Below are positions 1-64,000 of a DNA stretch of 64,000 nt, piece by piece. How positions within the stretch are numbered: the first letter of the stretch is position 1; each line of letters begins with the position of its first letter. The position numbers and the translations under genes are program-made. The notes under the pieces were generated by a model. That model saw only the letters and a program-made list of their open reading frames with translations, was not told the DNA's origin and did no database searches. Origin of the DNA: Thiohalobacter thiocyanaticus (lineage in GTDB: Bacteria > Pseudomonadota > Gammaproteobacteria > Thiohalobacterales > Thiohalobacteraceae); NCBI RefSeq assembly GCF_002356355.1, contig NZ_AP018052.1, positions 1,302,001-1,366,000 on the forward strand, read 5' to 3'.

Positions 1-1
1 C

Positions 2-700
2 ATCGATGCCGCGGTCGAGAAGTTCAGCGTCATCAAGGCGCTCCAGGCCATGGAGGCCGCGCATGTGGTGATCCTGGTGCTGGATGCCCATGACGGCATC
101 ACCGATCAGGACGCCACCCTGGCCGGGCTGGCCGCCGATTCCGGCCGGGCGCTGGTCATCGCGGTCAACAAATGGGACGGTCTGGAGACGGATGCACGCG
201 ATCGCATCAAGGCCGAGGTGGATCGTCGTCTGCCCTTTGTCAGCTTCGCCGAGTTCTTCTATATTTCCGCGCTGCACGGCACCAATGTGGGCCATCTGTT
301 CGAGGCCGTGCAGCGTTGCTACGCATCGGCCACCGCGAAGTTCTCCACCCCGGAACTGACCCGGATGCTGGAAGCGGCCGTATATGCGCACCAGCCGCCA
401 CTGGTGCGCGGCCGACGCATCAAGTTGCGCTATGCCCACCAGGGCGGACACAATCCGCCGTTGATCGTGATCCACGGCAATCAGACCCAGGCCATCCCGG
501 ATGCCTACAAGCGTTATCTGGTAAACTACTTTCGCACCCAGCTGCAACTGGTGGGCACGCCCATCCGGCTCGAGTTCCGCACCGGCGAGAACCCTTACAA
601 GGACAAGCGCAACAAGCTCACGCCGCGCCAGCAGCACAAGCGCAAGCGGCTGATGAAGAAGGTCAAGTCGAGCGCGGCGCGGAAGAAGCGCAAGCCGTAG
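2..700 (+). CDS. der: GTPase Der (EngA), C-terminal part, cut by window edge
   Basis: Der is the double-GTPase needed for 50S ribosomal subunit maturation. The reading frame is open from base 2 and the N-terminal part, including the first G domain, lies outside the window. What remains starts inside the second G domain: [11 protein letters not shown], then [12 protein letters not shown] (around the G3 region), then the G4 motif NKWD near residue 60 of the fragment, then ISALHG (G5). It ends in the KH-like domain and a very basic tail rich in Lys/Arg ([10 protein letters not shown]), typical of Der. Family identity is secure; only the 5' end is missing. The next gene starts 47 bases downstream on the same strand. 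Confidence 0.96.
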
Positions 701-747
701 TTGGACGTGACGACCCCCTCCATCGCTTCATTTCATATCCAGGCAGC

Positions 748-2460
748 ATGATGTTCGAGTACTGGAACCGCAACGCCCTCATCGCATCGCTCCGGGGCTA
801 CCGCCTCGCCGACCTGCGCGCCGATCTCATGGCCGGCGTGACCGTCGGCATTGTCGCCGTGCCGCTGGCCATGGCGCTGGCCATCGCCAGCGGCGTGCCG
901 CCCCAGTACGGGCTCTACACCGCCATCGTCGCCGGACTGATCATCGCACTCAGCGGCGGCTCGCGCTACAGCATTTCCGGCCCCACCGCCGCCTTCGTCG
1001 TCATCCTGCTGCCCATCACCCACGAATACGGACTGGGTGGACTGCTGCTGACCACCGTCATGGCCGGCATGATCCTGATCATTATGGGTGTGGCGAGGAT
1101 GGGGCGGCTGATCCAGTACATCCCCTATCCGGTCACCATCGGTTTCACCGCCGGCATCGCTGTGGTCATTGCCGGTCTACAGATCAAGGACTTTCTCGGC
1201 CTGACCACCGGCGAACTGCCGCAGCATTTCCTGGAGAAGCTGGTGGTGCTGGTGCAGGCCCTGCCTACCGCCCGCTGGCCGGACCTGGTCATCGGGCTGA
1301 TCACCCTGTCGGTGCTGCTGCTGTGGACCCGGCTCCGGACCCGCATCCCCGGTCATCTGGTCGCGCTGCTGCTCGGGGCGCTCGCCGCCTGGGCGCTGGG
1401 GCGGCTGTTGCCCGACTTTTCGGTCGCGACCATCAACTCCCAGTTCGGCTACCTGCTCGACGGCGTGACCCGCCAGGGCATCCCGCAGGCGCCACCGTTG
1501 CCGCTGCTGCCCTGGACGCTGCCGGATGCCGACGGCAACCCGATCGGGATCTCCTGGCAGCTGATCCGCGACCTGCTGCCCGCGGCCTTCACCGTGGCCA
1601 TGCTCGGCGCCATCGAATCTCTGCTCTGCGCCGTGGTGGCCGACGGCCTGACCGGCGCCCGCCACCAGCCGGACACCGAACTCATCGGCCAGGGCCTGGG
1701 CAACCTGGTCGGACCCTTCTTCGGCGCCATCCCGGCCACCGCCGCCATCGCCCGCACCGCCACCAACATCCGCGCCGGTGCGCGCAGCCCGGTGGCCGCC
1801 ATCGTGCATGCCCTGGTGATCCTGACCGTGGTGGTCAGCCTGGCCGGCGTACTGGGTCAGCTGCCCATGGCCGCGCTGGCCGCGTTGTTGCTGGTGGTGG
1901 CCTGGAACATGAGCGAGGTGCGGCACTTCGCGCACATCCTCAAGGTGGCGCCGCGCTGCGACGTGGTGGTACTGCTGGCCTGCTTCGGCCTCACCGTGGC
2001 CTTCGACATGGTCATTGCCGTGGCCGCCGGTCTGGTGCTGGCCGCGATCCTGTTCATCCGCCGCATCTCGGCGCTGACCGGCACCGAATTGATGGATATG
2101 AAGGCGCACCAGCACCTGGCCGGATTGCCGCCGCATGTCGCCGTCTACGACATCAACGGCGCGCTCTTCTTCGGTGCCGCCGAGAAGGCGACCAGCGCCC
2201 TGCGCCACATCAGCAGCGACGTGCGCATCGTGATCCTGGATATGAGCGACGTGCCCATGATCGACATGACCGGCATCGTGGCGCTGGAATCCCTGCTGGG
2301 CAACCTGCACCAGCGCGGCATCGGCGTCATCATCGCCAATCTCAAGCCGCGCATGCAGGACAAGCTCATGCGCGCCGGCATCCGGGAACAGGCCGGGCGA
2401 CTCGAATTCGCCGGCGGCCTGACCGAGGCGCGTGAACGGGCAATATCGCTACCGGCTTGA
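748..2460 (+). CDS. SulP-family anion transporter with STAS domain (DauA-like)
   Basis: A 570-residue inner-membrane transporter of the SulP/SLC26 family, which moves sulfate, bicarbonate or dicarboxylates. About ten to twelve hydrophobic segments run from residue 20 to 430. They include the family signature GVPPQYGLYTAIVAG near the N terminus and an internal TAAIARTATN stretch. A STAS domain occupies the last 110 residues (VAVYDINGALFFG, then LDMSDVPMIDMTG). The frame is open further upstream across the end of der, but the protein only becomes SulP-like from the ATG at 748 (a second ATG follows at 751). No strong ribosome-binding site is visible. The layout resembles DauA (C4-dicarboxylate/sulfate), but substrate cannot be decided from sequence. 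The gene ends just before a palindrome that could terminate it. Confidence 0.92.
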   Translation: MMFEYWNRNALIASLRGYRLADLRADLMAGVTVGIVAVPLAMALAIASGVPPQYGLYTAIVAGLIIALSGGSRYSISGPTAAFVVILLPITHEYGLGGLLLTTVMAGMILIIMGVARMGRLIQYIPYPVTIGFTAGIAVVIAGLQIKDFLGLTTGELPQHFLEKLVVLVQALPTARWPDLVIGLITLSVLLLWTRLRTRIPGHLVALLLGALAAWALGRLLPDFSVATINSQFGYLLDGVTRQGIPQAPPLPLLPWTLPDADGNPIGISWQLIRDLLPAAFTVAMLGAIESLLCAVVADGLTGARHQPDTELIGQGLGNLVGPFFGAIPATAAIARTATNIRAGARSPVAAIVHALVILTVVVSLAGVLGQLPMAALAALLLVVAWNMSEVRHFAHILKVAPRCDVVVLLACFGLTVAFDMVIAVAAGLVLAAILFIRRISALTGTELMDMKAHQHLAGLPPHVAVYDINGALFFGAAEKATSALRHISSDVRIVILDMSDVPMIDMTGIVALESLLGNLHQRGIGVIIANLKPRMQDKLMRAGIREQAGRLEFAGGLTEARERAISLPA

Positions 2461-2468
2461 TGTTCTTT

Positions 2469-2521
2469 AAAAGGGGTCGGTGACAAATGATAATGATTGC
2501 GTTTTGTCACCGACCCCTTTT
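2469..2521. repeat. Perfect 19-bp palindrome, possible bidirectional terminator or REP-like unit
   Basis: Bases 2469-2487 (core GGGGTCGGTGACAAA) pair perfectly with 2503-2521 across a 15-base loop, followed by a T-run. The segment CCGACCCCTTTTTT recurs directly after it (2529-2542), followed by T/C-rich tracts that run into the stop codon of the next gene. It lies between two convergent genes, so it could terminate both. GGGGTC-type palindromes with poly-A/T flanks resemble the REP-like targets of IS200-type (RAYT) transposases. That link is inference; no transposase is present here. Confidence 0.7.
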
Positions 2522-2564
2522 TTAATGCCGACCCCTTTTTTCCTTTTTTTCCCTTTTTTTCTTT

Positions 2565-5063
2565 TTAGTCGGGGTTTTCGCGCAGCAGCAGCATGGGCGA
2601 GCGGGTGAGAATCCTGCGGGTGGCCCAGACCCCGGTGAGCCCCAGGGTGAGCATGGTCACGGCCAGAACACCGGCGAGCAGGGTCAGGCTGGGCTGGTAG
2701 GGCAGTTCGAACACCCGGCTGAACAGGCCATAGCGGGCCAGTTCGGTGCCCAGCCAGGCCAGCAGGCCGGCGAGAAACCCCAGTGCCAGGAATTCCGCGA
2801 ACTGTGCCTGACGCAGGGTGCGGCTGTCGGTGCCCAGCGCGCGGAGCAGGGCGTTCTGCTGCAGCCGCTGGCCGGCGCTGGCGATGACGGTGGCCACCAG
2901 CAGTGCTGCGCCGCTGGCCAGGATCAGCACCAGGATGGCGGTGATGGCGCGGCTGCCCTGGTCGAACAGGCGCCGCACTTCGTTCAGCACATAATCCACG
3001 TCGAGCAGGGTGACGGAGGGGAATTCGCGCAGCAGTTCCGGCAGCAGCCGGCGCCGTTCGTCGGGCAGATGGAAGCTGGTCATCCAGGTGGCGGGATAGT
3101 CTTCCAGCATGCCGGGCGGGAAGATGATGTAGAAATTCGGCCGGAAGGATTCCCACTCCACGCTGCGCAGGTTGATCACCTCGGCCTCGAAGGTGTCGCC
3201 GCCGATGAGAAAGCCGAGCCGGTCGCCGATTTCGATGCCGAGCTGTTCGGCCAGCTGCGATTCCACCGAAATCACATCCCTGCGCTGCGGCGTGCCTTCC
3301 CACCAGTGCCCGCTCAGCACCTCGTTGCCGTAGGGGACGGTCTCGCTCCAGGTCAGGTTCAGCTCGCGGCGCAGCGCATTGTGGTCGTCGGTCTCCTTGC
3401 TCACCGCCTGACGGATGGGTGCGCCATTGAGCTCGATCAGGCGGCCGCGTACCAATGGATAGATGGCGTCATAGTCGATGTCCAGGCGCCGGAGTGCGGC
3501 GGCGAAGGGTTCGGCCTGCGGCGGCTGGATGTTGATGGCGAAGTGATTGGGAGTGCCTGGCGGCAATTGCGCCTCCCACGTGGCGAACAGTTCCTGGCGC
3601 ACGGCAATGAGCAGGGCGAAGCACATGAAGATGAGACCGAAGGCGATGCCCTGGGCGGTGGCAAAGCGACGCCTGCGCCACAGGTTGGCGACGCCGAAAC
3701 GCCACCACAGCCGGCGCGTGTCAAGGCGTCGGACCAGCCCCAGCAGCAGCTGGAACAGGACCGCGGCGACCACCACCAGTGCCAGTGCGCCCAGGGCGAA
3801 ACGCAGCACCAGGACCAGTGAACCGGTCTGATACCACATCAGCAGCAGCAGGGCGGTGCCGGCACTGACATAGGCCAGCCAGCGGGAGGCGGACATCGGC
3901 GTGGGCAGCCGCCGCAGTACCAGCAGGGCCGGAACGGTGCGAATGGCCAGGATCGGCGCCAGACCGAAGCCCAGCAGAGTGACCAGGCCGGTCAGTGCGG
4001 CGATCGGCAGGGCCGGATCCAGCAGCGACAGCGGCGGTGCGGGCGCATCGGGATCGAGCAGGGTGACCAGGCCCTGGCCGCCGAACCAGCCGAGCAGGGC
4101 GCCGGCGGGACTGGCGATCAGGCCGAGCATGAGCAGCTGCAACAGGAATAACAGAACAATGCGCCGCCCGTCCACGCCGTAGGTGCGCAGCAGGGCGCTG
4201 CTGGTGATATGACGGTCGGCATGCCGCCGGGCGGCTACCGCGATGGCGATGCCGGCCAGCAGCAGGGCGCTGGCACTGCCCAGATGCAGGTATTGCTCGA
4301 TCCGCCCCAGCGCCCGGCCCATGGCCGGCCGGCCGCTGTGCAGATCGACCAGCTTGTGGCTGTCACGCAGCTGCGGCTCCAGCCAGGCCCTGAAGGCGTC
4401 GAGTGCATTCAACCCGCCGGCAAACCCGGTGCGATAGGTAGCCCGGCTGCCGGGCTGGATCAGGCCGGTCGCCGGCAGGGCGTCGCGGTGCATCAGGATG
4501 TGCGGCGACAGGTTGAAGAAGCTGCCGCCGCGGCTGGGCTCGAAGGCCAGCGCGGCGCCGATGGTGAACTGTTGCTGTCCCAGCTGGATGCGATCACCGA
4601 TGGCCAGGTCCAGCAGATCGAACAGGCGCGCCTCGACCCAGACCTCATCGGTGGCGGGCATGCCGGGTGCGGGACGGGGCTCGCCGCGTACCGTGTCGGC
4701 GATCTCGATCCGCCCGCGCAGGGGATAGTTGGCGGCGGCGGCCTTGATGCTGGCCAGCTGAACCTGCTCGCCATGTACCACGACACTGGCGAATTCGACC
4801 CCGGGGCTGACCTGCAGCCCCAGGGTGCGGGCCTGTTCCAGCCAGGGGGCGGGTGGCGGCGCGGGCGTGTCCAGGATCAGATCGGCGCCGAGCAGTTCCA
4901 CCCCCTGGGCCAGCAGCCGGTCGTTGATGTGGCCGGTGAAGCGCCCGGTCAGGGCCGCCACGGCGGCGGCCAGCAGGGTGGCGACCAGGATCAGGCGCAA
5001 CTCGCCGTGACGGCGCTCCCGTCGCAGCCAGCGCCAGGCCAGGGACACCAGGCCGGGGCGCAT
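2565..5063 (-). CDS. FtsX-like ABC transporter permease (YbbP-type)
   Basis: An 832-residue inner-membrane permease of the FtsX/MacB-like family. An N-terminal membrane helix (around residues 22-42) is followed by a long extracytoplasmic domain. Two groups of membrane helices follow, around residues 260-480 and 710-820, giving the duplicated layout of YbbP. A second extracytoplasmic domain lies between them. Its start codon shares one base with the stop of the upstream ATPase gene (TGATG), so the two are translationally coupled. In E. coli the ybbA-ybbP pair is likewise divergent from tesA. The biological substrate of the YbbAP system is not settled; envelope lipoprotein or small-molecule handling has been suggested. 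Confidence 0.9.
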   Translation of the reverse strand: MRPGLVSLAWRWLRRERRHGELRLILVATLLAAAVAALTGRFTGHINDRLLAQGVELLGADLILDTPAPPPAPWLEQARTLGLQVSPGVEFASVVVHGEQVQLASIKAAAANYPLRGRIEIADTVRGEPRPAPGMPATDEVWVEARLFDLLDLAIGDRIQLGQQQFTIGAALAFEPSRGGSFFNLSPHILMHRDALPATGLIQPGSRATYRTGFAGGLNALDAFRAWLEPQLRDSHKLVDLHSGRPAMGRALGRIEQYLHLGSASALLLAGIAIAVAARRHADRHITSSALLRTYGVDGRRIVLLFLLQLLMLGLIASPAGALLGWFGGQGLVTLLDPDAPAPPLSLLDPALPIAALTGLVTLLGFGLAPILAIRTVPALLVLRRLPTPMSASRWLAYVSAGTALLLLMWYQTGSLVLVLRFALGALALVVVAAVLFQLLLGLVRRLDTRRLWWRFGVANLWRRRRFATAQGIAFGLIFMCFALLIAVRQELFATWEAQLPPGTPNHFAINIQPPQAEPFAAALRRLDIDYDAIYPLVRGRLIELNGAPIRQAVSKETDDHNALRRELNLTWSETVPYGNEVLSGHWWEGTPQRRDVISVESQLAEQLGIEIGDRLGFLIGGDTFEAEVINLRSVEWESFRPNFYIIFPPGMLEDYPATWMTSFHLPDERRRLLPELLREFPSVTLLDVDYVLNEVRRLFDQGSRAITAILVLILASGAALLVATVIASAGQRLQQNALLRALGTDSRTLRQAQFAEFLALGFLAGLLAWLGTELARYGLFSRVFELPYQPSLTLLAGVLAVTMLTLGLTGVWATRRILTRSPMLLLRENPD

Positions 5064-5752
5064 CAGACCAGCCGTCCCGCGTCCAGCGTGAGCCGCCGCT
5101 GACAGCGCCCGGCCAGGACCGGATCATGGGTGACCAGCACCAGGGTGGTGCCGTGGGAGGCATTCAGTTCGAACAGCAGTTCCGCGACCTGGGCGCCGGT
5201 GCGGCTGTCCAGATTGCCGGTCGGCTCGTCGGCGAACAGGATGCCGGGCTGGATCGCAAAGGCGCGGGCTATGGCCACGCGCTGCTGTTCACCGCCCGAG
5301 AGCTGGGCCGGGGTATGATCCAGCCGATCCTGCAGGCCGACCCGCGTGAGCCAGTCGGCGGCGCGGGCCCCGGCATCCGGAACCTGCAGCAGTTCCAGCG
5401 GCACCATGACATTCTCCAGCGCGCTCATGGCATCGAGCAGGTGAAAGGACTGGAACACGAAGCCCACCCGGCCGGCACGGTGGCGTGCGCGTCCATCCTC
5501 GTCCAGGGCCGTGAGTTCCGCACCATCGAGCCAGACGTGGCCGCGGCTGGGCAGATCCAGCCCGGCCAGCAGGCCGAGCAGGGTGGACTTGCCGGAGCCG
5601 GAGGCGCCGACCACGGCCGCTGTCTCGCCGCGGTTGATCTGCAGTGTGATATCCGACAGGATGGACAGCGTCCCCTTGGGGGTCGTCACTTCCTTGTCCA
5701 GTCCTACAGCCCGGATGGTCGCCGTGAATTCTTCGCTTGCCTGTGCCTTCAT
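5063..5752 (-). CDS. ybbA: ABC transporter ATP-binding protein YbbA-type
   Basis: A 229-residue ATPase subunit that partners the downstream FtsX-like permease. Visible motifs are Walker A GASGSGKST, the Q-loop region, signature LSGGEQQRVAIARA, Walker B ILFADEP and the switch His in LVTHD. This is the LolD/MacB/YbbA branch. The start at 5752 (MKAQASEEF) is chosen because it gives the family length. Longer forms would run back through the tesA coding region. The start codons of ybbA and tesA overlap by two bases on opposite strands, so each gene's promoter must lie inside or beyond the other's 5' coding end. The same divergent tesA/ybbA layout occurs in E. coli. Confidence 0.93.
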   Translation of the reverse strand: MKAQASEEFTATIRAVGLDKEVTTPKGTLSILSDITLQINRGETAAVVGASGSGKSTLLGLLAGLDLPSRGHVWLDGAELTALDEDGRARHRAGRVGFVFQSFHLLDAMSALENVMVPLELLQVPDAGARAADWLTRVGLQDRLDHTPAQLSGGEQQRVAIARAFAIQPGILFADEPTGNLDSRTGAQVAELLFELNASHGTTLVLVTHDPVLAGRCQRRLTLDAGRLV

Positions 5753-6398
5753 GCGTCTCCTGAAATTGCTGCTGTGCATGCTGCTGATCGCAGCCGCTGC
5801 GGCGCGGGCGGAAGCGCCGCGCATACTGGTGCTGGGCGACAGCATCAGTGCCGCCTATGGCATGGAACTGGAGCAGGGGTGGGTACATCTGCTGCAACAG
5901 CGCTTGCAACTGGAAGGGTATCCGCACCGCGTCGTCAATGCCAGCATCAGCGGCGAAACCACGGCCGGCGGTCTGGCCCGGCTGCCCGAACTGCTGCAAA
6001 CCCATGCGCCGGATGTGGTGATTCTCGAACTGGGCGGCAACGACGGTCTGCGCGGCCTGGCCATGCGGGAGACGCGTGACAACCTCGCCCGGATGATCGC
6101 GCTGTCCCGGCAGGAGAACGCCCGGGTGGTGCTGCTGGGCATGAAGCTGCCCCCCAATTACGGGCCGGTATATACCGAGGCCTTCGAACGCATCTTTGTC
6201 GAACTGGGTGCGCGTCCCGGCGTGACCGGCGTGCCCTTTCTGCTGGACGGTGTGGCGCTGGAGCCCGGGCTGATGCAGGCCGATGGCATCCATCCCACGT
6301 CCCGCGCCCAGCCGCAGCTGCTGGATAATGCCTGGCCGGCATTGCTTCACCAACTCGAGCGCACGCACGATCCGGTGATGCATTCGTCCGGCGATTGA
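5751..6398 (+). CDS. tesA: TesA: periplasmic SGNH-hydrolase, thioesterase I / lysophospholipase L1 / arylesterase
   Basis: A 215-residue secreted GDSL/SGNH esterase. It begins with a signal peptide (MRLLKLLLCMLLIAAAAARA). Block I follows as GDSISAAYGM (catalytic Ser), then block III GGNDGLRG, and block V DGIHPT (catalytic Asp and His). In E. coli this enzyme hydrolyses acyl-CoA thioesters, esters and lysophospholipids. It is divergent from ybbA with overlapping start codons. The end is followed by a 90-base gap to nifJ. Confidence 0.95.
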   Translation: MRLLKLLLCMLLIAAAAARAEAPRILVLGDSISAAYGMELEQGWVHLLQQRLQLEGYPHRVVNASISGETTAGGLARLPELLQTHAPDVVILELGGNDGLRGLAMRETRDNLARMIALSRQENARVVLLGMKLPPNYGPVYTEAFERIFVELGARPGVTGVPFLLDGVALEPGLMQADGIHPTSRAQPQLLDNAWPALLHQLERTHDPVMHSSGD

Positions 6399-6488
6399 TA
6401 TCGGTCAAGCGGCGCCGCATCGGCTGTGGCGGCTGCCGACCGCTGACACTATGCTGTGCACAAGGTGTCATATCCAGGGGGAATACAC

Positions 6489-9400
6489 ATGCCGGCTCCT
6501 ACCATGCTGACCGTCGACGGCAACGAGGCGGCCACCCGCATCGCCCATGCCGTCAGCGATGTCTGCGCCATCTACCCCATCACCCCGGCTTCACCCATGG
6601 GCGAACTGGCCGACGCCTGGTCGGCCGCGGGTAAAACCAACATCTGGGGCAGTATTCCCAGCATCGTCGAGATGCAGAGCGAGGGTGGGGCGGCCGGCGC
6701 CATTCACGGTGCGCTGCAGGCCGGGGCGCTTGCCTCCACCTTTACCGCCTCCCAGGGGCTGCTGCTGATGCTGCCCAACATGTACAAGATCGCCGGCGAA
6801 CTCACACCGGCGGTGTTCCATATCGCTGCCCGCTCACTGGCCGTGCAGGCCCTGTCCATCTTCGGCGATCACAGCGACGTGATGGCCGCGCGCAGCACCG
6901 GCTTTGCCCTGCTGGCCTCGGCCTCGGTACAGGAGGCGCATGATCTGGCGCTGATCGCCCATGCCGCCACGCTCAAGGGCCGCATCCCGGTACTGCATTT
7001 CTTCGACGGTTTCCGCACTTCGCACGAAGTGGCCAAGATCGCGGTCGTCGACGAGGCTGTTATCCGCGAGCTGATCGACAGCGAGGCCGTGGCTGCCCAG
7101 CGCGCCCGCGCCCTGTCGCCGGAGCACCCGGTGCTGCGCGGGAGTTCGCAGAACCCGGATGTGTATTTTCAGGGCCGGGAGACGGTCAACCCCTACTATG
7201 ATGCCTTTCCCGGTATCGTGCAGGCGTGCATGGACCGCTTTGCCGAACTGACCGGCCGGCAGTATCGCCTCTATGACTACGCAGGCGCGGCGGATGCCGA
7301 ACGGGTGATCGTGCTGATGGGGTCGGGTGCCGAGACGGTAGCGGAGACGGTGGAGTATCTCGAACCTCAGGGCGAAAAGGTCGGCGTGCTGCGGGTGCGG
7401 CTGTACCGGCCATTCGATCCCGCGGCGCTCATTGCCGCCCTGCCGCCGACGGTGAAGGCCATCGCCGTGCTCGACCGCACCAAGGAACCCGGCGCCGACG
7501 GCGAACCGCTGTACAAGGACGTGATCACCGCGCTGGCCCGGCATCAGTGCAGCGGTGGCGGAAGATTCACTGCCCTGCCGCGGGTGATCGGCGGCCGCTT
7601 CGGCCTGTCATCCAAGGAGTTCACGCCTGGTATGGTCCGGGCGGTGTTCGACGAACTCGATAAACCCGAACCGAAGCACCTGTTCACCATCGGCATCCAT
7701 GATGATGTCAGCCATACCTCGCTGGACTGGGATCCGGGCTATCGCACCGATGCCCACCGGGATGCGGTGCAGGCGGTCTTCTATGGCCTGGGCTCGGACG
7801 GCACCGTCAGTGCCAACAAGAACTCCATCAAGATCATCGGCGAGTCGACGGATCTCCATGCCCAGGGCTATTTCGTCTACGACTCCAAGAAATCCGGCGC
7901 GGTCACGGTTTCGCACCTGCGCTTCGGTCCGCAGCCGATCCGTTCCAGCTACCTGATCGACGACGGTGCCGCGCAGTTCGTGGCCTGTCATCAGCCGGTG
8001 TTTGTGGAACGCTACGACCTGCTGGACAAGGCCGCCGAGGGTGCGGTGTTTCTGCTCAACAGTCCGGAGCCGCCGGAGCGGGTCTGGGACAGCCTGCCGC
8101 GCCGGCTGCAGCAGCAGATGATTGACAAGCGGGTCCGCTTCCACTGCATCGATGCCTACCGGGTGGCGCAGGAGGCCGGCATGGGTACGCGCATCAACAC
8201 CGTCATGCAGACCTGCTTCTTCGCCATCTCCGGCGTGCTGGAACGCGACGCGGCCATTGCCGCCATCAAAGAGGCGGTGGAGAAGACCTATGGCAAAAAA
8301 GGCTCGCGCATTGTCGAATTCAACTTCCGCGCCATCGACATGGCGTTGGAGAATCTGCACGAGGTGACGGTGCCGGAGACGGTCAGCAGCGACTTCGAGC
8401 GTCCGGCCACGGTGGCGGAGTCGGCGCCTGATTTTGTGCAGCGGTTCACCGCCAGGCTGATCGCCGGCAAGGGCGACGAGGTACCGGTCAGCTTCATGCC
8501 CAGTGACGGCACCTTCCCCCTGGGCACGGCGGCCTATGAGAAACGCAATCTGGCCCTGGAGATACCGGTATGGGAGACGGACCTGTGTACCCAGTGCGGC
8601 AAGTGCCCCCTGGTGTGTCCGCACGGCGTGATCCGCAGCAAGCTGTTTCCGGAGGAATACCTCAAGGATGCGCCGTCCGGCTTCAAGTCCATGCCGGTCA
8701 AGGGCAAGGACTATCCGCAGGGGTATCACATCGCCTACCAGGTCGCGCCCGAGGACTGCACCGGCTGCGGTCTGTGCGTGGATATCTGCCCCATCCGTGA
8801 CAAGTCCAATGCCAGCCGCAAGGCGCTGAACATGGCGCCCATCGACGAGCTGCGCGCGCCGGAGAAGGGAAACTGGGAATTCTTCCTCGGCCTGCCCGAA
8901 TATGACCGGCGTGAGGTCAAGGTCGGCACCCTGAAGGGCTCGATGTTGTTCCAGCCCCTGTTCGAGTTTTCCGGCGCCTGCGTGGGCTGCGGCGAGACGC
9001 CCTACATCAAGCTGGCCAGCCAGCTGTTCGGCGACCGCATGCTGGTGGCCAACGCCACCGGCTGCTCCTCCATCTACGGCGGCAATCTGCCGACCACCCC
9101 TTGGGCGGCCAACGGCGAGGGCCGCGGACCGGCCTGGTCCAATTCCCTGTTCGAGGACAATGCCGAGTTCGGCTACGGCATGCGGGTGGCCATCGACCAG
9201 CAGCGCGAGCATGCCCTGGATCTGCTGCACGCCCTGGGCGAGGCGCTGGATACGGAGTTGGTCGCGGCCATTGTCGCTGCCGACCAGTCGGACGAGGCGG
9301 GCATCCATGAGCAGCGCGAGCGGGTGGCGCGGCTGCGTCGCCAGCTGGACCTGATCGATGATCCGCGCGCCCGCGAGTTGGAACGGGTGGTCGAGAACCT

Positions 9401-10109
9401 GGTGAAGAAGAGTGTCTGGATCATCGGCGGCGACGGCTGGGCCTACGACATCGGCTACGGCGGCCTGGACCATGTGCTGGCGGCTGGGCGCGACGTGAAT
9501 ATCCTGGTGCTGGATACCGAGGTCTACTCCAACACCGGCGGCCAGACCTCCAAGGCCACGCCGCGCGGCGCGGTGGCCAAGTTCTCCGCCGGCGGCAAGC
9601 CGGCGGTGAAGAAGGATCTGGGCATGCTGGCCATGGCCTACGACAATGTCTATGTGGCCCATGTGGCCTACGGCGCCAAGGACGTGCACACCCTGCGCGC
9701 CTTCCTCGAGGCCGAGGCCCACCCGGGGCCGTCACTGATCATCGCCTATTCGCCCTGCATCGCCCACGGTGTGGACCTGTCGCACAATCACCGCCAGCAG
9801 CAGCTGGCGGTGGACAGCGGCCACTGGATCCTGTTCCGCTACGACCCCAGGAAGGTCGCCGAAGGCAGGAATCCGCTGCATCTGGATTCCGGCGAGCCGA
9901 GCATTCCATACCGCAAGTACGTTGAATCCGAGACCCGCTTCAACATGCTCTGGCGCACCCATCCGGAGGCGGCCGAGGCCTTCCTCAAACAGTCACAGGA
10001 AGAGGCGCTGGCGCGCTATCATCACTACAAGCAGCTGGCCGGAATCTCCTGGGAGGAGCCCGAGTCGCCGGATTTCCAGCAGGACGATGATACCGGGGAG
10101 GAGGGTTGA
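6489..10109 (+). CDS. nifJ: Pyruvate:ferredoxin (flavodoxin) oxidoreductase, single-chain
   Basis: A 1206-residue fused PFOR that converts pyruvate and CoA to acetyl-CoA and CO2 while reducing ferredoxin or flavodoxin. Domains in order: pyrimidine-binding domain I (AIYPITPASPMGELAD), transketolase C-like domain II, the gamma domain (YGLGSDGTVSANK), and a two-cluster ferredoxin domain (CTQCGKCPLVCP and CTGCGLCVDICP). The TPP-binding domain comes last (CVGCGETPYIKL, GGDGWAYDIGYGG and the NTGGQTSK motif). The ATG at 6489 is used because an AGGGGG ribosome-binding site lies about 8 bases upstream. No nif genes are nearby, so a general redox or carbon role is more likely than nitrogenase supply. 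A DHOD-like gene follows one base after the stop. Confidence 0.97.
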   Translation: MPAPTMLTVDGNEAATRIAHAVSDVCAIYPITPASPMGELADAWSAAGKTNIWGSIPSIVEMQSEGGAAGAIHGALQAGALASTFTASQGLLLMLPNMYKIAGELTPAVFHIAARSLAVQALSIFGDHSDVMAARSTGFALLASASVQEAHDLALIAHAATLKGRIPVLHFFDGFRTSHEVAKIAVVDEAVIRELIDSEAVAAQRARALSPEHPVLRGSSQNPDVYFQGRETVNPYYDAFPGIVQACMDRFAELTGRQYRLYDYAGAADAERVIVLMGSGAETVAETVEYLEPQGEKVGVLRVRLYRPFDPAALIAALPPTVKAIAVLDRTKEPGADGEPLYKDVITALARHQCSGGGRFTALPRVIGGRFGLSSKEFTPGMVRAVFDELDKPEPKHLFTIGIHDDVSHTSLDWDPGYRTDAHRDAVQAVFYGLGSDGTVSANKNSIKIIGESTDLHAQGYFVYDSKKSGAVTVSHLRFGPQPIRSSYLIDDGAAQFVACHQPVFVERYDLLDKAAEGAVFLLNSPEPPERVWDSLPRRLQQQMIDKRVRFHCIDAYRVAQEAGMGTRINTVMQTCFFAISGVLERDAAIAAIKEAVEKTYGKKGSRIVEFNFRAIDMALENLHEVTVPETVSSDFERPATVAESAPDFVQRFTARLIAGKGDEVPVSFMPSDGTFPLGTAAYEKRNLALEIPVWETDLCTQCGKCPLVCPHGVIRSKLFPEEYLKDAPSGFKSMPVKGKDYPQGYHIAYQVAPEDCTGCGLCVDICPIRDKSNASRKALNMAPIDELRAPEKGNWEFFLGLPEYDRREVKVGTLKGSMLFQPLFEFSGACVGCGETPYIKLASQLFGDRMLVANATGCSSIYGGNLPTTPWAANGEGRGPAWSNSLFEDNAEFGYGMRVAIDQQREHALDLLHALGEALDTELVAAIVAADQSDEAGIHEQRERVARLRRQLDLIDDPRARELERVVENLVKKSVWIIGGDGWAYDIGYGGLDHVLAAGRDVNILVLDTEVYSNTGGQTSKATPRGAVAKFSAGGKPAVKKDLGMLAMAYDNVYVAHVAYGAKDVHTLRAFLEAEAHPGPSLIIAYSPCIAHGVDLSHNHRQQQLAVDSGHWILFRYDPRKVAEGRNPLHLDSGEPSIPYRKYVESETRFNMLWRTHPEAAEAFLKQSQEEALARYHHYKQLAGISWEEPESPDFQQDDDTGEEG

Positions 10110-10110
10110 G

Positions 10111-11124
10111 ATGGTGGACCTGAGCACGGATTACCTGGGTCTGGAACTCGCAAGCCCGCTGGTGCCCTCGGCCTCGCCCCTGTCGCGGGACCTGGACAGC
10201 GCCCGCCGGCTGGAGGATGCCGGCGCCGGTGCGCTGGTCATGTATTCGCTGTTCGAGGAGGAGGTGCAGCACGCCGAGGAGGCCACCGCACGCTTTCTGC
10301 ACGAACAGGCGATCGGTTTCGGCGAGGCCGAGAGCTTCCTGCCCCAGCCGGACAGCTATATCAACGAGGTTGATGCCTACCTGGAGCAGCTGACCCGGCT
10401 CAAGCAGATGCTCGATATCCCCGTGATCGCCAGCCTCAACGGCGTGAGCGATGATGGCTGGGTGCGCTATGCCCGCTTGATGCAGGAGGCTGGCGCCGAT
10501 GCCCTGGAGTTGAATGTCTATTACGTCGCCGCCGATATCAGCCAGTCGGCCGCCGAGGTGGAAAGCCGCTACGTGGGGATGCTGCACGCGGTGCGCGAAC
10601 AGGTATCCCTGCCGGTGGCGATGAAGCTCTCTTCCCAGTTCAGTTCGGTCGGCCATCTGGTCGGCAGTCTGGAGGCGGCGGGCGCGGCCGGCGTGGTCCT
10701 GTTCAACCGCTTCTACCAGCCGGACATCGATCTGGAGACCCGCGAAGTGGTGCCCAGCCTGACACTGTCCTCGCCGCACGAAGCGCTGTTGCGCATGCAC
10801 TGGGCAGCGATCCTGCATGGCCGCACGCGCCTCGCCCTGGCGGTGAGCGGCGGTTTTCATACCGCCGCCGACAGCCTCAAGGCCATCATGGCCGGTGCCG
10901 ACGTGGTGCAGCTGTGCAGTGTGCTGCTGCAACAGGGCCCGGAGGAACTGGAGCGGATCCGTCAGGGTATGCTCGACTGGATGGAGGAAAATGAATACAA
11001 CTCCATCCGCCAGATGCGCGGCTGCGTCAGCTACCGCAATGCCATCGATCCGGCCGCCTACGAGCGCGCCAATTACGTGAAGGTGCTGGAGACCCATGCC
11101 GCGCCGCGCGGCGTGTGGCGGTGA
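10111..11124 (+). CDS. Dihydroorotate dehydrogenase-like flavoprotein paired with nifJ
   Basis: A 337-residue TIM-barrel protein of the dihydroorotate dehydrogenase/PreA superfamily. It starts with the characteristic MVDLSTDYLGLELASPLVPSAS-type N terminus. It carries ALELNVYYV, the KLSSQFSSVGHL strand, VLFNRFYQPDIDL and the phosphate-binding ALAVSGGFHTAADSLKAIMAGADVVQL region (described, not full motif). It starts one base after the nifJ stop, so the pair is an operon. NifJ-DHOD-like pairs occur in other bacteria, but the partner's reaction is not established. An active-site Cys or Ser base, as in true PyrD, is not evident, so a pyrimidine role should not be assumed. Confidence 0.9.
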   Translation: MVDLSTDYLGLELASPLVPSASPLSRDLDSARRLEDAGAGALVMYSLFEEEVQHAEEATARFLHEQAIGFGEAESFLPQPDSYINEVDAYLEQLTRLKQMLDIPVIASLNGVSDDGWVRYARLMQEAGADALELNVYYVAADISQSAAEVESRYVGMLHAVREQVSLPVAMKLSSQFSSVGHLVGSLEAAGAAGVVLFNRFYQPDIDLETREVVPSLTLSSPHEALLRMHWAAILHGRTRLALAVSGGFHTAADSLKAIMAGADVVQLCSVLLQQGPEELERIRQGMLDWMEENEYNSIRQMRGCVSYRNAIDPAAYERANYVKVLETHAAPRGVWR

Positions 11125-11165
11125 TGGGAATGTGTGGCGCCGGGAACGCAGAGGACGCAAAGTCC

Positions 11166-11244
11166 GTAGGTCGGGTTAGCGCAGCGTAACCCGACAGGGA
11201 ACGGCCCGCGTCGGGTTACGCCCTACGGGCTAACCCGACCTACG
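11166..11244. repeat. Intergenic palindromic repeat, GTCGGGTTA family (copy 1)
   Basis: Two inverted arms of the form GTAGGTCGGGTTAGCGCAGC and its complement flank a short GC-rich centre. The right arm ends in CGACCTACGA. Its CTA (11240-11242) is the stop codon (TAG) of the GGDEF/EAL gene on the minus strand. Related copies lie at 15531, 46593, 53591, 55831 and 58139. Confidence 0.85.
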
Positions 11245-14200
11245 ATTCTTCTCGCCTGTCGTCAGTCGACGGACTGAACAGCCGGGCGAACTCGTCCGCC
11301 GGCACCGGCCGTCCGTAGTAATAACCCTGGGCCACGTCGCAACCCAACTCCTGCAGGAACCGGCTCTGCTGCTCGGTTTCCACGCCTTCGGCCACGATCT
11401 TCAGCTGCAGGCTGTGGCCCATGGCGATGATGGCGCGGATGATGGCTGCATCATTGTTGTCCACGGCGGCCTCGTGAATGAAGGCGCGGTCGATCTTGAG
11501 CCGGTCGATGGGCAGGCGCTTGAGGTAGCTCAGCGAGGAATAGCCGGTGCCGAAATCGTCGATGGCGAGTTCCACGCCGATGGTGCGCAGTGATTCCAGC
11601 GAAGCAATCGTCTGGCCACCCTCGTGCATCAGAGTGCTTTCGGTGATTTCCAGTTCCAGGCTCTGTGCGTCCAGCCGCGAGTAGTTCAGTGCCCGCTTGA
11701 CCGCTTCGAGGATATTGCTGCGCAGTACCTGGACGCCGGAAATGTTCACCGCGATCTTTTCCAGCGGCAGGCCGATGTCCTGCCAGTAACGCGCCTGCTC
11801 ACAGGCGGCTTCCAGTACCCAGTTGCCGATGGGCAGGATCAACCCGGATTCCTCCGCCAGCGGGATGAAACGATTGGGCGGAATCAGGCCCATGTCCGGA
11901 TGGTTCCAGCGGATCAGGGCCTCGGCGCCGATGATGCGGCCGTCGATCAGCGAGATCTGCGGCTGGTAGTGCAGCACCAGGTCCTCCTCGTCCAGGGCCC
12001 GGCGCAGGCTGGTCTCGAGCAGGATGCGCTCGAATGCGGTATTGGTCAGTTCCTGGGTGTAGAACTGGAAGTTGTCCCGGCCATGTCCCTTGGCGCGGTA
12101 CATGGCGGCGTCTGCGTTCTTGATCAGGGTGTCGGTGTCGCGGCCGTCCTCGGGATAGATGCTGATGCCGATGCTCGCGGTCACGTGCAGGGTATGCAAG
12201 CCGGAGACGAAGGGCTGACGAAACAGTTCCATGATGCGGCCCGCCAGTGCGATCACGTCCTGGCTGTGGCGGACCTGGTCGAGGATGACAATGAACTCGT
12301 CCCCGCCCAGTCGGGCCACGGTGTCCTCGTCGCGCAGCAGGCCCCTGAGCCGGCGGGCCGACTCTGTAAGGATTTCGTCGCCCATGCTGTGGCCGAGACT
12401 GTCGTTGATGTTCTTGAACCGGTCCAGGTCGATGAACAGTACCCCGATCTGATGGTGTTCGCGCCGGGCATGCTGAATGGCGTGTTCCAGGCGGGCGCTG
12501 AGCAGCAGCCGATTGGGCAGGTCGGTCAACGGGTCATGATGGGCCAGGTAATCCAGTTTCTCCTGCGAGCGCTTGATGGTGGTGATGTCGGAGAAGATGT
12601 AGACGTAGTTGGCGGGTTGGTTGTTGCTGTCGAGCACCATGCTGACCGTCAGCCAGGCCGGGAACAACTCGCCATTGACGCGGCGCAGCAAGGCTTCGCC
12701 CTGCCAGCGGCGCGCCTGTTCCACGGTCTGCCAGTCGACGCCGTTGCCGGGCGCCGTATCCAGTGCCGGCTCCAGCTGTTCCGGGGTCTGCAGGCGGATG
12801 CCGTCCTCGCTGTAGCCGGTCAGTTCGGTGAAGGCGCGGTTGGCAGCCAGGATGCGGCGTTCGGTATCCAGGATCAGGATGCCTTCGGCGGTATTGTCAA
12901 AGGCCACCGCAGACTGACGCAGCTGCTCCTCGGCCTGCCTGCGTTCGGTGATGTCCTCGGCGATGCCGGCTACACGCACCGGCCGTCCCTCCTGATCCCG
13001 CACCGGATAGGCCCGGGTCGAGATCCAGCGTATCCCGCCGTCTGGACGTACGATGCGGAACTCGGGGAAGCCGATTTCCTCCTGATCCAGATCGATACTG
13101 TCCATGAAGGCCCTGATGCTGTCCTGGTCATCGCCGTGAATCCTGTCCGCCCAGGACATGGGACTGGCATAGAGTGAATCCGTGCTCGCGCCCCAGACCG
13201 CTGCGTAGGCCGGACTGATGTAGTGGACCTGCAGCCAGTCCGGTGACACCAGCCAGAATACCTCGTTGATGTTCTCGGCCAGATCGCGGAAGCGCTCTTC
13301 GCTGGATCTCAGTGCGGCCAGGGACTGGATGTGTTCGGTGATGTCCTGCATGGTGCCCACCATCTGTGCCGGCTGCCCCTGCAGGTCGCGGACAAGTTCG
13401 CCGCGCGCATACACGTAGCGGACTTCACCGCTGGGACGCTGGATGCGATATTCGCTGTCGAGGTGCGATTCACCACGGACGGCGGCATTGATCGCCTCCT
13501 CCACGCCCGGCCAGTCCTCGGGATGGATGAGTTCGGCCAGCAAAGCATACCCGGGTGCGCGGCTGCCGGGTTTCAGGCCGTGGATGCGGAACATCTCGTC
13601 GGACCAGTTCATCTGCTCGGTGGCGATATCGCACTCCCAGCTGCCGACATGGGCGATGCGCTGGGCCTCGGCCAGGTTGCGGCGGCTGAGCTGGAGGTCG
13701 CGTTCGATCTGCTTGCGCCGGGTGATGTCATGCACCATGCCGATCAGGTGCGGTTGTCCCTCGATATCGACACGGTTCAGCGTGACCTCGGCGTCGAACA
13801 GGCTGCCGTCGAGGCGCTGGTGCTGCCATTCAAAGCGCTGGGTCGTCCCGGCCAGGGCCGCAGCCATTCGTTCCCGGGAGATCTCTTCGGAGCGGCCGCC
13901 GTCGGGCTGGAATTCGGGTGAGAAGCGGGCCGGGTCGCACCCGATGACCTGTTCCCGGGTGCAGCCGAAGACCTCCAGCGTTTTCGGGTTGCAGTCGATG
14001 AAATGGTCGTCCCGGGTCAACAGGATGCTGTCTGTGGCGTTGTCGAACAGGGCCTTGTAGCGCTGCTGGCTCTCGCGCAGCGCTGCCTCGACCTGGTGGC
14101 GTTCGGTAATGTCGCGTACCGTCCCTTCGATTCCGGCGACCTTGCCCGTGTCGTCATAGATAAAATGGGCACTGGTCGCTACCCACAGTTCGGTGCTGTC

Positions 14201-14494
14201 CTTCCTGCGCAGGCCGGCCTCGTAGCCCTGGACCTGGCCGCCGTTGTCGGCCAATGCCTGGAGAAATGCCGTTCGTGCAGCCGGATCCAGATAGAACTCG
14301 GTTATGTTGCGGCCGATGATTTCTTCGAGCCGGTAGCCGCTCAGGGCCTCCACCGAGCGCGAGGCGAGCAGGATGCGGCCGTCGATGTCGGTCCGGTAAT
14401 AGGCATCGGTGAGATTGTCGATGATGGAGCGCAGTTCCGCCGCTTCAGGACTGGCTGCGGAACCCGGCGGTGTGCGGAACAGACTGCTGGACAT
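11240..14494 (-). CDS. Multi-PAS diguanylate cyclase/phosphodiesterase (PAS x5-GGDEF-EAL)
   Basis: A 1084-residue cytoplasmic c-di-GMP signalling protein without predicted membrane segments. Five PAS/PAC sensor repeats span roughly residues 20-650, each ending in a VRDITER-, MHDITRR- or AEDITER-like PAC motif. The GGDEF domain (about 660-825) keeps ARLGGDEF, so cyclase activity is possible. The EAL domain (about 840-1075) keeps GAEALIRWNHP, DDFGTGYSSL and the EGVET region needed for phosphodiesterase activity. The start is supported by GGGAG about 8 bases upstream. The gene stands alone, divergent from nothing nearby, and its stop codon lies inside a repeat arm. The signal sensed is unknown. 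Confidence 0.95.
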   Translation of the reverse strand: MSSSLFRTPPGSAASPEAAELRSIIDNLTDAYYRTDIDGRILLASRSVEALSGYRLEEIIGRNITEFYLDPAARTAFLQALADNGGQVQGYEAGLRRKDSTELWVATSAHFIYDDTGKVAGIEGTVRDITERHQVEAALRESQQRYKALFDNATDSILLTRDDHFIDCNPKTLEVFGCTREQVIGCDPARFSPEFQPDGGRSEEISRERMAAALAGTTQRFEWQHQRLDGSLFDAEVTLNRVDIEGQPHLIGMVHDITRRKQIERDLQLSRRNLAEAQRIAHVGSWECDIATEQMNWSDEMFRIHGLKPGSRAPGYALLAELIHPEDWPGVEEAINAAVRGESHLDSEYRIQRPSGEVRYVYARGELVRDLQGQPAQMVGTMQDITEHIQSLAALRSSEERFRDLAENINEVFWLVSPDWLQVHYISPAYAAVWGASTDSLYASPMSWADRIHGDDQDSIRAFMDSIDLDQEEIGFPEFRIVRPDGGIRWISTRAYPVRDQEGRPVRVAGIAEDITERRQAEEQLRQSAVAFDNTAEGILILDTERRILAANRAFTELTGYSEDGIRLQTPEQLEPALDTAPGNGVDWQTVEQARRWQGEALLRRVNGELFPAWLTVSMVLDSNNQPANYVYIFSDITTIKRSQEKLDYLAHHDPLTDLPNRLLLSARLEHAIQHARREHHQIGVLFIDLDRFKNINDSLGHSMGDEILTESARRLRGLLRDEDTVARLGGDEFIVILDQVRHSQDVIALAGRIMELFRQPFVSGLHTLHVTASIGISIYPEDGRDTDTLIKNADAAMYRAKGHGRDNFQFYTQELTNTAFERILLETSLRRALDEEDLVLHYQPQISLIDGRIIGAEALIRWNHPDMGLIPPNRFIPLAEESGLILPIGNWVLEAACEQARYWQDIGLPLEKIAVNISGVQVLRSNILEAVKRALNYSRLDAQSLELEITESTLMHEGGQTIASLESLRTIGVELAIDDFGTGYSSLSYLKRLPIDRLKIDRAFIHEAAVDNNDAAIIRAIIAMGHSLQLKIVAEGVETEQQSRFLQELGCDVAQGYYYGRPVPADEFARLFSPSTDDRREES

Positions 14495-14624
14495 GATACC
14501 GCTCCCTCTGCGGGACGCTGAATGAATGCTGCGCCTTGCGGATACTTACTTCAGCAGTCTAGTCAAGAATTCCCCTGGCGGAAAGTTACAGCGGCAATCA
14601 GCTGCGGGAACCGTGACGCGCTGC

Positions 14625-15455
14625 TCAGGGGGTGGGGGTGGGGGTGGGGAGGAACAGCAGCGGATCGATACGGGCGTCGTTCAGGCTGACGCCCCAGTGC
14701 AGATGCGGACCGGTGACCCGGCCGGTCCTGCCGACCGTGCCGATGATATCGCCCTGGGCAATACGGTCGCCGGCCTTCACGTCGATGCGGTGCAGGTGGC
14801 AGTACATGGTCACCAGCCCCTGGCCGTGATCGATGAACACGCTGTTGCCGTTGAAGAAGAAATCACCGACTTCGATGACCTCGCCGGAGGCGGGTGCGCG
14901 GATGGGCGTGCCCTCGGGCGCGGCGATGTCCAGGCCGCTGTGGGGCTTGCGCGGTTGCTGGTTGAAGAAGCGGCGCAGGCCGAAGGGGCTGCTCAATTCG
15001 CCGTCGACCGGCCAGATGAAATCGAGTTGGACATCCTCGGCGAAATTGAATGTCCGCAGTGCCGAGCGGATGCGCGGGGTTTCGCTGCGGATGCGTTTGA
15101 GATCATCCGGGTTGGGGTTGACCTGGCGCTTGTTCTTGAGCGTGATGTACTGGGCCTCGTATTCCTTGGGCTGGACCGTGAAGGCGATGGGCAGCTCGCC
15201 GCTGGCGTCTGCCACCTGTATCCGGTGCTCACCCGGTTCCAGGCCGAGCGGCAGCCCGACCAGGGCGTGCCAGCGATTGTCGTGCCGGACGGTCAGGGTG
15301 CGGTTGCCGTTGAAGGTCACCCGCGGCGGCTGCGTCAACTCGGGCAGGGGAATGACCGCCATCCCGCCGGGGACCGGATCGGCCTTCGGCAGCTGGGCAG
15401 CGACCAGGGCCTGGCTGAACAGCAGGCTGAACAACAAGAGAAATATGCGCATCAT
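14625..15455 (-). CDS. M23 family metallopeptidase (LytM-type), secreted
   Basis: A 276-residue periplasmic peptidoglycan endopeptidase candidate. It has an N-terminal signal peptide (MMRIFLLLFSLLFSQALVAA), a beta-rich N-terminal domain and a C-terminal LytM domain. The zinc ligands are visible: HSGLDIAAPEG (H and D) and PHLHWGV (HxH). The catalytic His lies in MYCHLHRIDV. The protein ends in a TPTPTP tail encoded by a GGGGGTG tandem repeat, so slippage could vary its length. It sits just downstream of xseA on the same strand, a pairing seen in other gammaproteobacteria. All active-site residues are present, so it is probably active rather than an EnvC-like activator. Confidence 0.92.
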   Translation of the reverse strand: MMRIFLLLFSLLFSQALVAAQLPKADPVPGGMAVIPLPELTQPPRVTFNGNRTLTVRHDNRWHALVGLPLGLEPGEHRIQVADASGELPIAFTVQPKEYEAQYITLKNKRQVNPNPDDLKRIRSETPRIRSALRTFNFAEDVQLDFIWPVDGELSSPFGLRRFFNQQPRKPHSGLDIAAPEGTPIRAPASGEVIEVGDFFFNGNSVFIDHGQGLVTMYCHLHRIDVKAGDRIAQGDIIGTVGRTGRVTGPHLHWGVSLNDARIDPLLFLPTPTPTP

Positions 15456-15530
15456 CTGAACAATGTATCCAAGGGTTTGTCATGCACGGTAGCGCAGATC
15501 AGCGCTGCGCACAGCGAGGGTGTCGGGTTA

Positions 15531-15552
15531 CGCCTTTCAGGCTAACCCAACA
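15531..15552. repeat. Partial copy of the GTCGGGTTA palindromic repeat
   Basis: Only one short hairpin is present (GTCGGGTTACGCC followed by GGCTAACCC), lacking the long outer arms seen in the complete copies. It lies between the M23 peptidase and xseA. Confidence 0.6.
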
Positions 15553-15602
15553 TCCGCGATCCTGTCGGATCATACGGTGCCGACCTGATCCGCACATGGA
15601 AT

Positions 15603-18618
<3,016 letters not shown>

Positions 18619-18710
18619 GTCGCCGGACCGGGCTGAATAAAAAACCTGTCCGCCCCTTGTCCCTGGCTGCCTGACACACATGGCATTTACAGACAGTATT
18701 TCACTTTACC

Positions 18711-18788
18711 CGTCATTCCCGCGCAGGCGGGAATCCAGTGCCTGGCAGGATAAACAAGGCCTGGATCCCCGCTTTCGCGGGGATGACG
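18711..18788. repeat. Palindromic repeat, CGTCATTCCCGC family (copy 1)
   Basis: Arms CGTCATTCCCGCGCAGGCGG and CCCCGCTTTCGCGGGGATGACG (split motif) enclose about 30 bases, and each arm can also fold on itself. It lies between guaB and guaA. Related copies are at 44621, 46692, 58071 and 60258. Confidence 0.8.
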
Positions 18789-18854
18789 AGACCAGGGGGA
18801 GCGTCCTTCGTACCTGATCCCTTCCCAGAACCCTAGTATTCAGAGCCCAGAACC

Positions 18855-20432
18855 TTGACCACAGACATCCACGCCCACCGCATTCTCATTCTTGATTTCG
18901 GCTCGCAGTACACTCAGCTGATAGCCCGCCGGGTGCGCGAAATCGGCGTCTACTGCGAAATCCATCCCTACGACATGGCGGCCGAGGACATCCGCATCTT
19001 CAGCCCCAGGGGCGTGATCCTGTCCGGCGGGCCGGAAACGGTCACGGCCGAGACCTCGCCGCGGGCGCCGCAGCAGGTGTTCGAACTGGGCGTGCCGGTG
19101 CTGGGCATCTGCTACGGCATGCAGGCCATGGCCTTCCAGATGGGCGGCAGGGTGGAGAATGCCGAGCATCACGAATACGGTTATGCCCAGGTGCGGGCCC
19201 ACGGCCACACCCGTCTGCTGAAGGACATCGAGGACCATACCAGCCCCGAGGGCCATGGTCTGCTGGATGTGTGGATGAGCCACGGCGACCGTGTCATCGA
19301 CATGCCGCCGGGTTTCAAGCTCATGGCCAGCACCGCCGGCGCGCCGATGGCCGGCATGGCCGACGACGAACGCGGCTTCTACGGGGTGCAGTTCCATCCC
19401 GAGGTGACGCACACCCGCCAGGGCGGACGCATCCTCAGCCGGTTCGTGCTGGAGATCTGCGGCTGCGACGCCCTGTGGACGCCGGGCAACATCATCGAGG
19501 ATCACATCGAGAGTATCCGTGCCCAGGTGGGTGAGGACGAGGTGCTGCTGGGCCTGTCCGGCGGGGTCGACTCCTCGGTGGTGGCCGCGCTGCTGCATCG
19601 GGCCATCGGCGACCAGCTGACCTGCGTGTTCGTGGACAACGGCCTGCTGCGCCATCATGAGGGCGACCAGGTGATGGCCACCTTCGCCGAACATATGGGC
19701 GTGCGGGTGATCCGGGTGGATGCCGAGGAGCGCTTCCTGAAGGCGCTCAAGGGCGTTGACGATCCGGAACAGAAGCGCAAGATCATCGGCAACCTGTTTA
19801 TCGAGGTCTTCGACGAGGAGGCCGGCAGGCTGAGCAATGCCAACTGGCTGGCCCAGGGTACCATCTATCCTGATGTGATCGAGTCCGCCGGTTCCAAGAC
19901 CGGCAAGGCCCACCTGATCAAGTCGCACCACAACGTGGGCGGCCTGCCGGAGAAGATGAAGCTCAAGCTGGTCGAGCCCCTGCGCGATCTGTTCAAGGAC
20001 GAGGTGCGCAAGCTGGGCACCGAACTGGGCCTGCCCTTCGATATGGTCTACCGCCATCCCTTCCCCGGACCGGGTCTGGGGGTACGCATTCTCGGCGAGG
20101 TGAAGAAGGAATACGCCGACACTCTGCGCCTGGCCGATTTCATCTTCATCGACGAGCTGCGCAAGCACGACCTCTACGACAAGGTCAGCCAGGCCTTCGC
20201 CGTGTTCCTGCCGGTGCGTTCGGTGGGCGTGACCGGCGACGGCCGGCGCTACGATTATGTGGTGGCGCTGCGCGCGGTCGAGACCATCGACTTCATGACC
20301 GCGCGCTGGGCGCATCTGCCCTACGAATTCCTGGATCATGTCTCGCGGCGCATCATCAACGAGATACCACGCATCTCGCGCGTGACCTACGACATCTCCG
20401 GCAAGCCGCCGGCCACCATAGAGTGGGAATAG
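18855..20432 (+). CDS. guaA: GMP synthase (glutamine-hydrolysing)
   Basis: GuaA converts XMP, glutamine and ATP to GMP. The 525-residue protein matches the E. coli length exactly. The glutamine amidotransferase domain contains [15 protein letters not shown], the nucleophile motif GICYGMQ and the triad His-x-Glu in FHPEVTHT. The ATP-pyrophosphatase domain has the P-loop [11 protein letters not shown]. The dimerisation domain contains [16 protein letters not shown]. Translation apparently starts at a TTG codon (18855): alignment of the N terminus with the family requires it and there is no in-frame ATG just upstream. No strong ribosome-binding site is visible. It is separated from guaB by a 236-base spacer, so it may depend on read-through or its own weak promoter. 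Confidence 0.96.
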
Positions 20433-20737
20433 GCTGGTTACAGGCGCTGTTTACTAACAATAAAACTTGTGCGTTGAGCCTGTAGATCAATGACCAACCA
20501 GGCGTGTAGCGCGCCCTGAGGGTGAGCGCCATAGAAAACGCGCGATATCCTGATTAAGTCCATGAAACCGGTGCGCACGATATTGAGCGCATGCGCGCCA
20601 ACAATCTCCATCTGGGGTTGCCGTCTGAATCGATGATGTTAGATGCTCCGGGTGCAGCCTGATTCTCAATGACCAATCGAACTGCAGGTGTCTTCCGGGG
20701 TGGTGCAGCTATGCGCGTGATTCCACTCGGGCTGAAA
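20433..20737. other. Non-coding spacer between guaA and speD
   Basis: About 305 bases without a convincing gene. There is an inverted repeat TACAGGC/GCCTGTA (20439-20445 and 20478-20484) just after guaA that might be part of a weak terminator. A short direct repeat TCAATGACCAA is also present. A 60-codon minus-strand frame here lacks a ribosome-binding site and resembles nothing recognised. Confidence 0.5.
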
Positions 20738-21553
20738 TTACATCCTGGGCAGGTTGCGTGCGTAGTAGATCTCGGCCATCTCCCGCCTCAGGCGCCGTTC
20801 GATCTCGCGTAGTTCCCGGGCTGAGTAGTCGTCGCGGCCGTGCCCGAACAGGTAGTTGTCCAGATCGAACTCCTTGATCAGCATCTTTGTATGGAAGATG
20901 TTCTCCTGGTATACATTCACGTCAATCATGCCGTAGCGATCAATGACGTCCCGGGCAATGAAGTTCTGGATGGAAGTGATGTCGTGATCGATGAAGTGCT
21001 TCCTCCCGCGTATATCGCGCGTGAACCCGCGCACCCGATAATCCAGGGTCACGATGTCTGACTCGAGGGCATGGATCAGATAATTCAGGGCGCGAAGCGG
21101 CGAGATTCGCCCACATGTTGCGACATCGATGTCGGCGCGAAAGGTGCTGATTCCGCCTTCAGGGTGACTTTCCGGGTAGGTGTGAACAGTAATGTGGCTC
21201 TTGTCAAGGTGAGCAAGCAGGGTCTCGGGCAAGGGTCCGGGATGTTCGGCCTTGTCATGCGAGAGCCGCTCGGAAACAACAGGCTCCTCGGAGATCAGCA
21301 TGACCACGCTGGCACCCTGCGGTTCATAATCCTGATGCGAGATATCCAGGATATTGGCGCCGATAAGTTCGGCGACCGTGGTGAGTATCTCGGCCAGACG
21401 TTTGGCATTGTAGGCCTCGTCGATATATTCGATATACTCGGCACGGTGTCGTTCGGCCTTCGCGTAGCAGATATCGTAGACGTTATAGCTCAGGGTCTTG
21501 GCCAGGTTATTGAATCCATACAGCTTGATCTTTTTGGCATGACGCGCAACCAT
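20738..21553 (-). CDS. speD: S-adenosylmethionine decarboxylase proenzyme (E. coli type)
   Basis: SpeD decarboxylates S-adenosylmethionine to supply aminopropyl groups for spermidine. The 271-residue proenzyme has the self-cleavage segment [13 protein letters not shown], in which the Ser becomes the pyruvoyl group (about residue 117). The C-terminal part, with [10 protein letters not shown] at its end, is typical of the larger class 1A enzymes. The start is backed by a GGAAGG ribosome-binding site. No speE is adjacent. A possible promoter (CTGACA, then TATACA with a 19-base spacer) lies in the short divergent region shared with the next gene. Confidence 0.95.
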
Positions 21554-21636
21554 TTCTTCCTTCCGTCTGTGTGTATAAGAAGGCTGGATCCTGTTATGTC
21601 AGTGCTATTAACGGACCGCCATAATAAGGATAGACA

Positions 21637-22083
21637 TTGCATATCGTATTGGGGCAGGCAGGTAAGCTTCCGCCCGCGCTGGGCATGGGGCTGTATGTGG
21701 AAATCCATCCACATTCCCTGCATCGCCTCCTGCTGCTGTACGCGGGCTCCCTGATCATCGCGTTGGTGAGTGTGACCCTGGCGATCTACATCGGCAGGAA
21801 TGAGCGAGCCGTTGTTCTTGGTGTCGGGTTCTGCGCCGGTATCATGCTGCTGGTCTCCTTTATTGAGATGATGCCGGAGGCAATGGGCGAGGCTGGCCCG
21901 GGTAGCACGATCGCAGCCTTCTTCCTCGGTTTGCTGATCATGGCGGTTTTGCATTGGGTGATCCCGCATACCCATCTGGTGGAACAACATGGTGCATTCG
22001 CACCGAGTCTGGTGAGGACGGCCTGGCTGGTGGCCTTCGGCCTTATTCTGCGCGATGTGCCGGAGGGCTTCGCCTCGGCATAA
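21637..22083 (+). pseudogene. Truncated ZIP-family metal transporter
   Basis: A 148-residue N-terminal portion of a ZIP (zinc/iron permease) protein. Three to four membrane helices are visible (LLLLYAGSLIIALVSVTLAI, VLGVGFCAGIMLLVSFIEMM, FFLGLLIMAVLHWVIP). The frame stops directly after DVPEGFASA. This is the conserved metal-binding H/D-x-PEG helix, where intact ZIP proteins continue for 100 or more residues. No continuation was found in the other two frames immediately downstream. A TTG start at 21637 has AAGGA six bases upstream; an ATG at 21685 has none. It is probably a decayed 5' fragment, although it could still be translated. Confidence 0.7.
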
Positions 22084-22195
22084 CGGGTCGAGAAGCGATG
22101 CATACAGGATTCGCGATGCTGCTTCAGAATGTCTATAGTTGATTGAAAGTATAGAACCGCGCGGCGTTGCCGCAACGGAGCACGAGGTTCGGCTC

Positions 22196-22414
22196 ATGTC
22201 CAAATTATCGTTGGAGGTTCTTCGGCGTTGCGTATTCCCCTGCACTATAAGCGAAGATCCTGATGTGATCCTGGGCGCCTCCTTCGGAGAGGATGTGGCC
22301 CTGACCCGCGTCGGCGACGATATCCTGGTCTCACACATGGATCCGATTGTCGGCGCTATAGGAAATATCGGTTGGTTGGCGGTGCATGTGCGCCTTTGTC
22401 CAAGGGAGGCGTAG
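22196..22414 (+). pseudogene. N-terminal fragment of an AIR-synthase-like (HypE/PurM superfamily) protein
   Basis: A 72-codon frame beginning MSKLSLEVLRRCVFPCTISE. It matches the N terminus of AIR-synthase-related proteins, including the GEDVALTRVGDDILVSHMDP strand pair and IGNIGWLAVHV. After this helix the family consensus continues for about 250 residues, but here the frame runs into RLCPREA and stops. The core ATP-binding and catalytic parts are absent, so it cannot be a working enzyme of that family. The stop lies directly before the ATG of the next gene, with the AAGGGAGG ribosome-binding site of that gene inside the fragment. It may now act only as a coupled leader. Confidence 0.65.
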
Positions 22415-23371
22415 ATGGGGAAGGGAGGTATGGGCCTTGAAATCATTGGCGCGGAATCCCTGGGAGTTCGCAGTCTTTGTTGTCGGGTAACATTGCCCAA
22501 CCGGCGTATTGTCATCGACCCTGGCGTTGCGCTGGGTTACGTCCGCTACGGTCTGCGACCCCATCCCGTGCAGATCGCCGTGGGGCGGCAGGTACGGGAT
22601 AGAATTCTTGCTGCACTGGAAGATGCCACCGACGTGGTGTTCAGCCATTTTCATGCCGATCATGTGCCGCTGATGGATGCAAATCCGTATCAACTATCGG
22701 TGTGCAGCCTGCCTCACAGTTTCAGGGGTTTGCGCGCCTGGAGCAAATCCGGCTACGACCTCACGGGGGTGATGCGCAGACGATTTCATGATGTGCTCGA
22801 TCTGCTGGGGAGCAATATGAAGGTCGCGGAAGGGAGAACGGTGGATGGGCTGTCTTTTTCGCAATCTGTCCCGCATGGTGCGCCTGACGGCAACATGGGC
22901 ACAGTGATGATGACGCGGGTGGAAATGGGGGGCGAAGTATTCGTGCATGCCTCGGACATCCAGCTGCTGGATGCTTCAACGATCGATCTGCTGATCGACT
23001 GGCGGCCGGATATTGTCCTGGCGGCCGGGCCTCCACTCTACCTCGATCGTTTAAGCAATGCCCTGCGAGACACGGCTTGGCGGAACGCAGTGCGACTGGC
23101 ACAACATGTTGATGTCGTCATTCTTGACCATCATCTGATGCGCAGTCAGAAAGGTGAAAGCTGGCTGGATGCGCTATCAGAAACCGTCGGAAGGCAGGTT
23201 TATTGTGCCGCCGATTACATGCGTCACCCGCGGCGATTACTGGAAGCGGAACGAAAGCAGTGGTACAAGAAAATGCCTGTGCCGGACGGTTGGAACGAGG
23301 ATTATGCTCAGGGTAAAGTGGATCTTGATAGCTACTTTGACCAGTACCTCTCTCTCTGGAAGGCAAGGTGA
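22415..23371 (+). CDS. Metallo-beta-lactamase-fold hydrolase, COG2248/UPF0282-like
   Basis: A 318-residue protein with the metal-binding HxHxDH motif (VFSHFHADHVPLMD), a later HASDIQLLD and a C-terminal VVILDHHLMRS. The opening IEIIGAESLGVRSLCC-like strand and VRYGLRPHPVQIAVGRQV region are typical of the COG2248 (UPF0282) branch, best known from archaea. The substrate is unknown. The ATG at 22415 has AAGGGAGG five bases upstream; family starts would also fit the ATG at 22430. Unlike the two genes before it, it appears full length. It converges on the methyltransferase gene after 50 bases. Confidence 0.8.
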   Translation: MGKGGMGLEIIGAESLGVRSLCCRVTLPNRRIVIDPGVALGYVRYGLRPHPVQIAVGRQVRDRILAALEDATDVVFSHFHADHVPLMDANPYQLSVCSLPHSFRGLRAWSKSGYDLTGVMRRRFHDVLDLLGSNMKVAEGRTVDGLSFSQSVPHGAPDGNMGTVMMTRVEMGGEVFVHASDIQLLDASTIDLLIDWRPDIVLAAGPPLYLDRLSNALRDTAWRNAVRLAQHVDVVILDHHLMRSQKGESWLDALSETVGRQVYCAADYMRHPRRLLEAERKQWYKKMPVPDGWNEDYAQGKVDLDSYFDQYLSLWKAR

Positions 23372-23421
23372 AGGGGTGTGGCTGGCTGCTATGTTTTGTG
23401 CGCTGATCCTGTGGGCAGCAG

Positions 23422-24054
23422 TTACGGCCGTTTGGCCTGCACCACGACAAACGCACCCTGACCGTAGCCGCTGCTCAAGGATTCGATATCGCGTATCTTC
23501 CCCAGCGGCTTTGACAGGGTTTGCACCCAGTCGGGCCCGGTAAAACCGGTGTCCGTCAGCAGTTGCTCTACTTCAGCTGCCGAGAAAAAAGTCGCGTCGC
23601 GGTAGAATACATTCTCGGCCTGCTGGGTCATATAAGTCTGACCGAGGCTGCTGGTGAGATCGATGAACCCGATTACCAACACACCGCCGGGTTTGAGTAC
23701 GCGGCGGGCCTCGCTCAGCATGCCACTGACATCATCCACGAAGCAGATGGTGGTCACGCACAGGGCGTGGTCGAACAGACCGTCAGCGAAGGGGAGCGCT
23801 TCGGCGACCGCCTGCACAGTGGAGATGCCCCGTTTCGCGGCGTAGTCCAGCACGGCGTAGGCGGGGTCGATGCCGATCTGAACGCCCAGCGGTCCGGCAA
23901 ACCGACCGGTGCCGACTCCGATGGACAAACCCAATCCGCGCCAGGGCAGCTGGGCGCGCACCGCCAGCAACTCCGAGTGGTAGGCCGCAGCGTGGCGTTC
24001 GAACCATTCGTCATAACGGTAGTGATGAGACTCGAACGGTGCGGTTCTTGGCAT
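23422..24054 (-). CDS. Class I SAM-dependent methyltransferase
   Basis: A 210-residue methyltransferase of the type 11 family. The SAM-binding glycine motif is LSIGVGTGRFAGPLG (about residues 43-57). The acidic residue in IGIDPAYAVLDYA comes next, then LPFADGLFDHALCVTTICF (motif II) and LKPGGVLVIGFID (motif III). The substrate cannot be told. It begins two bases after the stop of the aminotransferase remnant on the same strand, so the two were part of one operon. Confidence 0.85.
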   Translation of the reverse strand: MPRTAPFESHHYRYDEWFERHAAAYHSELLAVRAQLPWRGLGLSIGVGTGRFAGPLGVQIGIDPAYAVLDYAAKRGISTVQAVAEALPFADGLFDHALCVTTICFVDDVSGMLSEARRVLKPGGVLVIGFIDLTSSLGQTYMTQQAENVFYRDATFFSAAEVEQLLTDTGFTGPDWVQTLSKPLGKIRDIESLSSGYGQGAFVVVQAKRP

Positions 24055-24056
24055 AA

Positions 24057-24659
24057 TCAGACCCGCCCCCGCACTGCGGCGATGACTCGCGCGTTTTCCT
24101 GCGGCAGCGCTGTGGTAGCGCGCATGAAATCCGGACCCAGATCCCGATCTTTCAAGGGTTTGACGAAAACCCCCGATTCACGGAGCTTATCTGCCAGGTT
24201 GGCCGAATCATGTGGCGCGAAGTCTGCGAGAAAGAAATACGCCGGTGTTGGATGGGTGCTCACATCGAGGGTGCGCAGTTCCGCAGCCAGGTCTTCAGTC
24301 CAGGCGCCCAGTTGTTTGACGCGATCACGGATCCTGTTTTCTTGCTGAGGGGTTGCCATTGCCGCCGCTTGTCCGGGCCGCGTCAGGGAATAGGCGTTGT
24401 TGTGTGAATTGAGGTCGCCGGTCAGGCCTACCGGTGAAATGGCATCGCCGACGTGAAACCCAGCCAGACTGTGGGCCTTGGAGGGAGTGCGGGTGACGAG
24501 CAGATCGGAATGATCGGGTAACAGGCCCGCGACCGACTCGCCAGCGAGCCCGGTGAGGGCTTCATTCACCAGGAAGCATGTGTCGTGATGACGGCGCAGA
24601 AAATCGGGTAACGGTACCATATCGAAACTGCCGCCACCTTTTTCCTGTATCGACGTCAT
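24057..24659 (-). pseudogene. Truncated, degenerate class I/II aminotransferase (HisC-like)
   Basis: A 200-codon frame equal to the C-terminal half of a PLP-dependent aminotransferase. The PLP-lysine region is recognisable as TRTPSKAHSLAGFHVG. However, the Asp that binds the PLP ring nitrogen (DEAY in relatives) is Asn (LVNEAL), and about 150 N-terminal residues, including half of the active site, are missing. The first ten residues (MTSIQEKGGG) do not look like the family. The frame is otherwise open to a normal C terminus. It is most likely a pseudogene left by a 5' deletion. Confidence 0.7.
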
Positions 24660-24683
24660 TTCCGGTTTTCCGTTTTCGAAGCG

Positions 24684-25163
24684 CTATTTTAATAATGGTG
24701 CAATGATCATCTCACTTTCCCTGGCAGCATCATCCATCACCTCACTGACTATACCGCCCATGAGTTTGCCCATGAGAGCGGAGTTCATCCGCGAGATATA
24801 CGCCTTGTTGTCAGCGCGTTCATAGATTGCGACCCGGCAAGGCATCATTGAGACAACTATGCGCTCGCTATCCTGGGAGAGGATTTTGTAAGCATGTGCC
24901 GGATGGCAAAGCTCGAACACCTTAACCTTGCGTACATCCTTTCCAAAGTTTTTCATTGTTTCTTGTAAGTCATGAACAACGGGAATACTCCACCCCTGTT
25001 TCTCCGTCTCCTCGTGCATCATTCGTACTGTTTCATCAAATCCATATCTGCTCTCATCCTCAAGAATCATGAGGTCGGGCATAACGGCATAAGCAGAAAC
25101 GCCGGTCATAATGATGCCTATTACCAGGCCGATGAATCCGTATAGCAAGTTCATTTGGCGCAT
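24684..25163 (-). CDS. DUF302 family membrane-anchored protein
   Basis: A 159-residue protein with one N-terminal hydrophobic segment (LLYGFIGLVIGIIMTGVSAY) acting as signal or anchor, then a DUF302 domain. That domain carries FELCHPAHAYKIL, VVSMMPCRVAIYE and a C-terminal YISRMN. The start at 25163 is chosen because AAGGAG stands at the right distance; the frame is open further upstream without support. The function of DUF302 is unknown. The gene lies in a minus-strand run with an MBL-fold protein upstream and the aminotransferase remnant downstream. Confidence 0.85.
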   Translation of the reverse strand: MRQMNLLYGFIGLVIGIIMTGVSAYAVMPDLMILEDESRYGFDETVRMMHEETEKQGWSIPVVHDLQETMKNFGKDVRKVKVFELCHPAHAYKILSQDSERIVVSMMPCRVAIYERADNKAYISRMNSALMGKLMGGIVSEVMDDAARESEMIIAPLLK

Positions 25164-25305
25164 ATTCAACTCCTTATGGCTATCGCGGCTGATGTGGATA
25201 TTGCTGATAAATGCAGCATTTTCAATGCATGCGCATGGTAATGTCTTATCTGTTGGTCGTGGAAAAAACATTGATCGGAAAAACAGCTGCAAGCAGCACA
25301 GATGA

Positions 25306-26121
25306 CTATGGCACGCTGATAACCGCACCCAGTCCGCCATCGACGAAATCACTCTTCCAGGCTTCACGAAACAGATTGATGGCTCTCTCCCCCGTGCAAT
25401 GGCTTGGTGAGACTTTTCTCACACCCAGGGCTTTCAGCTGATCGATGATAGCCTTCACCTCGGTGTCAGTACTGCTGTCCAGATGAAATCCGCCCATCAG
25501 CAGGTAAACATTCCTGCCCAGATAGGACTGCGCCCGCTCCGTCATATCCGCCACGTTGGGATGTGCGCAGCCGGTGATAACGACAAGACCGTTTTGGGTA
25601 TCTACAATAAGGGCCTGTTCCGCGATGCCATGGTTCATCTCTCCGGTCGTATGTATTCCGGCCAGGAGCTGTCGTGGTTCGTCCACGGTTTCAACCGCAG
25701 CGCCGAGGCGTCTGACCTCTCGCTGGAACGAGGCCGGGAACGATTCAGGCACATACACGGTGACATCAGGGTTGTGTGCCATGAATCCGTCCAGACCGCC
25801 TGTATGGTCGCCGTGAATATGGGATAGCACGACGGCCTCGACCGCGTTGGCGTCGAGACCGAGTTGCTGCATGTTCGAGATCAGGATGTCGCCATTCCCG
25901 CCCGTGTCAAACAGGACCGTCTTGTCCGGACCTTCAATCAGGCAGGCGAAGCCCCACCCGGTCTGAAGTCCTGCCCTGTAGGGCAAATTATTGAAAACGA
26001 CATGGATTCTGACCTGGTTCCATTGGGTCTGGACAGTCTCGCCTGCTGCAAAGCTGGATTCTGTCACGATAAGAGCCCACCCGAAGAGTAGCGTCAGGGC
26101 GATTTTCCTCGAAATGTACAT
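25306..26121 (-). CDS. Secreted MBL-fold metallohydrolase (COG1237-like)
   Basis: A 271-residue protein with a signal peptide (ALTLLFGWALIVTESSFAAG) followed by a metallo-beta-lactamase fold. The metal site is visible in VVLSHIHGDHTGGLDGF, VVITGCAHPNV and LLMGGFHLDSS, and SPSHCTGE lies near the C terminus. This pattern matches the COG1237 branch, whose archaeal members act in pterin synthesis. Here the export signal makes that reaction unlikely. It is divergent from the split permease genes across a 92-base region rich in inverted repeats. Confidence 0.85.
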   Translation of the reverse strand: MYISRKIALTLLFGWALIVTESSFAAGETVQTQWNQVRIHVVFNNLPYRAGLQTGWGFACLIEGPDKTVLFDTGGNGDILISNMQQLGLDANAVEAVVLSHIHGDHTGGLDGFMAHNPDVTVYVPESFPASFQREVRRLGAAVETVDEPRQLLAGIHTTGEMNHGIAEQALIVDTQNGLVVITGCAHPNVADMTERAQSYLGRNVYLLMGGFHLDSSTDTEVKAIIDQLKALGVRKVSPSHCTGERAINLFREAWKSDFVDGGLGAVISVP

Positions 26122-26145
26122 ACATGGAAAACCCTGCTTTGGTCC

Positions 26146-26188
26146 ATTATTCTGCTTCGAATCCGAATAATTCCTATTCTAGTAGGAA
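26146..26188. promoter_or_regulatory. Two inverted repeats in a divergent promoter region
   Basis: ATTATTC (26146-26152) faces GAATAAT (26165-26171) over 12 bases. Immediately after, TTCCTA (26171-26176) faces TAGGAA (26183-26188) over 6 bases. They lie between the divergent MBL-fold gene and the permease pair and look like operator sites for a dimeric regulator. No regulator gene is adjacent. Confidence 0.45.
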
Positions 26189-26213
26189 ACAAGTGAGATG
26201 ACAGGGTAGATAT

Positions 26214-26642
26214 ATGCCGGAACTTGATATGACAAGGAGTTTCAGGAGGACAGTGCGGACATTCGTCAATCTGCTACCCATTTTCACGGGGATGTTGTTA
26301 TTGACAAGTCTTGTACTCACGCTGTTTCCGGAGCGGCTTTATGCCGGCTTCTTCGGTAGCAGCAACACGCTGGATGCTCTTATCGGGGCGTCGGTTGGAA
26401 GTATGGCAGCCGGGCATCCACTGGCGAGTTACCTGCTTGGCGGGGAATTGCTCGATAATGGCGTAAGCCTTGTCGCCGTAACCGCCCTCATCGTAAGCTG
26501 GGTTACCGTTGGTCTGGTTCAGCTGCCCGTCGAGGCCCTGCTTCTGGGCGCACGCTTTGCGTTTTGCCGCAATGTGATCAGCTTCTTCAGCGCAATCGCT
26601 GTCGCCCTTCTCTCCGTCTGGTCATTGAGATACATCGGATAG
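26214..26642 (+). CDS. Half-permease A (small membrane protein, COG0701/YraQ-like)
   Basis: A 142-residue protein with about four hydrophobic helices: LLPIFTGMLLLTSLVLTLF, the GASVGSMAAGHPLASYLLGG region, LVAVTALIVSWVTVGLVQLP and an ISFFSAIAVALLSVWSL helix. The GSMAAGHPLASY motif followed by a second half-permease on the next gene resembles the two repeats of a COG0701-type permease split between two genes. The substrate is unknown; relatives have been linked to arsenicals or other metal compounds. The next gene starts seven bases downstream, so they are an operon. Confidence 0.7.
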   Translation: MPELDMTRSFRRTVRTFVNLLPIFTGMLLLTSLVLTLFPERLYAGFFGSSNTLDALIGASVGSMAAGHPLASYLLGGELLDNGVSLVAVTALIVSWVTVGLVQLPVEALLLGARFAFCRNVISFFSAIAVALLSVWSLRYIG

Positions 26643-26649
26643 AGCGGTA

Positions 26650-27171
26650 ATGCCGAGCCGAAGAAAAAAAACGGGGTTCGGCGGTTGGTTGTTCCTGCTA
26701 TTGGTGCTCACAGCCTACGGTATCACCGGAGTCATTGACACCGAAACGACCGGTCAGGCGCTCCGCTTCTCTGCGACAGTAATGCTGAGCGCGTTGCCGG
26801 CAGTAGTGATGGTGTTCTTTCTGCTGCTGGCGGCGGACCTCCTGTTCAAACCAGCATGGATCAAGCGTCATCTTGGCAGGACGGCGGGTGTGAACGCCTG
26901 GTTGTTGGCTGTTGTTGGCGGCGTGCTCGCCAGTGGACCTGTTTATGCCTGGTATCCACTATTGCGGGAGTTGCGCGATAAAGGTATGCGCGCACCGCTG
27001 GCTGCGGTGTTTCTCTACAGCCGAGCGGTCAAGCTTCCGCTGTTGCCCCTCATGATCCACTACTTCGGGCTCGCTTATACTCTGGTGCTGTGTCTGTATC
27101 TGCTAGGGTTTTCCATCGCGAATGGTGTGCTGATGGAGAAACTCGAAAACCCGGGCGAGCCCTCAGATTGA
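26650..27171 (+). CDS. Half-permease B (small membrane protein, COG0701/YraQ-like)
   Basis: A 173-residue protein with about five membrane segments (LFLLLVLTAYGITGVID, VMLSALPAVVMVFFLLLAAD, AWLLAVVGGVLASGPVYAWY, and a C-terminal YTLVLCLYLLGFSIANGVLM). The conserved-looking GVLASGPVYAWYPLL turn mirrors GSMAAGHPLASYLL in the preceding gene, as expected for two homologous halves that assemble together. It has a basic N terminus (MPSRRKK). No partner regulator or metal-binding protein follows. Confidence 0.7.
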   Translation: MPSRRKKTGFGGWLFLLLVLTAYGITGVIDTETTGQALRFSATVMLSALPAVVMVFFLLLAADLLFKPAWIKRHLGRTAGVNAWLLAVVGGVLASGPVYAWYPLLRELRDKGMRAPLAAVFLYSRAVKLPLLPLMIHYFGLAYTLVLCLYLLGFSIANGVLMEKLENPGEPSD

Positions 27172-27349
27172 TTTACTCTGTCGTCTTGCACGTCACGCCA
27201 GAACAGGCCAGTCCGGAACTGCGTCAAGTCTGGTTAAAGTATTCACTACACAATAGAATATGATTTCGATCTCTGGTCATGAGCCTCTACGGGATCGATT
27301 CCCGCTGTTTGGCTATTCCGGACACGAAGTTTCTGGGGAGGTGCTTTTC

Positions 27350-29323
<1,974 letters not shown>

Positions 29324-29443
29324 CAGGCTAGGTGCCGGCAACCGGCCTATCAGCTATAGCGGTCTGCGGATGTCAACGTTTAGAGCTCCTGGCGCTTTTG
29401 CGATAGAATACCACTCCACTTGCTATACAGCAGAATCCGAATC

Positions 29444-29497
29444 CGGGATTGAAGCAGTGCAGTTCGTTCGGAGAGATGCCGGAGCGGTTGAACGGGG
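29444..29497 (+). repeat. Partial duplicate of the tRNA-Ser 5' end and its leader
   Basis: Bases 29470-29497 are identical to the first 28 bases of the tRNA-Ser gene 163 bases downstream, covering the acceptor strand and D-arm. The upstream leader (29444-29469) also matches 29607-29632 with a few differences. After 29497 the similarity ends abruptly. The 110 bases between the copies hold two hairpins (GAAGCGCC/GGCGCTTC and GCCCGGC/GCCGGGC). The fragment cannot form a tRNA. Confidence 0.85.
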
Positions 29498-29632
29498 TGG
29501 GTGAACCCGGACCGAAGCGCCGGTGGCGCTTCGCAGCGGGGTGAACGCCCGGCTGTAAGCCGGGCTGGAAGGACGCCCCGAAATCAGGGTTGTAAATCAA
29601 CAATAACGGGATGGAAACAGTGCAGTTCATTC

Positions 29633-29723
29633 GGAGAGATGCCGGAGCGGTTGAACGGGGCGGACTCGAAATCCGTTGATGGATTCTGTCCATCCGAGGG
29701 TTCGAATCCCTCTCTCTCCGCCA
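29633..29723 (+). tRNA. tRNA-Ser (anticodon CGA)
   Basis: A 91-base gene with encoded CCA. The acceptor stem GGAGAGA pairs with TCTCTCC, followed by discriminator G and CCA. The anticodon loop is CTCGAAA with anticodon CGA, which reads UCG codons. A long variable arm and the T-arm (GAGGGTTCGAATCCCTC) follow, as expected for tRNA-Ser. The acceptor 3' strand is also the left end of a 30-bp palindrome that continues into the downstream terminator. Confidence 0.95.
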
Positions 29724-29772
29724 TATAAAAAGGGCCCCAACCGGGGCCCTTTTTATATGGCGGAGAGAGAGG
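29709..29772 (+). terminator. 30-bp perfect hairpin including the tRNA 3' end; terminator
   Basis: Bases 29709-29738 pair without mismatch with 29743-29772 around the loop AACC. The inner part (AAAAAGGGCCCC/GGGGCCCTTTTT) is an intrinsic-terminator-like hairpin with a T-run inside the stem. The outer part repeats the tRNA acceptor 3' strand and CCA in inverted form. Confidence 0.85.
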
Positions 29773-29891
29773 CCCTGATGAGAACCCTGTGTTCGACCGC
29801 GAAGGCGCGCCAGCGCCGGGATGACGCGTTCAGTGGCCCTGAGACGGTGGCGGCATCCGGGCGGGACGTTCTGCTGGCCGGGGGTCTCCGC

Positions 29892-30500
29892 TCACTCTGA
29901 GTGCCCCCGGATCCTGTCAAAGAACACCCGCACCAGGTCGGATCGCGTGATCATGCCCACGGGCTGGCGCTGTTCATTCACCGCGATCAGCCGTTTTATC
30001 CTGTGCTTCTTCATCAGGTCCAGCGCTTCGTGCAGGGTCTGATCGGGGCTGACTGTCACGATGTCGGTCACCATAAGGGCGGCGACGCTGCCCTCGGGTG
30101 GCTGGGGTCTGAGGGTGTGCGCGAACATGGCCTCGAGCGTCTGCCACAGGTTATGCGTGGGATGATGCGAAGGTACGCCGAGCGCGCGCAGCAGATCGGC
30201 CTCTGTAAGAACGCCGACCAGCCGCCCGTCTGCATCCACCACGGGCAGGCCGCTGATGCGGCGGGTGACCATCTCATGCGCGGCCTCGGCCAGGGAAGTC
30301 TCCGGATGCACGGTGACGACAGGTTGCGACATCAGGGTGTCGATCCGGTAGGCCTCGGTTTCGCGCTGGCGGGCATGGCGTTCCGCCATGGTCGTGATCT
30401 CCATCAGGTCGTCGATACTCACATCAATGTAGGTGCCCATGTCGTTCAGGGCCTGGCGAAAATCCTCTCGGGTGGGTCTGGATGGCGGATTTCTGGACAT
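29892..30500 (-). CDS. Protein with two CBS domains
   Basis: A 202-residue cytoplasmic protein. A short helical N terminus (residues 1-50) is followed by a tandem CBS pair: TLMSQPVVTVHPETSLAEA with ISGLPVVDADGRLVGVLTEADLL, and LMVTDIVTVSPDQTLHEA with RLIAVNEQRQPVGMITRSDL. CBS pairs bind adenine nucleotides and usually regulate a partner. No fused catalytic domain is present, so the partner is unknown. The start has GAGGAG eight bases upstream. The gene lies opposite the tRNA-Ser, and its 5' end faces the AT-rich region in front of the DsrC-like gene. Confidence 0.88.
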   Translation of the reverse strand: MSRNPPSRPTREDFRQALNDMGTYIDVSIDDLMEITTMAERHARQRETEAYRIDTLMSQPVVTVHPETSLAEAAHEMVTRRISGLPVVDADGRLVGVLTEADLLRALGVPSHHPTHNLWQTLEAMFAHTLRPQPPEGSVAALMVTDIVTVSPDQTLHEALDLMKKHRIKRLIAVNEQRQPVGMITRSDLVRVFFDRIRGHSE

Positions 30501-30692
30501 GCGTCACACTCCTCACATGCCGGTGGATGCAACTTTATGTTGCCGCCGAAACAGGTCGCTGACAAACGAAATAAACCGCATTCAGGTATCGAAAATAGCG
30601 TTATCCCGGAATACCGGGGATGGATGGCGATCCGGTCAGGTGTCCATGTCCTGTCCGGCAGTGTCAGGGCGAATCAGGTGTTTAATATCGGA

Positions 30693-30752
30693 TATTTGCA
30701 TAATAAATAGCAAATAATATCGTTTGTTATCTTTTGAACGGCTTGATATCAA
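30693..30752 (+). promoter_or_regulatory. AT-rich control region with inverted repeats upstream of the DsrC-like gene
   Basis: TATTTGC (30693-30699) faces GCAAATA (30710-30716) over ten bases, and a perfect TTGATATCAA lies at 30743-30752. The segment is much more AT-rich than its surroundings and ends 30 bases before the start codon. These look like regulator sites. The TTGAT/ATCAA halves lack the 4-base spacer of an FNR box. Confidence 0.4.
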
Positions 30753-30784
30753 ATAAGCATATCAACCAGACATGAGAGGCAGAC

Positions 30785-31129
30785 ATGACAGCCACCGCAT
30801 TGAAAATTCCGATGGCAACCGAACTGGACAAGGAAGGCTATCTGATCGAGCCGGCCGCCTGGAACGAGGACATCGCACGCGCCATGGCCGAGGAGGAGGG
30901 TATCGAGCTCGAGCCGGATCACTGGAAGGTGTTCGAGTTCATGCGCCAGTACTATGCCGATAACGGAATCGCGGCCGATGCCCGCTTTGTCATCAGGTTT
31001 CTGGCCAGCGAACTCGGTTATGGCCGCAGCGCCAAGGCCCGGCTGTTCGAGTTGTTCCCCTACGGCTATGTCAAGCAGGCCTGCCGCCTGGCCGGCATGA
31101 AGCGGCCGCGCGCCTGGAGCACCGGCTGA
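30785..31129 (+). CDS. DsrC/TusE-family sulfur-relay-like protein lacking the C-terminal Cys
   Basis: A 114-residue protein of the DsrC/TusE/DsvC family, small carriers of persulfide sulfur in sulfur metabolism or tRNA thiolation. The family fold is clear from LDKEGYLIEPAAWNEDIARA, HWKVFEFMRQYY and the C-terminal arm. DsrC uses two Cys on that arm, and TusE uses the penultimate one. Here the arm reads KQACRLAGMKRPRAWSTG: the inner Cys is kept, but the position of the essential outer Cys is Trp. It therefore cannot act like classical TusE or DsrC and may be a regulatory or alternative member. A GAGAGG site precedes the ATG. A LysR gene is convergent downstream. Confidence 0.9.
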   Translation: MTATALKIPMATELDKEGYLIEPAAWNEDIARAMAEEEGIELEPDHWKVFEFMRQYYADNGIAADARFVIRFLASELGYGRSAKARLFELFPYGYVKQACRLAGMKRPRAWSTG

Positions 31130-31263
31130 AGCGGCAGGTGTCGGTGTCATCCCCTTGGGTCGCTTCGCCGTCTTCCTCAAGTTCTAGCCGACTTAGCCAG
31201 GGCGCGGCGGCCCCCTTTTATTCTCGATAATCCCCGACGGCTTCTGAACGATGGCCTGTTGGC

Positions 31264-32130
31264 TCAGTCCCCGGGACTGGACTTGTGGCGCTCGGTCTCG
31301 GCAAACAGGCGCAACCCGGCCAGGGCCTGACTGACAACCTCGGCCTCGCTTTCACGCGGGTAGACCATATAGGCCGGCAGCTTGAACTCCGGGCTGTCCG
31401 GCACCACGAACAGCCGCTGCGAGTCGATGAAGGCCTCGGCCATACGGATGGGCACGAAGCAGGAGCCGCCGTTGCACAGGATCAGCTGGATCCCCAACCA
31501 GCCGATATTGACCGTCTGCGCCGGCCGTTCCAGGTCGGGGAAGTTGTCGCGGTGCTGGGCGTAGAAGGCCGGTCCCCAGTTGACGTAGATGTAGTCCGGC
31601 CCCGGCCAGGCCTGCTCCGGGTTGGTGGTCAGCAGCACCAGGCGCTCGTCGAACAGGTGCTCGACCTCCAGACCCGGGCTGTGCTGCGGGGTGTACATCA
31701 GGCCGATATCCAGCGTGCCTTCGACCAGCCGGCGCATCAGATCCTCCTCGAAGCTGATCTCGCTGCGGATGGAGATATCAGGCGCGGTCTCGCGCATGTG
31801 GCCGACCCACTGCGGCAGAAAGCCCTCCCACAATGCGATGCGTGCGCCGACCGTGATGCTGGCGCGGAAGCGGCCGGGCAGGCCGACATCATGACGCGCC
31901 TGCTCGAGGGTCAGCAGCAGGGACTTGGCGTGACGCAGGAAACGCTTCCCGGTCGGGGTCAGGCTGGCGCCGGCGCGGTTGCGCACGAACAGCCGGGTGC
32001 CCAGATAATCCTCCAGGTTCTGGATCCGGGCGCTGACCGTGGATTGGGTGACGTGCAGCCGTTTGGCCGCTTCGAGAAAGCTGCCGTTGGCCGCGACGGA
32101 AAGGAAGGTGCGTACCTGTTCGAAGTCCAT
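31264..32130 (-). CDS. LysR-family transcriptional regulator
   Basis: A 288-residue LysR-type regulator. The N-terminal winged helix-turn-helix (FLSVAANGSFLEAAKRLHVTQ, then STVSARIQNLEDYLG) is followed by a substrate-binding domain with typical strands (ASITVGARIALW, VEGTLDIGLMYTP, LFDERLVLLTT). It is divergent from a membrane protein gene at 32259. The short region between them is AT-rich, with ATATT-N6-AATAT (32171-32186) and ATTTATAAAT (32200-32209), plausible binding sites for autoregulation. The effector is unknown. Confidence 0.93.
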   Translation of the reverse strand: MDFEQVRTFLSVAANGSFLEAAKRLHVTQSTVSARIQNLEDYLGTRLFVRNRAGASLTPTGKRFLRHAKSLLLTLEQARHDVGLPGRFRASITVGARIALWEGFLPQWVGHMRETAPDISIRSEISFEEDLMRRLVEGTLDIGLMYTPQHSPGLEVEHLFDERLVLLTTNPEQAWPGPDYIYVNWGPAFYAQHRDNFPDLERPAQTVNIGWLGIQLILCNGGSCFVPIRMAEAFIDSQRLFVVPDSPEFKLPAYMVYPRESEAEVVSQALAGLRLFAETERHKSSPGD

Positions 32131-32258
32131 GCCGATGCCTGGTTGAATTCGGGGGTGACTCGCAAATAGTATATTTTACAGAATATGTATTTAATATCTA
32201 TTTATAAATCGTTCTTCTCGAGCGACCGATCGACCACGACCAGAGGCTGGCGTCTGCG

Positions 32259-32999
32259 ATGAACCTGAAACGATTTCTCGGTTACGAATGGGATGCCATT
32301 GCCGGCATCCTGGCAGCGGTGGCGGCGATTGTACTGCACCTGCTGCATGTGGTGGACGAAGCGGTCATCCTGCCCATCGTGCTGGCGCTGCTGGGGCTGT
32401 TGTTCGTCAACTTCATGCGCCACACGCGCAATAACGAGCTTACTGCCGAGGAGGTCAGCCATACCGCCCATGCTGTGCGGCGCATCCAGGCCGGGCTCAC
32501 CCGGCCCGAGATCGTGCTGGTCGGTCCGCGCCAGCTGCGCAGCGTGAGCGAGCGCTTCGCGCGCGACATGAGCGGCGACAGCGTCTGGTTCAATGTCTGT
32601 CTGTCGATGTATGTGCCGGATGAACTGTTCGACGCGCTGCTGCGCCCGGCGATCGAGAACCCGCATGTCAGTTCCATTCAGTTCGTGCTTGACGCGTCAC
32701 AGCAACCCTTGTGGGAGGCGAAGATCCAGCCCCGGATCGCCGCCTGCGCGGGGCAGTCGAAGGTGCGCGATCCGCGCTGGTGCGACCTGGACAGGAACGT
32801 GTCCTTCATCCTGGCGGACAATCGTCAGAGCGGGGGCGCAGAGGCGCTGCTCAGTTTCTGGGGCGAGCCCTTCATGGCCCAGAGCACGCAGCGGGACGTG
32901 CCGCGCTACATCTTCCATGTCCAGAAGCACTCGGAGTTGCTGCCGCATCTGATGGAACTGGAGCGCGGCTGCCAGCGCCGTGAAGATGCACCGCGCTGA
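32259..32999 (+). CDS. Membrane-anchored protein of unknown function
   Basis: A 246-residue protein not recognised as any family. Two adjacent hydrophobic helices (AIAGILAAVAAIVLHLLHVV and AVILPIVLALLGLLFVNFM) anchor it. The remaining 190 residues are probably cytoplasmic, with alternating strands such as PEIVLVGPRQL, SVWFNVCLSMYVPDELF and SSIQFVLDAS. Such patterns occur in phospholipase-D-like or receiver-like folds, but no HxK motif is present. It is divergent from the LysR gene, which may control it. Confidence 0.75.
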   Translation: MNLKRFLGYEWDAIAGILAAVAAIVLHLLHVVDEAVILPIVLALLGLLFVNFMRHTRNNELTAEEVSHTAHAVRRIQAGLTRPEIVLVGPRQLRSVSERFARDMSGDSVWFNVCLSMYVPDELFDALLRPAIENPHVSSIQFVLDASQQPLWEAKIQPRIAACAGQSKVRDPRWCDLDRNVSFILADNRQSGGAEALLSFWGEPFMAQSTQRDVPRYIFHVQKHSELLPHLMELERGCQRREDAPR

Positions 33000-33051
33000 A
33001 GCGGGTGAAAGCGCACGGCGGGGCGCCCGCTCGCCGGTACTCCGGCGGGTT

Positions 33052-36000
33052 TCAGCGGGGCTGCCGGCGGCGTGACCCCCTCAGGCCGGCCGCGGCCAGC
33101 AGCGCCAGCAGCGGAAACAGAGGATCCTGGGTGCCGCTCCGGCCGAGGCTGCAGCCGCCGCCACTGCCGCCGCTGTCACTCAGGCTGTTGCCGCCGCCGC
33201 TGGTGCCACCGCTGCCGCCTGCTGCCGGTGCCGCCACTCCGCCGGGATCCAGGACCTGACCGTTGGCGCGGCCGTCGGCATCGTTGGGACCGCCGTCCTC
33301 GATCGACAGCCGCACGCACAGGTCACCTGCATGCAGCCCTTCGCGCCAGGTGGTGCTGGCCGGTGCCGGGCAGCTGCCGTTGCCGCCCGGCGCGGAGGCG
33401 AGGCTGTTGCGGGCATTGGTGACGAAGTCCTGCCAGCCCTGGTCGGCGATGTATTTGCGATAGACGCCCCCGGTGGGGATCGGCGCCAGCTGGGGAATGA
33501 CCACCCGGACCGACTGGCCGGCCTGCGTCAGCCCGGTCAGTTCGAAGTCGAACAGGCCGCCCGGATAGCTGTGGTTGTCGTCCTCCACGGCCAGGGCAGC
33601 CGTGCCGCTGGCACCGCCGTGGTTGGTGATGTCGGCCACTGATACGCCGGCAGCGTGCCGGCCCGCGGCCAGTGCCGTGGTGCCCAGGCGCAGGCGCAGG
33701 CCCGCTTCCGTGACCAGCAGGTCCCGATCGGCGACCCGCGCCCGGGACTGCAGCACGTGCCGGTCGGGCAGGGCATCGAGGAAATCGGGAATGCCGTTGC
33801 CCTTGCTGTCGCCGGGGCCTTCGCTGGCATCGTCGATGCCATCGTTGTCGCTGTCCTCGTCTGCGCGCAGGTCGGGGGTCTGCTGCGCCACCCGCAGGCT
33901 GGCCTGCACCGTGACCGATTCGCTCGGTGTGCCGTCATCCTCCACGGTCAGGCGCAGGGTATAGATGCCCGGTGCCAGTTGCTGAGGATCGAAGCTGTAC
34001 TCGTCTGTGTCCACGCCGCTGGTGGAGACCAGGGTGTTGTCCGTCAGGCTCCAGTCGAAGCGGTGGCTGTCGTCGGGATTGGGATCCACGACCTCGGCGC
34101 TGACGCGGACCGTGCCGGCATCGGCATAGACGGTGGTGGTGGTCCGGCCGCCCTGACGGATCTCCAGATCGACCCGCGGCGGCAGGTTCTCCTCGCGGAT
34201 CGTGACCGTGTGACTGGCACGCCCGCCGCGCACGGCATTGTCCGGCGCATCCAGGGTGAAGAGGACGGTCTCGTCGCCTTCGCCCACGGCACCGTCGGCA
34301 CTGACATTGAAGCTCAGCGCGGCGCTGCGGCCGGCGGCGATTTCCAGTGTGCCGTCGCTGGCATCATGGTCCTGGCCCGGGGTGGCGCTGCCGCCGACCC
34401 GGTAGGGCAGGCGCACCGGGTAGTCGGCCGCATCGCCGCTGAGCAGCACCCGGACCTCGACCGTATCGCCTTCGCCGACCACCTGATCGACCGCGAACTC
34501 GGCCAGCGGACGGATCTTGAGCGTCTGCACCACCTGACGGTGATTGCCGGCTGCATCCGTCGCCGTCCAGACGATGTTATGCCGGCCGCTGGTGAAGGGG
34601 CCGATGCGGTCGGCCACGGCGGTGATGTCACCGTCGACCAAATCGCTCGCGATCGGCGCATTCAGCTTCACGTCGGTGAGGTAGCCGGTGGCGTTGAGCG
34701 TGCGGGTGGCGGGCGGGTTCAGCGCGGGCGGTGTGGTGTCGCGCACGGTGACAATCTGGGTCGCACTGCCGGTATTGCCGGCGCTGTCGGTGGCGCTCCA
34801 GGTGACACTGTGGCTGCCGACCGGGAAGGGGCCGCTGCGGTCCGCGCTGGCGCTCAGGCTGCCGTCGATGTTGTCCAGGGCCGTTGCACTGCCGAGCGCC
34901 ACGGCGGTCAGGCTGCCGCTGGCCTCGAGCGTGATATCCGCCGGGGCGCTCACCACCGGTGCGGTGACGTCGTTCAGGGTCACCACGATGGTCTGGGTAT
35001 CGCTGCCGGTGTTGCCGGCGCTGTCGGTGGCGCGCCAGGTGACGGTGTGGGTGCCGAGAGCGAAGGGGCCGGTCTGGTCCGGACTGGCGCTCAGGCTGCC
35101 GTCGACCAGATCGGTTGCCGACGCAGTGCCCAGACCCACGCTGACGGCGCTGCCCGTGGACTGGACGGTGAGATCCGCCGGTGCCTGCACCTGCGGTGCG
35201 GTGGTGTCCTGCACGGTCACGCTCTGGCTGTCGCTGCCGGTGTTGCCGGCGCTGTCGGTGGCGCGCCAGGTGACGGTGTGGCTGCCGACCGGGAAGGGGC
35301 CGGTAGTGTCGGGCACAGCGGAGAGGCTGCCGTCGATGTTGTCCAGGGCGCTGGCATTGCCCAGCACCACGCTGGTCAGCGCGCCCGTGGCCTCGACCGT
35401 CACCGCCGCCGGGGCGGTGACCACCGGCGCCTGGGTGTCAGGCGTGCTGCTGTCGCCGGCGGCCTGCTCCGCCACCCGGCCGGCATTGACCCGGCCGTGG
35501 CCGAACCGGGCATCCCAGCCCGCACTGCCCAGATCATCGGCATTCTCCTCCAGCAGGGTTTCCACCTCGGCTGGCGTCAGATCGGGATCGGCGGCCAGGA
35601 TCAATGCCACCACCCCGGCGGTGGCCGGTGAAGCGAAGGAGGTGCCGCTCGCCTTGGCATAGCCGTCGCTGCGGGTCAGGGTCAGAATGCCCTGTCCCGG
35701 TGCGGCCACGTCGATATATGCACCGTAATTGGACCAGCTGGCCAGGCTGTCGCTGCTGGTGGTGGCCGAGACCGTGATCATGAAGGGGCTGTCGCTGTAG
35801 CCGGGGTCGATGCCGTCGTTGCCGGCGGCGACCACTACCACACCGCCGCGCTCGAGCATGTATTCGGCCGCGTTGGCCACGGTCGGACTGTCACTGACGT
35901 TGTAGCTGATATTGGCAACCCGGGCGCCGGCATCGGCGGCATAGGTCAGGCCGCGGGCGATGTCGCTCAGATAGGCGCCGCCGTCGGCGTCGTTGCTGAC

Positions 36001-36657
36001 GCGGATCGGCAGGATGCGGGTCTGCGGTGCCACCGAGGCGATGCCGATGCCATTGTCGGCCACGGCGGCGATGACGCCGGCCACCTTGGTGCCGTGGCCG
36101 TTGATGTCGCTGCTGTCGCTGCTCTGGTCCACGGCATTCCAGCCGGCCAGTACCCGATTGCCGAAATCGGCATGGCCGGCATGCACACCGGTATCCAGCA
36201 CGGCGACAGTGATGCCGCTGCCCTGCGAGTGGCGCCAGGCGCGTTCGGCCTCGAAGGTCTCCAGGTGCCACTGCTCGTCATACCTCGGATCGTTCGGGGT
36301 CAGCGACTGAATACTGAGCTTCTGGTCGCGTTCGGCGAACTGGATTCCGGGATCCTGGCCCAATTCCTGCACGATAGCCTGTTCGAAGCCCGGTGGAACC
36401 CGCAGCACCCGGGTATTGATGGGGTCGATGTGCTGGCGCAGCCGCGCGTCGTAGAAGTCCAGAATGTCGGCGAATGCCTCGGCGCTGACGCCGTCGGCGG
36501 CGCGCACGATGATCTGCCCGGCGACCGTCTGTGGCGGGGCGGAGGCGCCGAGTTCGGCGGCCCGGGGCTGATTCGGCAGCGATATAGCGGCGAACAGCAG
36601 GGCGGCAAGGGCGACGAAACGAAACGGGAAAGCGGCATTGCTGGGGTTCAGGAACAC
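33052..36657 (-). CDS. Secreted subtilisin-like protease with HYR repeats, anchor-U domain and C-terminal sorting signal
   Basis: About 1201 residues. A signal peptide is followed by an I9-like propeptide (VAGQIIVRAADGVSAEAF). The S8 domain has its triad in VLDTGVHAGHADF (Asp), NGHGTKVAGV (His) and SGTSFASPATAGV (Ser). Four HYR-type repeats (VTWRATDSAGNTGS) and a Calx-beta-like segment follow, then a PKD-like stretch and a calcium-binding type DSDNDGIDDASEG. A choice-of-anchor-U-like domain comes next (GLFDFELTGLT, YRKYIADQGWQDFV, IEDGGPNDADGRANG). The tail GGGCSLGRSGTQDPLFPLL plus a hydrophobic helix and RRRQPR resembles JDVT-/MYXO-CTERM sorting signals. A GTG at 36657 has AGGTGA six bases upstream; a TTG at 36663 is less likely. 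Confidence 0.92.
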   Translation of the reverse strand: MFLNPSNAAFPFRFVALAALLFAAISLPNQPRAAELGASAPPQTVAGQIIVRAADGVSAEAFADILDFYDARLRQHIDPINTRVLRVPPGFEQAIVQELGQDPGIQFAERDQKLSIQSLTPNDPRYDEQWHLETFEAERAWRHSQGSGITVAVLDTGVHAGHADFGNRVLAGWNAVDQSSDSSDINGHGTKVAGVIAAVADNGIGIASVAPQTRILPIRVSNDADGGAYLSDIARGLTYAADAGARVANISYNVSDSPTVANAAEYMLERGGVVVVAAGNDGIDPGYSDSPFMITVSATTSSDSLASWSNYGAYIDVAAPGQGILTLTRSDGYAKASGTSFASPATAGVVALILAADPDLTPAEVETLLEENADDLGSAGWDARFGHGRVNAGRVAEQAAGDSSTPDTQAPVVTAPAAVTVEATGALTSVVLGNASALDNIDGSLSAVPDTTGPFPVGSHTVTWRATDSAGNTGSDSQSVTVQDTTAPQVQAPADLTVQSTGSAVSVGLGTASATDLVDGSLSASPDQTGPFALGTHTVTWRATDSAGNTGSDTQTIVVTLNDVTAPVVSAPADITLEASGSLTAVALGSATALDNIDGSLSASADRSGPFPVGSHSVTWSATDSAGNTGSATQIVTVRDTTPPALNPPATRTLNATGYLTDVKLNAPIASDLVDGDITAVADRIGPFTSGRHNIVWTATDAAGNHRQVVQTLKIRPLAEFAVDQVVGEGDTVEVRVLLSGDAADYPVRLPYRVGGSATPGQDHDASDGTLEIAAGRSAALSFNVSADGAVGEGDETVLFTLDAPDNAVRGGRASHTVTIREENLPPRVDLEIRQGGRTTTTVYADAGTVRVSAEVVDPNPDDSHRFDWSLTDNTLVSTSGVDTDEYSFDPQQLAPGIYTLRLTVEDDGTPSESVTVQASLRVAQQTPDLRADEDSDNDGIDDASEGPGDSKGNGIPDFLDALPDRHVLQSRARVADRDLLVTEAGLRLRLGTTALAAGRHAAGVSVADITNHGGASGTAALAVEDDNHSYPGGLFDFELTGLTQAGQSVRVVIPQLAPIPTGGVYRKYIADQGWQDFVTNARNSLASAPGGNGSCPAPASTTWREGLHAGDLCVRLSIEDGGPNDADGRANGQVLDPGGVAAPAAGGSGGTSGGGNSLSDSGGSGGGCSLGRSGTQDPLFPLLALLAAAGLRGSRRRQPR

Positions 36658-37060
36658 GGACAATCACCTGCAGATGTGGTTACTGGCAGGCTTATCGGGC
36701 GGGAAGGCCAACACCTGTGTGAAACCGGTTGGATTTATGCCCCATAGGCATGTGAACCCGGTCACAGAGCGGGGATTTTGCGACCCGGGGCGCGATTCCC
36801 GGACCCGCGAGGTGTTACTTTAGGGCCGACCCTGGCCGGAAGGCCGGATGCGGGGCCGGGAGGGCCCGGAAAGGAGAGATTTGAAATTACCCTGCCCGGC
36901 GTCGTATCATTGGCGCTTATATGTGACGATGATGGGCAAACTGTTTCATAAATTCGTTGAAACTTTTGGGGTAACTGGCAGTCTTGTATTAGTATTTGCC
37001 AATTGGACCAGTAAGTAACCTTATTTCAAGACGCTTCCGAAACCGGAAAAGGATAACGTA
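36658..37060. other. 403-base intergenic region with the control region of the lipid operon
   Basis: It separates the divergent subtilase and acyl-AMP ligase genes. The subtilase side is GC-rich with the inverted pair GGCCGG/GGCCGG near 36835-36850. The last 150 bases before 37061 are AT-richer and should hold the promoter of the operon. A TTGAAA (36957-36962) is visible without a well-spaced -10. A clear AAAAGGA ribosome-binding site lies just before the ATG at 37061. No gene was found. Confidence 0.5.
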
Positions 37061-38884
37061 ATGCAGCCGACAGGCAGTTCGCATGATCTAGCTTTGCGAC
37101 CCTCCACTTTCTCGACCCTGTGCGAAGCCCTGGATTATGCCGCCGGCGGCGAAACCGGCGTGAACTTCTACAATGGCCGGGGCGAGCTTTACTGTGCCCT
37201 GAGTTACGGGGAACTGCGTGAACAGTCCCTGGCGCTGGCCCGTCGACTGCTCGGCCTCGGGATGAAGAAGGGCGACCGGGTCGCGCTGGTGGCCGAAACC
37301 ACGCCGGACTTCGTGCGCTTCTTCTGGGCCTGCCAGTACGCCGGTCTGGTGCCGGTGCCGCTGCCGGCCACCGTGCACATCGGGGGCCATCAGGCCTTCG
37401 TCAATCAATTGCGCAAGCTGCTCGAGAACTGCCGCGCCGAAGCGGCCATGGCGCCCGAGGAATGGCTGAGCTTTCTGCAGGAGGCCACCGAAGGCCTCGA
37501 ACTGCGCTGCGTGGGTACGCCCGATGTATTCGATGCGCTCGAACCCGCTGCCGGCGAGCTCCCCGGCGCCGAGCCGCAGGATACCGCCTACATCCAGTAC
37601 ACCTCCGGCAGCACCCGTTTCCCGCGCGGCGTGGTGATCGATCACACCACCGTGCTGGCCAACATCAACGACATGGCGCTGAACGGACTCAAGCTCAACG
37701 ACCAGGACCGCTTCGGCAGCTGGCTGCCCTTCTATCACGACATGGGGCTGGTCGCCTTCATCATCATGCCCATGGCCACCCAGCGTTCGGTGGATTTTCT
37801 CGGTACCCGGGATTTCGCCATGCGTCCGCGCCAGTGGCTGGAACTGATGTCGCGCAACCGCGCCACCATCACCTCGGCACCGCCGTTCGGCTACGACCTG
37901 GCCGCCATGCGCGTGCGCGCCAGCGATGCCGAGAAGTGGGATCTGAGCAACTGGCGCGTGGCCTGCGTCGGTGCTGAGCTGATCAGCCCCGAGCCGTTGC
38001 AGCGCTTTGCCGAAGCGCTGGCCCCGGCCGGCTTCGATCCGCGTTCCTATGTGGCCTGCTACGGCATGGCCGAGTGCTCGCTGGCCATCAGCTTCGCGCC
38101 GCTGGGCGAGGAGATGGCGGTGGACTGCATCGACGCCGAACAGCTGCAGCAGGCGCATGAGGCCCGGCCGGTGGATCCGGCGGCGGCCGAGCGCGAGGGT
38201 GTCCGGGTGGCGAAGTATGTCGACTGCGGTCCCTTGCTGCCCACCTTCGAGGTCTCGATCCGCGATGACGACGGCAACCCGCTGCCGGAACGCCATGTCG
38301 GCAGCATCCACCTGCGCGGCCCCAGCGTGATGAGCGGCTATTTCGAGGACGAGGCCTCCACCCGCGAGGTGATGAGCGCCGACGGCTGGCTCAATACCGG
38401 AGACGTCGGCTACCTGGTCGACGGCAACCTGGTGGTGACCGGACGCAAGAAGGACATGATCATTGTCCACGGCCGCAACATCTGGCCGCAGGATCTGGAA
38501 TACCTGGCCAAGCAGCAGCCGGGCGTGCGCTTCACCGATGCAGCGGCCTTCGCCGTGACCGATGAGCATCAGCACGAGACCGCCGCCATCGTGGTGCAGT
38601 GCCGCGAGCGTGACCCGGCCAGGCGGGATTTGCTGGTCAAGAACATCAAGGGTCAGGTCCGGGCCGAGTTCGGCATCGAGTGCGTGGTCGAACTGGTGCC
38701 GCCGCGTACCCTGCCGCGTACCTCCTCCGGCAAGCTGGCGCGTTCGCGTGCCCGCCAGGAATTCCTGGCGCGGCGTGCCGCAGAGGCCGCCACGCCGCCG
38801 CAGGCGAACGTGGTCAACGGCCCCGGTACAGCTGCGGCGCCTCCCGTGGAAGCGAACAGGGACCGGGCCCGGCGTCTGGCATGA
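37061..38884 (+). CDS. Fatty acyl-AMP ligase (FAAL/acyl-ACP synthetase) of the sphingolipid operon
   Basis: A 607-residue adenylate-forming enzyme. The AMP-binding motif is YTSGSTRFPRGVVIDH (about residues 188-203), followed by FGSWLPFYHDMGLVAF, YGMAECSLAISF, the LNTGDVGYLVDGNLVVTGRKKD hinge region (core) and the C-terminal Lys motif LPRTSSGKLARS. This FAAL-like type normally loads an acyl chain onto an acyl carrier protein rather than CoA. An ACP gene lies two genes downstream, and a serine palmitoyltransferase follows. The inferred role is to supply acyl-ACP to the palmitoyltransferase. The stop overlaps the next start by four bases (ATGA). Confidence 0.9.
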   Translation: MQPTGSSHDLALRPSTFSTLCEALDYAAGGETGVNFYNGRGELYCALSYGELREQSLALARRLLGLGMKKGDRVALVAETTPDFVRFFWACQYAGLVPVPLPATVHIGGHQAFVNQLRKLLENCRAEAAMAPEEWLSFLQEATEGLELRCVGTPDVFDALEPAAGELPGAEPQDTAYIQYTSGSTRFPRGVVIDHTTVLANINDMALNGLKLNDQDRFGSWLPFYHDMGLVAFIIMPMATQRSVDFLGTRDFAMRPRQWLELMSRNRATITSAPPFGYDLAAMRVRASDAEKWDLSNWRVACVGAELISPEPLQRFAEALAPAGFDPRSYVACYGMAECSLAISFAPLGEEMAVDCIDAEQLQQAHEARPVDPAAAEREGVRVAKYVDCGPLLPTFEVSIRDDDGNPLPERHVGSIHLRGPSVMSGYFEDEASTREVMSADGWLNTGDVGYLVDGNLVVTGRKKDMIIVHGRNIWPQDLEYLAKQQPGVRFTDAAAFAVTDEHQHETAAIVVQCRERDPARRDLLVKNIKGQVRAEFGIECVVELVPPRTLPRTSSGKLARSRARQEFLARRAAEAATPPQANVVNGPGTAAAPPVEANRDRARRLA

Positions 38885-39846
38885 CGGGAACGGTCGCCGT
38901 CACGGGTGCCACAGGCTTCGTCGGACAGGCCATTGTCGAAACTCTGCTCCGCTCGGGATGGCGGGTACGGGCCCTGGTCCACAGACGCGGTCTGGATGAC
39001 ACCCTGACGGGGGCGCTGGAGACGGTCAGCGGCGGCCTCGGCGATGAGGCGGCGCTGACGCGGCTGCTGGAGGATGTCGATGCGGTCGTGCATGTGGCCG
39101 GCAAGGTGCGTGGCCGTGCCGCCCGGGATTTCCGCCCGGTCAATGCCGACGGCGTGGAGCGCCTGGCCCGACTGGCGCTGGCCCGGCCCGAGCCGCCGCG
39201 CTTCATTCTGATCTCCTCCCTCGCCGCCCGGGAACCCGGGCTGTCGCATTACGCCGCGAGCAAACGCGAAGGCGAGTCCCGGCTGACCGGGCTGGCGGCC
39301 GGCTCGGCCATGCGCTGTGCCGTACTGCGCCCGCCTGCGGTCTATGGCCCGGGGGATCGCGAACTGCTCCCGCTGTTCCAGACCATGGCCCGGGGCCTGG
39401 CGCCGGTACTCGGCAGGGCCGGGGCCCGCGCCTCCCTGTTGCACGTCAATGATCTGGCGGCCGCGGTCGCCAAGCTGCTCGCCGGCGAGGCCGAGGGCAC
39501 CTACGAACTGCACGACGGCACCCCCGGCGGCTACAGCTGGGGGGATATCGCCGCCATTGTGGCGGCCGCGGCCGGGCGCCGCCCCGGCCGGCGGCTGCTG
39601 GTGCCGGGCCTGCTGCTGCGCGGTCTGGCCGGACTGAACCTGGCTGCCGCCACGCTGCTGCGCTACCAGCCCATGCTGACCCCGGGCAAGGTCAGGGAGT
39701 TGCGCCACCCCGACTGGGTATGCGACAACACGGCGCTGACCCGGGATACCGGCTGGCGTCCCGCGATCCGGCTGCGCGACGGGCTGCAGCCGCTGTTGGG
39801 GTCTTCCGGCCCGCGCACCAACGAGGGTATGTCCAATGTCCACTGA
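38881..39846 (+). CDS. NAD(P)-dependent epimerase/reductase, CerR-like
   Basis: A 321-residue extended short-chain dehydrogenase. The nucleotide-binding motif GATGFVG is at residues 8-14, DAVVHVAGKV comes in the middle, and the catalytic Tyr-Lys pair is in HYAASKREGE, followed by RPPAVYGPGDRELLP. In Caulobacter a protein of this family encoded beside serine palmitoyltransferase (CerR) reduces the 3-oxo group during ceramide synthesis. The same position here supports the same role, by inference. It overlaps the FAAL gene by four bases and the ACP gene by eleven bases. Confidence 0.85.
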   Translation: MTGTVAVTGATGFVGQAIVETLLRSGWRVRALVHRRGLDDTLTGALETVSGGLGDEAALTRLLEDVDAVVHVAGKVRGRAARDFRPVNADGVERLARLALARPEPPRFILISSLAAREPGLSHYAASKREGESRLTGLAAGSAMRCAVLRPPAVYGPGDRELLPLFQTMARGLAPVLGRAGARASLLHVNDLAAAVAKLLAGEAEGTYELHDGTPGGYSWGDIAAIVAAAAGRRPGRRLLVPGLLLRGLAGLNLAAATLLRYQPMLTPGKVRELRHPDWVCDNTALTRDTGWRPAIRLRDGLQPLLGSSGPRTNEGMSNVH

Positions 39847-40102
39847 CACCGGGAATCAGTACCAGGAAATCCTGCAGGGGCTGTACGGAATGCTGGAGCG
39901 GTTTCCCACCCGCAATATCGACCTGCAGGAGCAGACCGATCTGGTGGCGGACATGGGACTGGATTCCATCAATGTGATGGAGTTGTTACAGGAAATCGAG
40001 GACCGATTCGATATAATCGTGCCCTTGAACGTGATGTCGGACGTCCGCACGGTGCAGGATCTCGCCACCCAGGTCCAGCGTCTGATCAGGGAGAACTCAT
40101 GA
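39836..40102 (+). CDS. Acyl carrier protein
   Basis: An 88-residue ACP with the phosphopantetheine attachment motif DMGLDSINVMEL (Ser near residue 45), the usual acidic helix after it and a C-terminal VQDLATQV helix. It is a dedicated copy, not the housekeeping AcpP, since no fab genes are near. It lies between the CerR-like and palmitoyltransferase genes with overlaps on both sides (11 and 4 bases). It therefore probably carries the acyl chain that is condensed with serine. Confidence 0.93.
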   Translation: MSTDTGNQYQEILQGLYGMLERFPTRNIDLQEQTDLVADMGLDSINVMELLQEIEDRFDIIVPLNVMSDVRTVQDLATQVQRLIRENS

Positions 40103-41313
40103 GTATCTCAAAGCGATTCGCCGAACTTGAACACATCCGCAGCGCCCTGAACGAGGCCGACGCCGATCCCGGCCGGATCGTGATGGAACGCATGCTGTCG
40201 GCGACCGAGGCCGAGATCGCGGGCCGGCGCACCATCCTGGCGGGTACCAACAATTACCTCGGCCTGACCTTCGAGCCGGGCATCCTGGAGGCCGCCCATC
40301 AGGCCCTGTGCGAACAGGGCAGCGGCACCACCGGCTCGCGCATGGCCAACGGCAGCTTTGCCAGCCACGTGGCGCTGGAACGCAGCTTTGCCGAGTTCTA
40401 CGGCATGCCGGCGGCCATGATCTTCTCCACCGGCTACCAGGCCAATCTCGGCATCCTCACCGGACTGCTGCGCCCCGGCGACAAGGTGGTGATCGACGCC
40501 CACAGCCACGCCAGCATCTATGACGGCTGCCGCCTGAGCGGGGCCGACTTCTTCCCCTTCCGCCACAATGATCCGGAGGATCTGCGCAAGCGCCTGCGTC
40601 GCCTCGGCGATGATGCCCGCGGTGCGCTGGTGGTGACCGAAGGCCTGTACAGCATGCTGGGCGACATCGCCCCGCTGGCCGAACTGCTGGCGGTGACCGA
40701 GGAATTCGGCGCCTATCTGATGGTCGACGAGGCCCACTCGCTGGGTGTGTACGGCGAGCAGGGCCGCGGTGTGAGTGAAGCCGCCGGCATCCTGGACCGG
40801 GTGGACTTCATTACCGGCACCTTCAGCAAGAGCCTGGGCTCGATGGGCGGCTACTGTGTCAGCCGCCACGAGCAACTCAATCTGCTGCGCTACGGCAGCC
40901 GTCCCTACATCTTCACCGCCTCGTCCAGCCCGGTCAACATCGCCGCCGCCCACTGGGCGCTGGATCACATCCGCAGCCATCCCGAACTGCGCGAGACGCT
41001 CTGGTCCAATGTCGCCCGGCTCTATGGCGGCCTGAAGGATCTGGGCTGCACCCTGGGGGCGGAGCCCAGCCCGGTGGTCGCGGTGCGGGTCGCTTCGCAC
41101 GACGAGGCCGCGCGCATCTGGAACGAGTTGCTGGCGGCCGGCGTGTACGTCAACCTGGTGGTGCCGCCGGCTTCGCCGGACGGTGCCTCGCTGCTGCGCT
41201 GCAGTGTCAGCGCGGGCCACAGCCCGGAGCAGATCGACACCATCGTGACCGCCTTCGGCGAGGCCATTTCGCGCACGGCCTTCGCCGGCGCCTGCTGCAG
41301 CGGGCAGGCCTGA
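40099..41313 (+). CDS. Serine palmitoyltransferase (alpha-oxoamine synthase family)
   Basis: A 404-residue PLP enzyme of the alpha-oxoamine synthase family (SPT, KBL, BioF, HemA). Visible features are NNYLGLTFEP, GSGTTGSRMANG, VIDAHSHASIYDG, the PLP-Asp motif VDEAHSLGVYG and the Schiff-base Lys in TGTFSKSLGSMGGY. KBL would sit beside a threonine dehydrogenase and BioF in a bio operon. Here the neighbours are an acyl-AMP ligase, an ACP and a CerR-like reductase, so 3-oxosphinganine synthesis from serine and acyl-ACP is the best call. Cysteate acyltransferase (sulfonolipid formation) is the main alternative. The start overlaps the ACP stop by four bases. Confidence 0.88.
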   Translation: MSISKRFAELEHIRSALNEADADPGRIVMERMLSATEAEIAGRRTILAGTNNYLGLTFEPGILEAAHQALCEQGSGTTGSRMANGSFASHVALERSFAEFYGMPAAMIFSTGYQANLGILTGLLRPGDKVVIDAHSHASIYDGCRLSGADFFPFRHNDPEDLRKRLRRLGDDARGALVVTEGLYSMLGDIAPLAELLAVTEEFGAYLMVDEAHSLGVYGEQGRGVSEAAGILDRVDFITGTFSKSLGSMGGYCVSRHEQLNLLRYGSRPYIFTASSSPVNIAAAHWALDHIRSHPELRETLWSNVARLYGGLKDLGCTLGAEPSPVVAVRVASHDEAARIWNELLAAGVYVNLVVPPASPDGASLLRCSVSAGHSPEQIDTIVTAFGEAISRTAFAGACCSGQA

Positions 41314-41367
41314 ACCCCCGACCGGCGGCGCGCCTGTCCGTCCCGCGGGCGCCGCGCCGAGGCTCCC

Positions 41368-42342
41368 GTGGCGATGCCCGATTCCGCGTCTACACAAAGT
41401 TCCCATGGCACGGTGCTGGCCCAGCTGTCGGACCCGCACCTGCCGCTGCCTGCACGGATCCCCCTGACCCAAGTGTTCAACAAGCGCCTGCTGGGCCTGC
41501 TGTCCTGGTATACAAAACGGCGGCAGCGCTACCGGCCCGAGACGCTGGCCGCGCTGGTCGCGGATCTCAGGGCCCAGGCGCCGGACTGGATCACGGTCAG
41601 CGGCGATCTCACCAACCTGGGTCTGGAAGATGAATTCCGCCAGGCCCGGGACTGGCTGGACCGGCTGGCCGCGCCCGAGCGGCTGCTGGTGGTCCCCGGC
41701 AATCACGACGCCACCGTGGCCGGCGCCTGGCAGCGCGGCGCCCCCTGGTGGGAACCCTACTGGCGCGGGGACGCGGCCCCGGACGCGGACCTCGATACGG
41801 CCTTCCCCACGCTGCGCCGGCGCGGTCCGCTGGCCCTGATCGGACTGTCCACCGCCATCGCCTCGCCCGCCGGTCGTGCCGTGGGCGAGGTCGGCAGCGC
41901 CCAGCGCGAGCGGCTGACGCGGCTGCTGCGGCAGACCCGGTCCGAGGGGTTGTGCCGGGTCCTGATCCTGCACCACCCGTTGCTGGCCGGCACAGTGAAG
42001 TCACGCAAGCGCCTGCTCGACGGCGCGGCCCTGTGTAGGCTGCTGGCCGGCGAAGGCGTGGAACTGGTCATCCACGGCCACGGCCACCGGAGCCATCATC
42101 TGCAACTGGAGACCCGCGACGGTGCCGCGCCCGTGATCGGCGTGCCCTCGGCCTCCTCGGCGCAGGCAGAATACGCCGCCTATCACCTGTACCGTATCCG
42201 GCCCGCGGCGCACGGCTGGAGCCTGGAACTGGAGGTGCGGCGCTGGCAGCCGCAGGACGGCCGGGTAGTGTGTGCCGAGCGCATCACCACGCCTCTGCCG
42301 CGCGCCCATGCGGCGGCCGCTGTCCCGGCAGCCCCGGCCTGA
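41368..42342 (+). CDS. Calcineurin-like metallophosphoesterase
   Basis: A 324-residue cytoplasmic phosphoesterase with the five metal-binding blocks: LSDPHL, SGDLTNLG, PGNHDA, LILHHPLL and HGHGHRSHH. This is the CpdA/LpxH-like superfamily. The substrate is not determined. In this operon a lipid phosphate or nucleotide-lipid (such as a pyrophosphate intermediate) is plausible. The GTG at 41368 has GAGG five bases upstream; an ATG at 41374 is the alternative. It follows the palmitoyltransferase by 54 bases and precedes the LptF-like gene. Confidence 0.88.
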   Translation: MAMPDSASTQSSHGTVLAQLSDPHLPLPARIPLTQVFNKRLLGLLSWYTKRRQRYRPETLAALVADLRAQAPDWITVSGDLTNLGLEDEFRQARDWLDRLAAPERLLVVPGNHDATVAGAWQRGAPWWEPYWRGDAAPDADLDTAFPTLRRRGPLALIGLSTAIASPAGRAVGEVGSAQRERLTRLLRQTRSEGLCRVLILHHPLLAGTVKSRKRLLDGAALCRLLAGEGVELVIHGHGHRSHHLQLETRDGAAPVIGVPSASSAQAEYAAYHLYRIRPAAHGWSLELEVRRWQPQDGRVVCAERITTPLPRAHAAAAVPAAPA

Positions 42343-42406
42343 GCCGCACCCTGTCGACGTGTTAGAGTAGGGCCTTTGTGGCCGAGACCGTCCCCGAACC
42401 GCTGCC

Positions 42407-43513
42407 GTGCTGATCGACCGCTATCTGGTAGGTGAGATCCTGCGTCCCCTGGCGCTGGGCGTCGGGCTGTTCCTGCTGATCTATGTCGGCTTCAGCCTGT
42501 CGAAGAACCTGTCCATGGCCGCCGACGGCCTGATCGATACTGCCACCGCCCTGCAGCTGGTCGGCCTGTCCAGCCTGACCACCCTGGAGGTCATTCTTCC
42601 CACCGCGTTGTTCTTTTCCGTGCTGCTGGTCCTGGGGCGGCTGTACCAGAACGGCGAGATCGCCGCCCTGGTCTCGGCCGGCGTCTCGCCGCTGCGCCTG
42701 ATGCGCAGCGTGGCCACGGCCGTCGTGCTGGCCGCCCTGCTGGCGGGCCTGCTGTCGATCTTCGGCCGGCCCTGGGCCTATGACAGCATCTACCGCCTGG
42801 AGGCCGGCGCCATCAGCCGCCTGGATGCCGGTCAACTGGCCGCCGGCCAGTTCGTCACCCTGGATGTGGACGGCTACATGTTCATCGCCGACGCGCGCGC
42901 CGAGCAGGAAAAGCTGCACCGCGGCGTGTTCCTGTTCCGGACCCATGAGAATGACCGGGGCGTGGTGCACAAGGAACTGATCCGGGCCGACAGTGCCCGG
43001 CTGCCGCGCTTCGATCCGGGCCGCGAGGCAGTGCTGGTGTTCCAGGATGGCTACAGCTATCTGCTGGGGCCGGAGGGCGGATCCGACCTGTCGCTGCGGT
43101 TTCGCGAGATGAGCATCGTGTGGGGTGCGGCCGAACAGGCCCGGCAGAAATACAAGAGCAAGGCGCAGCCCACGGCCGTGCTGCGCAATTCCGATCAGCC
43201 CAAGGACATCGCCGAATACCAGTGGCGCCTGTCCACGCCGTTGGCCACCTTCCTGCTGACGATGCTGGCGTTTCCGCTGGCGCGCTCCCGGCCGCGCGAA
43301 TCGCGCCTGCGCCACAATCTGGTCGCACTGCTGGTCTACCTGCTGCTGTTCGCCGCGGTCAGCCTGGTGCGCACCCTGGTCGAACAGGGTGCGCTGCCGC
43401 CGATGCCGGGGCTGTGGATCGCCTATCTGCCGCCGCTGTTGCTGCTGCTGGCGCTGATGGCGCCGGAACGGTTGCGGCAGCTGCGGCGGCGCCCGCTGCA
43501 GGAGGCGCACTGA
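42407..43513 (+). CDS. LptF-family permease (YjgP/YjgQ), sphingolipid-locus copy
   Basis: A 368-residue inner-membrane protein of the LptF/LptG family. Three N-terminal helices (residues 15-120), a periplasmic beta-jellyroll (about 140-260) and three C-terminal helices are visible, with LVSAGVSPLRLMRSV as the coupling region between early helices. LptF and LptG normally extract lipopolysaccharide with the LptB ATPase. The chromosomal lptFG pair usually lies beside pepA, which is absent here. With the palmitoyltransferase operon just upstream, this pair may be a dedicated exporter for the sphingolipid. It starts at GTG (42407). The next gene begins three bases after its stop. Confidence 0.88.
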   Translation: MLIDRYLVGEILRPLALGVGLFLLIYVGFSLSKNLSMAADGLIDTATALQLVGLSSLTTLEVILPTALFFSVLLVLGRLYQNGEIAALVSAGVSPLRLMRSVATAVVLAALLAGLLSIFGRPWAYDSIYRLEAGAISRLDAGQLAAGQFVTLDVDGYMFIADARAEQEKLHRGVFLFRTHENDRGVVHKELIRADSARLPRFDPGREAVLVFQDGYSYLLGPEGGSDLSLRFREMSIVWGAAEQARQKYKSKAQPTAVLRNSDQPKDIAEYQWRLSTPLATFLLTMLAFPLARSRPRESRLRHNLVALLVYLLLFAAVSLVRTLVEQGALPPMPGLWIAYLPPLLLLLALMAPERLRQLRRRPLQEAH

Positions 43514-43516
43514 ACC

Positions 43517-44584
43517 ATGCGCACGCTGAGACGTTATCTCACCGGACACATGGTGGCGGGCTGGGCGCTGTTCGCCACCGTGATGGGCGTGCTGCTGCTG
43601 CTGGTGCGGCTGATCGAGGAACTGGAGCGGGTCACCGACCGCTACACCAGCGGCAAGGTGGTGCTGCACGTCCTGCTGACTCTGCCGCAGCAACTGCTCA
43701 CACTCGCGCCGGTGATCATGCTGGTCGGCACCCTGACCGCCTTTGCCCGGCTGGAACAGCTCAATGAACTGACCGTTCTGCGCAGCGCCGGGGTGAGCAA
43801 GGCCCGGCTGCTGCGCCTGCTGGTGATGCCGCTGCTCGTGCTCTGCCTGCTGCTGTGGGGGGCGATGGAATGGGTTACCGCGCCGCTGCATCAGTGGGGC
43901 GAGGAGATCCGCAGCGAGGCGCGCGGCAACAACACCCTGGAGCCGGGGCAGAGCCTGTGGTCGCGCAGCGGGCTGACCTACTATCGCCTCGGCCGTCTCG
44001 GACTCAACCGGTCCCCGGGCGATATCGACATCTTCGAGTTCGCCCCCGACCACCGGCTGCTGCGCGCCATTCATGCCGAACGCGCCGAGGTGATCGAGGG
44101 ACGGCGCTGGCGTCTGGAGGATGCACTGGTGCGCAGTTGGGACAGCGGCACCCTGCAGGTGCAACGCGTGCCCGAACTGAGTCACGACCAGCTGTGGTCG
44201 CGCGATGAACTGCAGCGCCTGCTGCTCGGCATGGACAGCATGCCGCCCAGCGTGCTCTATGCCTATCAGGACTACCTGCAGCGCAGCGGCCAGAGTGGGC
44301 ATGCCCATGCCCTGGCCCTGTGGAATCGACTGCTGCTGCCGCCGGCCGCGGTGGGCATGGCGCTGCTGGCACTGGGCCTGGGGGTGAAACCCGGCAGTCA
44401 GCGTGGCGGCATGGGACGTCAGCTGGCGGCCGGGGTGCTGGTCGGGGTGCTGTTCTACCTGGGTTCGCAGATCCTGGTTGCGTTGGGCCAGATCTATCAT
44501 CTCCCGCCGCTGGGCACGGCGTCGTTCCCCGTGCTGTGCATCTTTCTCGCGGCCCTGGTGCTGTTGCGCCGGCTGCGCTGGTGA
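43517..44584 (+). CDS. LptG-family permease, sphingolipid-locus copy
   Basis: A 355-residue partner of the preceding LptF-family protein with the same six-helix plus jellyroll plan. NELTVLRSAGVSKARLLRL is the coupling helix, and the C terminus reads PVLCIFLAALVLLRRLRW. It starts three bases after the LptF-like stop. LptG-type proteins carry key lateral-gate residues for lipid extraction; which lipid is accepted cannot be read from sequence. No lptB-like ATPase is encoded in the window, so the pair would have to share the housekeeping LptB. Confidence 0.88.
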   Translation: MRTLRRYLTGHMVAGWALFATVMGVLLLLVRLIEELERVTDRYTSGKVVLHVLLTLPQQLLTLAPVIMLVGTLTAFARLEQLNELTVLRSAGVSKARLLRLLVMPLLVLCLLLWGAMEWVTAPLHQWGEEIRSEARGNNTLEPGQSLWSRSGLTYYRLGRLGLNRSPGDIDIFEFAPDHRLLRAIHAERAEVIEGRRWRLEDALVRSWDSGTLQVQRVPELSHDQLWSRDELQRLLLGMDSMPPSVLYAYQDYLQRSGQSGHAHALALWNRLLLPPAAVGMALLALGLGVKPGSQRGGMGRQLAAGVLVGVLFYLGSQILVALGQIYHLPPLGTASFPVLCIFLAALVLLRRLRW

Positions 44585-44620
44585 GTGGGCCCGGGGACTG
44601 AGGAAGGCTTGCTTCAGCTT

Positions 44621-44757
44621 CGTCATCCCCGCGAAGGCGGGGACCAGCGTCTGTTGGCTCCGCGAGGCCCTGGATTACTCGCTGCGCTCGCCCTGCGGGC
44701 CGCCCGCTGGGCGTTCAACGCGCTCCGCGCTTTTGTCCCGCCTTCGCGGGAATGACG
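44621..44757. repeat. Palindromic repeat, CGTCATTCCCGC family, expanded copy
   Basis: It starts CGTCATCCCCGCGAAGGCGG and ends GCCTTCGCGGGAATGACG. The centre is about 60 bases longer than in the other copies and contains its own GC-rich hairpins (CGCTGCGCTCGCCCTGCGGG). It lies between the LptG-like and MsbA-like genes. Confidence 0.75.
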
Positions 44758-44866
44758 AACAGACAGAGATCCAGTCTATGTAGAGACCATTCGCACCCGC
44801 AGCATTTGAGTGCCCGCGGGGGAACGGGGATAATGCCGCCTTTCGTGTCGCCCCCGGGATCCATTT

Positions 44867-46576
44867 ATGCGCCTGATGCTCAATCTGTTCCGTGCCTATC
44901 CGCTGGCCAGTTTCCTGATGCTGGTGGCGCTGCTGCTGTCGGGGCTGGCCGAGGGGCTCGGGTTGTCGGCGTTGTTGCCGGTGCTCAAGGTGGCGCTGTA
45001 TCACAACCAGCCCGGCAGTGGCCCGCAGGAGCCGCCGGGCGAACTGGAACTGATGGTGCTGGAACTGCTCGACTGGCTGGGCATTCCGCCGACCCTGGGG
45101 CCGCTGCTGCTGCTGATCGTGGTGGCCTCGACCTTCAAGGCCCTGCTGCTGCTGCTGGCCCAGCGCCAGGTGGGGTATACCGCAGCGCAGCTGGCCACGG
45201 ATCTGCGCCTGGACGTGCTGCGTCACATGATGCGCAGCCGCTGGGCCTTCTTCCTGCACCAGCCGGTGGGCAAGCTCACCAACACCATGGCCTCCGAGGC
45301 CCAGCGCGCTTCCGATGCCTACGTCAACGGCGCGACCGCCATCACTTTCCTGATCCAGTCGCTGGTCTATGCCGGCGTGGCGGTGGCCGTGTCCTGGCAG
45401 GCCGCCCTGGCCAGCCTGCTGGCCGGCGTGCTGATCATCGGCGGCTCGCACTTTCTGGTGCGCATGACCCGCCGGGCCGGACGCAGACAGACCCAGCTGA
45501 TGATATCGCTGATGTCGCGTCTGACCGACACCCTGCAGTCGGTCAAGCCGCTCAAGGCGATGGCGCGCGAGGATCTGGCCGACCGGGTATTGAACCTGGA
45601 GACCAACAAGCTCAACAAGGCGCTGCGCCGGCAGGTGTTCAGCGCCGCCGCGCTCAATTCCGCCCAGGACCTGATGTTTACCGCCTTCATTGCGCTGGGC
45701 GTGTATCTGGCGCTGGAACAGTTCTCCATGGGCCTGGCCACGGTGATGGTGCTGGTGGTGGCGCTGGGACGCGCCTTCAGCTTTCTGGGCAAGGTGCAGA
45801 AGCAGTACCAGAAGCTGATGCAGGGCGAGAGCGCCTACTGGTCACTGCTGGATACCATCGACCAGGCCCGCCGGGCGGAGGAGTCGCTGGGCGGCGGTAC
45901 GGAGCCCGTGCTGCACCAGGGCATCCGGTTCGAACAGGTGGGTTTCGCCTACGACGGACACGAGGTCTTTTCCCGCCTGGACCTGGAGATCCCGGTGCAC
46001 AGCATCACCACCCTGATCGGACCCTCGGGCTCGGGCAAGACCACCATCATCGACCTGGTCATCGGCCTGCTGCGCCCGGACTCGGGCCGGGTGCGGGTCG
46101 ACGGCACGCTGCTGGAACAGTTCGACCTCAGGGAATGGCGACGTCAGATCGGTTATGTGCCGCAGGAGACGGTACTGCTGCACGACAGCATTCTGCACAA
46201 CGTGAGCCTGGGTGATCCGCAGATCGATGAAGCGCAGGTGGTGCAGGCGCTGCAGGATGCCGGCGCCTGGGACTTCGTCCAGGCCCTGCCGGAGGGCATG
46301 CATACCCAGGTGGGGGAGCGCGGCGGTCGGTTGTCCGGCGGTCAGCGCCAGCGCATCGCCATCGCCCGGGCCCTGATAAACCGGCCGCAGCTGCTGATCC
46401 TGGACGAGGCCACCAGTGCCCTGGATCCGGCCAGCGAGCAGGCGATCGTCGCCACCCTGCGCGAACTGCGCCAGCGCCTGACCATCCTGGCCATTTCCCA
46501 CAACCCGGCGCTGGCCGAGGCGGCCGACCGGGTCTACCGGCTGGCGCCGCGGGGGCGGGTGGAACTGCAGGCCTGA
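44867..46576 (+). CDS. MsbA-like ABC exporter (membrane plus ATPase fusion)
   Basis: A 569-residue half-transporter. Six membrane helices (residues 10-310) are followed by an ATPase domain with Walker A IGPSGSGKTTI, Q-loop IGYVPQETVLLHDS, signature LSGGQRQRIAIARA, Walker B LLILDEATSALD and the His-switch ISHN. The Asn at the switch end instead of Asp is mild. The family includes lipid flippases such as MsbA. Its place after the LptFG-like genes suggests that it flips the sphingolipid or its glycosylated precursor across the inner membrane (inference). It is convergent with an ELM1-family gene across a dense repeat cluster. Confidence 0.9.
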   Translation: MRLMLNLFRAYPLASFLMLVALLLSGLAEGLGLSALLPVLKVALYHNQPGSGPQEPPGELELMVLELLDWLGIPPTLGPLLLLIVVASTFKALLLLLAQRQVGYTAAQLATDLRLDVLRHMMRSRWAFFLHQPVGKLTNTMASEAQRASDAYVNGATAITFLIQSLVYAGVAVAVSWQAALASLLAGVLIIGGSHFLVRMTRRAGRRQTQLMISLMSRLTDTLQSVKPLKAMAREDLADRVLNLETNKLNKALRRQVFSAAALNSAQDLMFTAFIALGVYLALEQFSMGLATVMVLVVALGRAFSFLGKVQKQYQKLMQGESAYWSLLDTIDQARRAEESLGGGTEPVLHQGIRFEQVGFAYDGHEVFSRLDLEIPVHSITTLIGPSGSGKTTIIDLVIGLLRPDSGRVRVDGTLLEQFDLREWRRQIGYVPQETVLLHDSILHNVSLGDPQIDEAQVVQALQDAGAWDFVQALPEGMHTQVGERGGRLSGGQRQRIAIARALINRPQLLILDEATSALDPASEQAIVATLRELRQRLTILAISHNPALAEAADRVYRLAPRGRVELQA

Positions 46577-46592
46577 AAGATGCTTCTACATG

Positions 46593-46867
46593 CGTAGGTT
46601 GGGTTAGGCGCGATAGCGCCGTAACCCAACATCTCCCAGATTGTCGGGTTACGCTGCGCTAACCCGACCTGCGGACTGTGATTCCCTTTTCCGTCATTCC
46701 CGCGCAGGCGGGAATCCATTGGCCGTAGCGGTTTCTGGATCCCCGCCTGCGCGGGGATGACGGATGAATGTGTCAACGGTTACAGACGTAGGCCGGGATA
46801 AGCGCAGCGTTCCCGGCAGTTCAGCATGATGCCGGAAACGGCCCTCGGGCCTTATTCCGGCCTACGC
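46593..46867. repeat. Cluster of three palindromic repeats in tandem
   Basis: Three units fill the 292-base space between convergent genes. A GTCGGGTTA-family element lies at 46593-46674 with unequal arms (GGTTGGGTTA on the left). A CGTCATTCCCGC-family element lies at 46692-46763. A third at 46785-46867 has arms GTAGGCCGGGATAAGCGCAG and TTATTCCGGCCTAC. All can form hairpins in RNA from either side and may work as terminators. Confidence 0.8.
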
Positions 46868-46868
46868 C

Positions 46869-48005
46869 TCAGGCCGGGGCGGTTTCGAGCAGGGCACGCA
46901 CCCGCCCCAGCGCCCGCTGCATATCACTCGACTGGTGCGCCTGCGATCCCGGATGCGGGTCGCCCAGCCAGGCCATCTTGCCGGCGCGGATCAGCTCCAG
47001 ATGCACCCGGCTGATGTCCCGCGACAGGTGCTTCCAGCCCCAGCGCATCAGCGCCCGGTAGGCCAGCGCGCCGGGCGCGATATCGCATTGCTTCCCGGCA
47101 TCCCGTTCGATCACCGCCCGCGCCGCGGCCGTGTCACCGGCAGCCAGGTGCATGTCCCGGCGCATACTGAATCGTCCCACGCCCAGGTCGAACATGTGCA
47201 CCGGCTTGCCGGTGGCATAGGCCTCGGACAGCATGGAGATGCTGTCGGCGGTGATGATCAGTTCGTCGGCCAGGGCCAGAAAACCGAGATAAGGGTTGTC
47301 GGGGTCGTTGCGCTGCCAGCGATAGAGTTGCATGGGCACCTCGGACTGGGCGGCAAAGGCAGCGATCGCCGCGGGACGGGTACGGGCGCTGGAGCTGACC
47401 AGAAGTGAACCGCCGCGCGCCCGTGCCAGTGCCAGTGCATCGCGTACCAGGCGCTGCGCGGCATGCCGGCCGAAGGCGTAGGGACCGCTGTTGCCGCCCA
47501 TGTTGACCGTGATGTAGGGCCGCGGCAGGTGCGCCAGTCGCGGTGCCCAGTGTTCGGCCGCCGCGGCCAGGGTGTCGGGATGCACCCGGTGCAGCGGCAG
47601 GTCGTTGCGCAGGACGTTGGGCCGCTCCGGCACCCGGTACTGGGGCGTGGTGATGATCAGATCGAAATGCTTCGGGTCCGCCCACAGTCGGCCCACGAAC
47701 ACGATGCGGGTGCGGCCGCCGGACTGGTCGCGGATCCAGCGGCACACGGGTTCGTTGCGCATGCCGGCCGACAGCACCAGGTCCGGCCAGGGCGGGCTGA
47801 GCGGATCGGAGCGGGACCGATCCACACCATGCAGATCGCGGCCGCGGAACAGATTGGTGCGTATCTCCCGCTTGCGGTAGTGCAGCGACTTGCGTTCCCA
47901 GGGCAGCGCCAATGCCTCGGCCAGGGCGCGCAGCTGGGTCTGTTCGCCGGCGCGATAGGCGTCCACGATCCAGACCTGCGCGGCCACTGGGTTGTCCCGC
48001 TTCAT
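46869..48005 (-). CDS. ELM1-family (PF06258-like) putative glycosyltransferase, copy 1
   Basis: A 378-residue protein of the family named after plant mitochondrial-fission factor ELM1 and common in bacteria, with a GT-B-like fold. Shared motifs with the other two copies: LSPPWPDLVLSAGMRN (residues about 72-87), FDLIITTPQYRVPERPNVL, NMGGNSGPYAF and ELIITADSISMLSEA. The donor and acceptor are unknown. A role in adding a sugar to the lipid is inferred from its setting. The start at 48005 overlaps the stop of the upstream acyltransferase by four bases, so it is the last gene of a four-gene minus-strand operon. Confidence 0.85.
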   Translation of the reverse strand: MKRDNPVAAQVWIVDAYRAGEQTQLRALAEALALPWERKSLHYRKREIRTNLFRGRDLHGVDRSRSDPLSPPWPDLVLSAGMRNEPVCRWIRDQSGGRTRIVFVGRLWADPKHFDLIITTPQYRVPERPNVLRNDLPLHRVHPDTLAAAAEHWAPRLAHLPRPYITVNMGGNSGPYAFGRHAAQRLVRDALALARARGGSLLVSSSARTRPAAIAAFAAQSEVPMQLYRWQRNDPDNPYLGFLALADELIITADSISMLSEAYATGKPVHMFDLGVGRFSMRRDMHLAAGDTAAARAVIERDAGKQCDIAPGALAYRALMRWGWKHLSRDISRVHLELIRAGKMAWLGDPHPGSQAHQSSDMQRALGRVRALLETAPA

Positions 48006-48949
48006 GCGGCGGATTCGCCTGCCGGCGACTGCTTGGGCCAGCGCCGCTTCATGCACAGCCAGTCGCCGGGCGACTCCCGGATCCAGTCCTCGAACAGGCG
48101 GTTCAATCGCAATGTGAGCTCGCTGACCTGGGCATGGCGATCGGCCAGGGCCGGATCGGGTCTGAGCGGCGCCAGCACCTCGATGCGGTAGCGGTGCCGC
48201 GGCAGCCGCACGCAGCGGATGGGAATGAGCGGATAGCCGCGCAGCGACAACCGCGCCGGTGTGGTATTGGTCGGCGCCGGTACGTCGAAGAAGGGGATCA
48301 TCTCGCCGGAATCGATGCGGGTGTCGAAGGCCGCGCCCACGCTGTGGCCGTCGGCCAGTTCACGCATCAGTTCACGCACGCCGCCGGCGGTCGGCACCAG
48401 GCGCGAGCCGAAGGCGCGGCGCCGCGCCTGGAAGAACCGACGCAGCCAGGGATTGGCCTCGCGGGCGTAGAGGATGGAGATGCTCAGGCCGTATTCGCGG
48501 CTGATCAGGTTGGTCAGCTGCCAGGCGCCGGCATGGGCCGTGGCGAAGACCATGGCCTCGCGCCGCTCGAACGCCTGCATGGCCTCGGGATGGACATCGA
48601 ATTCCAGATAGCGCTCCCGGCGCCGCCACAGCCGGTCCAGCAGGAACAGTTCGGCGGCTGCCAGGCCGGTGGTGCGGAAGACCTGGCGCGTGAAGGGGTC
48701 GCGTTCGGCCTCGGTGAGTTGCGGCAGTACCACTGCCAGGTTGCGCTGCACCACGCGGCGCTTCTTCGTGTTGTGGTAGCCGATGACGCCGAACAGCCGT
48801 GACAGGAAGGCGGCCGCCAGGGGGAAGGGCAGCAGTCGGATCAGGCCGTAGAGGCCGTAGAACACCAGGGCCTCGAGCAGCCACACCGGCTGTTGGGTCC
48901 AGGGTGCCTTCTTGGCCAGGCGCTTGGGCAGCAGATAATACTTGGGCAT
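48002..48949 (-). CDS. LpxL/HtrB-family acyltransferase-like protein with altered catalytic motif
   Basis: A 315-residue inner-membrane protein of the lysophospholipid/lipid A acyltransferase family with an N-terminal hydrophobic segment. The family catalytic motif is His-x4-Asp/Glu. Here it reads TAHAGAWQLTN, with Gln in place of the acidic residue (codon CAG). Later family features (PFFDVPAPTNTTPARL, GYPLIPIRCVRL) are kept. It may have lost acyl transfer or use a different mechanism; the other copy at 49646 keeps the Glu. It lies between the hydroxylase-like gene and the ELM1-family gene, overlapping the latter by four bases. Confidence 0.85.
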   Translation of the reverse strand: MPKYYLLPKRLAKKAPWTQQPVWLLEALVFYGLYGLIRLLPFPLAAAFLSRLFGVIGYHNTKKRRVVQRNLAVVLPQLTEAERDPFTRQVFRTTGLAAAELFLLDRLWRRRERYLEFDVHPEAMQAFERREAMVFATAHAGAWQLTNLISREYGLSISILYAREANPWLRRFFQARRRAFGSRLVPTAGGVRELMRELADGHSVGAAFDTRIDSGEMIPFFDVPAPTNTTPARLSLRGYPLIPIRCVRLPRHRYRIEVLAPLRPDPALADRHAQVSELTLRLNRLFEDWIRESPGDWLCMKRRWPKQSPAGESAA

Positions 48950-49002
48950 CGCCGGTTTTCAGCTAGCGGTGCGGGTGGAACGAGGGTCCCGCGGTGGGAA
49001 CT

Positions 49003-49638
49003 CTAGCGCCCACGCGGCGGATGGTAGGTGCCGAACACCCAGTCCCACAGCGGCGAACTGACGCCGAAGCGCCCGCCCTCAGCCGCGAAGTGATGCTGCA
49101 TGTGGTAGCGCTTGAGGAAGCGCAGCAGCGGGTGACGCATCGGGAAGTGGTGCGTGGCGTAGTGGATATAGTCGTAGACCAGATAGCCCAGCAGGAAGAA
49201 GGCGGTGAAGGGCTCGGCCCAGGGATGGGGCAGCACGCTGCTGAACAGCAGCCACAGTACACCCAGGATCAGGGCCGCGCCCACCGGCGGCATCACCAGC
49301 CGGGTCTTGTCCTGGGGGGTGTCGTGATGCACGCCGTGGAACAGGAACACGAAGCGCTGGCCCAGGCGGCTCTTCGCCGGATAGTGGAACAGGAAGCGGT
49401 GCAGGCTGTACTCGGCAAAGGTCCAGGTCACCAGCCCGGCGATGCCGATGCCGGCCAGGCCGACAGGGCCGATCCCGTGCACGGTCACAGCGCGCACCAG
49501 CAGCCAGGCCGCCACGGGCAGCCACACCAGCAGCGGCATGATGGGATGCACGTGGCTGAGAGATTCCAGCACTGGGTTGTCGAACAGCCGGATGGATTGC
49601 TCGCGCGACTGGGCACTGGCTGGGCGGTTGGCCGGCAT
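49003..49638 (-). CDS. Fatty acid hydroxylase superfamily protein (FA2H/Scs7-like)
   Basis: A 211-residue membrane di-iron enzyme. The His motifs are EYSLHRFLFHYP, FHGVHHDTPQDKTRLVMPP, DYIHYATHHFPMRHP and RYHMQHHF, with FGVSSPLWDWVFGTYHPP at the end. This pattern and spacing match eukaryotic fatty acid 2-hydroxylases (Scs7/FA2H), which hydroxylate the N-acyl chain of ceramides. That fits the surrounding sphingolipid genes. The start at 49638 removes a long unsupported N-terminal extension; AGGT lies nine bases upstream. It follows the second acyltransferase by seven bases. Confidence 0.88.
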   Translation of the reverse strand: MPANRPASAQSREQSIRLFDNPVLESLSHVHPIMPLLVWLPVAAWLLVRAVTVHGIGPVGLAGIGIAGLVTWTFAEYSLHRFLFHYPAKSRLGQRFVFLFHGVHHDTPQDKTRLVMPPVGAALILGVLWLLFSSVLPHPWAEPFTAFFLLGYLVYDYIHYATHHFPMRHPLLRFLKRYHMQHHFAAEGGRFGVSSPLWDWVFGTYHPPRGR

Positions 49639-49645
49639 GGCGGTG

Positions 49646-50647
49646 TTACCTGTGGGTTGCGTGCGGATCGGTGTCTGGCGACAGGGTAACATTGCCACCC
49701 TGACGGCTGCGAAGTATAGCACTGGACCAGATTTTTTTCGAACAAAACCAGGCCCCTGGCCGTTCCGTGATCCACTGCTCAAAATGCCCGTGGATCTGCC
49801 GGGTCAGATCCCGGGCCTGCGCCTCCTGATCGGCGTCGGGTGCGGCCGGCTGCAGGGGCGGGAGGAAGGTCACCCGGAAACGGGGGCCGTCACGACGCTC
49901 GATCTTCACCGGCACCAGCGGGCAGCCGAATTTCAGCGCCAGCCGCGCGGCCAGGGTGGAGGAGGGCTTGTCGGCGCCGAAGAAGGGGATGGGCGTACCC
50001 TGATCGATGCGCCGGTCCATGATCATGGCCACCGAACGGCCCTGTTTCAGGGCCTGGACGAAGGGGCGCATGCTGGCGTCGCGCGAGATCAGTTCACAGC
50101 CCAGCGCCTGGCGCGAACGCCGCAGCAGCTTCTCCAGCCAGGGATTGGCCAGGGGGGAATACAGGGCCACCAGCGGCACGCCGTAGCGGTGCAGCGAGGC
50201 CCCGGCGGCCTCCCAGTTGGCGATATGGGCGGTGACGAACACGGCCGGCCGGGTCGGGTCGCTGTAGGTGGGGATGTCCTGCTCGAAGCGGATGTCCAGA
50301 TAATCGTGACGCGGGTCCACGATCCGCGCCAGGTGCGGAAACTCGCCCAGGACGGCACCGCCATTGCCCCAGATCTCCGGCAGCAGGCGTTCGATTTCCT
50401 CGCTGGACTTGTCGGGGAAGGCGAGCCCCAGGTTGGCACGCATGTGCTGGCAGCGGCTCTTGAACCAGGGGCCGATACGCCGCCCCAGCCAGGCGCCGGT
50501 GCGGGAGGCCCAGGACACCGGCAGCAGCCGGAACAGTCCGTAGAGCAGGCCGATCACCAGCAGGTCGAGCAGCCAGAGCGCGTGGCGCAGTGGGCCGTTG
50601 TGCAGTGCCTTCTTGCGCAGCGCATTGCCGAGGATGAACTTGGCCAA
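49646..50647 (-). CDS. LpxL/HtrB-family acyltransferase
   Basis: A 333-residue inner-membrane acyltransferase with an N-terminal helix (WLLDLLVIGLLYGLFRLLP). The intact catalytic motif TAHIANWEAAG (His-x4-Glu) is followed by PLANPWLEKLLRRSR and IPFFGADKPSSTLAARLAL. It would transfer an acyl chain from acyl-ACP to a lipid hydroxyl or amine. The open frame extends far upstream, but similarity begins near LAKFILGN. A TTG at 50647 with AGGAAA about ten bases upstream is the likely start, and the 5' boundary is uncertain. It is divergent from the ceramide-synthase-like gene and heads a four-gene operon. Confidence 0.85.
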   Translation of the reverse strand: MAKFILGNALRKKALHNGPLRHALWLLDLLVIGLLYGLFRLLPVSWASRTGAWLGRRIGPWFKSRCQHMRANLGLAFPDKSSEEIERLLPEIWGNGGAVLGEFPHLARIVDPRHDYLDIRFEQDIPTYSDPTRPAVFVTAHIANWEAAGASLHRYGVPLVALYSPLANPWLEKLLRRSRQALGCELISRDASMRPFVQALKQGRSVAMIMDRRIDQGTPIPFFGADKPSSTLAARLALKFGCPLVPVKIERRDGPRFRVTFLPPLQPAAPDADQEAQARDLTRQIHGHFEQWITERPGAWFCSKKIWSSAILRSRQGGNVTLSPDTDPHATHR

Positions 50648-50842
50648 GTGTGAGTGTTTCCTGCCCGTCCCGCGGGCCTGACATAGGGTAGGGAAAAACC
50701 AGGGAAAAGCAGTGTGCCGGAGGGGGCGGGAAAGATCAAACAGCGCGCCGGTGCTGGGTTCCGGTCCAGGGGTTACGGTATGATGACGGGATTGATTCGC
50801 CAAACCCCGCCTTGTCGGGTGGGGACATTGCAAAGGAGCGGT

Positions 50843-51991
50843 ATGGCGCACACCCAGACCAGCAGCGGGAATCTGGACATCCGCGAGGCGCGTGACCGGA
50901 CGACAATAGGGGATTTCCTGCAGCTGCCGCACCGTCTCTATGCCGACGACCCGGCCTGGGTGGCGCCGTTGCATTTCGAGCAGCGCGAGCGGGTGTTTCG
51001 CAACCATCCACTGTTCGAGCACAGCCGGGTGCGGGCATGGGTGGCCTACCGCGATGGCCGGCCGGTGGGCCGGATCACCGCCCAGCTGGACCGCCTGCAG
51101 CCGCCGGTCGAGGGCGACAGGCTCGGCTATTTCGGCATGCTCGAGGCCGAGGACGACGCGCCCCTGTTCGCTGCCCTGCTGGAGACGGCCGGCGACTGGC
51201 TGCGCGAGCAGGGTGCGGCCCGGATCCGCGGCCCCTACAACCTCTCCATCAACGAGGAAATCGGCCTGCTGGTGGAGAATTTCGCCGCTCCGCCCTACAT
51301 CATGATGGGACACGCCCGGCCCTACTACCCGAAACGGCTGGAAGAGCAGGGCTTCACCGGCGTGAAGGATCTGCTGACCTACACGGTGCAGCCGGACTTC
51401 ACCGCCCCGGCGGTGATGGAGAAGCTGGCGCAGAAGGCCCTGCGCCGGGTGCGGATACGGCCGCTGGACCGCAAACGCAAGGCCGCCGACTTCGAGGCCA
51501 TGCGCGACATCTTCAACGACGCCTGGTCCGGCAACTGGGGCTTCGTGCCCTTCACCCGCGCCGAGTTCGCGGAAGTGGCGAAGATGCTCAGCCTGCTGCT
51601 GGACCACGACTATATCCAGATCGCCGAGATCGATGAGCGCCCGGTGGCCTTCATCGCCGCTCTGCCCAATCTGAACGAGGCCATCCGCGACCTGAACGGA
51701 CGGCTGCTGCCGCTGGGCTGGGCGCGGCTGCTGTGGCGGCTCAAGGTCCGGCGGCCCCGCACCTGCCGGGTGGCGCTGATGGGCGTGCGGCGCGAGCACC
51801 AGTATTCGCGCCTGGGGCCGACCCTGGCCTTTCTGGTCATCGATGCGGTGCGCAAGGCCATGATCCGGCGCGGGGTGGAGACAGTTGAGATGGGCTGGAT
51901 ACTGGAGGATAATGCCGGTATGCGGCACATCATCGAAGCGATCGGCAGCCGGATCTACAAGCGTTACCGGGTCTACCAGAAGTCATTGTGA
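50843..51991 (+). CDS. GNAT-type N-acyltransferase, bacterial ceramide synthase (bCerS)-like
   Basis: A 382-residue protein of a large GNAT subgroup. An N-terminal half contains FLQLPHRLYADDPAWVAPL, RGPYNLSINEEIGLLVENF and MMGHARPYYPKRLEEQGF. The C-terminal half has the acyl-CoA fold (VALMGVRREHQYSRLG, VEMGWILEDNAGMRHIIE). In Caulobacter a GNAT protein of this type is the ceramide synthase that acylates 3-oxosphinganine or sphinganine. The match to that subgroup is from memory of its motifs, not an alignment. The ATG at 50843 has AAAGGAG in front. It is followed closely by the nucleotidyltransferase and oxygenase genes. Confidence 0.82.
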   Translation: MAHTQTSSGNLDIREARDRTTIGDFLQLPHRLYADDPAWVAPLHFEQRERVFRNHPLFEHSRVRAWVAYRDGRPVGRITAQLDRLQPPVEGDRLGYFGMLEAEDDAPLFAALLETAGDWLREQGAARIRGPYNLSINEEIGLLVENFAAPPYIMMGHARPYYPKRLEEQGFTGVKDLLTYTVQPDFTAPAVMEKLAQKALRRVRIRPLDRKRKAADFEAMRDIFNDAWSGNWGFVPFTRAEFAEVAKMLSLLLDHDYIQIAEIDERPVAFIAALPNLNEAIRDLNGRLLPLGWARLLWRLKVRRPRTCRVALMGVRREHQYSRLGPTLAFLVIDAVRKAMIRRGVETVEMGWILEDNAGMRHIIEAIGSRIYKRYRVYQKSL

Positions 51992-51998
51992 GCCGGGC

Positions 51999-52889
51999 GT
52001 GGACAATCACCCCTCAGACCGCCAGCAGGCGCAACCCAACCCGACCGGAGCGGCCGTCTCCGCGCGTTTCGCCTGCGTGATCCTGGCCGGGGAACGGACC
52101 CGGCGCGATGCCCTGCGCGAGCACTCCGGGGTCGCCTGCAAGCCCCTGCTGCGCATCAGCGACGTTCCCATGATTCACCGGGTCATCAGCGCCCTGCGCG
52201 GGGCGGATACGGTCGGGCCCATCCGGCTCAGCGGGCCGGAGCAGGCCTGTGTGCAGAGCGACGCCGAACTGGCGCGCGAGATCGCCGAGCAGCGCCTGAA
52301 CTGGTCGCCGCCGGAGGCCTCGCCCAGCACCAGCGCCTATCGGGAACTGTCCGCGCTGCCGGCAGAGCACCCGGTACTGATCACCACGGCCGACCATCCC
52401 CTGCTGACCAGCGAGATCGTCGACCGCTTCTGCCAGGAAAGCGCCGCCAGGCAGTGTGACGTACTCGTCGGACTGGCGCCGTATGAACTGGTCAAATCGG
52501 TCTATCCGGACATCAGCAAGACCGTGCTGCGCTTCCGCGACGGCAACTACTGCGGCTGCAACCTGTTTGCCTTCATGACGCCGGAAGGACGGCGCGCCGC
52601 CGACTTCTGGCGTCGGATCGAGAACCAGCGCAAGAAGCCGCTGCTGGTGATCGGCCTGCTCGGCTGGTGGGCGGTGATCCGCTACCGGCTCGGCCTGCTG
52701 ACGCTGGATGCCGCCCTGGAACGCCTGTCGCGTCACCTGGGACTGCGACTCGGGGCGGTGATCCTGCCCTATGCCAACGCCGCCGTGGATGTGGACTCGG
52801 TGGCCGACTACGATCTGGTGCAGCGCTATGCCGATGAAACCGCGGCGCAGGAACCAGACCGCGAACATCGCCTGATGCAGCAGCCCTGA
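51999..52889 (+). CDS. MobA-like nucleotidyltransferase
   Basis: A 296-residue protein with a GT-A-like NTP-transferase fold. The opening FACVILAGERTRRDALREH and KPLLRISDVPMIHRV are followed by the metal-site strand VLITTADHPLL and the loop CDVLVGLAPYEL. The C-terminal third is hydrophobic in part (LLVIGLLGWWAVIRYRLG), unusual for MobA proteins, and suggests membrane association. In Caulobacter a nucleotidyltransferase is also encoded with ceramide head-group genes. It starts at GTG (51999), eight bases after the previous stop. A role in head-group activation is inferred. Confidence 0.75.
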   Translation: MDNHPSDRQQAQPNPTGAAVSARFACVILAGERTRRDALREHSGVACKPLLRISDVPMIHRVISALRGADTVGPIRLSGPEQACVQSDAELAREIAEQRLNWSPPEASPSTSAYRELSALPAEHPVLITTADHPLLTSEIVDRFCQESAARQCDVLVGLAPYELVKSVYPDISKTVLRFRDGNYCGCNLFAFMTPEGRRAADFWRRIENQRKKPLLVIGLLGWWAVIRYRLGLLTLDAALERLSRHLGLRLGAVILPYANAAVDVDSVADYDLVQRYADETAAQEPDREHRLMQQP

Positions 52890-52920
52890 CAGCTATCCGT
52901 TCAGTAACGAGACCTCGATC

Positions 52921-53586
52921 ATGACCGAGACAGATACCCGACTTCTCAATTTCCAGGCGGTGGAGGACACCCCGCTGCAGACCGAGCCGTTCAGCTTCAT
53001 GGTCGCCGAGGGCGTGATCCCGTCCGGGGAACTGGAACGGGTCAATGCCGATTACCCCTACATCGATATCCCGGCCAACTTCAACCCGGAGGACCTCGAG
53101 TATGGTCCGGCCTTCGCCCGGGTGCTGCAGGACCTGGACAGCCCCGAGTTCGAACGCCTGATCGCGCGCAAGTTCGGCGTGGATCTGAGCCGCACGGTCA
53201 AGACCATCACCGTGCGCAAGTACTCCGAGATGAGCGATGGCAACATCCACACCGACCATTGGAGCAAGGTGATCACGGTGCTGCTGTACTTCAACCCGGA
53301 ATGGCATCAGGAGGGCGGCAAGCTGCGGCTGCTGCGCAGCAAGCACGATATCGAGGACTTTGCCGCCGAGGTCACCCCGCTGGGCGGCACCCTGCTGGCC
53401 TTCAAGCGCAGCGGCAACAGCTATCACGGCTACAAACGCTTCGACGGCGAGCGCCGCATGGTGCAGGTCAACTGGGTGCGTTCCGGCCCGGTGGCGCGCC
53501 AGGCTCAGCGTCTGGCCCGCATGGGTACGCATACCGGCAAGCGCATCCTGCGCCTGGCCCAGGGGCTGCGCGGCGCCGCCAAGTAG
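52921..53586 (+). CDS. 2-oxoglutarate/Fe(II)-dependent oxygenase
   Basis: A 221-residue double-stranded beta-helix oxygenase. The iron ligands are in NIHTDHWSKV (HxD) and SYHGYKRF (second His), with the 2OG-binding Arg in GERRMVQVNWV. The N terminus (FSFMVAEGVIPSGELERV) is typical of prolyl-hydroxylase-like members. The substrate is unknown. Its position suggests hydroxylation of the long-chain base or acyl chain (inference). It is the last gene of the plus-strand run that begins with the ceramide-synthase-like gene. A basic, helical tail follows the catalytic domain. Confidence 0.85.
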   Translation: MTETDTRLLNFQAVEDTPLQTEPFSFMVAEGVIPSGELERVNADYPYIDIPANFNPEDLEYGPAFARVLQDLDSPEFERLIARKFGVDLSRTVKTITVRKYSEMSDGNIHTDHWSKVITVLLYFNPEWHQEGGKLRLLRSKHDIEDFAAEVTPLGGTLLAFKRSGNSYHGYKRFDGERRMVQVNWVRSGPVARQAQRLARMGTHTGKRILRLAQGLRGAAK

Positions 53587-53590
53587 CCGG

Positions 53591-53683
53591 GTAGGATGGG
53601 TGGAGGCGCATTGCGCCGTAACCCATCAATTGTCCGGCCGGCCTCTGTGGTGATGGGCTGCGCTGCGCTTCACCCATCCTACG
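53591..53683. repeat. Palindromic repeat, divergent member (GTAGGATGGGT arms)
   Basis: Left arm GTAGGATGGGTGGAGGCGCA and right arm TGCGCTTCACCCATCCTAC frame GTAACCCATCA and TGATGGGCTGCG hairpins. The right arm supplies the CTA (53679-53681) that is the TAG stop codon of the sulfotransferase gene on the minus strand. Confidence 0.8.
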
Positions 53684-54608
53684 TCCGGCAGTAGCCGAAC
53701 ACCGGGTCCAGATGCTGCTCCACCATGGCGTCGACCGCCTGGAGTTGCTCATCCGTGAAGTAGTCGCGGTACCCGCCCACCTTGCCGCGCCGCACCTTGA
53801 AGGAATCCGGATTGTTCTCGTCCCCCGGTTTTACCCGCTGGCCGCTGGCCCGCATGCCGTCTTTCCCGGCCTCGCGTTTCTTCATGTTGTCGTAGGCGGC
53901 GTATTCCACCGCGGCGGCGATCTCCCCGGCACTGCCGGGCGTGCCGGTGAAATCGAACACCTTGCGCATGATCGCGGCCGGATCGCTGCGCATGTCCTCG
54001 TAGCGGATCAGCAGCAGGTCATCGCCCAGCATCGGCATGGCCGCGGCCCAGCCGTTGAAATAGTCGACGATGCGCGGAATGCCGCATTGTTCGTTGCTGA
54101 CGAAGTCGAACACATCGACCTCAGTGCCGTGGGGCGGGTAATCGTTGAGCAGCTTCTTGCGCGGCAGCATCCGGTAGCGCCACTGGAAGTACTGGGAGAC
54201 GGCCACATCGCGCGGATCGCGCACCAGCAGTACCACCTGCTTGCCGCGGAAATGCTCCAGGTTGTCCCAGTTGCGCAGGTAATCGCGCATGTAGTTGTTG
54301 TGACTGAACAGCACCTTGGGCGCGGCCGGGTTGAGGCGGTTGTAGTTGTCGAACTCCAGCATGTGATCCGTCGGCAGGTTGAAGCGCAGCTGATAGAAGC
54401 GCGACAGCATCACGCGGAACCAGGTGCGGCCGCTCTTGCCCCAGGACATCAGCACCCAGTCGGCCGCCTGCAGCTTGCGGTATTCCTCCCTGCCGCGCAG
54501 GCGCCGCTCGAGCGCGATGCGTTTTTCCTGCGGCAGGAAAAACAGTGTGGCCAGGGCCAGGTGACGCGAGGCCACGGCCCCCATTTCTCTGTAGGACATG
54601 TCGGGCAT
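53679..54608 (-). CDS. Sulfotransferase, copy 1
   Basis: A 309-residue PAPS-dependent sulfotransferase. The 5'-phosphosulfate loop region is VLMSWGKSGRTWFRVML. The 3'-phosphate motif is LVRDPRDVAVSQYFQWRYR. Near the C terminus stands FKVRRGKVGGYRDYFTDEQ, the counterpart of the RKGxxGDWKNxFT motif of cytosolic sulfotransferases. It should transfer sulfate to a hydroxyl; the glyco- or sphingolipid is the likely acceptor from context. The start at 54608 or 54599 cannot be separated. The stop codon lies inside a repeat arm. It is divergent from the second ELM1-family gene. Confidence 0.88.
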   Translation of the reverse strand: MPDMSYREMGAVASRHLALATLFFLPQEKRIALERRLRGREEYRKLQAADWVLMSWGKSGRTWFRVMLSRFYQLRFNLPTDHMLEFDNYNRLNPAAPKVLFSHNNYMRDYLRNWDNLEHFRGKQVVLLVRDPRDVAVSQYFQWRYRMLPRKKLLNDYPPHGTEVDVFDFVSNEQCGIPRIVDYFNGWAAAMPMLGDDLLLIRYEDMRSDPAAIMRKVFDFTGTPGSAGEIAAAVEYAAYDNMKKREAGKDGMRASGQRVKPGDENNPDSFKVRRGKVGGYRDYFTDEQLQAVDAMVEQHLDPVFGYCRT

Positions 54609-54730
54609 TGGAGCGTGGTATCCGTGCTGAATGGGGCTGTTTCGCCCCGGCGACAGGCCGCGTATGATAGCACAGATTCTCATGCGGGCGCCCGGGTGCG
54701 CTGCGCTCACGCGAACGATCCGGCGCGATA

Positions 54731-55816
54731 ATGGAAAAGACTGTCTGGGTGCTGCTGGGGCGAAAGGCGGGCGACAACAACCAGGTGCTGGCACTGGCCG
54801 AGGCACTGGGCTGGCCGTATGAGGAAAAGCGCATTCAGGCGCGCGGCTGGGAACTGCTGCCGCACCTGCTGCTGCGCGTGACCCTGGCCGGCATCGACCG
54901 CCGCGCCTCCAGCCCGCTTTCACCTCCCTGGCCGGATATGGTCATCAGCGCCGGCCGGCGCAACGAGCCGGTTGCGCGCTGGATCCGCCGCCGCACCGGC
55001 GGCCGCACGCGGCTGGTCCATATCGGTCGGCCCTGGGCACCGCTGGACTGCTACGACCTCATCGTGACCACGCCGCAGTACTTTCTCCCCGAGCGCGACA
55101 ACGTCCTGCACAACACCCTGCCGCTGCATCGGGTGCGTTCCGATCGGGTCGCGGCAGCCGCGCGCCGGCTGCAACCCGAGCTTGCGGCACTGCCGCACCC
55201 CCTCACCACGGTCCTGATCGGCGGCGACAGTGGTCCGTTCGTGTTCACGCCGGACAAGGGACGGCGGCTGGCCGAGGGCGTGAACCGGCTGGTGGCGCAG
55301 ACCGGCGGCTCGGTGCTGGTGACCGACAGCCGGCGCACGTCGGCGGCCGCCGCTGCGGCCTTCCGCAACGCGCTCAAGGTGCCGGCGGCCACCTACTGGT
55401 GGGACCTGGACAACAGCGACAGGGAAAATCCCTACCTGGCCTATCTCGGGCTTGGCGAGCGCTTCGTGGTCACCGGCGAGAGCATGTCCATGCTGGCCGA
55501 AGCCGCGGCTATGGGACGGCCGCTGTACCTGTTCGATCCGGGAGACCCGCCCGGCACCTGGTGGCTGCGTGCGCGCAATTTCCGGCACCAGCCGCTCAGC
55601 CATCGCCTGGCCATGCGACTGGCGCCGCTGCGCATGCGCCGCGACGTGGGGCGCATCCAGCAGGCGCTGGTGGATGCCGGCCGGGCGCGCTGGCTGGAGC
55701 AGGCGCCTGAATTGATCGCTCAGGGGGAGGACTGGTACCGGGCGGTGGAAGCCGACTCGGGCGCCGAGCTTGAACGCACGGCCCAGCGGGTGCGGCTGAT
55801 GATGGGCATCACGTAG
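54731..55816 (+). CDS. ELM1-family putative glycosyltransferase, copy 2
   Basis: A 361-residue protein with the same motifs as the copies at 46869 and 60376: LSPPWPDMVISAGRRNEPVA, YDLIVTTPQYFLPERDNVL, LIGGDSGPFVF and RFVVTGESMSMLAEA. A GT-B-like fold and a nucleotide-sugar donor are expected for the family. It is divergent from sulfotransferase copy 1, with the start codons about 120 bases apart. No signal peptide or membrane segment is clear, so it acts in the cytoplasm or at the inner membrane face. Confidence 0.85.
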   Translation: MEKTVWVLLGRKAGDNNQVLALAEALGWPYEEKRIQARGWELLPHLLLRVTLAGIDRRASSPLSPPWPDMVISAGRRNEPVARWIRRRTGGRTRLVHIGRPWAPLDCYDLIVTTPQYFLPERDNVLHNTLPLHRVRSDRVAAAARRLQPELAALPHPLTTVLIGGDSGPFVFTPDKGRRLAEGVNRLVAQTGGSVLVTDSRRTSAAAAAAFRNALKVPAATYWWDLDNSDRENPYLAYLGLGERFVVTGESMSMLAEAAAMGRPLYLFDPGDPPGTWWLRARNFRHQPLSHRLAMRLAPLRMRRDVGRIQQALVDAGRARWLEQAPELIAQGEDWYRAVEADSGAELERTAQRVRLMMGIT

Positions 55817-55830
55817 GAGTGGGTGGAACT

Positions 55831-55914
55831 GCGTAGGTCGGATTAGCCCGCGAGGGCGTAATCCGACACGGACCGCGAGATGTCGGGTTACGCTGCGTTA
55901 ACCCGACCTACGAA
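55831..55914. repeat. GTCGGGTTA-family palindromic repeat (two units)
   Basis: A diverged unit (GTAGGTCGGATTAGCCCGCG) faces GTAATCCGAC. It is followed by a TGTCGGGTTACGCTGCG unit and TTAACCCGACCTACGAA. It lies between the convergent ELM1-family gene and the GT-A-like gene. Confidence 0.8.
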
Positions 55915-55930
55915 TGGTGGTTAAGACAGT

Positions 55931-56875
55931 TCACGCCGCCTGCTGCGTGCTCAGCGGATGCGCCGGCGCCGGCGGCAGGTCCGGGGTGCGCGCCAGCACC
56001 TCGAAGGCATCGTGGCGGACATGGCTGCGCGCCATCTCCTCGCGCAGGAATTCCTCGCTGATCCTGCCCTGGGCGATGCACTCCTTGAGCAGGCCGAAGA
56101 AGAAGCGTTCCTGGTTCTGATCGGGATGGGCCTTGTACTTGCCCATCAGGCCGTACTCGCCGAACAGGTGACGCCGGGCCCGCAGCAGCCAGGCGGCCGG
56201 CGGGAACAGGCGGAAGCGCTCGGACGGGCGCCAGTCCACCGGCAGGCCGGTCTTCCAGGGCTGGGTCTTGCGTCGGGTGGTATGCAGCATCTTTGTCGCC
56301 GGTGAGAAGGTATCGAAGTCGTTCCATTCCTTCTCGAAGAAGCCGATGCTCTCCGGGTCCTCGTTCTTCAGGCAGATCCAGGGCTGGTAATCGTAGCCGG
56401 CGTCGAACATGGCATTGAACTGCGCCTCCGGCTTCCAGTGCGTGAGGCGGCTGTTCTCGAGCAGCATCACGCTGCTGGCATAGCAGCGGTCGATGAAGCC
56501 CTTGGGTCCGGAGCGCATGCGGCACATGATGGCCTTGCCCTGCATATCGCGGCTGAGCAACTCCCAGATGTCGGTGCAGGCGAAGATATCGGGGTCGATG
56601 ACCACGGCCCGGCCCTGATAGTTCATCAACTGCGGCGGCATGAAACGGGTGGGGGTGAAGGACTGCAGGTCGTCGTTCAGCCACACCCGCTGCACCCCGT
56701 CGCGCAGATAGCTCTGGCCCTCGCGCGCCTGGAAGAAGGGGTAGTCGCGGGTGTCCATGATGTGGACGTCGAACTCGTCGTTGTGAGAGGAATAACGGCG
56801 CAGTGCATGCTCGGCGACGATGGCGCCGACGATCTGCTTGTGATTGGTCTGAATGAATACCCCGTAATTCTTCAT
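55931..56875 (-). CDS. Putative GT-A-type glycosyltransferase, paralog A
   Basis: A 314-residue cytoplasmic protein closely similar along its whole length to the product at 62712. The start of the fold is GVFIQTNHKQIVGAIVAEHA. The middle carries RAVVIDPDIFACTDIWEL, a DxD-like motif after a strand, as in family 8-type transferases, and TKMLHTTRRKTQPWKTGLP follows. Family assignment is by pattern only; I do not recognise a named family. The start at 56875 is chosen by matching the paralog. The two copies flank the block of sulfotransferase, kinase and nucleotidyltransferase genes, in keeping with head-group assembly. Confidence 0.75.
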   Translation of the reverse strand: MKNYGVFIQTNHKQIVGAIVAEHALRRYSSHNDEFDVHIMDTRDYPFFQAREGQSYLRDGVQRVWLNDDLQSFTPTRFMPPQLMNYQGRAVVIDPDIFACTDIWELLSRDMQGKAIMCRMRSGPKGFIDRCYASSVMLLENSRLTHWKPEAQFNAMFDAGYDYQPWICLKNEDPESIGFFEKEWNDFDTFSPATKMLHTTRRKTQPWKTGLPVDWRPSERFRLFPPAAWLLRARRHLFGEYGLMGKYKAHPDQNQERFFFGLLKECIAQGRISEEFLREEMARSHVRHDAFEVLARTPDLPPAPAHPLSTQQAA

Positions 56876-57067
56876 GATGCTCAATACCCTGCGTGTTGCG
56901 TGGTGCCACTATACCGCATCGGCCGGGGGCGAGTCATGGCGCAGATCAAAAATGATTCGACTCAGCATGGCGACCTCAACGCAGAGGACGCAGAGACTCG
57001 GAGACGCAAAGTTATTGTGTATAAATAAAAATTCTGGTTATGCAGCCGCTGTGAACAGAAGTCTCCG

Positions 57068-58033
57068 TCAGCGGAAGACACCGCGGCGGTACAGCTGCCA
57101 GCCCCAGGCCCAGACGTGGATCAGAGGCCGACGGCGAACCCGCTCCGGTACCTCGATCGTCTGGCCCGAATGACGCGTCAGCTTCCAGGCCAGATAGTCC
57201 AGGCCGCCCTCGAAGGTGAACAGGCCCTTGACCAGCCTCGCCACGGACAGCAGCTTGCCCAGTCCCCGCCGCAGCCGCCACTGCCAGGGGGCCAGGCGCC
57301 GGGCCGCGGGGGGGACGTGTGCGCGGTACCTGTATACCCCGGCCTCGGTCTCTGGCGGCAACAGGGTCAGGCCGTCGGCCAGCCGCCCGGCCAGTGCCTG
57401 CGTTATCACGGTGTAGAAGGCCTGTCCGTGTCCGGCCAGTTCGCCGGCACGCCCCTGACGCTCGGTGCGCAGTTCGGTGGCATAGCTCAGCGCCAGGGCG
57501 CCTGCCCAGAGGTCATCCAGCGTGCCTTCGGCCGGCAGGGCGGGGAGGGCGCGGCGCAGCAGGGTCTCGGCGGCCTGCAGGAAATCCGCGTGCAGACGTG
57601 CGCGCACCTGCGGCGTGCGGCTGTAGATCACCTTGACCGGCTGGGCAAAGCGGCCCCACAGATAGGATTCGAACCGGCGCGGCCCGGTGCCGCGGTCGAA
57701 TGCCTCCAGGCTGAGCACAGCGTACTTGCAGCGCACCGTGCTGCCGTCCACGGGGGCTTCGAGGTAATAGACATTGGGCGGCAGCAGCCGGATAGCGAGA
57801 CGGCGCAGGAGACGAGGCTCGGCGCTGCGGTAGTCGTCGATCAGGACATACAGGTCGACCACGCCTTCCAGCAAATCCGCACTGCGCAGACAGGAGCCGT
57901 ACAACACCACCGCCTGCAGCGCATCGCCGAAGCGGGTCTGCAGGGCGTCGAGCAGGGCCGCCAGCGGCGGCGAGTCGGCAACAGTGGGACCGGCGGGTTC
58001 GGGGTAGGCGGATTGGAATGTAGAGGCAGCCAT
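57068..58033 (-). CDS. Tam41-like nucleotidyltransferase (candidate CDP-ceramide synthase)
   Basis: A 321-residue protein with a polymerase-beta-type nucleotidyltransferase motif: VVLYGSCLRSADLLEG, then DLYVLIDDY. Further on are NVYYLEAPVDGSTVRCKYAVL and ESYLWGRFAQPVKVIYS. This order, a YGS motif, an acidic VDD-like strand, an NVYY segment, a KYAV/KYGV segment and a GR-QKPVK-like segment, resembles mitochondrial Tam41. Tam41 makes CDP-diacylglycerol from phosphatidic acid. Beside a DAG-kinase-type gene in a sphingolipid locus, CTP:ceramide-phosphate cytidylyltransferase is an attractive guess. The similarity is by eye. The C-terminal 100 residues are basic. Confidence 0.65.
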   Translation of the reverse strand: MAASTFQSAYPEPAGPTVADSPPLAALLDALQTRFGDALQAVVLYGSCLRSADLLEGVVDLYVLIDDYRSAEPRLLRRLAIRLLPPNVYYLEAPVDGSTVRCKYAVLSLEAFDRGTGPRRFESYLWGRFAQPVKVIYSRTPQVRARLHADFLQAAETLLRRALPALPAEGTLDDLWAGALALSYATELRTERQGRAGELAGHGQAFYTVITQALAGRLADGLTLLPPETEAGVYRYRAHVPPAARRLAPWQWRLRRGLGKLLSVARLVKGLFTFEGGLDYLAWKLTRHSGQTIEVPERVRRRPLIHVWAWGWQLYRRGVFR

Positions 58034-58070
58034 GCGGGATTCATTATGCCCTAGAAAACTCTGATATCCC

Positions 58071-58095
58071 CATTCCCGCCTGCGCGGGAATGACG
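58071..58095. repeat. Half-copy of the CGTCATTCCCGC repeat
   Basis: A single hairpin, CATTCCCGCCTGCGCGGGAA followed by TGACG, just upstream of the Tam41-like gene. The partner arm is missing. Confidence 0.65.
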
Positions 58096-58138
58096 GTGTA
58101 TTTCGGTGTTGTAGCCAATACTCCAGCCCGCTGAGTCG

Positions 58139-58223
58139 CGTAGGTCGGGTTAGCGCAGCGTAACCCGACCCATAGCGGCAAGCCGCGTCGGGTTACGCCC
58201 TGTCGGGCTAACCCGACCTACGA
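58139..58223. repeat. GTCGGGTTA-family palindromic repeat (complete copy)
   Basis: Arms GTAGGTCGGGTTAGCGCAGC and GGCTAACCCGACCTACG enclose a GC-rich centre with GTCGGGTTACGCCC. It is nearly the same as the copy at 11166. It separates the kinase-type gene from the Tam41-like gene on the same strand. Confidence 0.85.
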
Positions 58224-58256
58224 TGTCCACGGAATACGCAAAGATCAACAGCCAGG

Positions 58257-59234
58257 TCATGTCAGCCGCAGAAACCGGAACGGCCCGCGGGCGGTGACTG
58301 TCAGCGGTCCTGTGGAAGGGGCGGTCTGCAGCAGTTCTCCGTCCAGGTTCAGCATGCCATCGAAGTCGAGTTCCAGACGCCGGGTGTGGAAGCTCTCATA
58401 GCCCAGTTCCGGCTGCACATGCCGGTTGGGCCGGCCGCGCAGGATGGAGGCGAAGGCGCGCGGGAAATGCCTCGCCCCGGCGCGGACGGTGGTCAGGCCC
58501 ACCGCGCCGTCGCCGCTGCCCCAGAAGGGCCGGATGCCGAGGAACAGCCGCTCCAGGGTACTGGCGGCCAGGATCAGCATGGGGGTTTCCGGGCGGTCGA
58601 TGCTGCTGTCGGGAAGTCGCAGCGCCACCGGGGTCGGCTGATAGAAACGCGGGTCACGCCGGGCCAGGCCCCACAGGGTACGCACCAGCGTCAGCCCCAG
58701 GCTGATATCACCGCCCAGGCCGCGTGCATGCACCCTGCTGTGGGCGTACTGGGTGGCCTGCATGATGGCGCCGGTGCCCAGGAACATGCCGTGGTGGATG
58801 CGGCCGTCGGTCAGGCCCTCCACTTGCATGATATGCCGTTCCAGCGTCGGGATGTCCAGCGGGCAGCCGCGGTCCAGCCAGCGGAAAAACCGTTTCCATG
58901 CCTTGCGCGGCGAGCCGGCCGCGCCCACATCGCCGGCGCTCATATTGGCGGTGCCGCCGGGAAGGACGATCAGTGCGGGCCGGCGTTGCTGCGGCCAGTG
59001 CTGCAGCAGCAGTCCCAGCAGGCAGGCCAGGGTGCCGTCGCCGCCGTTGATCGCCAGCACCTGTATGTCGCTGTCGGCCAGTCGACGGATGAGTGTCTCG
59101 GCCTCCTCGACCGTGCGGGTGATGTGCTGCTCGAGCTGCGGATAGTGCGCCAGCCGGGGCTGCAGCCGCGCCCAGGCCCTGCGGTTGTTGCCGCTGGCCG
59201 GATTGCTGATCAGGACGGCGCGTGTCGGCTTCAT
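58257..59234 (-). CDS. Diacylglycerol-kinase-family lipid kinase (candidate ceramide kinase)
   Basis: A 325-residue DAGK-catalytic-domain protein. The N-terminal AVLISNPASGNNRR and the ATP-loop VLAINGGDGTLACLLGLLL (GGDGT) are diagnostic, and VLPGGTANMSAGDVG follows. The C-terminal beta domain ends LNLDGELLQTAPS. Members phosphorylate diacylglycerol, sphingosine or ceramide. The Caulobacter ceramide kinase of the ceramide-phosphoglycerate pathway belongs to this fold. Given the palmitoyltransferase and ceramide-synthase-like genes nearby, ceramide is the likely substrate (inference). The start overlaps the stop of the upstream gene by four bases. Confidence 0.85.
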   Translation of the reverse strand: MKPTRAVLISNPASGNNRRAWARLQPRLAHYPQLEQHITRTVEEAETLIRRLADSDIQVLAINGGDGTLACLLGLLLQHWPQQRRPALIVLPGGTANMSAGDVGAAGSPRKAWKRFFRWLDRGCPLDIPTLERHIMQVEGLTDGRIHHGMFLGTGAIMQATQYAHSRVHARGLGGDISLGLTLVRTLWGLARRDPRFYQPTPVALRLPDSSIDRPETPMLILAASTLERLFLGIRPFWGSGDGAVGLTTVRAGARHFPRAFASILRGRPNRHVQPELGYESFHTRRLELDFDGMLNLDGELLQTAPSTGPLTVTARGPFRFLRLT

Positions 59235-60241
59235 CGGCTGAGCCGTGCGGCTTCCAGTCGCACTTCGCCCGGGCCGAGGCGCGGGGCGTCACCGCGCAGG
59301 GCCAGCGGCAGGCGGGTGGCGGGATCCAGCAGCAGGGTCAGGGGCGGGCGCAGGCCCAGCAGTTCGAAGCCGTTCTCCGGCTCGCCCAGGGGATTGACCT
59401 GCAGCCGGATTACCAGCGCCTCGACCTGACCCCGCACCGGTTGCTCGCCAGCGGCGGTCTCGCGCCGGTAGTCGACCTCGATGCGTTCGTGACCGCTGAC
59501 CTCCAGCACGACCCGGAAGAAATCGTGGTCGGTGTGCACATAATAGGTTTCCCTGTCACCCGCGGCGTGCAGGGAGGCGGCACTGGCGAGCGGCAGCAGC
59601 AGGGTGGGCGAGACCAGACCGGCTGTCCGGGGAATGGCCTGCGGCAGCGCCAGCCGCCCCGCACTGGACACGGGCCAGTCACGGGCCAGTGTCAGGGCGC
59701 TGCTGGCGCCGTCGTGAAGCCAGTCCGGCTGGGCCTCGACCTCGGCGGCAGTGACGGCGCTCTCCCGGCGCTCACGCAGCAGACTGCGAGCTTCGTACCG
59801 GTAGCACTTGGCCCGGCTGTCGCGGCGACCGAAGCCGACCCGGCAGCGCTGCACCAGGCCGCCGGCGGGATCGTACCAGACGGACAGCCGTTCCAGGTTC
59901 TGCCGTCCCACCCGGTTGTCGGCCAGCAGCACCAGCAGCGGATTGCCCGGGGCAGGGAGGGTGCCGCGCGCAACCTGGACGGGGAGTTCGTCAGGCGCGA
60001 CCGTGTACAGGCGCAGCCGGGAGACGGCCGACCCCAGCAGGTTGGAGGCGCTCAGGGTGATGGCCTGCCAGCCCACCGCCGGGAGTGGCGCAGGGGCGGT
60101 GGGTGTGACCGCTTCGGGTCGCGGCAGGCGGGGCTCACCGCCGGCCAGAGCAGGTGTCGGGACGGCCATGGTCAGCAGCAGGCCTGCCAGGGTGCAGCGC
60201 ATGTCCGGGATCCGACGTGTCTGTGTGCGCTTCAACAACAT
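59231..60241 (-). CDS. Exported protein of unknown function, coupled to the lipid kinase
   Basis: A 336-residue protein with a signal peptide after a basic start (MRCTLAGLLLTMAVPTPALA lies near residue 14). The body is beta-rich with LSVWYDPAGGLVQRCRV, YYVHTDHDFFRVVLEV, IRLQVNPLGEPENGFELLGL and LLLDPATRLPLAL. The pattern recalls DUF3108-like periplasmic domains that may bind lipids, but it is not a confident match. AAGGGG five bases before the ATG at 60241 supports that start. It overlaps the kinase gene by four bases, so its function is probably linked to the same lipid. Confidence 0.7.
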   Translation of the reverse strand: MLLKRTQTRRIPDMRCTLAGLLLTMAVPTPALAGGEPRLPRPEAVTPTAPAPLPAVGWQAITLSASNLLGSAVSRLRLYTVAPDELPVQVARGTLPAPGNPLLVLLADNRVGRQNLERLSVWYDPAGGLVQRCRVGFGRRDSRAKCYRYEARSLLRERRESAVTAAEVEAQPDWLHDGASSALTLARDWPVSSAGRLALPQAIPRTAGLVSPTLLLPLASAASLHAAGDRETYYVHTDHDFFRVVLEVSGHERIEVDYRRETAAGEQPVRGQVEALVIRLQVNPLGEPENGFELLGLRPPLTLLLDPATRLPLALRGDAPRLGPGEVRLEAARLSR

Positions 60242-60257
60242 GTTACCCCTTAGATGC

Positions 60258-60325
60258 CGTCATCCCCCGAAGGCGGGGATCCAGCAGTGCGAACTTTCTG
60301 GATTCCCGCCTTCGCGGGAATGACG
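60258..60325. repeat. CGTCATTCCCGC-family palindromic repeat (complete copy)
   Basis: Arms CGTCATCCCCCGAAGGCGGG and CCCGCCTTCGCGGGAATGACG (split) flank about 25 bases. It lies between copy 3 of the ELM1-family gene and the exported-protein gene, on a shared strand. Confidence 0.8.
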
Positions 60326-60375
60326 CTATGAAACTGTAGCCATATCTCCTGACGCTTGAGTAAGCAGCTGACGGT

Positions 60376-61524
60376 TCATCTGTCCGGCAACAGCCGGTCG
60401 ATGCGCTCCAGGATACGCTGCAGGTCCTGTTCGGTCTGCTCGCCGGCGCGGTCCGGTCCGCCGTGGGCGCCGGCCGCATCGGCGTCATCGCCTGCCCAGC
60501 GGGCCAGCCCCTGATCGACCAGCATCTGGTGAAAGCGCGGAAAGTGACGGGTCTGCTGCAGCAGCCGCAGGTGGTACAGGGCACGGGCCGTCGCGATCCG
60601 GGCCTGCTCTCCTGAATTGTCAGCGCGCACTGGCTGAAACAGCCAGGCGGCCAGACGGCGGCGGGCGTTGTCGATGCCGCCGAACCAGCCGGTGGGCAGA
60701 GGCAGGATCTCCAGCGGCCGGCCCAGCCGGGCCACCTCCACCTGCATGGAAATGCTGTCGCCGGTGACCACGAAGCGATCGCCCAGGGCCAGCAGGCCGG
60801 CATAGGGATTCCCATCCTGCGGGTCGTTCCAGTCATAGACCTGCACCGCCGCGGGCAGATCCCGGCGCAGCCGCTGCATGAAGCGCGGCGGGGTGCGGCG
60901 CGAGCCGACCAGGTAGGGCGTGCCGCCGCTGGCCAGTACCTGGTCGATACGGTCGCGGAGTCGGCGTACTACGGTGTTGTTATACACGAAGGGGTTGGTC
61001 GGGCCGCCGATGAGAAAGGCCACCAGGGGCCGGGGCAGGGCGGCGAAGGCCTGCTCCCATTCGGCGCGTCCGGCCTCGAGCCGGGCCGGATCGAGCTGCA
61101 TCAACGGCAGGCCGATGTGCATGACATTGGGGAAGGGTGCGGGCAGGGTCTCGGCGCTGGTGATGATCAGATCGAAGTGCGCCATCCAGCCCGAGGGCTT
61201 GCCGACCAGCACGATGCGCGAACGGCCGCCGGATTGCTGCTTGATCCAGAGCGCCGCATTGGCCGGGCGCCGGCCGCTGGTCAGGATCAGGTCGGGCCAG
61301 GGCGGTGTCAGGGCGTCGGAGCGTTCCGGATCCAGATGATACAGGGTGGGACCGACGCGCGGCTTGCCGAACACGTATCTGGGCTGCATCTCCAGGTGGC
61401 GGAGCTCGGAGGTCCAGCCGCGCTGCCGGGCAAGGGCCTCGGCGATGACCTCGACCTGGCCGTTGTCCCCGCGTTTGTCGCCGAGGACCCGCCAGATGCG
61501 CGGCGCCCGACCCTGAGAGGACAA
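60376..61524 (-). CDS. ELM1-family putative glycosyltransferase, copy 3
   Basis: A 382-residue protein and the most divergent of the three ELM1-family copies: LTPPWPDLILTSGRRPANAA, FDLIITSAETLPAPFPNVM, LIGGPTNPFVYNN (the second Gly and Ser of GGDSGPF are changed) and RFVVTGDSISMQVEVA. It probably starts at TTG (61524), four bases after the stop of the upstream sulfotransferase gene, so translation is coupled. The changed nucleotide-binding loop may mean a different donor sugar. A charged C-terminal tail of about 60 residues follows the fold. Confidence 0.83.
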   Translation of the reverse strand: MSSQGRAPRIWRVLGDKRGDNGQVEVIAEALARQRGWTSELRHLEMQPRYVFGKPRVGPTLYHLDPERSDALTPPWPDLILTSGRRPANAALWIKQQSGGRSRIVLVGKPSGWMAHFDLIITSAETLPAPFPNVMHIGLPLMQLDPARLEAGRAEWEQAFAALPRPLVAFLIGGPTNPFVYNNTVVRRLRDRIDQVLASGGTPYLVGSRRTPPRFMQRLRRDLPAAVQVYDWNDPQDGNPYAGLLALGDRFVVTGDSISMQVEVARLGRPLEILPLPTGWFGGIDNARRRLAAWLFQPVRADNSGEQARIATARALYHLRLLQQTRHFPRFHQMLVDQGLARWAGDDADAAGAHGGPDRAGEQTEQDLQRILERIDRLLPDR

Positions 61525-61528
61525 GACC

Positions 61529-62530
61529 TTACTGCCCGGCCGCGGCCGGCGCCGCCGGGGTGTCCTCCTGCGGCTGGTCCAGGCCGAACAGTGCCTGCAG
61601 GCGCGGCGAGAGTTCCCGGCGCACCAGCTGCTCCAGTTCCTGTGCCTGTGCCTCGCTGAAGTAGTCGCGATAGCCGCCGACCTTGGCCCGGCGCACCTTG
61701 AAGCTTTCCGGGTCGCCGGCGTTGCGCAGGGTCAGGCCGCCCGAGCGGAAGAAGCCTTCGCTTTCCAGCTTGCGCAGGTTGTCGAAGGAGGCGAACTCCA
61801 CCGCCTCGTTGATTTCCTCGTCGCTGAAGCGGTCGCCCATCAGTTCGGTGATCTGGCGCAGCACCTGCGCCGGTTCGCGTCGCAGCGCCTCGTAGGAGGT
61901 CAGCAGAGTGTGGTCCAGTGAATCCAGCGCCGCATCCCAGTGGTTCAGGAAGCGGATCAGCGAGGGCAGGCCGATTTCGCTCTCGCGCACAAACTCCCAC
62001 ATCCCGATGTTGGTGCGATCCACGGGGTGGCTCAGTTCGGCATTGATCAGTTCCTGCTTATGGCTCGACTGGCGCTTGGTGAACTGGAAATACCAGGACA
62101 CGGCGATGTCCAACGGATTGCGCGCCAGCAGTACCACCGGCTTGTGTCTGAGCTCGGAATCCGGGGCTCCCGGCTGCAGCTTGTCGCCCACTGCGCGTTC
62201 ATAGCTGTACCAGCCGTTGGTGGCGGCGAAGCGGGGGATCTCGGGATTGGCGTCGGCCAGCGCCGGGTAGCGGGCGAAGTCCTCTTCCGGGATGCCGTGA
62301 CGCTTGCTGTAGAGCCGGGTCAGCATGACCTTCAGCCAGGTGTTGCCGCTCTTGGGATGGGCGATGATGATCAGCGAGGAACGCCGGGCGATGTCCACCT
62401 CCAGCGCGCCCAGCCGGGCCTTGCGCCGGGCCACGCGCAGGGAGCGGGGCAGCACGGCCGTGGTGGTGATGATGGCGGCCTTGCGGGCGTTGTCGCTGCC
62501 GATGCGGCGCAGCGGGTTGATGAAGCTCAT
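61529..62530 (-). CDS. Sulfotransferase, copy 2
   Basis: A 333-residue PAPS-dependent sulfotransferase with a more canonical first motif, IIAHPKSGNTWLKVMLTRLY. The second motif is VVLLARNPLDIAVSWYFQFT, and FKVRRAKVGGYRDYFSEAQ is close to the C terminus. About 45 basic residues precede the first motif. It differs clearly from copy 1, so the two may sulfate different positions. It forms an operon with ELM1-family copy 3 and is divergent from the GT-A-like paralog B. PAPS must be supplied from genes outside the window. Confidence 0.9.
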   Translation of the reverse strand: MSFINPLRRIGSDNARKAAIITTTAVLPRSLRVARRKARLGALEVDIARRSSLIIIAHPKSGNTWLKVMLTRLYSKRHGIPEEDFARYPALADANPEIPRFAATNGWYSYERAVGDKLQPGAPDSELRHKPVVLLARNPLDIAVSWYFQFTKRQSSHKQELINAELSHPVDRTNIGMWEFVRESEIGLPSLIRFLNHWDAALDSLDHTLLTSYEALRREPAQVLRQITELMGDRFSDEEINEAVEFASFDNLRKLESEGFFRSGGLTLRNAGDPESFKVRRAKVGGYRDYFSEAQAQELEQLVRRELSPRLQALFGLDQPQEDTPAAPAAAGQ

Positions 62531-62711
62531 GCTGTTGTTCCGGATGAAAAAAATACTGGCCCCGGCTGGGGATGAAGGTGGCTGGGATTATACGCGCTTT
62601 GCCGCTCCCGGCCAAAAGCCGGGGCCATGCGGAGGGCAGATGCGGCTTGGTTTCGAGGGGGCTGACCTATAAAATGAGTAGATTGTGGCAGTCCCTAGCG
62701 AGGAATCCGGC

Positions 62712-63626
62712 ATGGAGCATTGCGTATTCATCCAGGCCAATGACAAGCAGCATCTCGGCGCCCTGGTGGCGCAGTATGCCCTGCGGCGCAATTCGAAGCA
62801 CAATGACCGCTTCGATATCCGCATCATGCACTACGACGATTTTCCCATCCTGCGCGAGCACGAAGGGCAGATGTACCTGCGCGACGGCGAGTGGCGCCAG
62901 TGGGTCCGCGACGACCTGCAGTCCTTCACCCCGACCCGCTTCCTGCCGCCGCAGCTGATGGACTATCAGGGTCGTTCCATTGTCATCGACCCGGACATCT
63001 TCGCCCTGGCCGACATCTGGGAGTTGTTCTCCCGCGATATGGAAGGCAAGGCCGTCATGTGCCGGCCCAAGTCCGGCAACAAGGGCAAGCGCGGCTGCCT
63101 GGCCACCAGCGTGATGCTGATGGACAACGCAAAGCTGACTCACTGGAAGTTCGAGGAACAGTTCCACGCCATGTTCGAGGGCACGCGCGACTACATGCCC
63201 TGGGTGTGCCTGAAATACGAGGATCCGGAGACCATCGGCCTGTTCGAGCCCGAGTGGAACGACTTCGATCATCTCGATGCCAACACCAAGATGCTGCACA
63301 ACACCAAGCGCAAGACTCAGCCCTGGAAGACCGGGCTGCCGGTGGATTTTCGCGCCGCCGATTCCTTCCGCCTGTTTCCGCCCAAACACTGGTTCCGACG
63401 CGCGCGTCGGGCGCTGTTCGGCGACTACGGCCTGGCCGGGCGCTACCGGGCCCATCCGGATCCGAACCAGGAGGCCTTCTTCTTCGGGCTGGTGCGCGAG
63501 TGCCTGGATCAGGGTGTGATCAGCGAAGACCTGCTGCGCCAGGAGATGGCAAAGAACCATCTGCGCCACGATGCGCTGGAACTGCTGGATCGCACCCCGC
63601 CGCTGGCCCGGGCCAGTGGCCACTAA
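62712..63626 (+). CDS. Putative GT-A-type glycosyltransferase, paralog B
   Basis: A 304-residue protein nearly collinear with the product at 55931. Shared blocks include DDLQSFTPTRFLPPQLMDYQ, RSIVIDPDIFALADIWEL, MLHNTKRKTQPWKTGLPVDF and a C-terminal HPDPNQEAFFFGLVREC. No signal peptide is present. GAGGA lies eight bases before the ATG at 62712; an upstream GTG at 62685 would add nine unsupported residues. The conservation of the DPDIFA strand in both copies suggests a metal-binding catalytic site. The acceptor is unknown. Confidence 0.75.
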   Translation: MEHCVFIQANDKQHLGALVAQYALRRNSKHNDRFDIRIMHYDDFPILREHEGQMYLRDGEWRQWVRDDLQSFTPTRFLPPQLMDYQGRSIVIDPDIFALADIWELFSRDMEGKAVMCRPKSGNKGKRGCLATSVMLMDNAKLTHWKFEEQFHAMFEGTRDYMPWVCLKYEDPETIGLFEPEWNDFDHLDANTKMLHNTKRKTQPWKTGLPVDFRAADSFRLFPPKHWFRRARRALFGDYGLAGRYRAHPDPNQEAFFFGLVRECLDQGVISEDLLRQEMAKNHLRHDALELLDRTPPLARASGH

Positions 63627-63672
63627 GACCTGTTGATACTGCCGCAGTCACGTCATCCCCGCGCGCTTGCAT

Positions 63673-63999
63673 TCAGCGCAGATAGAAGGCCACCGGTACC
63701 ACCAGTTCGAGTCGTGACTGCGGCATGTCGTCCGGGATTCCCGGCAGTGGCTCGGCCCGTTTGATCATCGCCTCCACCTCGCGATCCAGCAGGGTGTGGC
63801 CTGAACTTTCCTGCAGCCGGTACTCGATGATCCGGCCTTCCCGATCCATGACGAAGTAGAGCAGGGCGGTGCCTTCCTGGCGCCGCATCTGGGCGCGGCG
63901 GGGATAGCGCTCGTGGCGCTCGAGCCAGCCCTTCAGGCGGGCCATGTAGTCGGCGCTCGGGCCGGGTGAGCCACCACGGGTGGCGCTGTCCCGGGGACT
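63673..63999 (-). CDS. TonB-family protein, C-terminal domain, cut by window edge
   Basis: At least 109 residues are in frame to the window end. The segment SADYMARLKGWLERHERYP followed by ALLYFVMDREGRIIEYRLQE and the terminal LELVVPVAFYLR form the TonB C-terminal domain, which contacts TonB-dependent receptors. The Gly/Ser/Pro-rich stretch before it is the end of the linker. The membrane anchor lies outside the window. The link to the lipid locus is uncertain. A degenerate half repeat (CGTCATCCCCGCGC) lies just beyond its stop. Confidence 0.85.
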   Translation of the reverse strand, partial: SPRDSATRGGSPGPSADYMARLKGWLERHERYPRRAQMRRQEGTALLYFVMDREGRIIEYRLQESSGHTLLDREVEAMIKRAEPLPGIPDDMPQSRLELVVPVAFYLR

Positions 64000-64000
64000 C

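Follow-up and report, generated by a model that had tools for sequence, protein, structure and literature searches.

The window analysed here is a stretch of 64,000 nt from Thiohalobacter thiocyanaticus (assembly GCF_002356355.1, contig NZ_AP018052.1, positions 1,302,001 to 1,366,000), and all coordinates below follow its numbering. It contains two sulfotransferase genes, ST1 and ST2; two further paralogues of the same family, ST3 and ST4, lie just past its end. The genes considered are:

37061–38884, plus strand: aasR, acyl-ACP synthetase-like (PF00501, 1.8e-58)
38854–39846 (start provisional), plus: cerR, NAD-dependent epimerase-type reductase (PF01370, 7.1e-24)
39840–40099 (bounds approximate), plus: acpR, acyl carrier protein (DMGLDSINVMELL motif, frame read)
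40099–41313, plus: spt, serine palmitoyltransferase (PDB 2x8u SPT, E=1.8e-119)
42407–44584, plus: lptF2 and lptG2, second LptF/LptG permease genes (PF03739, 1.2e-53 and 4.8e-57)
44867–46576, plus: MsbA/PglK-type lipid ABC exporter (PF00664/PF00005)
46869–48056, minus: elmA, ELM1-family putative glycosyltransferase (PF06258, 1.3e-58)
50843–51991, plus: cerS, bCerS-like GNAT acyltransferase (PF00583, 3.5e-6)
51993–52889 (start provisional), plus: MobA-like nucleotidyltransferase, CpgD-like candidate (PF12804, 5.7e-15)
52921–53586, plus: oxy, 2OG-Fe(II) oxygenase (PF13640, 9.7e-10)
53679–54608, minus: ST1, SULT-type PAPS-dependent sulfotransferase, 309 aa (PF00685, 1.7e-25; invariant PAPS motifs; His at the catalytic position)
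54731–55816, plus: elmB, ELM1-family putative glycosyltransferase, divergent from ST1 (PF06258, 3.8e-62)
55931–56875, minus: gt8a, GT8-like putative glycosyltransferase (no Pfam match; 65% identical to its paralogue gt8b)
57068–58033, minus: Tam41-like nucleotidyltransferase, beside the ceramide kinase candidate (PF09139, weak; PDB 6ig2, E=0.001)
58257–59234, minus: lipid (predicted ceramide) kinase, CpgB-like (PF00781, 1.4e-15)
59231–60241, minus: protein without assigned function (no Pfam match; 4-nt overlap with the kinase gene)
60376–61524, minus: elmC, ELM1-family putative glycosyltransferase, 4 nt behind ST2 (PF06258, 2.4e-51)
61529–62530, minus: ST2, PAPS-dependent sulfotransferase, 333 aa (PF00685, 1.6e-22; Asn at the SULT catalytic-His position; AlphaFold SULT fold)
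62712–63626 (start provisional; GTG at 62685 in the ORF list), plus: gt8b, GT8-like putative glycosyltransferase (DPD motif)
about 69.1–70.1 kb, beyond the window end: ST3, sulfotransferase paralogue
about 71.6–72.5 kb, beyond the window end: ST4, sulfotransferase paralogue

The initial annotation had placed the sulfotransferases in a sphingolipid locus, and this was borne out, as spt, CerR, AasR, AcpR, a bCerS-like protein, a ceramide-kinase-like protein and LptF2/LptG2 are all there. All five genes of the proteobacterial ceramide pathway (aasR, cerR, acpR, spt and cerS) are present, the cerS and acpR calls resting on a weak GNAT match, a sequence motif and context rather than on alignment to Caulobacter. 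The cerS gene is accompanied by spt in 21 of the 24 cerS-bearing genomes of our even sample of 369 Gammaproteobacteria. A parallel had also been drawn with the sulfonolipids of Bacteroidetes, which are likewise sulfur-bearing sphingolipid-like lipids but take up their sulfur as cysteate, whereas a sulfate ester is predicted for Thiohalobacter. That comparison proved inapplicable, because the acyltransferase scores 402 bits against serine palmitoyltransferase and only 192 bits against cysteate-C-fatty acyltransferase (CFAT), and a sulfonolipid (capnine) was rejected as product of the locus.

Both sulfotransferases match the Pfam family Sulfotransfer_1 (PF00685) far above its curated cut-off of 22 bits (90.3 for ST1, 80.6 for ST2). 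All 33 members of our set A2 match the family in a Pfam scan, and an NCBIfam run on ST1, ST2 and their neighbours returned no named family for either. The ORF originally listed for ST1 (to 54923) overruns into the divergent ELM1 gene; alignment places the start at the ATG at 54608, so that the gene spans 53679–54608. ST1 and ST2 are 34% identical (E=3e-54) and are paralogues within one family. Their initial description as clearly different thus calls for some qualification; the idea that they are unrelated or neighbours by accident was rejected. PF00685 occurs at no fewer than 13 places in the genome, and only four of these, ST1 to ST4, lie in this region.

The PAPS-binding motifs that both proteins had been said to keep are indeed present (MSWGKSGRTWF and RDPRDVAVS in ST1, AHPKSGNTWL and RNPLDIAVS in ST2), and the residues are essentially invariant among 161 relatives: the lysine of the 5'-phosphosulfate loop is found in 158/161, while the G, T and W of this loop, the R, D and S of the 3'-phosphate motif, and the R and second G of the C-terminal RKGxxG-like motif are each found in 161/161. 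The catalytic His, residue 103 in ST1, is kept in 38/39 ST1, 56/56 ST3 and 9/9 ST4 sequences. Asn replaces it in 49 of the 57 sequences with ST2 as best match (ST2 itself and 48 others); ST2 may accordingly rely on a different base or lack activity. A structural model of ST2 (AlphaFold, pLDDT 90) supported both the PAPS site and the fold, matching SULT1C2 with Z 17.4, rmsd 3.5 and 244 aligned residues.

The nearest solved structures are the cytosolic SULTs. With SULT1, SULT2 and plant SOT (PF00685) the Thiohalobacter enzymes share the fold (Z 15–17), the PSB loop KSGxTW, the R..D..S pattern and the C-terminal RxxKxGG, as well as, in ST1, ST3 and ST4, the catalytic His. They differ in being bacterial and only ∼15–22% identical to these proteins, and the ST2 clade differs further in having Asn for His followed by a 5-residue insertion. 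Among the solved SULT relatives listed, none has a name pointing to a glycolipid substrate. Across all 33 members scanned, only Sulfotransfer_1 and Sulfotransfer_3 matched at E≤0.1; neither the Stf0 profile nor that of galactosylceramide (cerebroside) sulfotransferase did so. An APS kinase domain was found in the genome, and from its gene content Thiohalobacter can make PAPS.

The association of this sulfotransferase family with sphingolipid genes extends well beyond the present locus. Strong family members were found in 6 of the 369 sampled Gammaproteobacteria, and all six genomes carry both spt and bCerS (p=1.6e-8 for spt, 4e-8 for cerS), against base rates of 21/369 and 24/369, respectively; counted at family level the association retains p=4e-5. 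In five sampled genomes the two sets of genes lie 2–21 kb apart on the same contig. Genomes with other PF00685 sulfotransferases carry cerS in 8 of 143 cases, which is about background, and an equal association of generic sulfotransferases with sphingolipid genes was thus rejected. Among 50 genomes bearing the family, spt or bCerS was present in 45 (cerS in 43, spt in 42); several of the five lacking both spt and cerS are MAGs and perhaps incomplete. Among loci picked by sulfotransferase sequence alone, the order ST2-elmC-oxy-ST1-ST3-gt8b, with spt, cerS, cerK, ntase, abc and lptFG2, recurs in Halieaceae and others; 30 of the 46 loci of at least 15 kb contain spt, cerS, cerR, aasR or cerK. The ST2-elmC tandem order is preserved in 46 loci, and an ELM1 gene is found in 60/78 loci, a GT8 gene in 48/78 and the oxygenase, a conserved member of the module, in 44/78. 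Against a tight linkage, over 10 kb separates the module from spt in Thiogranum-type genomes.

The family accompanies sphingolipid genes in Gammaproteobacteria and Roseovarius and, more distantly, in Rhodospirillales and part of the Myxococcota. Roseovarius holds the same cluster, with sulfotransferases 76–81% identical to those of Thiohalobacter, and the two genera are sisters in each of the clades ST1, ST2 and ST3. The tree was left unrooted since its outgroups were too long-branched; one outgroup row was in the wrong reading frame and the sulfotransferase row L052_ST1 has an abnormal branch, and for these reasons only the inner clades were used. Judged by these sequences, the cluster has been exchanged between the two genera. 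Co-occurrence, synteny and joint horizontal transfer strongly support a tie between the family and sphingolipid synthesis. The initial suggestion that the enzymes point to a sulfated lipid is thereby upheld in part, as regards this link.

A close comparison for the whole region is CC_1152–CC_1168 of Caulobacter crescentus, a ceramide (di)phosphoglycerate pathway that yields an anionic sphingolipid (PMC11324152, PMC12275187). Both regions have spt, cerR, acpR, aasR, a bCerS-like GNAT protein, a lipid kinase, nucleotidyltransferases, a second LptF/LptG pair and an exporter. In Caulobacter the anionic groups are phosphoglycerates and these two papers mention no sulfotransferase (PMC11324152, PMC12275187), whereas Thiohalobacter adds the sulfotransferases and the GT8 and ELM1 putative glycosyltransferases. 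As candidates for steps of the CPG/CPG2 headgroup pathway (CpgA to CpgD) the locus has the CpgB-like kinase and the two nucleotidyltransferases; the kinase is a predicted ceramide kinase by analogy with CpgB (PMC12275187). PF09139 matches the Tam41-like protein weakly and was found in 7 of 18 homologues (best 9e-7). The AlphaFold model of gt8b (pLDDT 88) has the galactosyltransferase LgtC as its top match (Z 16.5, 219 aligned), the ELM1 profile gave no meaningful match in the PDB, and the ABC exporter matches MsbA at 7e-76, under the equivalog cut-off.

We consider it probable (roughly 60%) that ST1 to ST4 are cytosolic-type PAPS sulfotransferases of the sphingolipid pathway which sulfate the glycosylated headgroup of an exported lipid. 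Ceramide would be made by spt, AcpR, AasR, CerR and bCerS and phosphorylated by the kinase to ceramide-1-phosphate; the nucleotidyltransferases and the ELM1 and GT8 putative glycosyltransferases would build the headgroup; the sulfotransferases would add sulfate esters to its sugar, and possibly other, hydroxyls at the cytosolic face; and the MsbA-like ABC protein with LptF2/LptG2 would carry this anionic product to the outer membrane. Having as many as four paralogues hints that the lipid is sulfated at more than one position.

Since two GT8-fold and three ELM1 putative glycosyltransferases are interleaved with the sulfotransferases, a glycosylated sphingolipid headgroup is the likeliest acceptor, rather than bare ceramide. 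Direct sulfation of ceramide or a sphingoid base to a ceramide sulfate, with no sugar, would suit enzymes most akin, among solved structures, to SULTs whose substrates are small hydrophobic alcohols; we regard it as improbable given those interleaved genes, so frequent at the other loci, and because the lipid kinase encoded in the same run of genes is expected to occupy the 1-OH. Action on a protein or secreted small molecule apart from lipid is more improbable still: PF00685 is functionally broad and sequence alone does not set the acceptor, but the sphingolipid link is seen for this family and is absent in unrelated PF00685 enzymes.

The most serious alternative, although we think it unlikely, is that the sulfotransferase, ELM1, GT8 and oxygenase genes make a sulfated glycan other than a sphingolipid (LPS core, O-antigen or another surface saccharide) and adjoin the sphingolipid genes only through a shared role in the outer membrane. 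The genome makes LPS (LpxC), so a second possible acceptor exists; LpxL-like genes occur within the locus and adjoin ST2 in Thiogranum, ST3 and ST4 flank an O-antigen-ligase-like gene, and the module is sometimes apart from spt. LPS is, however, near-universal in Gammaproteobacteria, whereas the family hardly occurs outside the few percent of them that carry sphingolipid genes, and ST2, elmC, the kinase and the nucleotidyltransferase lie on the same strand and were co-transferred in Roseovarius and Thiohalobacter.

A sulfated glycosphingolipid would follow the same predicted logic as the animal sulfatide pathway, with sulfate on the sphingolipid sugar. Animal cerebroside sulfotransferase belongs to another sulfotransferase family, and as our enzymes have no Pfam match to it the two pathways are at best convergent, which suggests separate origins of sulfated sphingolipids in bacteria and animals. 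More tentatively, and at somewhat less than even odds, the locus may represent a mobile, widespread bacterial pathway to a polysulfated glyco(phospho)sphingolipid, a sulfatide counterpart of independent origin with up to four SULT-type paralogues and its own LptFG pair to the outer membrane, perhaps by way of CDP-ceramide made by the Tam41-like enzyme.

The proteobacterial sphingolipid headgroups described in the literature consulted are phosphoglycerate- or sugar-based. We found no report of a sulfated bacterial sphingolipid in the open-licence literature, an absence that is weak evidence, and nothing relevant there on the lipid chemistry of Thiohalobacter or Roseovarius. From a sulfotransferase family that tracks sphingolipid genes across distant bacteria we predict anionic outer-membrane lipids of a new class: bacterial sphingolipids, so far undescribed, that are sulfated and probably carry sugar. 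Cultured hosts of the family are Roseovarius autotrophicus, Pseudohaliea rubra and Thiohalobacter, the last a sulfur-oxidising bacterium.

Both sulfotransferases that the initial annotation had placed in a sphingolipid locus are present in the window. They are listed here with the nucleotidyltransferase and glycosyltransferase-like genes to which we refer below.

53679-54608, minus strand: ST1, PAPS sulfotransferase, PF00685 match
55931-56875, minus strand: gt8a, putative glycosyltransferase of a GT8-like family, without Pfam match
57068-58033, minus strand: Tam41-like nucleotidyltransferase (distant likeness), beside the ceramide-kinase-like gene
61529-62530, minus strand: ST2, PAPS sulfotransferase, PF00685 match
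62712-63626, plus strand: gt8b, putative glycosyltransferase of the same GT8-like family, without Pfam match

ST1 and ST2 share 34% identity, and the PF00685 scores of both are far over the Pfam cut-off. The longer reading frame originally quoted for ST1 had to be given up, as it overlaps a divergent ELM1 gene; alignment with relatives sets the start at the ATG at 54608. The closest named relative of the genome is Thiohalobacter thiocyanaticus Hrh1 (91% identity in ST2). On the same genome, a single contig of 3,233,441 bases, two further paralogues (ST3 and ST4) lie ∼7-10 kb past ST2, beyond the window, and are separated by an O-antigen-ligase-like gene. The interval from ST2 to ST3 carries ExbB/ExbD-like genes and a gene for a TonB-dependent receptor (∼64.5-68.4 kb in window numbering; L010:9486-13364), and a TonB-like gene is found at the window end.

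Alignment of 161 ST relatives showed the PAPS-binding residues of SULTs to be near-invariant, namely the loop K-x-G-x-T-W, the 3'-phosphate site R..D..S and a C-terminal R-R-x-K-x-G-G. The structural model of ST2 (mean pLDDT 90) has as its top matches SULTs with PAP bound (SULT1C2, Z 17.4 over 244 residues). Since the residues are so conserved and the model matches PAP-bound enzymes, the possibility raised at the outset that the motifs are unlike PAPS sites is not borne out for ST2, the protein modelled. The Pfam families of cerebroside sulfotransferase and Stf0 did not match the ST proteins. An APS kinase domain is encoded in the genome, and PAPS can therefore be made. One caution applies to ST2: at the position of the SULT catalytic His, the alignment has His in ST1, ST3 and ST4 and Asn in the ST2 clade, where the Asn is conserved and followed by a 5-residue insertion.

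The sphingolipid character of the locus was also upheld. Upstream in the window, one acyltransferase matches serine palmitoyltransferase (spt; 402 bits against 2x8u, and only 192 against cysteate-C-fatty acyltransferase). The same region encodes an acyl-ACP synthetase-like protein, a reductase of the epimerase type and an acyl carrier protein, as well as copies of LptF and LptG, an ABC exporter for lipids, a bCerS-like GNAT acyltransferase and a lipid kinase. This set mirrors the Caulobacter CC_1152-CC_1168 region (PMC11324152). The name cerS for the GNAT acyltransferase gene is supported by the joint presence of this marker and spt in 21 of 24 cases among sampled genomes. Two homologues of LpxL-like lipid A acyltransferases also lie in the locus (48002-48949 and 49646-50653, both minus strand), with a fatty acid hydroxylase gene between them; in Thiogranum, LpxL-like genes likewise adjoin ST2.

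ST loci were gathered through the ST sequence alone, and spt, cerS, the reductase gene cerR, the acyl-ACP synthetase-like gene aasR or the kinase occurred in 30 of the 46 loci that were 15 kb or longer. The usual fixed order is ST2-elmC-oxygenase-ST1-ST3-gt8b (elmA, elmB and elmC being the ELM1-family genes), flanked by spt, elmA, the exporter gene abc, lptG2 and lptF2, and also by elmB, gt8a, the Tam41-like ntase and the predicted ceramide kinase cerK. Among 369 evenly sampled Gammaproteobacteria, 6 genomes had the ST family (E≤1e-100), the window's own among them, and all 6 had both spt and cerS (p 1.6e-8 and 4e-8), against base rates of 21/369 and 24/369. Leaving out the window's own genome gave 5/5 (p 6e-7 for cerS), and counting families gave p 4e-5, assuming 182 families, the highest family number seen. 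At a looser threshold (E≤1e-40), 7 of 10 genomes had both genes. As a control, cerS occurred in 8 of 143 genomes with other PF00685 sulfotransferases, not above background. Across 50 genomes bearing the ST family, 43 had cerS, 42 had spt and 5 had neither.

The alphaproteobacterium Roseovarius carries gt8b-ST2-elmC-kinase-ntase-gt8a-elmB-ST1-oxygenase-ntp-cerS in the Thiohalobacter order (ntp being a MobA-like nucleotidyltransferase gene), with 76-81% identity for ST1 and ST2, and in the ST tree it is the neighbour of Thiohalobacter in all three clades, ST1, ST2 and ST3. The common gene order and paired clades thus indicate that synthesis, kinase and sulfation genes moved jointly, likely by exchange between sulfur-oxidiser habitats. 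Roseovarius-type alphaproteobacteria with this order comprise loci L027, L028, L029, L030, L036 and L072, one named R. autotrophicus.

CpgB makes ceramide-1-phosphate in Caulobacter (PMC12275187), and by analogy the window lipid kinase would do the same. The Tam41-like protein is a candidate for the step onward from ceramide-1-phosphate (CpgC in Caulobacter); PF09139 matched 7 of 18 homologues, and PDB 6ig2 gave E=0.001. This distant likeness makes a CDP-ceramide step conceivable, and that the enzyme makes CDP-ceramide is speculation. Its adjacency to a ceramide-kinase-like gene recurs in other genomes. The gt8a/gt8b family had no match in Pfam or NCBIfam, and its model has a GT8 glycosyltransferase fold (LgtC, Z 16.5). 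The window also has three ELM1-family genes, which we take to encode putative GT-B glycosyltransferases; ST2 lies 4 nt upstream of elmC, a tandem pair found in 46 loci. We infer the sulfate acceptor and the sequence of steps: on the simplest reading, the headgroup would gain sugars and then sulfate, and the ABC protein together with LptF2/LptG2 would export the sulfated lipid. The sulfotransferase fold and the ceramide pathway are already known; their combination was not found in the open-licence papers searched.

Elsewhere in the window, the 20000-28000 block has a lower G+C (0.54-0.58 against ∼0.66), lies fairly near a tRNA-Ser gene at 29633 and contains a partial aminotransferase gene alongside genes for metallo-beta-lactamase-fold, methyltransferase and permease proteins.
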